Assembly: GCA_009839325.1 (NCBI GenBank)
Contig: VXPW01000061.1
Span: 21,456-68,011, forward strand
Length of the DNA stretch: 46,556 nucleotides
Reading direction: 5' to 3'
Source of the DNA: Rhodospirillales bacterium
Lineage (GTDB): Bacteria; Pseudomonadota; Alphaproteobacteria; TMED109
Under the pieces are notes generated by a model, which was given only the letters and a program-made list of their open reading frames with translations, was not told the DNA's origin and ran no database searches. Position 1 is the first letter of the stretch; each line of letters starts with the position of its first letter. The position numbers and the translations under genes were made by a program. Positions 1 through 46,556 of this stretch are shown here, in pieces.

Positions 1-245
1 CGGCGAGCGCGTCAGAATCGGAGGCAGCCGCAGAACCTGCTGTGGATCCGGAACCGGCAACTGCGTCGGAAACCGAGGCAGCCGCAGCACCACCTCCCGA
101 TCCGGAACCGGCAAACGCGTCGGAATCGGAGGTAGCCGCAGAACCTGCAGCTAACGCCGAGCCTGAGGCCAGTGATGAATCTCCGGCGGCTGACGGAAAT
201 GAAGAGTCGGCGTCCGACAAGGCAGAGGGAGAACCGCAGCCATGA
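1..245 (+). CDS. rpsC: 30S ribosomal protein S3, C-terminal tail (5' part outside window)
   Basis: The reading frame is open from the first base (codons start at position 3) to a TGA at 243-245, and it overlaps the ATG of rplP by the ATGA pattern. The operon order (rpsC immediately before rplP) identifies it as the end of S3; no conserved S3 core sequence is visible here. All 80 or so visible residues are Ala, Glu, Pro, Ser and Asp rich, with almost no hydrophobic residues, so this is a disordered acidic extension beyond the S3 fold. It contains tandem repeats of about 18 residues. S3 normally sits at the mRNA entry site of the small subunit with its C-terminus at the surface, so such a tail would project into solvent. 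The identity is inferred from context. Confidence 0.75.
3..152 (+). repeat. 54-bp tandem repeat in the rpsC tail
   Basis: Two full units, 45-98 and 99-152, both begin GATCCGGAACCGGCA and differ at about 11 of 54 positions by my count. A third, partial unit lies at 3-44, and a degenerate continuation starts at 153. Each unit encodes a DPEPA..ASE.E.AA.P pattern of 18 residues. Because the unit length is a multiple of three, copy number could change without breaking the frame. Confidence 0.75.
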
Positions 246-655
246 TGAGCCCGAAGCGGACCAAGTTCCGTAAAGCCCACAAGGGGCGGATCCGCGGCAA
301 CGCCAAGGGCGGAACCACGCTCAATTTCGGGTCCTTTGGCATCAAGAGCCTGCAGGCTGAACGGGTCACGGCGCGGCAGATCGAGGCGGCCCGGCGTGCG
401 GTGACGCGCCACATCCGCCGACAGGGACGGGTCTGGATCAGGATCTTTCCCGACGTTCCCGTCTCGACCAAACCTACGGAAGTGCGTATGGGCAAGGGGA
501 AGGGCTCTCCCGAGTACTGGGTTTGTCGCGTCAAACCCGGCCGAGTCCTCTTCGAGCTTGATGGCGTCACCGCAGAAACAGCGCGGCGCGCATTTGAGTT
601 GGCATCCGCGAAACTTCCGGTGCGGACCCGTTTCGTCACTCGGTTGGAGCAGTAG
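242..655 (+). CDS. rplP: 50S ribosomal protein L16
   Basis: The product is 137 residues, the usual length for L16. It starts [11 protein letters not shown] and contains the conserved AHKGRIRG segment, the FGSFGIKS stretch and the GKGKG..EYWV motif. L16 binds 23S rRNA near the central protuberance and helps shape the A site and peptidyl transferase centre. The ATG at 242 overlaps the rpsC stop (ATGA), so it is probably translationally coupled; a second ATG at 245 could also be used. rpmC follows after two bases. Confidence 0.97.
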
Positions 656-657
656 CC

Positions 658-858
658 GTGGCATTACGAATCGCGGAAGTTCGGCAAAAAACCGACGATG
701 AGCTCGCCACGATGTTGGATGAACGAGCCCGCGAGCGCCTGAACTTGCGATTTCGGCAAGCCACCGGGGAACTCGAAAACACGGCGCGGGCCCGCGAAGC
801 GCGGCGTGAGATCGCGCGGATCAAGACCGTGTTGAACGAACGCGCGAAAGGTTCCTGA
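658..858 (+). CDS. rpmC: 50S ribosomal protein L29
   Basis: A 66-residue, highly charged, all-helical protein. The central [13 protein letters not shown] segment and the [14 protein letters not shown] end are typical of L29, which lies near the polypeptide exit tunnel and contributes to the docking site of trigger factor and SRP. Translation starts at a GTG two bases after the rplP stop, a spacing that suggests coupling. It lies in the standard operon position between rplP and rpsQ. Confidence 0.95.
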
Positions 859-861
859 GGC

Positions 862-1101
862 ATGCCGAAACGCGTGATGCGCGGCGTCGTGGTGAGTGCT
901 GCGCCCAAACAGACGGTCGTTGTTCGGGTGGAACGCCTGGTTCGCCACCCGCTGTACAAGAAGTTCATCCGGCGATCGGCGAAGTACCATGCTCATGACC
1001 CGGACAATGCCTGCCAGCCCGGTGACGTGGTGCGCATCCGCGAAACTCGACCCATGTCCAAGCTCAAGTGCTGGGAAGTACTTCCCACGGACGCCAACTG
1101 A
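862..1101 (+). CDS. rpsQ: 30S ribosomal protein S17
   Basis: The 79-residue protein has the OB-fold pattern of S17: [20 protein letters not shown], then HPLYKKF, then the [17 protein letters not shown] segment that is the family signature. S17 is a primary 16S rRNA binder of the small-subunit body. ATG start, three bases after the rpmC stop. The C-terminal tail is short (LPTDAN), so this copy has no extension, unlike S3 and S5 in the same operon. Confidence 0.96.
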
Positions 1102-1113
1102 GGTGTTGGAACA

Positions 1114-1482
1114 GTGATACAGGCCGAGACGAATCTGGGGGTTGCCGACAACTCCGGTGCCCGGCGTGTCCAATGCATCAAGGTATTGGGCGGCGCCAAG
1201 CGGCGCTATGCGTGGGTTGGCGATGTGATCGTGGTCTCGGTCAAGGAAGCCATTCCACGCGGACGTGTTAAGAAGGGTGACATTCACCGGGCCGTAATCG
1301 TACGCACCGCAAAGGAAATTCGCCGTTCCGACGGGACCGCGATTAGGTTTGATTCCAATGCCGCAGTGCTGATCGACCGCGAAAACGAGCCAATCGGCAC
1401 CCGGATATTCGGACCTGTGACCCGGGAGCTGCGCGCCAAGAGATTCATGAAGATCATCAGTCTTGCGCCGGAGGTGCTGTGA
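1114..1482 (+). CDS. rplN: 50S ribosomal protein L14
   Basis: The 122-residue product has the usual length of L14. Conserved elements are the [15 protein letters not shown] segment near the N-terminus, [11 protein letters not shown] in the middle and the [15 protein letters not shown] end. L14 contacts 16S rRNA at intersubunit bridges and binds the silencing factor RsfS. The start is a GTG at 1114. The stop (1480-1482) overlaps the start of rplX. No extension or missing region was seen. Confidence 0.97.
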
Positions 1483-1805
1483 TGGCGGGCAAGTTCCGCA
1501 TCCGCCGAGGTGACGAGGTCGTGGTACGGACCGGTCGCGACCGGGGTCGTACCGGCGAGGTGATCAGAGTGGATCGAGAACACGCGCGGGTCGTCGTGCG
1601 CGGGGTCAACATTGCGCGGCGACACATGCGACCTTCACCAGCCAATCCGGGTGGGATCGTGGAGCGGGAGCTACCGATCCATGTCTCGAATGTGGCCCTG
1701 CGAGACCCCTCCGATGGCCGTCCTACCAAGGTCGGCTACCGGCGCATGGAGGACGGCCGCAAGGTGCGGACTGCGAAACGATCTGGCGATCTACTGGACG
1801 ACTGA
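1482..1805 (+). CDS. rplX: 50S ribosomal protein L24
   Basis: A 107-residue protein with an N-terminal KOW motif ([21 protein letters not shown]), followed by [12 protein letters not shown] and the GGIVERE.PIHVSNV segment typical of L24, a factor that nucleates large-subunit assembly at the 5' end of 23S rRNA. I take the ATG at 1482, which overlaps the rplN stop as TGATG; a GTG at 1479 directly before it is an alternative and would add one residue. rplE follows after seven bases. Confidence 0.96.
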
Positions 1806-1812
1806 GGTCACC

Positions 1813-2394
1813 ATGGCTGCACGTTTCCGTGAACTGTACGACACCCGCTACCGCGAGGAGCTACAGCGGGAGCTGGGTATCACCAATCGGTTCGCCGTGC
1901 CTCGGCTGGAGAAGATCGTTCTCAACATGGGTGTCGGGGTTCCGTCCCAATCGTCCATCCGAGGTGGCCTTGCCAAGGAGGATGACAAGGGGGTCGAAGG
2001 CGCCCTTCGAGACTTGGAGGCAATTGCCGGGCAGAGGCCCGTGGCGACGGAGGCGCGCAAGCCGATCGCCGGCTTCAAGATTCGCCAGGGGATGAAGATC
2101 GGTTGCAAGGTCACGCTGCGGTCCACGCGCATGTATGAGTTCTTGGACCGGCTGATCAACATCGCTCTTCCCCGGGTGCGAGATTTCCGTGGGGTCGATC
2201 CGAACTCGTTTGACGGAAACGGGAATTTTGCGCTTGGCCTGCGAGAGCAGATCGTCTTTCCCGAGATCGATTACGACACGGTGGACCAGGTGCGGGGCCT
2301 CGACGTCGTGATCGGCACGACCACCTCGAATGACGATTGGGCACGTGCACTGCTGCTCAAATTCAATATGCCCTTCCGCGGGCAGGGAGCCTGA
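1813..2394 (+). CDS. rplE: 50S ribosomal protein L5
   Basis: The 193-residue protein is somewhat long for L5 (about 179-185 is common). It has the [13 protein letters not shown]-terminal motif, [28 protein letters not shown] and the FPEIDYD segment. L5 binds 5S rRNA and the P-site tRNA. The extra length sits around residues 43-60, between the NMGVG motif and the [14 protein letters not shown] segment, as an insertion of about 10 polar and charged residues. The ATG at 1813 is chosen because the ORF upstream of it runs inside rplX; the conserved N-terminus begins here. Confidence 0.96.
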
Positions 2395-2399
2395 TTTCC

Positions 2400-2705
2400 A
2401 TGGCCAAAGTGAGCGCCATCATGAAGAACCGTCGACGCCGACAGATGGCCGAGCGTGGGCGTGGTGTCCGACTTGCTCTCAAAGCCAAGGTGCGCGATCG
2501 CAAGGCTCCGCCTGAGGAGCGGTTCCAGGCAGTGCTGACGTTGGCCAAGCTGCCGCGAAACGCCTCGCCCGTACGGGTCCGCAACCGCTGTGAGCTGACC
2601 GGCCGGCCCCGCGGGTACTACCGGAAGATGCGAATATCACGGATTGCGCTGCGGGAGCTTGCTTCGATGGGCCAGATTCCCGGCATGACCAAGGCGAGCT
2701 GGTAG
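2400..2705 (+). CDS. rpsN: 30S ribosomal protein S14 (zinc-independent form)
   Basis: At 101 residues, and without the CxxC pairs of the short zinc form, this is the long zinc-free S14 common in proteobacteria. The C-terminal half has the hallmark [23 protein letters not shown], then [11 protein letters not shown]14 binds the head of the small subunit. The ATG at 2400 lies five bases after the rplE stop; upstream in-frame codons would lie inside rplE. Confidence 0.96.
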
Positions 2706-2718
2706 GAGGGCCCGGGCG

Positions 2719-3117
2719 ATGACCATGACGGACCCGCTGGCGGACATGCTGACTCGAATTCGCAACGGCCTGATGGCTGAGCGGCAGACAGTTCGGTGCC
2801 CGGATTCGCGTTTGCGAAGGAGTGTGCTCGAGGTGCTGAGGCAGGAGGGCTATATCCGCGCATGGAACGTCGAGGAACTCGGCGGTCCGAAACGCGATCT
2901 CGTGATCGAGCTCAAGTATCACAAGGGCGCGCCTGCAATTAAGGAAATCAAACGTGTTTCCAGTCCCTGCCGCCGCATCTATTCGCCGGCCCGCGAGATT
3001 CCGCGCTTCTATGGCGGCCTGGGTGTGCACGTACTGTCGACGCCGGCTGGGGTCATGTCTGATCGAGCCGCCCGCGAGGCCAATGTCGGCGGCGAAGTCC
3101 TGTGTCGGGTGTTCTGA
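2719..3117 (+). CDS. rpsH: 30S ribosomal protein S8
   Basis: The 132-residue protein begins MTMTDPLADMLTRIRNG, the standard S8 start, and ends with the GGEVLCRVF segment that closes the fold. The PAREIPRFYGGLGVHVLSTPAGVMSD region matches the conserved C-terminal domain. S8 binds helix 21 of 16S rRNA, and in other bacteria it represses the spc operon by binding the mRNA near rplE; no such site was identified here. A GGAGG lies upstream of the ATG (2705-2709). Confidence 0.97.
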   Translation: MTMTDPLADMLTRIRNGLMAERQTVRCPDSRLRRSVLEVLRQEGYIRAWNVEELGGPKRDLVIELKYHKGAPAIKEIKRVSSPCRRIYSPAREIPRFYGGLGVHVLSTPAGVMSDRAAREANVGGEVLCRVF

Positions 3118-3119
3118 CC

Positions 3120-3653
3120 ATGTCCCGCGTCGGCAAGCACCCTGTTCCGGTTCCGGATGGCGTTACCGTCACGATTGAGGGCCCTCGCGTGACGGTCGAA
3201 GGAAAACTCGGGGTCCTTAGCCAGTCCTTTCCGGCGAGTGTCGATATTCGACACGCAGATCAGGTGATCGAAGTGGCTCCGCGTTCGAAGAGCGACAATT
3301 CGCAAGCTGCGTGGGGCATGACGCGGGCGTTGCTCGCGAACATGGTCACTGGAGTAAGCACCGGATTCAGACGATATCTCGACATCGAAGGGGTCGGTTA
3401 CCGTGCTGCCTTCAAGGACGGCATCCTGAATCTGCAGCTCGGTTACAGCCATGACGTCCACATCGCCGTGCCCGACGATCTGCAGGTAGCCTGCCCAAGG
3501 CCAACGGAGATCGAGATTTCAGGGGCCAATCGGCAGCGTGTGGGGCAGCTGGCGGCCGAGATCCGGGCATTTCGCCCGCCGGAACCCTATAAGGGCAAAG
3601 GCGTCCGCTATCGGGGTGAGTACGTCCGTCGCAAGGAAGGTAAGAGGAAGTAG
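3120..3653 (+). CDS. rplF: 50S ribosomal protein L6
   Basis: A 177-residue protein of normal length with two L6 repeats: N-terminal MSRVGKHPVPVPDGVTV and C-terminal RPPEPYKGKGVRY.GE.VRRKEGK, the latter being the family signature. L6 lies near the GTPase-associated centre of the large subunit. The ATG at 3120 follows the rpsH stop by two bases; an in-frame GTG at 3102 lies inside rpsH and would add six unconserved residues. Confidence 0.97.
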   Translation: MSRVGKHPVPVPDGVTVTIEGPRVTVEGKLGVLSQSFPASVDIRHADQVIEVAPRSKSDNSQAAWGMTRALLANMVTGVSTGFRRYLDIEGVGYRAAFKDGILNLQLGYSHDVHIAVPDDLQVACPRPTEIEISGANRQRVGQLAAEIRAFRPPEPYKGKGVRYRGEYVRRKEGKRK

Positions 3654-3656
3654 GTC

Positions 3657-4022
3657 ATGGCTGTTTCTCCTCGGGAACGCATGCTTCGGCGGCGGCGACG
3701 CAATCGCCGCCGGGTTCGCGTGGCGGCTAGTGGGCGGCCGCGGCTGTCCGTATTTCGTTCGAATTGCCACATTTACGCTCAGGTCATTGACGACGAAGCG
3801 GGCCGGACGCTGGCCAGTGCATCGACTCTTGATCGTGCACTGAGATCAGAAGGCAAAACCGGCGGCGGAATCGAGGCCGCGCGTGCGGTTGGCGAGCTGG
3901 TTGCCCAACGTTCGAAGGAAGCCGGCGTTGACACCGTGGTCTTCGACCGCGGAAGTTATCTTTATCACGGTCGTGTGCGGGCATTGGCCGAGGCGGCACG
4001 GGAGGGCGGTCTCGGGTTCTGA
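3657..4022 (+). CDS. rplR: 50S ribosomal protein L18
   Basis: The 121-residue protein has a basic N-terminus ([16 protein letters not shown]) followed by the [19 protein letters not shown] motif and the C-terminal VFDRG.YLYHGRV.ALA.AAREGGL signature. L18 binds 5S rRNA together with L5 and L25. ATG at 3657, three bases after rplF. Six consecutive Arg/Lys-type residues near the start make this copy unusually Arg-rich, which fits the high-GC codon use of the region. Confidence 0.96.
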
Positions 4023-4042
4023 GCCCCGGACCGAGAGAGCGT

Positions 4043-4732
4043 ATGGCGCGCAGACAACGTAATCCTGAGGAACGTCAGGAGCTTACCGACAACCTGGTCA
4101 AGATTCGCCGGGTGGCCAAGGTAGTCAAGGGTGGACGTCGCTTCGGGTTTGCCGCAATCGTCGTTGTCGGTGACGGCCAGGGACGGGTTGGATTCGGTTC
4201 TGGCAAGGCCAAGGAGGTTCCCGAGGCAATACGCAAGGCCACGGAAAACGCCAAGGGAAGACTCATCCGCGTCCCACTTCGCGAGGGGCGTACGCTGCAC
4301 CATGACACGAGCGGCAGGCTCGGCTCCGCCAGGGTGATCCTTCGTGCGGCTCCACCAGGGACCGGCATCATTGCCGGCGGTCCTGTTCGCGCGGTGCTGG
4401 AGCGGCTCGGTGTGCAGGATGCGGTCGGCAAGTCGGTCGGCAGCGGCAACGCCATCAACATGGTACGCGCGACGTTCGATGCCCTGCAGAAAGTGCAATC
4501 GCCGGCAGACGTGGCCTCTCGGCGAGGCCTCAAGGTTTCGGAAATTCTCAATCGGACTGATCGGCGGCGCCGGGCGGGCAAGGCTGCCAATGGTACGGAT
4601 GGGTCCGGCCAGCATGCCGGCAACCGATCGGGGGAACAGACCGGAACGCCGGCGGCTGAAGAAGCTGACGCGGCCCCGATCACCGCCGATGAGACCGGCA
4701 AAAATCTCACTGAAGGCGCGACTTCCGCGTAA
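4043..4732 (+). CDS. rpsE: 30S ribosomal protein S5 with acidic C-terminal extension
   Basis: Residues 1-170 are a complete S5: the double-stranded RNA-binding region ([37 protein letters not shown]) and the C-terminal domain with [15 protein letters not shown] and the SGNAIN motif. S5 sits at the mRNA entry channel and influences decoding accuracy. From about residue 172 a 58-residue tail follows, first basic ([13 protein letters not shown]), then acidic and low in complexity (EEADAA, ADETGK). The total of 229 residues is well above the usual 165-175. No frameshift is needed to explain it, as the stop is followed at once by rpmD. Confidence 0.97.
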
Positions 4733-4738
4733 TTCGTC

Positions 4739-4954
4739 ATGGCGACACCCAGTTCCGGACGCGTTCGCGTCACCCAGATCAAGAGCCCAATTGGTCGTAA
4801 GCCCGTTCAGAGGAAGACACTGATCGGGCTAGGCCTGAATCGAATTGGTCGAGTTTCCGAGCTTGAGGACACGCCGGCCGTGCGTGGAATGATTACGCGG
4901 GTCCAGCATCTCGTCTCAATGGAAACGATTACCGCCGGGGAGCCCAGCGAATGA
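4739..4954 (+). CDS. rpmD: 50S ribosomal protein L30
   Basis: A 71-residue protein with the L30 pattern: [13 protein letters not shown] near the start, then [24 protein letters not shown] and VQHLV. The family is the short bacterial form found between S5 and L15. ATG at 4739. The stop TGA (4952-4954) overlaps the tandem ATGATG start of rplO. About 10 extra residues follow the usual end ([12 protein letters not shown]), which is a modest extension. Confidence 0.95.
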
Positions 4955-5469
4955 TGCTCCGAGAACTCGGGCCCTCCAAGGGGGCGCAACGCAACCGCAA
5001 GCGCGTCGGTCGCGGCATTGGCTCGGGCAGGGGAAAGACCTCCGGGCGCGGCCACAAGGGGCTGAAGGCCCGGTCTGGTGCCAGCACTTCGGGCTTCGAA
5101 GGCGGGCAGATGCCGCTATACCGCCGCCTTCCGAAGCGCGGGTTTCGGCCTTTGTTTCGACGTCAGTTTGCGGAGGTGAATCTTGGACGGATTCAGGCGG
5201 CGGTAGATGCCGGCCGGCTGGACGCTGCTACGGTAGTGAATGCCTCTGTATTGCTGGAAACCGGGATCGTCCGGCGTGTGCGCGACGGCGTGCGCCTTCT
5301 CGGCTCCGGATCCCTGTCTGTTCCCATGACCTTTGAGGTTGTGGGAGCCTCTCGTTCCGCGATCACGGCCGTGGAACGAGCGGGCGGCAGTGTCCGCTTG
5401 TTGTCCTCCGGGAAATCAGACGAAGGGACATCGTCCGCCGAGACGCCGGAAGAGTCGGCGGAGGCATGA
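4951..5469 (+). CDS. rplO: 50S ribosomal protein L15
   Basis: The 172-residue protein has the glycine-rich N-terminus of L15 ([24 protein letters not shown]), followed by [17 protein letters not shown] and the C-terminal domain. L15 is a late-assembly protein of the large subunit. Residues 153-172 form a Ser/Glu/Ala-rich acidic tail ([18 protein letters not shown]) beyond the usual end. Two adjacent ATGs at 4951 and 4954 are both possible starts. secY follows after 64 bases, with no gene seen in between. Confidence 0.96.
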
Positions 5470-5533
5470 ACGTGATGAACCACTGCGGTATCCATCTGGG
5501 CAAGGGTGGTTGTCCGCTGGGGAGTGCCGGCTG

Positions 5534-6877
5534 ATGGCATCTGCCGCCGAACAACTCGCTGCCAATATCAATTTTGGTGCGATAGCCCAAGCGACCGAGC
5601 TCAAGCGGCGCATTTGGTTCACATTAGGCGCCCTGATCGTCTACCGGATCGGGACCTACATTCCACTGCCTGGGATCGAGACCAGTGCGGTTGCAGACGT
5701 ATTTCAGCAGAATTCCGGCGGCATCCTCGGGATGTTCGACATGTTTGCTGGCGGTGCGCTCGGCAGAATGACGATATTCGCCCTGAATATCATGCCGTAC
5801 ATCTCTGCCTCCATCATCATTCAGTTGATGACGACAGTCTCGGCACATCTCGCGCAACTGAAGAAAGAGGGCGAATCCGGGCGCCAGCGGATCACCCAGT
5901 ACACGCGGTACGGCACTGTGGTCCTGGCGGCCATGCAGGCACTTGGAATTGCCGTCGGGTTGGAAAGCCTCTCGGGCTCGCAGGGGCCGGCGGTTCGCGA
6001 CCCGGGCCTGTTTTTCCGGTTCGTGACCGTGATCACGCTGACAGGCGGCACCGTGTTCCTGATGTGGCTTGGTGAGCAGATTACCTCGCGCGGGATCGGA
6101 AACGGGATCTCGCTGATCATCATGGCCGGAATCGTTGCCGAATTGCCTGCGGCTCTGGTGGCGACGTTGGAGCTGGGTCGCACTGGTGCCCTGTCGGGCG
6201 CGCTGATCATCTTGTTGATGGCGTTGGCGGTGGCAGTGATCGCGTTCATCGTGTTCATCGAGCGGGCGCAGCGCCGCATTCTCATCCAGTACCCGAAGCG
6301 GCAATTGGGGACCAAGACATTTGGTGGCGATACCAGCAGCTACCTGCCGCTGAAGCTCAATACATCGGGCGTGATTCCGCCGATTTTCGCGAGCTCAATC
6401 CTCCTGCTGCCGGTCACAGCGCTAAGTTTCAATGCCGGACAGGGCCCCTCGTGGCTGCTGGACGTCACGGCCGCGCTGGGACGAGGGCAGCCAGCCTACC
6501 TTGCCCTCTACGTCGCCGGGATCGTGTTCTTCGCGTTTTTCTACACGTCAGTGGTCTTCAATCCTGCCGACACTGCTGACAACCTGAAGAAGTACGGTGG
6601 CTTTGTCCCGGGTGTGAGACCCGGTGCCAATACGGCGGCCTACATCGACCGAATCTTGACGCGTCTCACCACCGCGGGAGCTGCGTACCTCGCCCTGGTG
6701 TGCCTCTTGCCGGAGATGCTGATCTCGCAGTACGCGGTGCCGTTCTATTTTGGGGGCACCAGCCTGTTGATCGTGGTCAACGTAACGATGGACACCGTTG
6801 CGCAGATCCATTCCCACCTTGTCGCGCGCCAATTCGAGGGACTAATCAAGAAAGCGAAGCTCCGGGGCCGATCGTAA
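5534..6877 (+). CDS. secY: Preprotein translocase subunit SecY
   Basis: A 447-residue inner-membrane channel protein, the usual SecY length, with about ten hydrophobic segments. It forms the SecYEG pore for secretory and membrane proteins. Recognisable elements are IPLPGI near the first periplasmic loop, the MFAGGALGRMTIFALNIMPYI region of TM2, GIGNGISLII, the cytoplasmic loop with ERAQRRI..QYPKR, and the SFLIVVN-like end (TSLLIVVNVTMDTV.Q). The ATG at 5534 is chosen because upstream in-frame codons lie within rplO. It overlaps adk by the TAATG pattern, so the two are probably coupled. Confidence 0.97.
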   Translation: MASAAEQLAANINFGAIAQATELKRRIWFTLGALIVYRIGTYIPLPGIETSAVADVFQQNSGGILGMFDMFAGGALGRMTIFALNIMPYISASIIIQLMTTVSAHLAQLKKEGESGRQRITQYTRYGTVVLAAMQALGIAVGLESLSGSQGPAVRDPGLFFRFVTVITLTGGTVFLMWLGEQITSRGIGNGISLIIMAGIVAELPAALVATLELGRTGALSGALIILLMALAVAVIAFIVFIERAQRRILIQYPKRQLGTKTFGGDTSSYLPLKLNTSGVIPPIFASSILLLPVTALSFNAGQGPSWLLDVTAALGRGQPAYLALYVAGIVFFAFFYTSVVFNPADTADNLKKYGGFVPGVRPGANTAAYIDRILTRLTTAGAAYLALVCLLPEMLISQYAVPFYFGGTSLLIVVNVTMDTVAQIHSHLVARQFEGLIKKAKLRGRS

Positions 6878-7521
6878 TGCGCTTGGTGCTGCTGGGTCCG
6901 CCGGGATGTGGGAAGGGCACTCAGGCAGCTGTTCTACGTGATCGTTTCGGGATTCCACATCTTTCGACGGGTGCCATGCTGCGCTCAGCCGTGGAAGCAG
7001 ACACCGAGATCGGGCGACGTGCCGCCTCAATCATGAGCCGGGGAGCCCTGGTTCCGGACGAGGTGGTCCAGAAAATCGTTGCACTTCGGTTGGGCTTGGA
7101 GGACTGCGCGCGCGGTTACATCCTCGATGGCTTTCCGCGCACTGTGGCCCAGGCCGACGCCCTTGAACAGATGCTGGAACGGGCAGACCAGGCGCTCGAT
7201 CAGGTGATCGAGTTTACGATTTCGGAAGATGAGCTGGTGCGCCGCATCACGGGGCGGTACGTCTGTACCAAGTGCGACGCCGTCTACAACGAGCATTCCA
7301 AGCCGACCCAGCGGAACAATATCTGCGACGTTTGCGGTGGCACATCGTTTCGCCGACGGGAGGATGACCGCGCGGAAACCGTGGCGGAGCGCATGGCGGC
7401 ATACCGGGCAGAAACGGCGCCGCTGGTTCCCTACTACGGCAGCAGGGGTCTATTGACCCAGATCGACGGCAGCCAAAGTACGGTCAAGGTAACCACTGCA
7501 CTGCTCGGAGCGCTTTCCTGA
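6877..7521 (+). CDS. adk: Adenylate kinase, zinc-type LID
   Basis: The 214-residue protein interconverts ATP + AMP and 2 ADP. The P-loop GPPGCGKGT is at residues 7-15, the AMP-binding LSTGAMLR and LDGFPRT segments follow, and the LID contains four cysteines (C130, C133, C150, C153) in a CxxC...CxxC arrangement that is known to bind zinc or act structurally in many adenylate kinases. adk directly after secY is typical of alphaproteobacteria and of Gram-positives. The expected next genes rpsM and rpsK are absent. Confidence 0.97.
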   Translation: MRLVLLGPPGCGKGTQAAVLRDRFGIPHLSTGAMLRSAVEADTEIGRRAASIMSRGALVPDEVVQKIVALRLGLEDCARGYILDGFPRTVAQADALEQMLERADQALDQVIEFTISEDELVRRITGRYVCTKCDAVYNEHSKPTQRNNICDVCGGTSFRRREDDRAETVAERMAAYRAETAPLVPYYGSRGLLTQIDGSQSTVKVTTALLGALS

Positions 7522-7668
7522 GTCTCACTTGAGGCGACTCTTCCTCGTTGCAACTGCCGGTGCCCGACGCAATCCCCATGGGTCTCGCCGGCCGCCACGC
7601 CTCGGCTCCCGCCGTTTCTGGTTCCGGTCGCAGCGGCCCCCGGTCTGCATGACCGGCGTGGGGTCGGG

Positions 7669-9111
7669 ATGAAGCCCGTTCTGGCCTGGTTCCGCAACGA
7701 CCTGCGGCTGTCGGACAACCCGGCACTTGGCTGGGCAGTCCAGACGGGCAATCCAGTCATTCCCGTGTTCATCAGAGATGAAGAGCCCGGCACAAGGGCC
7801 ATCGGGAACGCCTCCCGCTGGTGGCTGCATGGCAGTCTTCAGGCTTTGGCAGCCTCGCTGGGCGCCCTGGGCAGTCGACTGATTCTTCGTCGAGGTGCGT
7901 CTGCAGCCGTGCTCGAAGCCCTGGTCAAGGAAACCAAGGCAGGGGCGGTCTGCTGGAATCGGCGGTACGATCCTGTGCTGAGCGGTCAGGACAGGGCGAT
8001 TGAGGATCAACTGTGTGCCACGGACCTGGAGGTCCGGACGTTCAACGCCGCGCTGCTGGTTGAACCCCACGAAATCCGAACCGCGAACGGTTCGCCTTAC
8101 AAGGTCTTCGCCCCGTTTTGGCGGCGGTGTCTTGCACAGGAGCTCAGGCGGCCGTTGCTGCCTCCTTTGTCACTGTCCCTGCCGGCAACCTGGCCGGCCA
8201 GCGAACCGCTCGAAGCGTGGAGGCCTGGTCGCAGTTACCCGGAATGGCCGGGCCGCCTGGCTGCCCTTTGGAAACCCGGAGAAGTTGGCGCGTTGTCCCG
8301 ACTGGAAGAATTCGTGCGGGGTGCGGCGAGCACGTACGCGACCGATCGCGACAAGCCGGGAACGTCGGGCACCAGCAGGCTCTCGCCGCACCTGCATTTT
8401 GGTGAGGTTGGGCCATGCCAAGTCGCTGATCGTCTCGCTTGGAGCGGCCGTGATCGGGAGGAGGACCCGTACCTTCGGCAGCTCGGTTGGCGGGAGTTCA
8501 GCCAATACCTGCTGTTTCACAATCCGGACTTGGGAACCGCGAACCTGCGACGTGACTTCGACCGGATGCCTTGGCGCGACAGCCCGGCAGACCTGAGGCG
8601 ATGGCAGCAAGGCCAGACAGGCTATCCGCTCGTCGATGCCGGAATGCGCGAACTCCTCGCCACAGGCTGGATGCACAACCGGGTCCGGATGGTCGTGGCG
8701 TCCTTCCTGACCAAACATCTACTGATCGACTGGCGGTCTGGCGCAGCTTGGTTCTGGCAGACGCTGGTTGACGCGGACTGGGCAAATAACAGTACGGCTT
8801 GGCAATGGGTGGCCGGTACTGGCACCGATGCTGCTCCGTACGTCCGGGTCTTCAATCCGATAGCCCAGTCGCGGCGATTCGATCCCGAGGGACGATATGT
8901 CCGAACTTGGGTTCCGGAACTGGGGCGAATGCCCAGCCGGTTTATCCATGCACCCTGGACGGCATCCGCACCGGATTTGGCCGATGCCGGAGTTCGGCTA
9001 GGCGAGACCTATCCGACCCCGATGGTGGATCACGCCGAAGCGCGGCAGCGCGCCCTCCGGGTCTATCGAAGTCTGGTTCGTGGCAGCCGTGCCACTGGTC
9101 GGCACGGGTGA
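7669..9111 (+). CDS. phrB: Deoxyribodipyrimidine photolyase, class I (CPD type)
   Basis: The 480-residue flavoprotein would repair cyclobutane pyrimidine dimers with blue light. The N-terminal antenna domain starts LAWFRNDLRLSDNPAL; the FAD domain contains the class I signature TGWMHNRVRMVVASF and the WQW.AGTGTDAAPY..VFNP stretch. Length matches the family (about 470-480). It starts 147 bases after adk, in the same direction, and probably has its own promoter. The class I cryptochrome/photolyase family includes some non-repair members, but the signature and length fit a CPD photolyase best. Confidence 0.93.
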   Translation: MKPVLAWFRNDLRLSDNPALGWAVQTGNPVIPVFIRDEEPGTRAIGNASRWWLHGSLQALAASLGALGSRLILRRGASAAVLEALVKETKAGAVCWNRRYDPVLSGQDRAIEDQLCATDLEVRTFNAALLVEPHEIRTANGSPYKVFAPFWRRCLAQELRRPLLPPLSLSLPATWPASEPLEAWRPGRSYPEWPGRLAALWKPGEVGALSRLEEFVRGAASTYATDRDKPGTSGTSRLSPHLHFGEVGPCQVADRLAWSGRDREEDPYLRQLGWREFSQYLLFHNPDLGTANLRRDFDRMPWRDSPADLRRWQQGQTGYPLVDAGMRELLATGWMHNRVRMVVASFLTKHLLIDWRSGAAWFWQTLVDADWANNSTAWQWVAGTGTDAAPYVRVFNPIAQSRRFDPEGRYVRTWVPELGRMPSRFIHAPWTASAPDLADAGVRLGETYPTPMVDHAEARQRALRVYRSLVRGSRATGRHG

Positions 9112-9300
9112 CCAACACCAATGAGTGGGCCGTGGCGCTCAGTGTACCCGCGGATTGCTTGCCCAATGCGGTCCGTCAAGCCTCAGCAGTTCGCTGAAAT
9201 TGCTTTGCAGGTTCCTGTCGTGGGTTACACCGCCGGGCCAGGGAAATTCCGCCAGTGCACTGTGGAAGTGACAGTGACCGGGCCCGTGGGGGCAGAGACC

Positions 9301-11121
9301 TCATCTCCGTAGCGGTGCGCACGCTTCAACCAGCCAATCACGTGTGCCCGGGGCAAGCCTTGGGGAAAGGGTCGATACGACGCGCTGGTGATAGTCATCA
9401 AGCCAACGCACCTCGTCCGGGTTGAGCATGTCCGCAACGATCAGCCTGCGGTCGATTGGCGCCAGTGTCAGGGTTTCGAAGCCAAGCAGGGCAAACTCGG
9501 CGCCTTCAGGTTCAGGCTCGTCGCGCACCGCAACAAGGTTCTCAATGCGAATTCCGTATGCGTCTTCAAGGTAGTAGCCCGGCTCATTGGAGATCACCAT
9601 CCCCGCTGTAAGAGGCACCAGGGCGCTCTTCGAGACAGTGGGTGGGCCCGTGCGGTCGATCCGAAAGGAGATCGATTGAGGACCTTCGTGCACGTTGAGA
9701 AAGCTGCCTACGCCATGACCGGTGCCGTGGTCGTATGAGAGCCCTGCCTCCCACAGTGGCGCCCGGGCGAGGATGTCCAGCTGGCCGCCGGGCGTGCCGA
9801 CGGGAAAGCGCGCTGTCGCCAGCGCGATATGCCCCTTGAGCACGCGGGTAAATCGGTCGCGCATTTGCGGTTCGGGACGGCCCACTGCGACCGTCCGGGT
9901 GACGTCGGTCGTGCCACCGGGGTACTGGCCGCCGCTGTCGACCAGGTAGAGGTCTCCGGGACGAAGCTGCCGGTCGGTTTCCGGCGTAGCCCTGTAATGG
10001 ACAACGGCGCCGTGTGGACCGGTACCGGAAATCGTGGGGAAGCTGGGCGACCTGAAGTCGGGACATCCTCGCCGGAATGCCTCCAACTGTTGCACCGCGC
10101 TGCACTCAGTAACATTTCCGGCCAGAGCGTTTGCGTCGAGCCAACACAGGAACTTCGCCATCGCCAGACCGTCAATTTCGTGTACATCACGCATGCCGCG
10201 TAATTCGGCGGAATTCTTTACCGCTCTCGGTAGCTCGACGGGGTCGGGGGCGTGTCGAACGTCGGCCCCCGACTCGGTCAGGAGCGTATGGATCCACACG
10301 GGGGTTGACGCGGGATCTAGTTGCACCGTGGCCTGGTTTGCTCCGAACGCAGACAACGAATCCGGAAGCGCCGACCTGGGATGCAGGGACACGGCATCGC
10401 CCAGATACGATCGAACTTCGTCGGTCACACTCACAGGATTCGCGAACAGTTGAGCGGTCCCGTCGCACGTCAGGATCGCGGTTGCCAACGCAACAGGCGA
10501 GTACGGCAGGTCGCTTCCACGGATATTGAGGAGCCAGGCGACCGATTCGCAGGATGTCAGTACCGCTGCCGCGACTGCATGTTGCTTCAGGACTGCCGCA
10601 AGTCGGCTGCGCTTGTCCGCGCTTGACTCGCCTGCATATCGGATCGGGTGGGCGAGAATGCTCCCAGCCGGTGGCGGCGGTCGGTCGGTCCAATGTTCAT
10701 CGATGGGATTGGAGTCCATCGGTATCAGTTGCCCGCCTGCCCGTTCGACGGCCTGCGTCATTTGTCTGGTGCGGCTGACGCTGAACAGTCGCGGATCAAA
10801 GCCGATGCCTGCGTCATCGCGCATCGCATCCGCGAGCCAGCGGCCGGGGGGGCAGGAGCCGCTGTTGAGTACTTCGTAACAGCCTGTTTCAACTTGCGAG
10901 CGTGCCTGAATCGTGTACCGGCCGTCGACAAACAGTGCCGCCCGGTCCTCAAGTATTACTGCGGTTCCCGCAGAACCAGTAAAGCCGGTCAGCCACGCCA
11001 GCCGTTCCGCTGCAGCAGGGATGAACTCGCCAAGGAACTCGTCTTCATGCGGTTGTACGAAACCCCGGAGCCCGTGTTTCGTCAGCCAGTTCCGGACCAG
11101 CTGCAGGCGCTTCCCGTTCAT
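9301..11121 (-). CDS. pepP: Xaa-Pro aminopeptidase (aminopeptidase P, M24B)
   Basis: A 606-residue protein of the long aminopeptidase P type: two creatinase-like N-terminal domains, then a pita-bread M24 metallopeptidase domain and a short C-terminal domain. Metal ligands can be seen in order: the two Asp of DSGG..GGTTDVTRT, the His of GTGHGVG, the Glu of ISNEPGYY and the Glu of GIRIENL. It removes N-terminal residues that precede proline. The start is taken at the ATG at 11121 (MNGKRLQLVRN), where homology to the family begins; the ORF could extend to 11196 with an unconserved, Ser/Thr/Pro-rich stretch. It converges with the photolyase gene. Confidence 0.9.
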   Translation of the reverse strand: MNGKRLQLVRNWLTKHGLRGFVQPHEDEFLGEFIPAAAERLAWLTGFTGSAGTAVILEDRAALFVDGRYTIQARSQVETGCYEVLNSGSCPPGRWLADAMRDDAGIGFDPRLFSVSRTRQMTQAVERAGGQLIPMDSNPIDEHWTDRPPPPAGSILAHPIRYAGESSADKRSRLAAVLKQHAVAAAVLTSCESVAWLLNIRGSDLPYSPVALATAILTCDGTAQLFANPVSVTDEVRSYLGDAVSLHPRSALPDSLSAFGANQATVQLDPASTPVWIHTLLTESGADVRHAPDPVELPRAVKNSAELRGMRDVHEIDGLAMAKFLCWLDANALAGNVTECSAVQQLEAFRRGCPDFRSPSFPTISGTGPHGAVVHYRATPETDRQLRPGDLYLVDSGGQYPGGTTDVTRTVAVGRPEPQMRDRFTRVLKGHIALATARFPVGTPGGQLDILARAPLWEAGLSYDHGTGHGVGSFLNVHEGPQSISFRIDRTGPPTVSKSALVPLTAGMVISNEPGYYLEDAYGIRIENLVAVRDEPEPEGAEFALLGFETLTLAPIDRRLIVADMLNPDEVRWLDDYHQRVVSTLSPRLAPGTRDWLVEACAPLRR

Positions 11122-11439
11122 GTCGTCTGATGCCCAGTCAAATGGTGCCGGACTTGTCGATGGTGTCGTCGAAGTAGTGAAAGTTGATATTAGCACCGAA
11201 GTTACGGCCGCCGCGCCTCGCCGGTCAGGCAGCCGGACATGTCGTGCCGCGGGTGTTCTCCCAGCGCCTGACGCGCAGGATCGCCTCGGCGTTCCGCCGG
11301 TTTCTCCCTAAATGAGACGTATGGAGTGGAAGGCCCTTCAAGGCGTGGCATTTAGCTTGCGCCAACGGCCCGCGAAGGGCTAGATTTCTCTCCTGATTGG
11401 GGCCGTGACGAACGGTTCAGATACGCGTGCGGACGGCAA
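11122..11439. other. Intergenic region between divergent pepP and clpX
   Basis: This 318-base region separates the start of pepP (minus) and clpX (plus), so it should carry promoters for both directions. A sigma70-like element is proposed for clpX (separate entry). No coding sequence was recognised, and a clpP gene, usually found in this place, is absent. If pepP starts at 11196 instead of 11121 the gap shrinks to 243 bases. Confidence 0.6.
11357..11386 (+). promoter_or_regulatory. Possible sigma70-type promoter for clpX
   Basis: TTGCGC (11357-11362) and TAGATT (11381-11386) are separated by 18 bases. The -10 matches the consensus at four of six positions and the -35 at three. The start codon of clpX lies 54 bases downstream of the -10. 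This is a by-eye match and could be accidental. Confidence 0.3.
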
Positions 11440-12744
<1,305 letters not shown>

Positions 12745-12816
12745 AATAGGGCATCGGAGTTCACAACTCTGCTAGGCGCCGCCAGCCATCTCCGGAGCCA
12801 CTAAGGACACATCAGC

Positions 12817-15267
12817 ATGCAAGAAGACACCGAGAAGGCCGTCCCCACGGTGCCGGAACCCGAGAACAGGGTCTTGCCGGTGTTGCCGCTGCGTGACATC
12901 GTCGTGTTCCCGAACATGATCGTGCCGCTGTTCGTTGGCCGCGAAAAGACGGTGCGCGCCCTGGAAGAGGCCATGGCGAACGACAAGCAAATCCTGCTCG
13001 TCGCACAACGGGAATCCACGGAAGACGATCCGGGGCCGGACGATGTCTATCCGGTCGGCACGGTCGGGAAGATCGTCCAGCTGCTCAAGCTGCCCGACAA
13101 TACGGTGAAGGTGCTGGTCGAGGGTGTCATTCGGGCATCCATCGAAGAGTTCACGGTTACCGACAAGTTCTTGCAGGCCAGGATCACCGACCTTCCCGAT
13201 GAAACGCCGGCGTTGGACAGCACGCTTGAAGCCCTGCTACGCGCCGTGCACGCAAGGTTTGAGACCTACGCCAAGCTGAGCAAGAAGATCGGACAGGAGA
13301 TGGTGTCGTCGATCGCGCAGATCGACTTTACCGATCCCGGCCGAATCGCGGACGCGGTATCCGCCCAGATCGGAAGCAAGATCTCGGACCGGCAAACGCT
13401 GCTGGAGACCGGCGATATCCGGAAGCGGCTTGACCTGATCCATTCGCTGATCGAGGCCGAAATCGAAGTACTGAAAGTTGAGCGCAAGATCCGGACACGC
13501 GTCAAGACGCAGATGGAGCGGTCTCAACGCGAGTACTACCTCAACGAGCAGATGAAGGCGATCCAGCGCGAACTGGGTGAAGGCAGCGACCGCGAGGAGG
13601 ACGATGCCGACAACTTCCGCTCAAGGATCATGGCGACCAAGTTTTCCAAGGAGGCCAAAGCAAAGGCTCTGGGAGAACTGCGCAAGCTGCGTTCCATGAG
13701 CCCGATGTCTGCCGAGTCAACGGTTGTCCGAAGCTACATCGAGTGGTTGCTGGATGTCCCGTGGAAGAAGGCCAGCCGCGTCAATCGCGATCTCAAGAGG
13801 GCGGAGAGAATCCTGAACGAAGACCATTACGGATTGGAGAAGGTCAAGGAACGCATTCTCGAGCACCTCGCTGTACAGCAACGAACCAAGCGCGGGCACG
13901 GGCAGATTCTTTGCCTAGTCGGCCCGCCGGGAGTGGGCAAGACCTCCCTGGGCGAATCCGTTGCCCGAGCCACGGGCCGGAAGTTTGTACGGGTGGCGCT
14001 TGGCGGAATTCGCGATGAGGCCGAGATCCGCGGCCATCGTCGAACCTACGTGGGTTCGATGCCGGGCCGCATCATCCAGGGAATGAAGAAGGCCAAGGTG
14101 TCCAACCCGCTCTTCCTGCTGGACGAAATCGACAAACTGGGCGCTGACTGGAGAGGCGATCCGACGTCCGCCCTGCTTGAAGTGCTGGATCCGGAACAGA
14201 ATGTCACGTTCAACGACCACTACCTGGAGGTCGATTACGATCTGTCAGGAGTCTTCTTCCTGACCACTGCAAATACGCGCAGCATGCCGCAACCGCTGTT
14301 GGACCGGATGGAAATCATTCCGCTGCCGGGCTACACGGAGCGCGAGAAAATCGAGATCGCGAAATCGCATTTGATCGCCAAGCAGATGAAGCGCAACGGG
14401 GTGCGTCCGCACGAGTGGAAGCTGCAGGACGATGCGCTGGAGACGATCATCCGTCGCTACACCCGTGAAGCCGGGGTTCGCGGGCTCGAGCGGGAAATCG
14501 CGAAACTATGTCGAAAAGCCGTCCGCAAGATCGTTGGCGATGAGATTGAGACGATAGAGGTAGCACCGGAAGATCTGGCCGAATACCTGGGACCGCCGCG
14601 TTATCGCTACGGCGAAATCGAAAGCGAGCAGATGGTGGGCGTGGCAACGGGACTCGCTTACACGGAAGTGGGTGGCGACCTCCTCACCATCGAGGCAGTA
14701 ACGATGCCCGGCAAGGGGCGCCGTCAAATCACCGGCCAACTGGGCGATGTGATGCAGGAATCGGTCAAGGCGGCCGTGTCCTACTTGCGTTCGCGCGCCC
14801 CGCTCATGAGCATTGAACCGGAAGCATTTGATACTCGGGACATCCATCTCCACGTGCCCGAGGGTGCCACCCCGAAAGACGGGCCTTCCGCGGGGCTTGC
14901 GATCGTCACGTCGATTCTCTCGGCGCTTACCGGAATTCCCGCGTCGGCTCGCGTTGCGATGACCGGAGAAGTCACCCTGCGGGGGAGGATCCTCCCGATC
15001 GGCGGATTGAAGGAAAAGCTCCTGGCGGCGCTGCGGGGGAGTATTCGAACGGTGCTGATTCCGAAAGACAACGAGAAGGATCTGGCCGAGGTCCCCGATG
15101 AGGTCAAGGAAGGGCTCGAGATCGTGCCGGTCAACGAGGTCGATGAGATCCTGTCGTATGTGCTCCCGGAACTTACGACCCGCGAGTGGAGCGACGACAT
15201 GCGAGAACTTACGATTCCCGCGGGCCCGCCAGTTAAACCGGTTAGCGACGATGTTACCCGCCATTGA
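12817..15267 (+). CDS. lon: ATP-dependent protease Lon (LonA)
   Basis: The 816-residue protein has the three LonA parts: an N-terminal substrate-binding domain (RVLPVLPLRDIVVFPNM), an AAA+ domain with Walker A GPPGVGKTS and the FLLDEIDKLG Walker B, and a C-terminal serine protease domain. The catalytic dyad is S691 in PKDGPSAG and K734 in GGLKEKLLAA, spaced by 43 residues as in E. coli Lon. It degrades misfolded and short-lived regulatory proteins in the cytoplasm. A TAAGGA sits nine bases before the ATG. Position after clpX is the common proteobacterial arrangement, but clpP is missing. Confidence 0.97.
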   Translation: MQEDTEKAVPTVPEPENRVLPVLPLRDIVVFPNMIVPLFVGREKTVRALEEAMANDKQILLVAQRESTEDDPGPDDVYPVGTVGKIVQLLKLPDNTVKVLVEGVIRASIEEFTVTDKFLQARITDLPDETPALDSTLEALLRAVHARFETYAKLSKKIGQEMVSSIAQIDFTDPGRIADAVSAQIGSKISDRQTLLETGDIRKRLDLIHSLIEAEIEVLKVERKIRTRVKTQMERSQREYYLNEQMKAIQRELGEGSDREEDDADNFRSRIMATKFSKEAKAKALGELRKLRSMSPMSAESTVVRSYIEWLLDVPWKKASRVNRDLKRAERILNEDHYGLEKVKERILEHLAVQQRTKRGHGQILCLVGPPGVGKTSLGESVARATGRKFVRVALGGIRDEAEIRGHRRTYVGSMPGRIIQGMKKAKVSNPLFLLDEIDKLGADWRGDPTSALLEVLDPEQNVTFNDHYLEVDYDLSGVFFLTTANTRSMPQPLLDRMEIIPLPGYTEREKIEIAKSHLIAKQMKRNGVRPHEWKLQDDALETIIRRYTREAGVRGLEREIAKLCRKAVRKIVGDEIETIEVAPEDLAEYLGPPRYRYGEIESEQMVGVATGLAYTEVGGDLLTIEAVTMPGKGRRQITGQLGDVMQESVKAAVSYLRSRAPLMSIEPEAFDTRDIHLHVPEGATPKDGPSAGLAIVTSILSALTGIPASARVAMTGEVTLRGRILPIGGLKEKLLAALRGSIRTVLIPKDNEKDLAEVPDEVKEGLEIVPVNEVDEILSYVLPELTTREWSDDMRELTIPAGPPVKPVSDDVTRH

Positions 15268-15309
15268 ACGGCCGACTTGGCGACAGCCCAAGACTTCAGG
15301 AGTTAGTGG

Positions 15310-16074
15310 ATGAATTTCAGTAAGGCCCATGCATTTGTGACTGGTGGCGCGTCGGGCTTGGGTGCCGCGACGGTCGAGGCCGTGGTCGAGGCGGGCGGCC
15401 ACGCGAGCATCGTGGATATTGATGGCGATCGCGCGGCGGCGCTTGCTGCCCGCTTGGGAGCGCGCAGCCGGGCGGCTGCGCTCGACGTGGCGGACGAGGC
15501 GGCCGTGGCCGATGCCGTTGCCGCCAGCGTTAGCGCGTTCGGCCCGCTCAACCTCGTGGTCAACTGCGCAGGTGTGGCAACGCCGGGGAGGATCGTAGGC
15601 CGCAACGGCCCCCTGCCCCTCGAGGCCTACGTCAGGGTGATCCAGATCAATCTGGTAGGAACGTTCAACGTCATGAAGGCGACTGCGGCCGTTATGCAGG
15701 AGAACGAGTTCGATGGCGACGACCGGGGCTTGATCGTCAACACGGCGTCGGTGGCCGCGTTCGACGGCCAGATTGGTCAGGGCGCGTACGCTTCGTCGAA
15801 AGGAGGCGTGGCCGCGCTGACGCTGCCGGCAGCCCGTGAACTTGCACGAGCGGCGATTCGCGTCGTGACCATCGCGCCCGGACTGTTCGAGACGCCCATG
15901 TTGGCCGGTCTGCCGGAGGCGGCTAAGGAATCATTGATTGCATCCACGTTGCAGCCGTCGCGTCTCGGACGTTCCGAGGAGTACGCGGCCTTGGTTCGCC
16001 ACGTCTACGAAAACCCGATGATCAACGGTGAGACCATCCGGCTTGACGGTGCCGTCCGCCTAGCTCCCCGGTAG
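15310..16074 (+). CDS. SDR oxidoreductase, 3-hydroxyacyl-CoA dehydrogenase type II-like
   Basis: The 254-residue short-chain dehydrogenase has the TGGASGLG cofactor motif at residues 11-18, an Asp after the second strand (VDIDGDRA) that indicates NAD rather than NADP, the NCAG segment, a catalytic Ser in NTASVAA, and YASSK. The long loop with GRNGPLPLEAYVRVIQINLVGTFNV and the PGLFETPML..LP segment match the HSD17B10/3-hydroxy-2-methylbutyryl-CoA dehydrogenase subfamily, which acts in isoleucine or branched fatty acid breakdown. The substrate is inferred from the subfamily. An AGGAG lies seven bases before the start; the next gene follows after eight bases. Confidence 0.88.
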   Translation: MNFSKAHAFVTGGASGLGAATVEAVVEAGGHASIVDIDGDRAAALAARLGARSRAAALDVADEAAVADAVAASVSAFGPLNLVVNCAGVATPGRIVGRNGPLPLEAYVRVIQINLVGTFNVMKATAAVMQENEFDGDDRGLIVNTASVAAFDGQIGQGAYASSKGGVAALTLPAARELARAAIRVVTIAPGLFETPMLAGLPEAAKESLIASTLQPSRLGRSEEYAALVRHVYENPMINGETIRLDGAVRLAPR

Positions 16075-16082
16075 GGAAAGAC

Positions 16083-16904
16083 ATGCCGGCACTATCCGGA
16101 AAGACAGTCCTGATCACCGGCGCAAGCCGGGGAATCGGGAAGGCCATTGCGCTTCGCTGTGCGCGCGACGGCGCCAATGTGGTAGTGACCGGCAAGACCG
16201 AGGATCCGCACCCGAAACTGCCCGGTACGATTCACTCGGCCGCCGAGGAAGTGGAACAGGCAGGAGGGAAGGCCCTTGCTGTGGCGCTGGACGTCAGAGC
16301 CGAGGAGCAGGTGGCCGATTGCATCCGGCGAACGGTCGAGACGTTTGGGGGCCTGGATGTCCTGGTCAACAACGCCAGCGCCATCCACTTGGCCGGGGTA
16401 GAGCGGACACCGGCCAAACGGTTTGACCTGATGTTTGCAATCAATGTGCGTGGCACGCACGTGGTGTCGCACCACGCGATCCCGCACCTTCGGCAGGCCT
16501 CAAACCCGCACATCCTGACGCTCGCACCACCCCTGAATCTCAACCCCGACTGGTTTGCGCCGCATGCTGCCTACACGGCCTCCAAGTACTCGATGTCGAT
16601 GCTGGCCATTGGCATGGCGGGGGAACTGGCGGATGCCGGCATTGCGTCGAATGCACTGTGGCCGCGTACGACCATTGCGACGGCGGCGGTCGAATTTGTT
16701 GTCGGTTCCGAGCTGATGGAGCGAAGCCGAAAGCCCGCCATCATGGCGGACGCGGCGCACGCCATCGTGACTCGTCCCGCGCGATCCTGCACAGGAAATA
16801 CCTTCATCGACGAGGATGTCCTGCGCGAAACGGGGCTCAACAGCTTCGAGTCCTATGCGGTCAAGTCCGGTGCCACGCTCAAGCGGGACATTTTCCTGGA
16901 CTGA
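16083..16904 (+). CDS. SDR protein of the HSDL2-like subfamily with Ser-to-Ala in the active site
   Basis: The 273-residue protein shows the HSDL2-type pattern: TGASRGIGKAIAL, then VVTGKTEDPHPKLPGTI, the NNASAI motif, and the PPLNLNP.WF..H.AYT.SKY stretch around Y164 and K168. The family's catalytic serine lies just before PPLNL; here residue 148 is alanine (codon GCA at 16524-16526). That makes ordinary dehydrogenase activity doubtful. There is no SCP2 domain, as in other bacterial versions. It is eight bases after the preceding SDR and has an AGGGAAAG ahead of the ATG, so they form an operon. Members are linked to lipid metabolism, but the substrate is unknown. Confidence 0.85.
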   Translation: MPALSGKTVLITGASRGIGKAIALRCARDGANVVVTGKTEDPHPKLPGTIHSAAEEVEQAGGKALAVALDVRAEEQVADCIRRTVETFGGLDVLVNNASAIHLAGVERTPAKRFDLMFAINVRGTHVVSHHAIPHLRQASNPHILTLAPPLNLNPDWFAPHAAYTASKYSMSMLAIGMAGELADAGIASNALWPRTTIATAAVEFVVGSELMERSRKPAIMADAAHAIVTRPARSCTGNTFIDEDVLRETGLNSFESYAVKSGATLKRDIFLD

Positions 16905-17210
16905 GCGTTTCGCCGGGACCGGCTGCCACGCCTCCTGCTACGATGTGATGCAGAATCTGCATGGCTAACATCAAATATTGCGGTGACAGTTACCCGCGGT
17001 CCTGGGCGGGACAGCGGTAGGAACGCCATTCAGGGCTAATCCCAATGCCAGTTGCAATTGGCTAATGGCCAAGTTCCGAACGTCAGAGTCGGGGTCAAGC
17101 CATGCAACTGCTGCATGATGGATGCGCAAGTTCGCCTCTTGGGTAGCCGTTACCAATCTCCTACATGGTTCTGCAGGCACGGCTATCGCGTGCTTGAAAG
17201 GAACAAGGTG
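16905..17210. other. Intergenic region with palindromes
   Basis: About 306 bases with no recognised gene. It holds a 15-base palindrome at 16948-16962 (separate entry) and a weaker inverted repeat around 17048-17061. No terminator with a T-run was seen after the SDR pair. Confidence 0.5.
16948..16962. promoter_or_regulatory. Perfect 7-1-7 palindrome, possible operator
   Basis: ATGCAGA-A-TCTGCAT is an exact inverted repeat of seven bases around one base. It is too short-looped for an RNA hairpin, so if functional it is more likely a protein-binding site. It lies 44 bases after the second SDR gene and about 250 bases before the next plus-strand ORF. Its target gene is unclear. Confidence 0.25.
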
Positions 17211-17408
17211 ATGAACACCCAATCAGTCCGGTCTTCGACCGGTTTGCGCATCGTCGGCTCGCTGGACGCGGATTACGCTGAGTTGGCGCGGGCCGGTCGC
17301 GCCCTGCAGGGCAGGGCCATTCGGGAAGCAATTGTCGGCGTCTTCCGTTGGTTTGGTGTGGGCCCACAGGCTCGGTTGATCGGCGGGCGCCTCTCCCGCC
17401 ACGCCTGA
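17211..17408 (+). CDS. Small basic hypothetical protein
   Basis: A 65-residue ORF with an AAAGGAACAAGGTG leader just before the ATG, which is a good ribosome binding site. The middle of the protein (ELARAGRALQGRAIREAIVGVFRWFGVG) looks like an amphipathic helix with regularly spaced Arg and hydrophobic residues, a style seen in small alphaproteobacterial proteins of the DUF1127 kind, but I cannot assign it to that family. It converges with the pseudouridine synthase gene on the other strand, 67 bases away. Codon use resembles the neighbours. Whether it is translated is unproven. Confidence 0.45.
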   Translation: MNTQSVRSSTGLRIVGSLDADYAELARAGRALQGRAIREAIVGVFRWFGVGPQARLIGGRLSRHA

Positions 17409-17475
17409 GCGGCTCTCAAATCAAGCGAGTTCCGGGCGGGGCTGACCGTACGACGTTGCCTCGCCCCGGAGTGCG

Positions 17476-18420
17476 TTACCAGGTGTCAGCCTCATCCGGA
17501 TCCCTGAAGCCGAATTGTACGAAGCGGGATCGCATCGTCTCGGGCAATGGCGCTTCGATCCGGAGCGTGAACCCTTCCATGTCCGGCACGGTGAGTTCGC
17601 GGGCATGTAGCTGAAGGTGGCTGCCCGCTTCAGCACGAGCACCGCCGTACTTCGAATCCCCGTGAATGGGGCACCCGATCATGGCGCAATGAACGCGCAG
17701 TTGATGGGTTCTGCCGGTTACCGGGCGTAGTTCGAGCCACGCCGTGCCATCCGAGAATCCTCTTGTGCTGTAGTGGGTGGTCGCGGTCCGCCCTGCGAGA
17801 CTGCCGATCATGCGTCGCTCACCGCCGGCAGTGATCTTCCGCAAATGGCCCGCAATCTTGCCGGTCCGGGGACTGGGGACGCCGACGACCAGGGCCCAAT
17901 AGACCTTGCTGGCCCGGCCTTCCCGGAACAACTGGGCACAATGTTGCGCAGCCTTGCGGGACCGGGCCAACAAGAGTACGCCGGTCGTATCCCGATCCAG
18001 ACGATGGACCAGCCGCGGTCGCTCATCGGCACCGAATCGAAGGGCGTCCAGCATGCCGTCCAGGTGACGGGCAATCCCCGATCCTCCCTGGACGGCGAGT
18101 CCTGCCGGCTTGTCAAACGCAATGAAGTGATCGTCCTTGTAAAGGATGCGGTCCGCCAGCGCTGCGACGTGCGGACCGGCCGAGGCTTGTGCCGGCCCTT
18201 TGCGGACCTGGCCGTGGACAGGGGGAATGCGCACCATCTGGCCCGCGGCCAGTCGAAGGTGGGCTCTCGCGCGATGCCCGTCCACGCGGATCTGGCCAGT
18301 ACGGATAAGCCGCTGGATCAGCCCGTAAGGCAGTTGGGGCAGCTGCTCGCGCAGCCAGCGATCGAGCCGAATTCCGTCGTCGTCGGGACGGACCTTTTCC
18401 GGAGTAGGGTTGCTCCTCAC
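17476..18420 (-). CDS. RluC/RluD-family 23S rRNA pseudouridine synthase
   Basis: The 314-residue protein has an N-terminal S4 RNA-binding domain (RLDRWLREQLPQLP..LIQRLIR.GQIRVDG) and a pseudouridine synthase domain with the catalytic Asp in RLVHRLDRDTTGVLLLA and the closing RTHQLRVHCA..G.PI.GD.KYGG. It would isomerise uridine to pseudouridine in 23S rRNA; the exact sites depend on whether it is RluC- or RluD-like, and the RVDG..R.....L..G segment leans to RluC. The start is a GTG at 18420 that overlaps the crcB stop (GTGA), so the two genes form an operon. The longer ORF upstream is a shadow of crcB. Confidence 0.9.
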   Translation of the reverse strand: MRSNPTPEKVRPDDDGIRLDRWLREQLPQLPYGLIQRLIRTGQIRVDGHRARAHLRLAAGQMVRIPPVHGQVRKGPAQASAGPHVAALADRILYKDDHFIAFDKPAGLAVQGGSGIARHLDGMLDALRFGADERPRLVHRLDRDTTGVLLLARSRKAAQHCAQLFREGRASKVYWALVVGVPSPRTGKIAGHLRKITAGGERRMIGSLAGRTATTHYSTRGFSDGTAWLELRPVTGRTHQLRVHCAMIGCPIHGDSKYGGARAEAGSHLQLHARELTVPDMEGFTLRIEAPLPETMRSRFVQFGFRDPDEADTW

Positions 18421-18797
18421 GACAGAGCCAACCGCACGCCGCCGGCACCGAGATAGAAGCCGCCAATGCAAAGCGAGACAGAAAGCCCGACATAGAGGAT
18501 GCCGGAGATCATCGCTTGGCGATCGAACAGGTTGGCTGCATCCAGCGCAAATGTCGAAAACGTGGTGAAGGCTCCCAGGAGCCCCGTGGCGATCAGGGCA
18601 CGCAGCTCGGGCGTCAGCTTCAAGGTCGATGCGCCGGCTTCGACTACGGCGCCGAGGGCAAGGGATCCGAGCACGTTGACCGCCAGGGTCCCCCACGGGA
18701 AACCCATTCCCAACCAGCTGTACATTCCAGTACTTACGGCGTGGCGGAGTACGGCGCCGATGGCGCCACCGACAGCGATTGCTAGGAACATGTTCAT
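18417..18797 (-). CDS. crcB: Fluoride efflux channel CrcB/Fluc
   Basis: A 126-residue protein with four membrane segments. Family marks are GGAIGAVLRH near the start, FPWGTLAVNVLGS, and the GLLGAFTTFSTF stretch that lines the fluoride path. Fluc proteins work as antiparallel dimers exporting fluoride ions. No fluoride riboswitch (which would be expected upstream of some crcB genes) was recognised in the 420 bases before the start. The start could also be the second Met at residue 3. It is coupled to the downstream pseudouridine synthase. Confidence 0.95.
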   Translation of the reverse strand: MNMFLAIAVGGAIGAVLRHAVSTGMYSWLGMGFPWGTLAVNVLGSLALGAVVEAGASTLKLTPELRALIATGLLGAFTTFSTFALDAANLFDRQAMISGILYVGLSVSLCIGGFYLGAGGVRLALS

Positions 18798-19220
18798 TCG
18801 TCGAACACACTATCCCGATCTGGCGGACGTGCGCGGTTTGACAGCTGCGCAGCGACTGGATTCGGGCAACTGCGCGTTGCGGTCACGGTGTCCTGGCGAG
18901 CGCTTGCGCAGTATGCGCTACGGAAGGACTCTTCGCATCGGGCCGAAACGTGCCGCCGTCGGGGCCATTCCTGTTGCGTCTCCACAGGCTTGGGACCAGG
19001 AGTTTGCGTTGGCGGGTCGCGCAATTCTCATTGGGGAAGCCTGTCAACAGTCCCGTGCAGAACGGTCGCGAGATTTCGCCGCGTGCGCTCGGTACTCGGG
19101 CCGTGCCGGGGCCGTTCCGAATGACAATGGCGGTTGGCTTGGGGCGGGACTGCCGGTTGAGCGGTCAGGCAGAGCTTTGTCGGTGAAGGCACAGGTACAC
19201 GTAGGCGTCCGGTGCCCGTG
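18798..19220. other. Divergent intergenic region, crcB to PEGA-like gene
   Basis: About 420 bases between diverging genes. A consensus TTGACA lies at about 18838-18843 on the plus strand, but no good -10 follows at the right distance. Reading frames here run through on both strands as in the rest of this high-GC DNA, and none resembles a known protein. I see no gene. Confidence 0.5.
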
Positions 19221-20066
19221 ATGCTCCGGCGCCTGGTGTTGTGGGGGCTTCGCGGACTCGCCAAACCATTGATGCTGCTTACCGCATTCCTCGTGCTGGT
19301 CTACGTCGTGGTCGGCCGGGAGGAAGGAAAGGAGAGCCTAGGCGTACCGTCGCCGGGTGAGTGGTCGGGGCACGACGAGTCCTGGCAAGCGGCCAGCCGA
19401 GTTGAAACCAATCCGCTCGCCCGGGTGAGCTGTGTCTTGGGTCCGCGAGGGCCATGCGAACGATACGTCGCCTTCGCTGTCGGCTATCAGGCGTGGCTCG
19501 CGCAAGCCCGGGACGCCAGAGCCAGTGCGCGGCTGACTCCCGAGATGGTGGCCGCCCTGGCGGGTGCAGAGCGACGCGCAAGACGAGCGGTACGGCGACG
19601 CGCCTTCGACGAAGCCCTGCAGGAGTTGCGCACCGCAAGAAGCGCCGCTGAAGCTCAGTTAGCTCGGAAGGAGTTGCTGGTTGCCCCCCGGGATTCGGCG
19701 CCGACAGACGCGAGCGCACCGCCAGGGACCGGGCATTCCGAAGTTGAGAGGAAGATCGGTAGTGAACCGTCCCGGCCACGGACGGAAGGCAGCTTGCAAG
19801 AAACCGACGTGCAGCACACAACAGTCGAGCCGGACCCAAGTGATCAACCGGTCGAGATCACGGTGGTGTCCGACCAGGCCACAGTGGTGATGATTCGCGG
19901 GGTTCGGTCGCTTGGGCGAATTGATCGAACGACGGTGACCCTGCGTCCAGGGACCTACGTCTTTCAGGGGTACCGGGCGGGTTATCGGGCGACCCAGGTG
20001 GAGGTGCGCGTGGCCGTCGGCAGCAAGCCCGGTGAGGTGGTGGTCGTCTGCGACGAACGGATCTGA
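19221..20066 (+). CDS. Membrane-anchored protein with C-terminal PEGA-like domain
   Basis: The 281-residue protein has one N-terminal membrane segment (residues 9-32, LRGLAKPLMLLTAFLVLVYV), then an Ala/Arg-rich helical region around residues 95-155, a low-complexity Pro/Ser/Thr linker, and a C-terminal beta-rich domain with TTVTLRPGTYVF.GYR.GYR....EV. That last part resembles PEGA domains, which are found at the outer side of the membrane. Function is unknown. It may be part of the following operon, though 262 bases separate them. The ATG at 19221 is preferred over GTGs at 19212 and 19218. Confidence 0.6.
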   Translation: MLRRLVLWGLRGLAKPLMLLTAFLVLVYVVVGREEGKESLGVPSPGEWSGHDESWQAASRVETNPLARVSCVLGPRGPCERYVAFAVGYQAWLAQARDARASARLTPEMVAALAGAERRARRAVRRRAFDEALQELRTARSAAEAQLARKELLVAPRDSAPTDASAPPGTGHSEVERKIGSEPSRPRTEGSLQETDVQHTTVEPDPSDQPVEITVVSDQATVVMIRGVRSLGRIDRTTVTLRPGTYVFQGYRAGYRATQVEVRVAVGSKPGEVVVVCDERI

Positions 20067-20328
20067 ATCGGCCGCCGATGGTGGTATGGGGGCGGTGATC
20101 GGAAAATCCAGGACGGGCCGCGGCCGGTTCCCGCGCATTTTGAGTGAGCACGAATTCGGATCACCTGAGGTCGCGAGTACCGCGTACCGCAGTCAGGAAC
20201 CAGGGTCGTGGAAGGGCCGGGCCTGAGCGGACGGCGACTACCCTGGTGTCCAGCCTGCCGATTTAGCCACGGTTCCGGTGGTATCTTGGTTCCATGCCAC
20301 CGGTCGCCCGGATGCGAGCATTCTGAAG

Positions 20329-21579
20329 ATGGCCTCACGAGATGCACCGGAATCCAAGGGCCCGGTTTCCTCCTCGCAATCAGATTTATCCGCTGCTGCG
20401 GCTACGGCCCGGGCAAGCTCTAGCAAGGACGAAACCGCCGATGCCGGGACGAAGCAGGCTGCCCGGGACGGGCAGGAGACCGCGAAATCTCAAAGCGTGA
20501 AGCGCGCGGGTCAGGCGTCAGTACCGTCATCAGCTGGTGCAAGTCCGGGAGCGAAAGGCAAGCGGCGCGCGGCCACCGGGCAACGGCGACCTCGATGGCC
20601 ACGTCTGGCCGTCGTTGGGGTTGGTGTCGTCTTGGTGCTTGCCGCCATTGGTCTTGCCGCTTGGGAACTCCGGCGTCAATTCACGGCGGCAATTGAAGAG
20701 ACCCAGACCCTGGCACTGCGCGTCCAGGAGCTCGAGCAGCAAGTATCGAACATTGGAGCGCAAGCGCTGACCGACGCAGATTTGCGGCAGCTGGCAGTTC
20801 AGGTGGAGCGACTTACGGCCCACCAGGACTCCTTGGCGTTTCGGAGCGAGGTGGATGCACTCGGCGATTCGCTGGGCCGTCAGCTCCGCGCCGTCGAGGA
20901 CAGGCTGGCTGCGCTGGTGCTGCTTCCAGGAACCGAGGCTGAGGCGATCGCGATGACCGGGCAATTCGCCGAGATTTCCCGCGCGGTGGCGGCGGACAGA
21001 GCCTGGCTGCAAGCTGGGCTTCGCGCCCTTGCCACGGCCCGGATCCTGGGGTGGATCGGCACGGAAGTGGAGCACGGCAGGCCTTATGCGGAGCCGCTGG
21101 CGCTGCTTCGCGAACTGGTTGGCGGCGATCCACAGCCGGCGGCCGCCCTGGCAGTGCTGGCGCCATACGCACCGACTGGGGTCGCGACGCAGGCGGAGCT
21201 GGCTCGAAAATTTTCCGCCTCGGAGCAGTCAGCCCGTGCGGCGCTTGCAGACCCCTCGGCGGCCGGCCTGGACAGGTTGCTCGGCCGCGTTGCCCGGCTG
21301 GTGGAGGTCCGACGGACGGACTTGCCGATGGGCGAATCACCGGACTCGGTGCTGAGCCGGGTGAGTTTTCTCGTCGAAGTCGGCGATCTCAGGAAGGCCT
21401 GGCAAGAAAGCGGTGCGCTTCCGGAGGCGATTCAGGCCGAGCTTGCCGAGTGGCAACGCGAAGCGGAAGAGGTGTGGGCCGCGCACGATGCCCTGCAGGC
21501 ACTGGAACGCTATGCCGACGGGCAGCTTGCGGATCTGGCCCGAAATGTGGAACTGGAACCCTTGCCGGGGTCACGATGA
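20329..21579 (+). CDS. Mitofilin/HemX-like inner-membrane protein
   Basis: The 416-residue protein has a disordered Ser/Ala/Lys-rich cytoplasmic head (residues 1-90), a single membrane segment (PRLAVVGVGVVLVLAAIGLA), a coiled coil (ELRRQFTAAIEETQTLALRV.ELEQQVSNI), and a long helical domain with an LPxG-type turn toward the end. This is the layout of alphaproteobacterial COG4223 proteins, the bacterial relatives of mitofilin (Mic60), encoded between the heme genes hemD and hemY. The stop overlaps hemY by ATGA. hemD itself is absent here. The start is uncertain; a GTG at 20278 is an alternative. Confidence 0.78.
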   Translation: MASRDAPESKGPVSSSQSDLSAAAATARASSSKDETADAGTKQAARDGQETAKSQSVKRAGQASVPSSAGASPGAKGKRRAATGQRRPRWPRLAVVGVGVVLVLAAIGLAAWELRRQFTAAIEETQTLALRVQELEQQVSNIGAQALTDADLRQLAVQVERLTAHQDSLAFRSEVDALGDSLGRQLRAVEDRLAALVLLPGTEAEAIAMTGQFAEISRAVAADRAWLQAGLRALATARILGWIGTEVEHGRPYAEPLALLRELVGGDPQPAAALAVLAPYAPTGVATQAELARKFSASEQSARAALADPSAAGLDRLLGRVARLVEVRRTDLPMGESPDSVLSRVSFLVEVGDLRKAWQESGALPEAIQAELAEWQREAEEVWAAHDALQALERYADGQLADLARNVELEPLPGSR

Positions 21580-22940
21580 TTCGACTGCTGGTTCTGCTGG
21601 CGGTGTTGTCGGCTGTCGGGATGTCGGCTGCTTGGCTCGCCGAAGTGCCCGGTCAATTGCGTCTCCAATGGCAAGGCTGGGAGGTCCGTGCCGCGCCCGG
21701 TCTGTTGGCGGCAGCACTCGTGGTCCTGGCCGCGCTGGTGCTCGGCGCAATTTCATTGTTCAGGTATTTGTGGAGTCTCCCGCGGCGGGCGATGACTGCG
21801 TGGCGGGATCATCGGGTACGGCGGGGATGGCGCTCACTGGAAACCGGCCTGACGGCGGCGGCGGGCGGTGATGAACGTGGCGTTCGCAACGCTCTCAGGG
21901 GCGTGCGGGTGCTGCCCGCGGACGCGCCATTGCGGCTGTTGCTCGAAGCGCAGGCAGCCATGCTGGTCGAGGACGTAGCCAGCGCTCACGCTGCGTTCGA
22001 ACGAATGGAACACGGCGCCAGCACCAAGCTCGCGGCGCTCCGGGGCTTGGTCGCCGAGGTGCGGCAGCAGGGCCGACTTGCCCACGCTCTTGACCTCGCG
22101 GAACGTGCGGCCGAGCAGGTGCCATCGCCGCGTTGGGCTCTGCAGGAGTGTCTGGACCTCAGCTTGCGGCTCCGTCGATGGGATCGGGCAAGGCAGGCCG
22201 TTTTCGCAATGCGGCGTAGCGGACACATGGACGAAGCGGCAGCGCGCCGTGCCCGAGGAGTGATTGCCGTTGAAGTGGCGAGGGCCTGTCGTGCTGACCG
22301 GGATGCGGCCGGGGCACAACGGGCAGCATCCGAAGCAGTTTCGATGCTACCCGATTTTGCGCCGGCGGCCGCAATTGCCGCGGAGGTATGGTTGGATGCG
22401 GGGCGCTCGTCCCGGGCCGCGCAGGTCATCCGTGCCGCTTGGAAGTCGCAGCCTCATCCCGACTTGGCGTTCCTGCTGCTGAGAGCAAGTGGTGCGGACG
22501 GTCCACTCGCCGGGGTAGGTCCATTGGAGGAGTTGACCGAGCTGACCCCGGATACGATGGAGGGAAATCTCGCGCTGGCGGAGGTGGCCCTGCGTGCCAA
22601 GCTGTTTGGGGTCGCCCGCAAGTATCTTGAACTGGTGCGGGGAAGCCAGCACGACGAGCGCGTGTATCGGATACTTGCCGATCTGGAACGGTCCAGCAAC
22701 AATGATTCCGAGGCGGCGTCGAAGTGGCTGTCAGCAGCACTGGACGCTGAACCGGCGCCGACCTGGCGATGCAACGCTTGTACCGAAGGATATCTGCGCT
22801 GGCAGGCAGTCTGTGACCGATGCGGCTCGTTCGACCGCATCACGTGGGGAGTGGATGGCGAGGAAAGCATGCAGGCACCAGTCAGGCAACTCCAGCGTCT
22901 ACCGGCGGAACCCGCCGCGTTGGCCGGGGCAACACCATGA
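21576..22940 (+). CDS. hemY: HemY-like TPR protein with C-terminal Cys4 motif
   Basis: The 454-residue protein has two N-terminal membrane segments (residues 1-20 and about 46-66), the HemY N-terminal region with GWEVR..PGLL, several TPR-like helical repeats, and a C-terminal zinc-ribbon-like motif (C399, C402, C413, C416, in a WRCNACTEGYLRW..VCDRCGSFD pattern). HemY of this kind is not protoporphyrinogen oxidase; it is a membrane TPR protein whose role in heme or envelope biology is not settled. It is overlapped by ATGA at both ends (mitofilin-like upstream, L,D-transpeptidase downstream), which shows tight co-translation. Confidence 0.85.
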   Translation: MIRLLVLLAVLSAVGMSAAWLAEVPGQLRLQWQGWEVRAAPGLLAAALVVLAALVLGAISLFRYLWSLPRRAMTAWRDHRVRRGWRSLETGLTAAAGGDERGVRNALRGVRVLPADAPLRLLLEAQAAMLVEDVASAHAAFERMEHGASTKLAALRGLVAEVRQQGRLAHALDLAERAAEQVPSPRWALQECLDLSLRLRRWDRARQAVFAMRRSGHMDEAAARRARGVIAVEVARACRADRDAAGAQRAASEAVSMLPDFAPAAAIAAEVWLDAGRSSRAAQVIRAAWKSQPHPDLAFLLLRASGADGPLAGVGPLEELTELTPDTMEGNLALAEVALRAKLFGVARKYLELVRGSQHDERVYRILADLERSSNNDSEAASKWLSAALDAEPAPTWRCNACTEGYLRWQAVCDRCGSFDRITWGVDGEESMQAPVRQLQRLPAEPAALAGATP

Positions 22941-23434
22941 TTAGGAGAACATTTCTCTCCACGCTCCTTGCCATGCCCTGGGTTCTGGGTACGAGCGTGT
23001 CCGCGGCAGGTTCTGTTGATCTCGTGGTCGTGGAAAAACGACAGCGGACTCTTCGTCTCTTGCGCGGGGGTCACACTGTTCGAACGTACCGGATTGCACT
23101 CGGCTTCAATCCGGAAGGTCACAAATCGCGCGAGGGCGACGGGCAAACTCCAGAAGGCTTCTACCGGATAGACGGATTTGTGGCCGAGAGCGCATACCAT
23201 CGGGCGCTGCAGATCAGCTACCCGAACGCTTGGGATCGCCGTCGGGCGATGGAGGCCGGGTACAATCCCGGAGGCCAGATCATGATTCATGGCCTTCCCA
23301 ACGGTGTATCGGCTCAGGAAGTCGGGCATGGAAGCGAGGACTGGACCAACGGCTGCATTGCCGTCACAAATCGGGAAATTCGAGAACTGGTGGCGTTGGT
23401 CGCTGTGGGTACGCCGATTCTGATCCGGAAATAA
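22937..23434 (+). CDS. L,D-transpeptidase (YkuD fold)
   Basis: The 165-residue protein has an N-terminal signal peptide ending near ASA-type residues (VSAAG, around 24) and a YkuD domain with the catalytic H118 (IMIHGLPNG) and C140 in the SEDWTNGCIAVTN signature. Such enzymes form 3-3 peptidoglycan cross-links or attach proteins to the cell wall, in the periplasm. It is shorter than most, with no LysM or extra domain. The ATG overlaps the hemY stop. Its neighbours give no direct hint of the substrate. Confidence 0.9.
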   Translation: MIRRTFLSTLLAMPWVLGTSVSAAGSVDLVVVEKRQRTLRLLRGGHTVRTYRIALGFNPEGHKSREGDGQTPEGFYRIDGFVAESAYHRALQISYPNAWDRRRAMEAGYNPGGQIMIHGLPNGVSAQEVGHGSEDWTNGCIAVTNREIRELVALVAVGTPILIRK

Positions 23435-23885
23435 CGGAAACAACGGACTGACCTCGACGAGCCGTAACCGCCTTTGACGCCTCCCGTGGCAAGGGGGCAC
23501 GTTGAAGCCGCATGCGCGTGGATGATCGCCCTTGCGAGAATGGTCGAAGGCGTGGGCAGTCCCGAGTTTCAGGTCTATCGCCAGCACGACCGCCCTCGTA
23601 TCGACAGCCCGGCGAGCGAGTCCCTGGCGCCGGTAACGCTGCGGTCACTCAATCTGTCGGAAACGTCCGGCCCGGCGAGCCAAAATACATGCCGCGGGCG
23701 TGCGCAAGGCAATTCAATAACGCGATATGTGGCCGTTGCCAATACTGTCAAACGAGCCGAAAGGGCTAACGTTTGCCCTTGCCCAAGACTATAGTTCAAT
23801 ACCTTGACCGAGTTGCGCTATCAACGTTTGCGCTGCTCAGCAGATAGGGCTTGCAGTGGTGAAATCGGCACAGGGAACACCAGCC
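23435..23885. other. Intergenic region upstream of the polyketide synthase
   Basis: About 450 bases of lower coding quality than its neighbours, with no recognised gene. A TATAGT at 23790-23795 could be a -10 box for the polyketide synthase. It has a poor -35 (CTAACG, 18 bases upstream) and a short TTGCCC direct repeat lies between. No other regulatory element is clear. Confidence 0.5.
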
Positions 23886-26800
23886 ATGAACCGAGACGCT
23901 CGTCAACGTCGTTCAGCAGCGTCACCGATCGAGCGCCATCCGCCAGAACACGGATTCTCAGAAGATAGCGAGCCGATCGCAATCGTCGGCATGGCATGCC
24001 GGTTTCCGGGAGCGGACGACCTTTCCGCCTTCTGGCGCCTGTTGGACGATGGCGTGAATGCCGTGACCGAAGGGATTCCTGGCTCTGGTGTCGGACGCAT
24101 CGGTGAACTGTTTCCCGACCCCGATGTGGAGCCTAGGGCGTGCCGCTTTGGCGCCTATCTCGAGAACCTAGATCAGTTCGACGCCGCCTTCTTCCGCATT
24201 TCGCCCGTTGAGGCGCAAATGTTGGACCCGCAGCAACGGTTGATGCTGGAGACCTGCTGGCGGGCGCTGGAAGACGCCGGCATGGACCCAGATGGCCTCA
24301 AGGGCAGCCGTACCGGCGTTTACGCGGGAATCAGCAACAACGAGTACCGCGGCCTGATCATGGAATCGAGCGAGACGGCCGAGGCCGCCGCGAGCTTGTA
24401 CGCGGTCACGGGAACGTCTTTCAATACTGCCATAGGAAGGGTTGCTTACGCGCTGGGCCTGGAAGGCCCCGCGCTTGCGCTCGATACCGCATGCTCATCG
24501 TCATTGGTGGCGATCCACCAGGCCGCATCCGGGCTGCAGCGCGGCGAAGCGGATCTGGCGATGGCCGGAGGCGTGCATACGATCCTGTCCGGACGCCTGC
24601 TCGAATTGCGCGCCAAGGCCGGAATGCTGTCGCCGGACGGGCGCTGCGCCACGTTCGATGCGGCGGCGAACGGCTACGTGCGCGGCGAAGGCTGCGGGAT
24701 CGTGGTGCTCAAGCGGCTCGCCGAGGCGGAAGCCGACGGCGATCGGATCTGGGGCGTGATCCGTGGCTCAGCCCTGAACCAGGACGGGGCAAGCCCCGGA
24801 CTGACGGTGCCAAGTGAACCGGCCCAGGAGAAGGTCATTGCGGCGGCGCTAGAGCGGGCAGGGATTGCTCCCACGGAGGTTGACTATGTCGAAGCGCATG
24901 GCACGGGGACTGAAGTCGGTGATCCGGTTGAGGTGCAGGCGACGGGAACGGCATACGGTTACGGGCGCGGGGCAGACCGGCCGCTACTGATCGGATCGGT
25001 AAAGACCAACATAGGCCATTTGGAGGCAGCCGCCGGCGTGGCCGGAGTGATCAAGGTCATCCTGGCAATGAACCGGGGAGTCATTCCCAGACACCTCCAT
25101 TTCAGCACTCCGAACCCGGTAATGGACTGGGATCAGCTGCCACTGGAGGTCACCGCGACGCCGACAGACTGGCCGTTGGTTCCTGCGCGGCCTCCGCGGG
25201 CAGGTGTCAGCGGCTTCGGCTGGTCCGGCACGAACGCCCACGTCATCCTGGAAGGTTACGGGAGGCCCGATGGTGCGGCCGCCGCGGGGCCTGAACACTG
25301 GGCAGCCGGCCCAGCAAAGCCGGTGTCCGCCACGTTCGCGACGGAGGGAGCGCAGGCGATCTCGGCGGGGGCGTCGCTGGCGGAACGCGCTGTCCGATTG
25401 CTGCCGCTTTCCGGCAAGACTGACGCGGCGCTCGATGCGGCGATCGAACGGCATCTCGCGTGGCTTGACCAGCGGGCAGATGCGCTCGCAGCGGGTGGCC
25501 AAGGCGCGGATGTGCTGGCCGACATGGCTTGGACTGCCAGCATCGGGCGCAGCCATTTCAACCGCCGTGCGGGCGTGGTGTTCCGTGACGCCGAATCGTT
25601 GCGTGAGGCTTTGCTGGAGCTCTCCGATGCGGGCGAAGGCGGTGTTTCCCCGCCGGCGGGCAAGGTAGCGTTCGCCTTCACCGGCCAGGCCAGTCAGTGG
25701 GTCGGCATGGGGGCTGCGCTCTACGAGAGCGAGCCGGTGATGCGTGCGGTTCTGGATCGCTGCGACGCCCTGCTCCGAGACGAGCGAAACGGCGGGTCGC
25801 TACTGGACGTGATGTTCGGCCGCCCAGCGAGCACAGGCGATCTCGACGATCCGCAGTGGAAACAGCCGGCGATCTACGCGCTGGAGTGCGCGCTGACCGA
25901 GCTGTGGTCGAGCGTTGGGATTCGGCCCGACGTCGTATTCGGGCACAGCCTCGGGGAGATTGCGGCGGCGCAGTGTGCGGGCGTGTTCAGTCTGGAAGAT
26001 GGGCTGCGCTTTGCGGCCGCGCGGGGTGCCCTCATCGGGGCGCTGCCAGGCGAGGGCGCGATGGCGGCCATCTTCGCTCCACCCTCGCGCGTCGCAGCGG
26101 CGCTGGACGAACACAATGCCGGCTCGGCCGGGATCGGCCTTTGCATCGCTGCTGACAACGGCGCACATCAGGTCGTTAGCGGTCCCCGGGACGAAATCGG
26201 GGAGCTCCTCGAGCGACTGGAGGCGCAGGACGTCCGGGTTGCGCGGTTGAGGAAGAGTCCCGCCTATCACAGCGCCATGGTGGAGCCGGCACTGGACGGT
26301 TTGGCAACGGTGCTCTCCGACATCACTTTCTCGCCACCGTCGCTGACCTTCGTCAGCAACCTGACGGGCGAGGTGGTTGGAGCGGCCGACGCACTCGATG
26401 CCGATTACTGGCTGCGCCAAGCCCGCAGCCCCGTGGCCTTTCGCGGCTGCGTTGAGGCCTTGGCTGCCGTCGGCGTCGATGCGGTCGTGGAGATCGGCCC
26501 ACACGCCGTGCTCGGTCCCATGACGACCCTCGCCTGGCCGGAGTCATCTGGAAACGCCACACCAACCGTGCTGGCGAGCCTCAGGCGGCCGCCAAAGGAC
26601 GAGGCGCCGCCCGCGCCGGGTTCCGGCGGCGGATTCGTGGAGGCCGTTGCCGAAGGCTACGCCACAGGTTTGCCGATCGATTTCACGGGGCTCTTCGCGG
26701 GCGAGGCGCGCCGCCGGATCTCCTTGCCCGGCTATCCGTTCCAGCGAGAACGTCACTGGGTCGAGACGTCGAAGCGGCGTCGGCACGGTTCAGGGCATCC

Positions 26801-29800
26801 CCTGCTTGGTGAGCGCCACGATTCTGCCAGCGGCGAGACCGTGTTTGATACTGAGGTCCTGCCCTCGGACCCGGCATGGTTGAACGACCATCAGGTGTTC
26901 GGCCACTTGGTGGTTCCGGGCGCATTGTACGGGGCCATGGCCGCGTCTGCGTCCCTTTTGGAGGGAGGCGAGTCAGCCGTCGTGGAGGACTTCCAGATCC
27001 AGACGGCGCTGGTCTTTCGGAGCGACGGCGCCGACGAGGCCTCCGACCATCCGGGCCGACGGCTTCAAGTCCTGCTCGGTGACTCCGAAGACGACGCGTC
27101 GCGAAGGGTTCGGCTGCTCAGCCGGGCCGACGGGGAGGAGGTCTGGACGCTGCACGCGGAAGGGCGAATCGCGACATCCCGCGCCGCTCCGCCGGACACG
27201 GTCCCACCGCTCGATCTCGACCGCATGAAGGCAGGCCTCTCCCCTGTGGAACTGCCGGCCTACTACCGCGCCAAGGTGGCCGTCGGCATCGACCTTGGTC
27301 CATCGTTCCGCACCCTGGAGGCATTGTGGTCGGGACCCGGCGAGGCGCTGGGGGAGATCACTCTCCCAGCCGGTCTCGAGGACAGCCGGTTCGAGGTGCA
27401 CCCGCTCGTGCTCGACGGCTGTTTCCAGGTCATGGGGGCGGCCCGCGAATGGGACGGAGATGAAGGCGGCATCACGTACCTTCCCTTCGCGTGGGAGCGG
27501 CTGTGCCTGCCGGACCGGCTACCCGACCAGCTGATATGCCACGTGCAAATGCGGGCAGGCCCCGCCGAAGGAACGGCGGGATCGGAAGACGCGGAACTGC
27601 GGGAAGTCCAGGCTGCGGATCTGCGACTCTACGACCGCAGCGGTCATCCGGTCGGTCAATTGTCCGGCTTTACCGTGAAGCGGGCTACCCGGGCGGCACT
27701 GCTTTCAGCGATCGAAGGAATCGACGACCTCCTGTATCAGGTGGTCTGGCGTGACAGCGCTCTGCCGCCCGGCATGCCGCCTGCAGATTTTCTCACTCTA
27801 CCCTCGACGGTTGCAGGGGAAACGGATCTGTTCACCGAGTACCTCGGGAACGAAGGTGTCGGCGCCGAAGATCGGGCCAATTTGCTGGCCGATCTTGAGC
27901 AATTGGCCCATGTTTACGCCGTCGCGACCCTCGACGGGCTGGGATGGGAACGCACCGCAGGGGCGGAGGTCGATTCCACGGCATTGCGGAAGCACCTCGG
28001 GGTGGGCTCAGAACACGAGCGGCTGTTCCGACGGCTGCTGGAGATGCTGACGCGTGGCGGGATCCTTGAGGAGGCCGGCGACGGCTTTCGCGTTGCGATC
28101 GCGTCCGGAGAACCGCTCCCGGCAGGACTGGCGGACGATCCCGACACCATTGCGGCCCGTATGGCAGAGAAGTATGCGCACGGTTTGAACGAGATCGGGC
28201 TGTTTCGTCGCAGCGCCGCCGCCTTGCCCGAAGTGCTCAGGGGGGATGCGGACCCGCTGACACTCCTGTTCAGCAGTGGCGAGCCGACCGCCGCGGACCT
28301 TTACCTGAAGGCGCCGGTGGCGCGTGCGGCGAACCGCATGCTGGCTGAGGCGACCGCGACTCTCTTGCGGTCCACGCCGGCCGGTCGGCGGCTGCGCATC
28401 CTCGAGGTCGGGGCAGGAACGGGCTCCGCGACGGCCGCCGTGCTCCCCGAACTCCCGGAAGGGAGCTACGACTACGCCTACACCGACATCTCGGCAGGCT
28501 TCTTCGCGGAAGCTGAAGCCCGTTTTGGAGGACCGGAAGCCTCGATCGATTACCGCGTCCTGGATATCGAGAAGGACCCGATCGAGCAGGGATTCGACCG
28601 GCACGGCTATGACCTGCTGATAGCGTCCAACGTGCTGCACGCCACGCGGTATCTGAACGAAACCCTGGCGCACTGCCGCGCACTCCTGGCGCCGTCGGGT
28701 CAACTGGTGGCGCTGGAGAATCTGCGCTCGCAGGGATGGCTGGATCTCACTTTCGGGCAACTGGACGGCTGGTGGCGGTTCGCCGACAGCTATCGACCGC
28801 ACCACGCCCTTGCGAGGCCTGGCGTCTGGCGCGAAGCACTTGGTGACGCAGGTTTCGAGGACATAGCGATTCTGGGCTTCGACGAGTCGGATCCGAATGC
28901 GAACCCGGATCGCGGTGTCATCGTGGCACAGGGACCAGCTGAAGTGACCGAGGCACCCGGTGTATGGGTGTTGGCTGGCGATCAAGGCGGTGTCGCGGAT
29001 GAGCTGGCTCGGGAACTGGCTGGACGCAATCAGGTGGTGGTGCTGGTAGGCGCGGATGGCCGAGTTGCGGATGGGTCGGAGCCGGTTCCGGCGGGACTGC
29101 GCGAAGTGTCCGTCGAGACGGAACAACGCACGGCGTGGACGACCCTGTTCCAGGAGCTGCCCGGAGACGCGCCACTGGCGGGCGTGGTGCATTTGCTTGG
29201 ACTGGACGGACACGGCACGGAAGCGACCACGAGCGAGATGGCGGAAGACATACGCCAGGCGACGGCGACCGCGCTGGCGATGGCACAGGGTGTTGCGGAC
29301 GCGGATGCAGAGCCGGCAAAGGGGGTGTGGTTCATCACCCGCGGGGCCCAGGTGCTGGAGATCGAGCGCGGTGGAATTCTCGCCGGTGCCACGTTGTGGG
29401 GCCTTGGCAAGGTAATGGCCCGGGAAGCGCCGCAACTGCAGCCCAGGATGCTCGATCTCGACACTGTCGGGTCTGTACCTTGCGCCGAACTCGTGAATGA
29501 GCTGTTGTATCCCGATTCCGAAAGTCACATTGCCTATCGTTTCGGCCGGCGCCAGTGCGCACGGCTGGTCTCGGCCGCAGCTGTCGTTGACCGGCTGGCC
29601 CTTCCGGACGAGCCGGGTTGGGCGCTGGCGCCCGATGCCGGTGGCGCACTCGACGGGATGCATGTGGAGACCCTGCCGGAACGTGCCCTTGAGCCCGGAG
29701 AGATCCGTGCCTCGATCGAGGCATTCGGTCTCAATTTCCGGGATGTGTTCATCGCAATTGGCCTTGTCGAAGACTCCATGGGAGGGGAGTTCTGCGGTCG

Positions 29801-32800
29801 GGTCCTGGAAGTGGCGGACGGCGTCTCAAGTGTCACCGTCGGCGACCGCGTCGTCGGATTGACGTTCCGCGCCTTCGGGTCCGAGACGGTGACCCTCGAA
29901 CAGATGGTGGCTCCGGCCCCCGACGGGTTCTCGGTCACCGAACTGGCGACGATGCCGACGGCGTTCGTGTCGGCTGCGCTGTCGTTCGAACTCTCGGGGC
30001 TGAACGCCGGCGACCGCGTGCTGATTCATGCCGGTGCTGGCGGTGTCGGGCTCGCGGCGATTCAGTTGGCGCATGCGGCTGGTGCGGAAGTGTTCGCCAC
30101 TGCAAGCGAGCGCAAGCGAGACTTTCTGCGCTCGCTCGGTGTAACGCATGTGTTCGACAGCCGCACCACCTCGTTCGGTGAGGACGTGCTTGCGGCCACG
30201 GCGGGTGCCGGAGTCGACATGGTTCTGAACAGCCTGACCGGCGAGGGCTTCATCGAGACGAGTCTCTCCTGTCTGGCCCAGGGCGGCCGCTTCGTGGAAA
30301 TGGCCCGGGTCGACATTCTCAGCGAGGAAGAGATGGCGGCGAAGCGTCCGGACGTTGCCTACGCGATCCTCGCAATCGATGCCTTGAAGGAAGAGGACCC
30401 GGTACGGGCGGGAGACATTCTGCGGCGGGTACTGGGAATGTTGGAAGCCGGGACGTTGACCCCGCTGCCTCACGCGAGATGGCCGCTGGCCGAGGCGGGA
30501 CCGGCGATGGAATGCATGCGTGCGGGCCGACACGTCGGCAAGATCGTCCTCACCAATTCGCCCTTGGCTCGCGGTCGGCTGCGGGCGGACCGGTCATATC
30601 TGGTGACCGGAGGCCTCGGCGGCATTGGGTGTGCAGTGGCAGGCTGGCTGGCCGAGCGAGGTGCCGGTGTGATCGTGCTCAATGGTCGCCGACCGCCCGA
30701 TTCGGACGTAGCGGAAGCGATCGAGGTACTGCGCCGGCGCGGCTCCACGGTTCAGGTGGAACTTGCGGACGTGACGGATGCGGACGCGATCGATGCCATG
30801 GTGGAGCGGATGGATGTGGAGCTGCCCCCGCTCGGAGGCGTCATCCACAGCGTCGGCGTGCTGTCCGACGCTGCAATCGGCAATCAGAGCTGGGAGACGT
30901 TCGAGACCGTGCTCTGGCCAAAGCTGTTGGGAGCCTGGCACCTGCATCGGGCGACGGTCGACCGCGATCTGGACATGTTCGTGCTCTTCTCCAGTGTTGC
31001 CGGCGTTCTCGGCAATCCGGGCCAGTCCAACCACGCTGCTGCCAACGCGTTCCTTGATCAGCTAGCCGCCCACCGGCGTGCGCTGGGGCTCCCTGGGCAG
31101 GCGATTGCCTGGGGGGCGTGGTCGGAGATCGGCGAGGCGGAGGAGCAGCGCGAGCGCATGACGCAGCGTTCCGCAACCAGCGGGATCGAGTGGATCACGC
31201 CGCAGCAAGGCCTTCGGTCGTTCGATCGGCTGGTGCGGGAGGACGCGGCGACGGGGGTAGTGCTGGCGAGGGATTGGGTCGCGTTTGGCGAGTCTCTCGA
31301 GGTCCGTCCACCCTTCTTGGAGGAGGTGCTGGCCGACGATGCGGAGGACGGTACCCAGTCGTCGTCAGAAGACCTGCTGTCCAGGCTGCGGGATGCTCCT
31401 GCGGGAACGCGCGAAGAAGAGCTGGTTTCGTACTTGCAGGGAGAGGTCCAGGCCGTCTTGAGGCTTCCGGCCGCTCCGCAGTCCACGGTGGGTTTCTTCG
31501 ACTTGGGAATGGACTCCCTGATGGCGGTGGAGTTGCGCAACCGGCTGAACCGCGCATTGGCCGGAGCGTACACGGTGTCCAATACCGCGGTGTTCGACTA
31601 CCCGAATATCGCCGTCCTCGCCACCCACTTGACGGAGGAGCTCGTCGGGGTGGTCGGGGCGTCCACTCCGGCAGTGCAACCCGGCCCGTCGCATCCGCCA
31701 ACCACCCCTGGCGCTCCCGGCGGCGAGGCAGATGCCGTTGCAATCGTGGGCATGGCATGCCGGTTCCCGGGCGCGAGAAACCTTCCGGCTTTCTGGGACC
31801 TGCTGGCTGCCGGTACCGACGCCCTGCGGGACGAACGCCGCGAAGCGCGACCCTGGTCCGATTTCCTCGACCTTCTGCCTGACCAGTACTCCGCCTACTG
31901 CCGTGGCGGGTTTGTCGAGGGGATCGATCAGTTCGATGCGAAGTTCTTTGGGATCTCACCCATCGAGGCCCGGCTGATAGACCCGCAGCAGCGAATGCTG
32001 TTGGAGACCGGTTGGCAGGCATTCGAGGATGCGGGAATCAATCCGGACCGGCTGAGTGGCAGTCGCACCGGGGTGTATGTCGGCGTCGCCACCAGCGAAT
32101 ACCGAGACCTCATGAAGAACGGCGACTACGGCATTGGCTATCTGAGTACCGCCGCAAGCATGGCGGTTGGCCGGCTTGCCTTTTACTTCGGCCTGGCCGG
32201 ACCGACCATGCCAGTGGAACTGAACTGCGCATCGTCGCTGGTCGCCGTGCATCAGGCGGTCGACGGCCTGCGACTTCGCGAGGCGGATCTTGCCCTTGCC
32301 GGGGGTGTGAGTGCCGTGCTCTCGGCACCGATCACAAGAGAGATGGCGGACCTCGGACTGCTGTCTCGGGAGGGCTCGTGCAAGACCTTCGACGCCGCTG
32401 CGGATGGTTTCGTTCGAGGTGAGGGCTGCGGCATGGTCGTCCTGAAGCGCCTCGCGGACGCGGAGGCCGATGGCGACCGGATTTGGGCAGTGATTCGCGG
32501 AACGGCCGTCAATCAAAACGGGGCGAGTGCGGGACCGACGGTCCCCAACGGCTCAGCGCAGGAACGGGTGATCAGTCAGGCATTGTCACAAGCTGGCATC
32601 GCGCCTTCCGACGTGGACTACCTTGAGGCCCATGGAGCCGGATCCGCCTTCGGTGATCCCATCGAAGTGCAGGCTGCCGCGGCCGTCTACGGCCAGGAAC
32701 GTCCGGACGAGAACCCGCTGCTGATCGGGTCTGTCAAGACCAACATCGGTCATTTGGAATCGGCCGCCGGCATTGCGGGCCTGATGAAGACGGTGTTGGC

Positions 32801-34274
32801 GATGAGCCGGAAGGTCGTCCCACAGCACTTGAACTTCGACAAGCCCAGCCCACTCGTCGAATGGGACCGGCTGCCGGTGCAGGTGGCGAGCGCGACGGCG
32901 GCGTGGCCCGCAGTGTCCGGTCGGCCGCCCAGGGCGGGGGTCAGCGCGTTCGGGATTTCCGGGGTGAATGCGCATGTCGTTCTTGAAGGGCACGAAGGGG
33001 CCGACGGCGGCGAGGATGAAGACGAGTGTCTGCCCGAGGGCGCCGCCCGGCGGGTCCCTGCCAGTTTGCCGCAGACGCTTGCCGCGGCTGCCCAAGGCGA
33101 TGACGAGTTCACGGCGCGTGATGCGCGACTTCTGCCTTTGTCTGCGAAGTCGGGCGGGGCGCTGCAGGCTTTGGCAGGGGAATACCTGGCGTGGCTGGAT
33201 GAACGTACCGACCTGCTGTCGACGGATGGTGACGCATCGGGCCCGCTCCTTTCCGACATGGCGTGGACGGCCGGAGTGGGACGGAGCCACCTTGACGTTC
33301 GTGCCGGCGTGGTGTTCCGTGACACCGCCTCGCTGCGAGAGCGCCTGCAGGCACTGGCGAAGGCCGAGAGCAACCGGGGCAATTCAGCGGGCGTGAAGCT
33401 GGCGTTCGTTTACGCCGACGAAATCGGCAGTTGGGCTGGAGTCAGTAAGGCTTTGTACGAGAGCGAGCCCGTCGTGCGGGCCGTCCTCGACCGTTGCGAG
33501 ACCGTGCTGCGTGACGAGCGCGGGGGCTCATTGTTGGAGGCAATGTTTGAGCGGGGCGGACCCGCAGACGCGCTCAATCATTCGGAGCTGGGAGATCCGG
33601 CCGCGTATGCGCTGGCCTGCGCGCTCACCGCCCTTTGGTCGAGTATCGGCATTCGGCCGAGCGTAGTCGGCGGACGGGGCGCTGGTGAGATCGCAGCCGC
33701 CCAGGCCGCTGGCGTATTCGATCTGGAGGACGGGCTCCGGATCGCGTCGATACGGAGTTCGCGACGCCAAGAGCTGCAGAACGGCGCGGGTGGAGGGACC
33801 GGTCCAGGCGAACAAGACGCCACTCTGGACCAGATCAGTTTCGAGCCACCCTCGATCGGTCTTCTGAGTAGCGCGACGGGTCAGCCGGTGGAGCCTGGCA
33901 AGACACTGGATGCAGCGTACTGGCGTGTGCAAATGCAGGAGTCGTCACCGTCCGAACATTGGGCGGACGCGCTTGCGAAGCTGGAGGTCCGGGTAGTTGT
34001 CGAAATCGGCGCGCAGGCCGCCCAGGGATCGGCGTCTGAAAACGGCGCCGCAGCACCGGTGCTGCTTTCGAGCCTGCGGCCAACACGTTCCGATGGGACG
34101 AGCTTGGCGACGGTCTGCGATACCGGATTCGTGGACGCGGCTGCCAGGGCATACGAAGCCGGGCTGCCGGTTTCCTTCGAAGGACTGTTCGCCGGTGAGG
34201 AACGCCGCCGCGTCTCGCTACCGGGCTATCCGTTTCAGCGTCTGGCCCACTGGCTCCAGAAGCAGCAGACCTGA
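23886..34274 (+). CDS. Modular type I polyketide synthase, KS-AT-DH-cMT-psiKR-ER-KR-ACP-KS-AT0
   Basis: This 3462-residue protein holds one full reducing module and a second partial one. Domains by nucleotide: KS1 about 23960-25260 (active Cys at 24492 in DTACSSS); AT1 25660-26600 (GHSLGE, Ser at 25947; the AYHS motif suggests malonyl-CoA); DH 26790-27720 (HxxxGxxxxP, His at 26889; DGCFQ); C-methyltransferase 27800-28920 (EVGAGTGSA); a structural KR half 28950-29590; ER 29640-30560 (HAGAGGVGLAAI); KR 30590-31150; ACP 31400-31650 (Ser at 31515, GMDSL); KS2 31730-32990 (Cys at 32226 in ELNCASS); truncated AT2 33390-34250 with Gly instead of Ser (33678). There is no thioesterase or reductase domain. 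An iterative, fully reducing, C-methylating synthase making a methyl-branched acyl chain is the likeliest reading; the product is unknown. A GTG at 23856 is an alternative start. Confidence 0.93.
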   Translation: MNRDARQRRSAASPIERHPPEHGFSEDSEPIAIVGMACRFPGADDLSAFWRLLDDGVNAVTEGIPGSGVGRIGELFPDPDVEPRACRFGAYLENLDQFDAAFFRISPVEAQMLDPQQRLMLETCWRALEDAGMDPDGLKGSRTGVYAGISNNEYRGLIMESSETAEAAASLYAVTGTSFNTAIGRVAYALGLEGPALALDTACSSSLVAIHQAASGLQRGEADLAMAGGVHTILSGRLLELRAKAGMLSPDGRCATFDAAANGYVRGEGCGIVVLKRLAEAEADGDRIWGVIRGSALNQDGASPGLTVPSEPAQEKVIAAALERAGIAPTEVDYVEAHGTGTEVGDPVEVQATGTAYGYGRGADRPLLIGSVKTNIGHLEAAAGVAGVIKVILAMNRGVIPRHLHFSTPNPVMDWDQLPLEVTATPTDWPLVPARPPRAGVSGFGWSGTNAHVILEGYGRPDGAAAAGPEHWAAGPAKPVSATFATEGAQAISAGASLAERAVRLLPLSGKTDAALDAAIERHLAWLDQRADALAAGGQGADVLADMAWTASIGRSHFNRRAGVVFRDAESLREALLELSDAGEGGVSPPAGKVAFAFTGQASQWVGMGAALYESEPVMRAVLDRCDALLRDERNGGSLLDVMFGRPASTGDLDDPQWKQPAIYALECALTELWSSVGIRPDVVFGHSLGEIAAAQCAGVFSLEDGLRFAAARGALIGALPGEGAMAAIFAPPSRVAAALDEHNAGSAGIGLCIAADNGAHQVVSGPRDEIGELLERLEAQDVRVARLRKSPAYHSAMVEPALDGLATVLSDITFSPPSLTFVSNLTGEVVGAADALDADYWLRQARSPVAFRGCVEALAAVGVDAVVEIGPHAVLGPMTTLAWPESSGNATPTVLASLRRPPKDEAPPAPGSGGGFVEAVAEGYATGLPIDFTGLFAGEARRRISLPGYPFQRERHWVETSKRRRHGSGHPLLGERHDSASGETVFDTEVLPSDPAWLNDHQVFGHLVVPGALYGAMAASASLLEGGESAVVEDFQIQTALVFRSDGADEASDHPGRRLQVLLGDSEDDASRRVRLLSRADGEEVWTLHAEGRIATSRAAPPDTVPPLDLDRMKAGLSPVELPAYYRAKVAVGIDLGPSFRTLEALWSGPGEALGEITLPAGLEDSRFEVHPLVLDGCFQVMGAAREWDGDEGGITYLPFAWERLCLPDRLPDQLICHVQMRAGPAEGTAGSEDAELREVQAADLRLYDRSGHPVGQLSGFTVKRATRAALLSAIEGIDDLLYQVVWRDSALPPGMPPADFLTLPSTVAGETDLFTEYLGNEGVGAEDRANLLADLEQLAHVYAVATLDGLGWERTAGAEVDSTALRKHLGVGSEHERLFRRLLEMLTRGGILEEAGDGFRVAIASGEPLPAGLADDPDTIAARMAEKYAHGLNEIGLFRRSAAALPEVLRGDADPLTLLFSSGEPTAADLYLKAPVARAANRMLAEATATLLRSTPAGRRLRILEVGAGTGSATAAVLPELPEGSYDYAYTDISAGFFAEAEARFGGPEASIDYRVLDIEKDPIEQGFDRHGYDLLIASNVLHATRYLNETLAHCRALLAPSGQLVALENLRSQGWLDLTFGQLDGWWRFADSYRPHHALARPGVWREALGDAGFEDIAILGFDESDPNANPDRGVIVAQGPAEVTEAPGVWVLAGDQGGVADELARELAGRNQVVVLVGADGRVADGSEPVPAGLREVSVETEQRTAWTTLFQELPGDAPLAGVVHLLGLDGHGTEATTSEMAEDIRQATATALAMAQGVADADAEPAKGVWFITRGAQVLEIERGGILAGATLWGLGKVMAREAPQLQPRMLDLDTVGSVPCAELVNELLYPDSESHIAYRFGRRQCARLVSAAAVVDRLALPDEPGWALAPDAGGALDGMHVETLPERALEPGEIRASIEAFGLNFRDVFIAIGLVEDSMGGEFCGRVLEVADGVSSVTVGDRVVGLTFRAFGSETVTLEQMVAPAPDGFSVTELATMPTAFVSAALSFELSGLNAGDRVLIHAGAGGVGLAAIQLAHAAGAEVFATASERKRDFLRSLGVTHVFDSRTTSFGEDVLAATAGAGVDMVLNSLTGEGFIETSLSCLAQGGRFVEMARVDILSEEEMAAKRPDVAYAILAIDALKEEDPVRAGDILRRVLGMLEAGTLTPLPHARWPLAEAGPAMECMRAGRHVGKIVLTNSPLARGRLRADRSYLVTGGLGGIGCAVAGWLAERGAGVIVLNGRRPPDSDVAEAIEVLRRRGSTVQVELADVTDADAIDAMVERMDVELPPLGGVIHSVGVLSDAAIGNQSWETFETVLWPKLLGAWHLHRATVDRDLDMFVLFSSVAGVLGNPGQSNHAAANAFLDQLAAHRRALGLPGQAIAWGAWSEIGEAEEQRERMTQRSATSGIEWITPQQGLRSFDRLVREDAATGVVLARDWVAFGESLEVRPPFLEEVLADDAEDGTQSSSEDLLSRLRDAPAGTREEELVSYLQGEVQAVLRLPAAPQSTVGFFDLGMDSLMAVELRNRLNRALAGAYTVSNTAVFDYPNIAVLATHLTEELVGVVGASTPAVQPGPSHPPTTPGAPGGEADAVAIVGMACRFPGARNLPAFWDLLAAGTDALRDERREARPWSDFLDLLPDQYSAYCRGGFVEGIDQFDAKFFGISPIEARLIDPQQRMLLETGWQAFEDAGINPDRLSGSRTGVYVGVATSEYRDLMKNGDYGIGYLSTAASMAVGRLAFYFGLAGPTMPVELNCASSLVAVHQAVDGLRLREADLALAGGVSAVLSAPITREMADLGLLSREGSCKTFDAAADGFVRGEGCGMVVLKRLADAEADGDRIWAVIRGTAVNQNGASAGPTVPNGSAQERVISQALSQAGIAPSDVDYLEAHGAGSAFGDPIEVQAAAAVYGQERPDENPLLIGSVKTNIGHLESAAGIAGLMKTVLAMSRKVVPQHLNFDKPSPLVEWDRLPVQVASATAAWPAVSGRPPRAGVSAFGISGVNAHVVLEGHEGADGGEDEDECLPEGAARRVPASLPQTLAAAAQGDDEFTARDARLLPLSAKSGGALQALAGEYLAWLDERTDLLSTDGDASGPLLSDMAWTAGVGRSHLDVRAGVVFRDTASLRERLQALAKAESNRGNSAGVKLAFVYADEIGSWAGVSKALYESEPVVRAVLDRCETVLRDERGGSLLEAMFERGGPADALNHSELGDPAAYALACALTALWSSIGIRPSVVGGRGAGEIAAAQAAGVFDLEDGLRIASIRSSRRQELQNGAGGGTGPGEQDATLDQISFEPPSIGLLSSATGQPVEPGKTLDAAYWRVQMQESSPSEHWADALAKLEVRVVVEIGAQAAQGSASENGAAAPVLLSSLRPTRSDGTSLATVCDTGFVDAAARAYEAGLPVSFEGLFAGEERRRVSLPGYPFQRLAHWLQKQQT

Positions 34275-34332
34275 GGTCGATTCAATCGGCCGCGCACTGT
34301 CGGCAACGGACCTGGCCTTGCGACGCGGCCCT

Positions 34333-34361
34333 CGACTGCCCCGCTTTGGGGGCAGTCGTTT
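34333..34361 (+). terminator. Rho-independent terminator after the polyketide synthase
   Basis: CGACTGCCCC and GGGGCAGTCG form a perfect ten-base-pair stem (34333-34342 and 34349-34358) with a six-base loop. TTT follows, then TCGCTCGTTT, so the T-run is short but present. It lies 58 bases after the stop codon and points in the plus direction. Its presence argues that the gene end at 34274 is a real evolved end. Confidence 0.75.
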
Positions 34362-34417
34362 CGCTCGTTTGACGCCAGGCGGCGGCCGGCCAGAGGCGGC
34401 CGGTCACCGAGAATTGG

Positions 34418-34648
34418 TCAGGCGGCGCGTGCGTCGATGTGGGTTACCAAGTCCCGCAGCGTATCGAACTGCATGCAGTCCTCGGCCACCATCTTCAGGT
34501 CGAATTCGTCGTTGACCAGTTTGAAGAATGCCACCGCTTGCATGGAGGTGACCCCAGCATCGCTGAATGCTCTGTCGAAATCTGGCTCATGATCCAGATC
34601 AAGGTTCTCGTTGATGAGTTGCCTCAGGCGGCTTTCTGTTGACGACAT
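34418..34648 (-). CDS. Free-standing acyl carrier protein
   Basis: The 76-residue acidic protein has the length and helix pattern of an ACP. The phosphopantetheine attachment site is S35 in SDAGVTSMQAVAFF, which matches the DxGxxS pattern although the usual DSL is TSM. The ATG at 34648 has an AAGGAA about ten bases upstream, so the in-frame ORF above it (to 34762) is not needed. It is convergent with the polyketide synthase and divergent from the Rieske oxygenase gene. It could supply the carrier that the terminal KS-AT0 lacks. Alternatively it serves a separate acyl or peptidyl pathway. Confidence 0.85.
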   Translation of the reverse strand: MSSTESRLRQLINENLDLDHEPDFDRAFSDAGVTSMQAVAFFKLVNDEFDLKMVAEDCMQFDTLRDLVTHIDARAA

Positions 34649-34891
34649 GTGTTTGGGTTCCTTTCTTGCGGTGCGTTCAAGCGGAATGCTGGCCTCTAGC
34701 TTCGCCGCCCGCCTACCTTGGAGGTGGAGTTTAGATAGCTTGAAACTAGATGACACAGGCAAGCGAGAAGCGCCCGCAAACTACCGTAAGCTCATGCTAC
34801 CCGCAAGCACGTTTGCGAGACGTTGCCATGCTATCGTGGTCGCCGACAGCACGATTGGAGCAGGCTGCCGACACCCGACAGCCCAAGTGAA
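34649..34891. promoter_or_regulatory. Divergent promoter region, ACP and Rieske oxygenase
   Basis: This stretch between two divergent starts includes a locally AT-rich patch near 34725-34760 (TTTAGATAGCTTGAAACTAGATGA). On the minus strand a TTGCCT and a TATCTA lie about 19 bases apart, a weak promoter candidate for the ACP gene. No convincing element was found for the oxygenase. A shared regulator site is possible but none was identified. Confidence 0.3.
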
Positions 34892-36088
34892 ATGGCGATG
34901 AAGACCGAGCTGCGCGAAAAGCAATGGGTCGAGAAGTACCCTGACGTCGGAACCGAACCGCTCCCAACCGAGCCCTACCTTTCACAAGAACGTTTCGCCC
35001 TTGAGCGTGACTTGGTCTTTCGCCGCAGCTGGATCAATGTGGGTCGCGTCGACGAGATCCCGGGCATCGGCGACTATTTCGTGCGAGATATTGCCATCTG
35101 CAAGGCTTCCATCCTGGTCGTCCGGGGCTCGGACGGTATCGTACGCGCCTTCCACAATGTCTGTTCGCACCGGAGCAATACCCTGGTGCTGGACGAACGG
35201 GGAACTTGCCCGGGCAGGCTCAATTGCCACTTTCACAACTGGGTGTACAGCGACACAGGAGAGTTGCTTTGGGTCCCGGACGAAGAAAACTTCTTCGATC
35301 TCGACAAGCGGGACCATGGTCTGACCCCAGTCAACATGGACATTTGGGAAGGTTTCGTGTTCGTTCATCTGGACCCGGAGCCGGCCCAGACGTTACAAAG
35401 CTATCTTGGCGGTGTAGCTGATCAGCTAGCAGGCTGTCCTTTCGACAAGATGCCGCTCAGCCAAACCTACCGCGTCGAGGAACGCGCCAACTGGAAGGTC
35501 GGACTCGACGCACAAAACGAGCTCTATCATTTCCCGTTTCAGCATCGTCATGTGGCCGGCGATGCGTTCAGGACCAACGACAAGCGCCAAAGCCGCTATC
35601 AGGACCTCAGGCTCTACAACTATCACAGCGTCTGGTCGTGTGAATACGGCGAGAGCCACAAACTCACGCCGATAGCCTCCACCCTCTACAAGTTCGACGG
35701 CATTCTTCGGGCGTTCACAATTCCACAAATGATCGGTGAGATGGATTTCTTCACCGTGTTCCCGAATTTCGTGATCCTGCTGTATCAGCTAGGCACGTCG
35801 ACGAGTTACCTCACCTATCATTTCTGGCCACTGGCCGTCGATCGCACAATCTGGGAAATCCGCGTCCATTTCAGGGAGCCCCTGTCCGTTCGGGAGCGGA
35901 TCCGGCAGGAGTACTTCAAGTGCATTTCCAGAGATACGCTGCAGGAAGACACGGCCATGCATGAGGCCGTCCATTCCGGTCTCGCCTCGCGTGCCAAGCC
36001 GCACATCATTTTGCAGGACAACGAGATCGCCATCCGCCATTTCCACAAGGTGATGGAAGATCGGATCGGCGCTGGTCTGCCAACTTGA
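34892..36088 (+). CDS. Rieske non-heme iron oxygenase, alpha subunit
   Basis: A 398-residue protein in two parts. The N-terminal Rieske domain binds a [2Fe-2S] cluster through C91, H93 (CSH), C112 and H115 (CHFH). The C-terminal catalytic domain holds the mononuclear iron with H213 and H218 in NELYHFPFQHRH; a third, acidic ligand probably lies near the LQEDTAMHE segment. The residue that usually is the bridging Asp is Glu210 here; Glu at this place is known in carnitine oxygenase CntA. The enzyme needs an unlinked reductase, and none is seen in the window. Substrate unknown. The ATG at 34892 is preferred; one at 34898 is also possible. Confidence 0.9.
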   Translation: MAMKTELREKQWVEKYPDVGTEPLPTEPYLSQERFALERDLVFRRSWINVGRVDEIPGIGDYFVRDIAICKASILVVRGSDGIVRAFHNVCSHRSNTLVLDERGTCPGRLNCHFHNWVYSDTGELLWVPDEENFFDLDKRDHGLTPVNMDIWEGFVFVHLDPEPAQTLQSYLGGVADQLAGCPFDKMPLSQTYRVEERANWKVGLDAQNELYHFPFQHRHVAGDAFRTNDKRQSRYQDLRLYNYHSVWSCEYGESHKLTPIASTLYKFDGILRAFTIPQMIGEMDFFTVFPNFVILLYQLGTSTSYLTYHFWPLAVDRTIWEIRVHFREPLSVRERIRQEYFKCISRDTLQEDTAMHEAVHSGLASRAKPHIILQDNEIAIRHFHKVMEDRIGAGLPT

Positions 36089-36111
36089 TCAGCGACGGCG
36101 ACGGAGGCGGG

Positions 36112-36444
36112 ATGCCGGCGATCGACGAGCCGTCATTGCCGGAGGAGTTCAGCGATCTCCAGCCCTATCTCGAATGGGCGCTCGAGCCCGAGCGCGCGCG
36201 AACTGAAATGAGGGTCGCGTCCTCGATGGTCGAGATCCGCGACTTCTACGACACGGTCCAGCCGCGGCTCGAAGCGATGATTCGCTATCTGGAAGACTTC
36301 CGCGACGACCCAATGCCGGCGCCTGCACATCGTCTCTACCTGATCTCGCTGTCGCTGGTCGAGGTGGCCAACCTGGTGGAGCTCTACAAGCGAAGAGAGG
36401 TTTTCGAGGGATGTGATCCCTTGCGGTACGCATCCGACCAGTGA
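36112..36444 (+). CDS. Small helical protein next to the Rieske oxygenase
   Basis: The 110-residue protein is acidic and predicted all-helical from its pattern (PYLEWALEPERARTEM, RLEAMIRYLEDFRDD, LISLSLVEVANLVELYKR). A GGAGG at 36103-36107 lies just ahead of the ATG at 36112; the ORF also runs back to a TTG that overlaps the oxygenase stop. I do not recognise a family. The tight spacing suggests it belongs with the oxygenase, perhaps as a small accessory or partner subunit, but this is only context. Confidence 0.7.
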   Translation: MPAIDEPSLPEEFSDLQPYLEWALEPERARTEMRVASSMVEIRDFYDTVQPRLEAMIRYLEDFRDDPMPAPAHRLYLISLSLVEVANLVELYKRREVFEGCDPLRYASDQ

Positions 36445-36764
36445 TCAGCAACGGGACTGCGGGGCGCCCGGGCAGCGGCTCTACATGGATGACCGCTCGG
36501 GGTCCGAGAGGCTGCGGAAGACAGATGCGAGGTCCGTCGAGGGCAGAGAAGCGGCGTCGGCGACCCTCGAGTGGAGCCAACGGCGGAAGCGCCGGCGCCG
36601 CCAAAGCCAGGTAGGCGTTCAGCCCGGGCCAATCGGAGACTCAGGGCGCAGCGGGCCTAGGCGCCGGACAACCACAGACCGAATCGCGGGATCTGCACAC
36701 TTCATGGATTCATCGAGTGGTCAAGGACCGAGTATCCTTCGCCGCATTTGGCAGTGAGGCGCAT
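36445..36764. other. Intergenic region before the ThDP enzyme
   Basis: About 320 bases, Arg-rich in all frames, with no recognised gene. No clear promoter or terminator was found. A GAGG just before 36765 may be the ribosome binding site of the next gene. Confidence 0.5.
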
Positions 36765-38429
36765 ATGCGTGGACGCCACGTCTTCATGGACAGCCTATCC
36801 GCCCATGGCGTCAGGTACATCTTTGGCAATCCCGGGACCACCGAGAATCCGTTGATCGGAACGCTGTCAGATTACCCTGATCTGCAATACATGCTGACGC
36901 TACACGAAGGCATCGCCATAGGCGCGGCGAGCTATTACGCGCAAGCGAGCGGCAACACCGGTCTCGTCAACCTCCATGCGGCCCCCGGGCTCGGCAATGG
37001 CCTCGGGATGCTGTACGGCGCTCTGAAGGCGAACTCCCCCGTGATCGTCACCGCCGGTCAGCAGGACACGCGGATGCGACTGCGCGAACCGCTGTTGAGT
37101 CACGATCTCGTCGCGATGGCGGCGCCATTGACGAAATGGAGCACGCAGGTGGAGCGTGTCGACGAGATTGCGGACATCATGCGCCGAGCATTCAAGATCG
37201 CGCATGATCCGCCGGCGGGCCCAGTGTTCGTAGCACTACCGATCGACGTGATGGAACGAGAGACGGACGTGGGCGCTGCGAACGCCGGCGACCTGTTTCG
37301 CGCCGCAAGTGCCGATCCTGCGGGTATCTCCGCGGTGGTCAATTGCCTGCTCGCCAGCAAGAAGCCCGTGGTCGTTGCCGGAGATGACGTGGCGCGCTCG
37401 GGCGCCAACGATGACCTAGTACGGCTGGCCGAGGCCGTCGGGGCATCGGTCTGGTTCGAGGGGCTGCACCAGCGGATCGCGTTTCCGACCGGTCATCCGA
37501 ACGCCCGCGGCGGATTGCCGTTCGACGCGGCACGCATTGCGGCGGCCCTCCGCGGTGCCGATCTCGTAGTACTGGCAGGAGGGCCATTTTTCGAAGAGGT
37601 CTGGTACTCGGACGGCAGCCCGTTCCCCGCGGGTGCACGAGTAGTGCAGATCGAGGAAAGCACCGCGCGCCTCGCATTCAATCACCCGGTGGTCGCCGGT
37701 CTCGTCGGCCACCTGCCAAGTACGCTCGCAGCGATAGGTCAGAACCTCCGGCAGCGGGCGAACGCAGCCTTCGCCAGCGCAGCGGGGGAGCGCAACACCG
37801 AACTGCGGAAGAAGAAGGCGGACGCAGCAAGTTTCCAGAAGCTTCGGGTCGAGCAGGCATGGAATCGCGAGCCGCCGTCGCTGCTAAGGGTGGTGGAAGA
37901 GATCCGCAGAGGCCTCCCGCCCAACACCATTGTCGTCGACGAGTCCATTACAGCTAGTTCGGACCTGGGTCGGACGATCCAGTTCGAGACGGCCGACGAC
38001 TATTTCGGAGGGCGAGGTGGCGGGATCGGTCAGGGCCTGGCCGGGGCAATCGGTGTGAAGCTGGGCCACCCCGACCGACCGCAGATCGCGATTTCCGGTG
38101 ACGGTTCGGCGATGTACAGCATCCAGGCCCTCTGGACAGCGGCCCATCACGACTTGGCAATCGTCTTCGCGATCTTGGCGAACCGCGAGTATCGCGTGCT
38201 GAAGCACAACATGGACAACTACCGACAACGTTTCGATGTCCCGTCAAACGAGGGCTATCCGCAGATGGACCTTCACGAACCCGTGCTCGGCTTTGTCGAA
38301 TTGGCAGCTGGGATGGGCGTTGCCGGTACCCGCGTCACCGAAAGCGATGAAATCAGTGCCGCGATCAAGTCCGCGTTCGATTCCGGGAAGCCGCATCTGG
38401 TCGAAATCATCATGGAACGCAAAGCGTGA
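36765..38429 (+). CDS. Thiamine diphosphate enzyme, benzoylformate decarboxylase-like
   Basis: The 554-residue protein has the three domains of the family: the N-terminal PYR domain with E48 (LHEGIA) that activates the cofactor, a middle domain, and the PP domain with the GDGS..Y...LWTAAHHDL..VFAILANREY motif that binds ThDP and magnesium. The start (FGNPGTTE, and H71 in NLHAAPGLGNG) is closest to benzoylformate decarboxylase and related acyl-decarboxylating enzymes. Possible reactions are decarboxylation of an aromatic 2-oxo acid or carboligation (acyloin formation). Role in the neighbouring locus is inferred. A GTG at 36717 would add 16 residues. Confidence 0.85.
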   Translation: MRGRHVFMDSLSAHGVRYIFGNPGTTENPLIGTLSDYPDLQYMLTLHEGIAIGAASYYAQASGNTGLVNLHAAPGLGNGLGMLYGALKANSPVIVTAGQQDTRMRLREPLLSHDLVAMAAPLTKWSTQVERVDEIADIMRRAFKIAHDPPAGPVFVALPIDVMERETDVGAANAGDLFRAASADPAGISAVVNCLLASKKPVVVAGDDVARSGANDDLVRLAEAVGASVWFEGLHQRIAFPTGHPNARGGLPFDAARIAAALRGADLVVLAGGPFFEEVWYSDGSPFPAGARVVQIEESTARLAFNHPVVAGLVGHLPSTLAAIGQNLRQRANAAFASAAGERNTELRKKKADAASFQKLRVEQAWNREPPSLLRVVEEIRRGLPPNTIVVDESITASSDLGRTIQFETADDYFGGRGGGIGQGLAGAIGVKLGHPDRPQIAISGDGSAMYSIQALWTAAHHDLAIVFAILANREYRVLKHNMDNYRQRFDVPSNEGYPQMDLHEPVLGFVELAAGMGVAGTRVTESDEISAAIKSAFDSGKPHLVEIIMERKA

Positions 38430-38665
38430 CAAGGCCACTCTCATCAGATGGCACCACGCCGTTCCGGGGGCAGCCGACACGGGGCCGCGGGAAGTACCGG
38501 GGTTTGCAGCTTTCGGGACCACGGCCCATGTCGGCGCATGGAAGCACGAACCGTCTGCCGCGGCGCGGCAGATCGTGTTGCCTCCCCCAGCCCAGACACG
38601 GACGCTCGGCAATTTGCCGGAGCCGGTTCAACCGGAGCCACCGCGCGGGAGAAGTTGGGCGGTTC

Positions 38666-39385
38666 CTATCCGCGGCTCGGCGTCGGGGGTAGCTTGTAGG
38701 CGAGCGCGGCGGCAAACCGCGGTTCCCCAAGGTCCAGGAGACGCCACGCGGCAGACGGAGCGTGCGGAAACCGAAACACGCTGGATCGAACGCCTTGCAG
38801 CATCGCACCTGGTACTTCGAAACCGCATGGGTCGAGCGAGAATCCGGAACCGAGCGCCTTGATCAGCGCCTCCTTCAAACTCCACAATTGAAAGAAGCGG
38901 TCCATCTTCTGTTGTCCCTTGACGCTCGCGAGGGACTGCCGTTCCCTGGGGCTGTAGACCATGCTGCCGATGCCGTCGAAGTCGCGACGCGCGATGCGTT
39001 CTTCGACATCTACGCCGATGCACATTCGGTGCCCAAGTGCGATCAGTCCATGGCGCCCACTGTGGCTCACGTTGAACCCGAGCGACACAGGCTTTTCGCC
39101 CACGGTGGCGTACGGCTTGCCGTGTTTCCGGTAGTGGAATGACAGTTGACTGACAGAGCAACCGAGGCGCTCGGACAAGCTGAAACGTAACGCAGCCCGA
39201 CAGAGTGCGAACTCGCGCCGCGGTCGGTCCGACGCAAAGCGATGCCAGCGCTCTTGCTCGTCTCCATCAAGCACAGCGCGGGCATGGCGCTCGTGCTCGT
39301 GGTTGGCTGTCAGATCGACATGTAGGACCGTTGCGCCACTGACTTCGCGCCATGGTGTCCACCACCTCATGAATGGGCCTTTCAT
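38666..39385 (-). CDS. 4'-phosphopantetheinyl transferase, Sfp type
   Basis: The 239-residue enzyme transfers the phosphopantetheine arm of CoA to a serine of carrier proteins. Marks are the N-terminal REFALCRAALRF region, FNVSHSG, the magnesium-binding GVDVEE motif, and WSLKEALIKALGSG. This is the broad-range class that modifies PKS and NRPS carrier domains. Its position next to the PKS and the free ACP makes those the likely targets. The start ATG overlaps the stop of the preceding truncated gene (ATGA), so expression may depend on translation through it. Confidence 0.93.
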   Translation of the reverse strand: MKGPFMRWWTPWREVSGATVLHVDLTANHEHERHARAVLDGDEQERWHRFASDRPRREFALCRAALRFSLSERLGCSVSQLSFHYRKHGKPYATVGEKPVSLGFNVSHSGRHGLIALGHRMCIGVDVEERIARRDFDGIGSMVYSPRERQSLASVKGQQKMDRFFQLWSLKEALIKALGSGFSLDPCGFEVPGAMLQGVRSSVFRFPHAPSAAWRLLDLGEPRFAAALAYKLPPTPSRG

Positions 39386-39705
39386 GTCGGGGAGCGGTCT
39401 TGAGGGTTCGTCTTCATGTCGCGCAAGGTGTCACCGACCGCCCCGTCCACCCGAAACATCGGCGGTGCCTCAAGGAGTGACGGCTTGCGCCCAGGTGGGG
39501 ATTTCGTGCGTTCGTCCAGCAGGCTTGTTGCCGCTAGGGTCGTCGTCAGGTTGCCCGTGGCAATCAGCATGATGACCGGCTCTCCGGACGTGACCCAGGT
39601 GAACATCTTCCGAAAGACGGAAATATCGTCCGTGCCCGCATTGCTCCGCGTGTCGGAGGGAAAAACGGATCCCCGATCGCGGCGCAGGCTGACGCAACAG
39701 GTCAT
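39382..39705 (-). pseudogene. Truncated Anbu-type (proteasome-like) protease
   Basis: The first ~100 residues of this frame match, as I recall the family, the N-terminus of bacterial Anbu/proteasome-type proteases (COG3484): start MTCCVSL with a candidate Thr nucleophile at residue 2, then the SDTRSNAGTDDISVFRKM segment, then VIMLIATGNLTTTLAATSLL and SLLEAPPMFRV..AVGDTLRD. Full-length proteins are about 240-250 residues; this one stops at 107, exactly where the PPTase gene begins (4-base overlap). The C-terminal half was not found nearby in any frame I inspected. The Anbu partner genes (ATP-grasp and alpha-E type) are also absent. A functional short product is unlikely. Confidence 0.6.
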
Positions 39706-39819
39706 ACTGACCCTATTGTTCCACTCGAACGGCGACTTGCACGCGTTCGCCGGCGTGGCAGAGCGGACGGCAGTCACGCAATCGTCTGACAGCAATCACC
39801 ATCCAGGCAACTACACTTT

Positions 39820-40746
39820 TCAGGCGCCGCGCAGGCCGTGCTCATGCGGTGCCAAGGCGGCATACACCGTGCGGTGGGTGGGCGTGTCAATCCCGATCTG
39901 CCGGCCCAAGCGCTCAATCGCGCCGCTCAGTGCCGATATCTCCAGCCGCTCACGCCGCTCCAGAGCAACGAGCAGCGATGCCTTCATCGTGGCTGGTAGC
40001 CTGTCCAGGAGTTGCAGCGTCCGTGCTTCCTGATCGTCGGGCATGGACACCCCGAGTGCCCGGGCCACGGCAACCGTTTCGGCCGTCAGGCGTGCCATCA
40101 TCGCCCGGGTGGCAGGATTGGCCCGACAGGGCCCGAGCGACAAGCGTGTGAGACAGTTGGCCCCAGCGAGCGTGCAGATCATCGCCGCCTTCTGCCAAAG
40201 CTCGTACTCGATGTCGTCGGGAGGCGGGCAGTCAATGCCGGCCGCGGTGCAGGCATTGCGCAGGGCCTGAACGCGCTTGCTCGGCGAATTGTCCATTTCG
40301 CCGATCCGGAGCATCTGCATGCGGTCGAAATGTCGAATCACCCCCGGGGCTTCGATCAGTGCACTGATCTGCGCGACACCGCCCAGGATCCGCCGAGGCC
40401 CCAGCAGCCTGCGGAGTACGTCGATGTGTTCGATACCGTTGAGCAGCGGCACGACACCGGTGTCGTCTGAAAGCGCGGGGCGCACGAGTGCGGCTGCCTG
40501 CTCGCAATCGTAGCTCTTGACCGCGAAAAGGACGTAATCGGGCGACGCAAACACGGTCGGATCGCTGCTCGCGTGCACCCGCTTCAGCACGATGTCGCCG
40601 AGAACACTGCGTACCTTGAGGCCGTGCTTCTGCATCGCCCGAAGATGCCGGCCGCGGGCGACGAACCCGACTTCGTGTCCGGATGCGGCAAGCCGTGCAC
40701 CGAAGTATCCGCCGACGCCGCCCGCCCCCATTACGATGAACTTCAT
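39820..40746 (-). CDS. 2-dehydropantoate 2-reductase family protein (ketopantoate reductase-like)
   Basis: The 308-residue protein has an N-terminal Rossmann domain (MGAGGVGGYFGARLAASGHEV) and the helical C-terminal domain of the ApbA/PanE family, with the DYVLFAVKSYD segment, the LLNGIEH motif, and the conserved Lys in ELWQKAA. PanE reduces ketopantoate to pantoate with NADPH in pantothenate and CoA synthesis. The family also contains enzymes with other substrates, so a gene symbol is not given. It precedes the truncated Anbu and the PPTase on the same strand, which might link CoA supply with carrier-protein activation. Confidence 0.82.
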   Translation of the reverse strand: MKFIVMGAGGVGGYFGARLAASGHEVGFVARGRHLRAMQKHGLKVRSVLGDIVLKRVHASSDPTVFASPDYVLFAVKSYDCEQAAALVRPALSDDTGVVPLLNGIEHIDVLRRLLGPRRILGGVAQISALIEAPGVIRHFDRMQMLRIGEMDNSPSKRVQALRNACTAAGIDCPPPDDIEYELWQKAAMICTLAGANCLTRLSLGPCRANPATRAMMARLTAETVAVARALGVSMPDDQEARTLQLLDRLPATMKASLLVALERRERLEISALSGAIERLGRQIGIDTPTHRTVYAALAPHEHGLRGA

Positions 40747-41213
40747 TCCCCAATATCCGCGCCTGTGTGAAACTCCGGATGATGGCCGGTGCCCAATGGT
40801 TTCTCAATTGATAGCGGGCGGCGGACGGGGGCCGGCGGGAGCGCTTCCGGACCGTTGACGGCATCGTTGCCATGACCCGCACCGGGGGGTGGTGTGGCGA
40901 CCGGTTGCCATTGAGCCCAGCGTCCGTCTGGCGTGCGACCTCACCGGGGCTGACACGGAAACAGCGGCCAACGGGTTACCGGATCCGGAGGATGCTCAAA
41001 CCCCCGACGGTGAACCGGCGGGGGGCAACCCAAGTTGAAATGCGTTCAATATCAACTGTATGAAAGCGAAATCGTAAACATGGTTGTCGATACCATACGC
41101 ATCGCTATAGTCTGACACGGTGCCGGTGGCCGTCGCTCGAAGATACGTAGGTTTTCCGGTCAGCTCCGAGCATTGCCACTCGCCGTCTGCCCTCATGTTC
41201 GCTGGAACTGCCG
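40747..41213. other. Intergenic region between panE-like gene and porin
   Basis: About 467 bases, no gene recognised. It contains a good promoter for the porin (separate entry). The rest is GC-rich and without visible repeat. A promoter for the minus-strand operon must lie near 40750-40850, but I could not identify it. Confidence 0.55.
41084..41111 (+). promoter_or_regulatory. Sigma70-type promoter for the porin gene
   Basis: TTGTCG (41084-41089) and TATAGT (41106-41111) are separated by 16 bases. The -10 matches consensus at five of six positions, the -35 at four. The region around it is visibly AT-richer than the flanks. It would leave a leader of about 95 bases before the porin ATG. Confidence 0.6.
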
Positions 41214-42770
41214 ATGCTTCTTCGCCTGCTCACGTATGCGTACGCCGTTGCTGTTGTCGTTGGGATGGGAACCCAGGCAATCGCTCAGGAAAGTGGTTCT
41301 GCCGAAACAGATGCGCGGATTCAGGCGCTGGAACTGCGCGTTCAGCAGTTGGAAAAGGCATTGGCCGAGGCGTTGGGGACCGAGACCGCCGAACCGCCGC
41401 CACCGGCCGAGAGCGCAACCACGGTAGCGCAGGCCGAGCCGGCTCCGAACGGAAACAACCGATCGGACATCACCGGCCAGCAGGGGGCGTACAACTACGA
41501 CAAGGCCTTCTTCGGCCCGATCGGGCCGTTGACGTCGAGCGACGGACGATTCAAGACATTCCTGTATGGAAATCTTCAGACAGATCTGGCGGCGTACAGC
41601 GAGAGCGGAGATTGGGAAGGCGTCTTCGGTGACGAGTACTACATCGGGAAAGGCGACACCGACTTCAGCGGCGGCGGCAAGATGCGGCGGGTCAGCTTCG
41701 GTATCGCGAGCGTCGTCGAGCAGGACTGGATCGTTTTCATGTCGTACAACCTGGCCGACGGCGGCGAACAGGTTGACAGTGGGCTTCGGGCGGCAGCCAT
41801 CGTTTACCGGGGCATCAAGCCGTGGTGGCTGATGGCGGGACAGTTTGGCAACTCGGTCGGGCTGGAATCATCCACGTTCAACAGCTTCCTGGGCATGGCC
41901 GAGCGTCCGATGATGTCGAACGCGTTCGCCTATGCGCCGAGCGCGCCCGTGGTGGCGCTGATTGCGTCGCATCGCGGGAGGTCCACGTACGCCAGGTTTG
42001 GTGTGTTCGGGAAGAACTCCGGTGTCGACAGCGACTTTGACGAGGGGTGGGGCCTCCATGGCCGTTTCCTGCTCCAGCCGCACAAAGAGCGCAGGTTCAG
42101 TTCCCAGATCGGCGTGAGCGGGTACTGGCGTAAGCCCGAGGAGGAAGTCGTGGGCAGCGACCACATGCGGTCGTGTCCGGAAGGCTCGATGGGCAGCGGC
42201 TTCCGGTTCAGGGCTTTCGGCATTTCCGCAGTCGATGGCACGTCCTTGGTGAACACCGGCAAGTTCTGTGCTGTCGAGGACTACACGTACGTCGTTGGCG
42301 AGGGAGCTGTATCCCGGGGCCCAGTTTCTCTTCAGGGAGAATGGGGCACTGCACAGGTCAACACGAAGTCGAGCGGAAGTTACGAGTTCAGCGGCGGATA
42401 TGTCGATGTCGGATACTTCCTGACCGGAGAGAGTCGGAACTACAACCCATACTTCGGTCAGTTCTGGCGCCTGAAGCCGAACAACGATCTAGGACAGGGT
42501 GGGCTCGGAGCGTTTGAACTACGGGCCCGCTGGCAGACGATCGATCTGAACGACCGGGTGGCTGTCGTCGACGGCAACGTCACCGGCGTCACCGGCGGTG
42601 AGGCCAGCGGATTTACGGTGGGGCTCAACTGGTATTTCAACGCATTCACCCGCGCCATCTTCAACGCTGGTCGCATCGATGTGGAGTATCCCACGGCGGT
42701 CGGCGGGCGTCTGGGCACGCGGGAAGCGAGCGTCGACGAGTACGTGGCACGCGTCGAGATCTTCTTCTGA
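41214..42770 (+). CDS. Outer-membrane porin, OprP/OprO-like
   Basis: The 518-residue protein has a signal peptide (residues 1-25, ending AIAQ), a short coiled coil (DARIQALELRVQQLEKALAEAL), a Pro/Ala-rich linker, and then alternating beta strands to a C-terminal Phe (VARVEIFF), which is the usual sign of an outer-membrane beta barrel. The DGRFKTFLYGNLQTD start of the barrel and GLNWYFN..TRAIFN near the end match the phosphate-selective porin family; trimeric channel function is expected, with anion or phosphate preference unproven. It has its own promoter. It is not obviously linked to either neighbour. Confidence 0.85.
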   Translation: MLLRLLTYAYAVAVVVGMGTQAIAQESGSAETDARIQALELRVQQLEKALAEALGTETAEPPPPAESATTVAQAEPAPNGNNRSDITGQQGAYNYDKAFFGPIGPLTSSDGRFKTFLYGNLQTDLAAYSESGDWEGVFGDEYYIGKGDTDFSGGGKMRRVSFGIASVVEQDWIVFMSYNLADGGEQVDSGLRAAAIVYRGIKPWWLMAGQFGNSVGLESSTFNSFLGMAERPMMSNAFAYAPSAPVVALIASHRGRSTYARFGVFGKNSGVDSDFDEGWGLHGRFLLQPHKERRFSSQIGVSGYWRKPEEEVVGSDHMRSCPEGSMGSGFRFRAFGISAVDGTSLVNTGKFCAVEDYTYVVGEGAVSRGPVSLQGEWGTAQVNTKSSGSYEFSGGYVDVGYFLTGESRNYNPYFGQFWRLKPNNDLGQGGLGAFELRARWQTIDLNDRVAVVDGNVTGVTGGEASGFTVGLNWYFNAFTRAIFNAGRIDVEYPTAVGGRLGTREASVDEYVARVEIFF

Positions 42771-43326
42771 GCGTGAGGGTGCCGGCGCCACCCGGAGACG
42801 GTCAGGACTGGTTGTCGCCTTCGGCCGGTGTCGCTGCGCCGGTATCTCGGCCGGGACACCGGACCGTCGAGAGGCTGCTCGCCACCGTTCACACTGGTGT
42901 CGAGTAGCTGCCGGTGACGTAGTCCCGCGAGGCACTGACGTGCACGGCCGCCTGGTGAAGCGTGCGACCGCCAGCGCCGCAGGTGTTCGTCCCTGTAGGG
43001 GCGGCATGCAGCTTGTATGATGGGGCTAGCCGATTTGCCATCACGGCGGGGTTTGACGCCTGCTTCGCTCCATTGAGCCACCGGATGATCGATGGCCTGT
43101 ACGGAACCGGAACCGCCGCAACGGCGATTCTCCGGCCCCGGGCGTGAGCCGGGCGGGACCCGCCGGTACGGTGTAATGGTCATGCCACGGGTGGGGATCG
43201 GTCCATGTGGACGGGTTTCGGGGCACTGGTCCACTGGCCAGCTGGCGTCGCGTCAGATCGGCCGCGATCAGCGCTGACCCGGCGTCCGCTGCCACGGCCG
43301 ACAGGCCACGGAAGGTCACGCAACTG
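42771..43326. other. Intergenic region between porin and iscS
   Basis: About 556 bases of GC-rich DNA. A small imperfect hairpin (CCGGGCGGGACCCGCCGG at about 43143-43170) and a TGTAAT that could be a -10 box (about 43173-43178) were noted, without a good -35. No gene, tRNA or known regulator was recognised. No IscR-type gene precedes iscS. Confidence 0.5.
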
Positions 43327-44493
43327 ATGGCGCCACAGCATCCGATTTATCTCGATTGCCAGGCCACCACGCCGCTCGACCCGGAAGTGCTCGACGCGAT
43401 GCTTCCCTATTTCCGTGAGCAGTTCGGGAACCCGCACGTCGATGCCCACGCGTTCGGCCGGGCAGCCGCCTCCGCTGTGGAATCGGCACGGGCCGAAGTT
43501 GCGGAGTTGATCAACGCCGACTCCCGCGAGATCGTGTTCACTTCTGGTGCGACTGAATCCAACAATCTCGCTGTCAAGGGAGCCGCGCGGTACCGCCGCG
43601 ATCGGCATGGCTTGGATCATGTCGTCACGGTTGCTACCGAACACAAGTGCGTGCTCGAGTCGTTCGCGCGCCTGGAGCACGAAGGCTTTCGGTCGACGGT
43701 CCTGCCGGTCGAGCCCTCGGGTCTTGTTGATCTGGAGCGCGTAGAGGCGGTGCTGGAGGACGGTGTCGCACTCGTCTCCGTCATGGCTGCGAACAACGAG
43801 ATTGGCACGGTGCAGCCCCTGCAGGAGGTGGGCAGGCTTTGCCGGGAACGCTCCGTGGTGTTGCACACCGACGCCGCACAGGCTGCGGGAAAGATTCCCT
43901 TCGACGTACAGGCGCTGGGCGTTGACCTGGTCAGCCTGTCTGGACACAAGTTGTACGGCCCCAAGGGAGTGGGTGCGCTCTACGTTCGCCGCCGGCCGCG
44001 TGTGCGCATCGAGCCGCTCTTCGACGGCGGCGGCCAGGAGCGCACACTTCGCTCCGGGACCGTACCAGTGCCCTTGGTCGTAGGCCTCGGGGTCGCCGCG
44101 CGCATTGCCCGCCAACGGCTTGCCGAGGAGGCGGAGCGGACTCGGATGCTGCGGGATCGCATGCTCTCCCGATTGCGAGTCCGGCATCCGGATGTGGTCG
44201 TCCATGGCGAAATGGATGCACGGTTGCCCGGAAACCTCAGCGTCGGCTATGCCGGAATTCAGGCCCATCGCCTGGTGCGGGAACTCGGTGACGTCGCGCT
44301 GTCGACCGGATCCGCGTGCTCGGATACCTCCGTCGAGACCAGTTACGTGCTGCGGGCCCTGGGAGTGTCCGAGGCGCTGGCAGCAGGTACCTTTCGAATC
44401 TCGCCAGGCCGCTTTACGACCGAAGCGGAGATCGACCGGGCAGCCATGTCCATTGCCGACGGTGTCGACGCGCTCCGCGCACAATGCGCCTAG
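43327..44493 (+). CDS. iscS: Cysteine desulfurase (IscS/NifS family)
   Basis: The 388-residue PLP enzyme takes sulfur from cysteine for Fe-S clusters and thiolated tRNA. The PLP lysine is K208 (SLSGHKLYGPKG) and the catalytic cysteine C331 (LSTGSACSD), at the positions known from E. coli IscS. The start YLDCQATTPLDP and TSGATESNN are also present. It precedes a ferredoxin gene by 13 bases, but no iscU, iscA, hscAB or iscR is seen on either side. The longer ORF starting at 43207 lacks conservation ahead of the ATG. Confidence 0.93.
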   Translation: MAPQHPIYLDCQATTPLDPEVLDAMLPYFREQFGNPHVDAHAFGRAAASAVESARAEVAELINADSREIVFTSGATESNNLAVKGAARYRRDRHGLDHVVTVATEHKCVLESFARLEHEGFRSTVLPVEPSGLVDLERVEAVLEDGVALVSVMAANNEIGTVQPLQEVGRLCRERSVVLHTDAAQAAGKIPFDVQALGVDLVSLSGHKLYGPKGVGALYVRRRPRVRIEPLFDGGGQERTLRSGTVPVPLVVGLGVAARIARQRLAEEAERTRMLRDRMLSRLRVRHPDVVVHGEMDARLPGNLSVGYAGIQAHRLVRELGDVALSTGSACSDTSVETSYVLRALGVSEALAAGTFRISPGRFTTEAEIDRAAMSIADGVDALRAQCA

Positions 44494-44506
44494 GAGTCAG
44501 GTGTCG

Positions 44507-44836
44507 ATGCCGCGCGTGATCTTCCACCAGCCGGATGGATCGGTACTCGAAGTAGATGAGGCCGCAGGACAGTCGATCCTGGATATTGCCCACAAGCACG
44601 GCATCGATATCGAAGGGGCCTGCGAAGCGTCTCTCGCGTGCTCGACCTGCCATGTGATCGTCCACCCTGACTGGCACGACCGTCTGCCGCTGCCGACCGA
44701 TGACGAGGAGGACATGCTGGATTTGGCGTGGGGCGTCACGCAAACGTCGCGCCTGGGGTGCCAGGTCGAGCTGACCGAGCAGCTCGACGGCCTGGTCCTC
44801 AATGTGCCAAGCAACTCACGCGACGCCCGGGGATAG
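44507..44836 (+). CDS. fdx: [2Fe-2S] ferredoxin, adrenodoxin/ISC type
   Basis: The 109-residue protein has the cluster ligands C39, C45, C48 (EGACEASLACSTCHV) and C85 (RLGCQVEL), in the C-x5-C-x2-C...C order of ISC/adrenodoxin-type ferredoxins. The DWHDRLP..TDDEEDMLDLA stretch is typical of this group. It would supply electrons for Fe-S cluster assembly, and the direct position after iscS supports that. An AGGAG lies ten bases before the ATG; a GTG six bases upstream is an alternative. Confidence 0.93.
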   Translation: MPRVIFHQPDGSVLEVDEAAGQSILDIAHKHGIDIEGACEASLACSTCHVIVHPDWHDRLPLPTDDEEDMLDLAWGVTQTSRLGCQVELTEQLDGLVLNVPSNSRDARG

Positions 44837-45031
44837 CCGCGACAACCCGTCGAGCCGGTTCGGCAGAGCCTGGCTGGCGACGCGAACGGGCTCAGTTCCC
44901 GAGTTCCGCAAACTGGACCTGCCGGCCCGTACCACGGAGTGATGCGACGGCCTCCCGGGAATGCGGCGGGGTCTCATGGGCATGGAATTTCCGCCGAATT
45001 GATCGTTCCGTCCGCAGCGCTGGATCGGTCG

Positions 45032-45331
45032 TCAATCGTGCTTGTGGAACTGGTCCTTCAAAGTCTCGACCCGGTCCGCGGGTTGCTCCTTCTGGAACTT
45101 CGCCTTCCAATCGGCGTAGGGCATGCCATACACGGTCTGCCGAGCGTTCTCGTACGTCACGGCCTCGCCGCGCTCCTCTGCCGCCGCGCTGTACCACTTG
45201 GACAGGCAGTTCCGGCAGAAACCGGCCAATTCCATGAGGTCGATGTTCTGCACGTCGGGGTTCTCCCGAAAGTGCTCGACAAGGCGGCGAAACACGGCTG
45301 CTTCGATCTCTGTACGGGTTCCTGTGTCCAT
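45032..45331 (-). CDS. DUF1244 family protein
   Basis: A 99-residue protein with the DUF1244 pattern: AAVFRRLVEHFREN.DVQNIDLMELAGFCRNCLSKWY, then the YGMPYADWK segment. The family is small, cytoplasmic, helical and common in alpha- and gammaproteobacteria; its function is not known. Length is typical. It converges with the iscS-fdx pair, about 195 bases apart, and reads into a region with no recognised gene upstream. Confidence 0.9.
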   Translation of the reverse strand: MDTGTRTEIEAAVFRRLVEHFRENPDVQNIDLMELAGFCRNCLSKWYSAAAEERGEAVTYENARQTVYGMPYADWKAKFQKEQPADRVETLKDQFHKHD

Positions 45332-45842
45332 GGAAGAGTTCCTTACCGGAGCCTGGGGACATGTTCCAAGCGCTGTCAGGATAGGGCGTCACCGGTCTTC
45401 GGCAAAGCCAGAGACGCTGCGCATTTCGTCGGATGTTCGCACCATCATCGCGATTCTGCCTTGACGCTTATCGTGATGGCCAAGTGACCGATCACGCCGT
45501 CCGGAAGCTGGGGTTGCTGCACGTAGCGGCCGGCCGAAAGTTCCTTCCGGCATCTCTTGGCCAAGCAGACGATGCACCCCATCAGGTGACACCCGGCCTT
45601 TCGCGCGGGGGTCCCGGCGTTACGCCAGTTCCAATCCTCATTGGTCCAGCCCGGACAGGATGGAAACTGCCTATAGATGAGGATGCAGCATTTGCTCTTA
45701 CAAAAGAGGGTTCCGCCGTTCTACACATGGTTGGACGCCCCCGCTCCAAGGTCGGCCCCGGACAAGGCCGTCACACCGGGTCGCGTAGCGGTGGACCTTC
45801 GGGTGGTCTAACGTCGCGGCCACCGATTAGCGACCGTCTGTC
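45332..45842. other. Intergenic region before the partial oxidoreductase
   Basis: About 511 bases. Frames on both strands are open for 67-156 residues, but codon use lacks the GC bias of neighbouring genes and no family is recognised. Treat as non-coding or decayed DNA. Promoters for the DUF1244 gene (minus) and the oxidoreductase (plus) should lie at either end. Confidence 0.45.
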
Positions 45843-46556
45843 ATGTACACGCTCCTCTTTCTCGAGCCCGGCCACTTCCACGCCGCGCTCACGCTGCGTG
45901 TGAGGAACCCCAGGGTCGACCCCACCATCCATCTCTACGCCGGTCCCGGCTTGGAGCGCGATTCCTTCATCGCTCTGGTCCACTCGTTCAACGCGCGGGA
46001 CGAACAGCCGACGAACTGGAGTATCCGGGTGCACGAACCCTCCGATCCGGAGCGGGCATTGATCGAGGAGAGGCGCGGGGACGTCGTCGTCCTTGCCGGG
46101 CAGAACCAACCCAAGCTCGGCACCATCGCCCGTCTGCACGCGGCCGGGCTGCACGTGCTGGCCGACAAACCCTGGCTCACTGACAGTGCGGCTCTCCCGA
46201 ATCTCATTCAGGTGACCGCGGGTTGGCCGCTCGCGATGGACATCATGACTGCTCGCCACGACGCGGTCGCACGACTCGCGCAGATGGTAGTGGCCGACAA
46301 GGAACTGTTCGGCGCCCTCGATGGCGGCACGGACGAGCCTGCGATCGACATTCATTCCGTGCACCACCTGCTCAAAGAGGTGAATGGCGCGCCGCTCCGG
46401 AGGCCTTCCTGGTATTACGACACGCGCATTCAGGGCGACGGCATCGTTGATATCCAGTCCCACATGGTCGACCAGGCTCAGTGGCTTCTCGGTGACGGGC
46501 CGGGCTTCGTATTCGAGCGAGACTACAAGCTCGAGGACGCGCGTCGCTGGAACACC
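45843..46556 (+). CDS. Gfo/Idh/MocA-like oxidoreductase, 5' part (runs off window)
   Basis: From the ATG at 45843 the frame is open to the last base, 238 codons. The start reads MYTLLFLEPGHFHAALTL, then NVVVLAG-like DVVVLAGQNQ, LHVLADKPW, LAMDIMTARHD and IDIHSVHHLLKEV. This is the pattern of the putative-oxidoreductase group whose members have an atypical N-terminus (EPGHFHAAL instead of the GxGxxG dinucleotide motif) and an extra C-terminal domain (PF16490, if I recall it rightly). Substrate is unknown. No strong ribosome binding site is visible. The C-terminal part is outside the window. Confidence 0.68.
   Translation, partial: MYTLLFLEPGHFHAALTLRVRNPRVDPTIHLYAGPGLERDSFIALVHSFNARDEQPTNWSIRVHEPSDPERALIEERRGDVVVLAGQNQPKLGTIARLHAAGLHVLADKPWLTDSAALPNLIQVTAGWPLAMDIMTARHDAVARLAQMVVADKELFGALDGGTDEPAIDIHSVHHLLKEVNGAPLRRPSWYYDTRIQGDGIVDIQSHMVDQAQWLLGDGPGFVFERDYKLEDARRWNT

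Follow-up and report, generated by a model that had tools for sequence, protein, structure and literature searches.

A reducing PKS, probably of the Sup type, ends in a conserved KS that may pass its product to a discrete ACP

Results

The window, i.e., the whole 46,556-nucleotide stretch of DNA analysed, holds a PKS gene in an uninterrupted reading frame spanning 23808-34274 (+). A previous interpretation, made from the sequence alone (the sequence-only reading), had placed its start at the ATG at 23886; an alternative GTG 30 bases earlier, at 23856, gives a protein of 3,472 aa (23856..34274, +), for which ORF and Pfam analyses yielded the domain order KS-AT-DH-MT-ER-KR-ACP-KS-psiAT. Along the + strand, the gene encodes a canonical first KS (KS1, 23961..25265; Pfam, and the motifs DTACSSS, EAHGTGT and NIGHL), an intact AT (AT1, 25653..26780; Pfam, with GHSLGE and PAYHSA), which we take by a motif rule to be malonyl-type, a DH (26781..27725; PF21089, PF14765), a C-methyltransferase with the motif EVGAGTG (28293..29015; PF08242), an ER (29643..30560; PF13602, PF00107), a KR with GGLGGIG (30576..31175; PF08659) and an internal ACP (31431..31631; PF00550). 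All seven domains present their usual motifs, except that the KR has His where Tyr is usual, a substitution found in 44/47 family members (the family is defined below) vs 10/38 other KR stretches, counting those caught by pattern. The corresponding patterns for DH, MT and ER (26, 26 and 3 of 37 caught) were badly constructed and were set aside.

Downstream of this module, still on the + strand, lie a second KS with an intact catalytic Cys-His-His (KS2, 31719..33020; motifs ELNCASS, EAHGAGS and NIGHL, and dN/dS as given below), a KS-AT linker domain 3′ of it (33138..33362; PF22336), an AT remnant (psiAT2, 33366..34055; motifs and alignment) and a C-terminal tail (34056..34271; alignment), which ends in GYPFQRLAHWLQKQQT and has a similar counterpart in loci without AT2. 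KS1-AT1 and KS2-AT2 of this gene share 48% identity over 851 aligned columns. The sequence-only reading had described one complete reducing module with a C-methyltransferase, then a KS and a degenerate AT. Pfam recovered the same order and no domain C-terminal to the second AT, and the degeneracy is plain in the motifs: GHSLGE of AT1 reads GRGAGE in AT2, i.e., Ser is replaced by Gly, and the stretch that would carry the catalytic His is absent.

Beginning after 58 bases from the PKS stop is a perfect 10-bp inverted repeat whose arms flank a 6-base loop (34333..34358), which recurs as a 9-bp hairpin at the same place in the congener G003. It had been read as a hairpin terminator. The hairpin is real, but with no T-run after 34333-34358 and no site in a terminator scan of 33500-37000, it is not established as an intrinsic terminator. 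A stand-alone ACP of 76 aa, overlooked in the sequence-only reading, follows 143 bases past the PKS (34418..34648, −; PF00550), and an Sfp-type phosphopantetheinyl transferase (PPTase) lies farther on (38666..39385, −; PF01648). Between these two (34823-38429) sit a Rieske-type oxygenase (34823..36088, +; PF00848, PF00355) and a thiamine-diphosphate enzyme (36717..38429, +), the latter nearest to a benzoylformate decarboxylase model and below its cut-off. Among congeners, both are present at the PKS locus in the window's genome (G000) and G003 only, leaving a place for them among the core parts unsupported; a Rieske match of 32% was seen in locus L074.

The short end of the PKS had been argued not to be a fresh break, and comparison with relatives strongly supports this. 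The gene is present in 5/6 other genomes of the genus (G004 lacks it); in G001, G002, G003 and G006 it forms one frame of 3,464-3,527 codons with an identical end point, and in G005, where it is split over contigs, there are two 3′ ends, both stopping at the same place. Beyond the genus, a scan of a genome collection, from which the best 80 of 571 relatives were kept, gave 78 loci; by profile score and tree, 47 of these were assigned to the family, and the other 31, PKS loci from other bacteria, were set aside. Since these relatives were chosen by their likeness to KS2-AT2, the family counts are no census, and since the sequences are related, they are not counts of independent events. In 29 of the 47 family loci, including copies in which AT2 is very degraded (L067, L071), all nine domains stand in order in a single frame whose stop follows the second AT; the remaining 18 include 14 that are cut or split. 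In full, 29 loci are complete, 1 is complete but cut at a contig end (L055), 2 are one-frame without AT2, 2 are multi-module and 13 are incomplete or split. Continuation past the second AT, which by the sequence-only reading would have marked a truncation or assembly break, was seen in none of the examined relatives whose 3′ end is complete. The two multi-module genes, from Bryobacterales (L065, L080), are frames of more than 6,000 codons with repeated AT-DH-MT-ER-KR-ACP-KS modules, and their KS domains form a separate clade, sister to the PKS family. The same end in congeners and family loci rules out a truncation or assembly break, and the terminal KS2-psiAT appears to be there by design.

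Signs of two PKS copies per genome or locus were seen in L026 and L027 (the two 3′ ends of G005), L043 (tandem genes) and L073 (an opposite-strand fragment at 20984-22531). Separately, the PKS frame of L039, L044, L052 and L064 is interrupted by stops or shifts of frame, reflecting either decay or sequencing error.

The two terminal domains differ sharply in what they have kept. In a catalytic-residue alignment of 46 KS1 and 47 KS2 domains (of which 6 and 7, respectively, belong to the genus), KS2 retains the Cys in 47/47, the second (GHL) His in 47/47 and the first (HGTGT-type) His in 45/47, Gln replacing it in L067 and Asn in L056; KS1 is intact in 46/46. In AT2, the Ser is found in 1/43 and the His in 0/43 readable copies (44 rows, less L055, which is cut by a contig end), vs both in 46/46 readable AT1 copies (47 rows, one of which, L052, is a fragment). 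The sole AT2 Ser, in L071, is doubtful, as no other AT motif stands at that place. The surroundings of the catalytic residues also set the two KS types apart: KS1 mostly reads DTACSSS, and in KS2 the Cys is followed by A(S/A)(S/A); exact HGTGT occurs in 45/46 KS1 vs 1/47 KS2, and HGxGS in 33 of the 45 KS2 read by pattern. DPQQ is present in 46/46 KS1, which, like the HGTGT figures, is a count of the motif behind the DPQQ/HGTGT primers and of that alone.

Selection on the two domains was compared in four pairs (G000/G003, G000/G006, G001/G002 and G001/G005b; a fifth, G002/G005c, was dropped because a short fragment was misaligned). KS2 gave dN/dS values of 0.10, 0.13, 0.12 and 0.15, similar to those of the active domains, and psiAT2 gave 0.37, 0.35, 0.19 and 0.25, so that psiAT2 is under weaker constraint than KS2 (0.19-0.37 vs 0.10-0.15), yet still below 1. 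With its catalytic residues kept and dN/dS at 0.10-0.15, KS2 is ruled out as a pseudogene. L047, L050 and L064 have lost all or nearly all of AT2 and retain KS2, the linker domain and the tail with YPFQRRR (in L064 the gene is also split, at a point farther upstream). Judged by its residues, then, AT2 is a dead remnant, shed by some relatives. An AlphaFold2 model of the window's KS2-psiAT adopts a predicted KS-AT di-domain fold (mean pLDDT 80, pTM 0.85), and its best PDB matches are KS-AT di-domains.

To place KS2 phylogenetically, trees of 57 and 142 rows were built. In the first, KS1 forms one clade, KS2 another, and the two are sisters (100/97, 100/99 and 98/92); in the second, SH-aLRT support is 98 for KS1, 100 for KS2 and 86 for the branch joining them. 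Next outside are the KS domains of the two multi-module Bryobacterales genes. The sister relationship indicates one duplication within the family, and this single KS duplication most likely predates the family's spread. The KS trees are at odds with phyla, and the nearest relatives of the window's two KS domains differ (L042, L047 and L070 for KS1, Latescibacterota for KS2), which together point to transfer and recombination in the history of the family.

By their titles, the loci with KS2 among the best 80 of 571 relatives come from Latescibacterota, Alpha- and Gammaproteobacteria, Gemmatimonadota, Chloroflexota, Acidobacteriota, Nitrospirota, Nitrospinota, Binatota and Rhodothermaceae, so the family appears to span about nine phyla. 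Binning error cannot account for all of these loci, because one lies on a 6.27-Mb chromosome record and another on a 3.9-Mb contig. Among 385 genomes drawn from the window's class, a match to the PKS with E up to 1e-180 was found in 8, which represent 4 of the 276 genera. For family loci other than L039 and L070, a sponge origin is presumed, in part from bin names. L039 and L070 themselves match Aplysina aerophoba sponge bins by accession (PMC5649159), and hosts named in another study fit the bin names of family loci (PMC8163846).

The sequence-only reading had noted that no ACP or release domain follows the second AT. Within the protein this stands, but a discrete ACP and an alpha/beta hydrolase accompany the gene. 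Because some ORF clusters proved to be antisense artefacts, partners were counted independently of these clusters, in the 39 loci in which the 3′ end of the PKS is present (L055, L057, L059, L062, L065, L076, L080 and L102 were omitted), themselves drawn from the best 80 of 571 relatives. Of these loci, 32/39 have a stand-alone ACP near the PKS and 28/39 an alpha/beta hydrolase. The ACP was not found in the available flanks of 7/39 loci (that of L071 extends 216 bases downstream), nor the hydrolase near the PKS in 11/39; the hydrolase match of L071 is cut by the contig end. The attachment Ser is present in 33/33 aligned stand-alone ACPs. Across the class, the stand-alone ACP (E up to 1e-8) occurs in the same 8/385 genomes as the PKS and in 0/377 others, and a hydrolase of at least 59% identity in the same 8/385, with weaker matches only, up to 37%, in six further genomes; given shared ancestry within 4 genera, this co-occurrence does not amount to 8 independent events. 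Within the genus, G004, which lacks the PKS, lacks the ACP and the hydrolase too, and in G000 and G003 the hydrolase is on a contig other than that of the PKS. Distances among the trans-ACPs correlate weakly better with those of KS2 than of KS1 (Spearman 0.34 vs 0.21, 30 loci), which is not decisive for coevolution with KS2 over KS1. Relatives of the Sfp-type PPTase lie near the PKS in 16/39 loci of the same sample.

Two side observations concern these neighbourhoods. On contig C8 of G000 (15187-16487), away from the PKS, a second copy of the stand-alone ACP adjoins the alpha/beta hydrolase. An NCS2-type nucleobase permease, with no obvious link to lipid synthesis, is found near the PKS in 19/39 loci (L053, L068 and 17 others).

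Discussion

What might a KS do at the end of such a protein? With somewhat better than even confidence, we read the gene, from its domains and partners, as a PKS/FAS that works iteratively, is fully reducing and C-methylating, and contains its own off-loading domain, KS2, acting toward a discrete ACP. KS1, AT1, DH, MT, ER, KR and the internal ACP would assemble a methyl-branched acyl chain; the KS2 Cys would accept the finished chain from the internal ACP and pass it to the separate 76-82-aa ACP, where it would be freed or used, probably by the conserved alpha/beta hydrolase. Iteration is suggested by the single module, and methyl branches by the MT together with the malonyl-type motif of AT1, a rule that we presume holds here; a product in the methyl-branched fatty acid class is accordingly a hypothesis. 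The scheme resembles, by description, the release of monensin, in which MonKSX moves the chain to the discrete MonACPX and MonCII hydrolyses it, so that the work of a terminal thioesterase falls to three parts, a transferase, a discrete ACP and a separate thioesterase (PMC3943991). A discrete ACP and a separate hydrolase are present in our gene set as well; unlike KSX, KS2 is part of the PKS protein, at its end, and has an AT remnant attached.

It is the MonKSX model, together with CalA3, where a KS beside a dead AT carries out release chemistry, that leads us to rank transfer to the discrete ACP first and a final condensation second. Under the latter, KS2 would perform a last decarboxylative condensation with malonate that AT1 or another malonyltransferase had placed on the discrete ACP, and the hydrolase would then cleave the resulting beta-ketoacyl-ACP. 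A last elongation is conceivable since the Cys-His-His triad needed for condensation is intact in 45/47 KS2, and the combination of a KS with an AT remnant, like the retention of KS, linker domain and tail where the AT is lost, recalls the KS domains of trans-AT systems, several of which are close structural matches. The window PKS is not itself a trans-AT system, its first module having an intact AT in cis. Against condensation, exact HGTGT is absent from 46/47 KS2 (mostly HGxGS), with the His lost in two, and no ketone-processing gene appears among the annotated recurrent neighbours. We consider condensation rather unlikely.

KS2 might instead free the chain itself, by hydrolysis or amide formation, as CalA3 does. 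The likeness is considerable: CalA3 is an ACP-less module whose AT Ser has become Gly and whose Cys-His-His is needed to form a C-N bond (PMC10006239), and KS2-psiAT likewise has no ACP after it, has lost the AT Ser and has kept the KS triad; the CalA3 structure is also among the matches listed for the predicted fold. Yet CalA3 is a separate protein that retains a DH and a KR, both inactive, whereas nothing follows AT2 in the window PKS, those domains are missing from its terminal part, and a partner ACP exists. As self-release would leave the conserved discrete ACP and hydrolase without a clear job, and no amine-making gene occurs among the annotated recurrent neighbours, we think it improbable.

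More improbable still is that KS2 primes the enzyme, receiving a starter acyl group carried by the discrete ACP and passing it back into the main module. Such a role would fit the ACP's standing as a conserved partner and the lack of a loading module ahead of KS1, but an ACP followed by a KS in the protein suits forward flow, and FAS-like enzymes allow direct priming of their KS. That KS2-AT2 is a decaying, functionless second-module remnant, or an assembly break, is very improbable: the degenerate AT2, after which the protein ends, would fit this, but KS2 is under purifying selection, its catalytic residues are kept over about nine phyla, and the same end recurs in unrelated genomes, the 6.27-Mb chromosome record and the 3.9-Mb contig among them.

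Returning to the off-loading of finished chains, we tentatively propose, at a little short of even confidence, that KS2 arose by one duplication of the PKS's own KS, lost AT function and now exports finished methyl-branched chains to a free ACP and a hydrolase of its own, a route that appears to be undescribed for mono-modular PKS/FAS enzymes.

The family is probably Sup, a likeness drawn to SupA by description only. The window PKS has one complete reducing module with a C-methyltransferase, and SupA also carries an MT. Sup enzymes are described as small mono-modular PKSs from symbionts of sponges, with mid-chain-branched fatty acids as their proposed product (PMC4245539), and a sponge-only KS clade falls mostly in Gemmatimonadetes (24.7%) and Alphaproteobacteria (20.2%), a distribution that the hosts of our family fit (PMC10308959). 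In the available full-text literature, the founding Sup papers aside, we found no description of a terminal KS-AT in Sup; as far as this literature shows, the terminal KS-psiAT of a Sup-like PKS and its partners are apparently undescribed. Sup genes made up more than 99% of the KS amplicons in one sponge survey (PMC4245539), and in the literature surveyed, as far as its text was accessible, their product and release step are unsettled. Amplicon surveys would tend to miss KS2, because the HGTGT primer motif is present in only 1/47 of them. With a free ACP and a hydrolase named as partners, the system comes down to a small protein set that could be rebuilt in a laboratory host, making the question of product and release directly testable.

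SwfA, too, is a mono-modular reducing PKS/FAS of sponge symbionts, with the order KS-AT-DH-ER-KR-ACP and the motifs HATGT and GHSSGE (PMC3908369). The window PKS differs in having an MT, HGTGT, GHSLGE and a second KS-AT, and these motifs and domains rule out its membership in SwfA. A SwfA-like gene was not found in the window's genome. G003 does carry a second PKS (L112:3211-10380, −) with HATGT and GHSSGE, i.e., the published SwfA signatures, G003 being the only copy checked; frames of this second PKS, 2,390-2,400 codons long, are present in G001, G002, G003 and G006, and a contig piece in G005.
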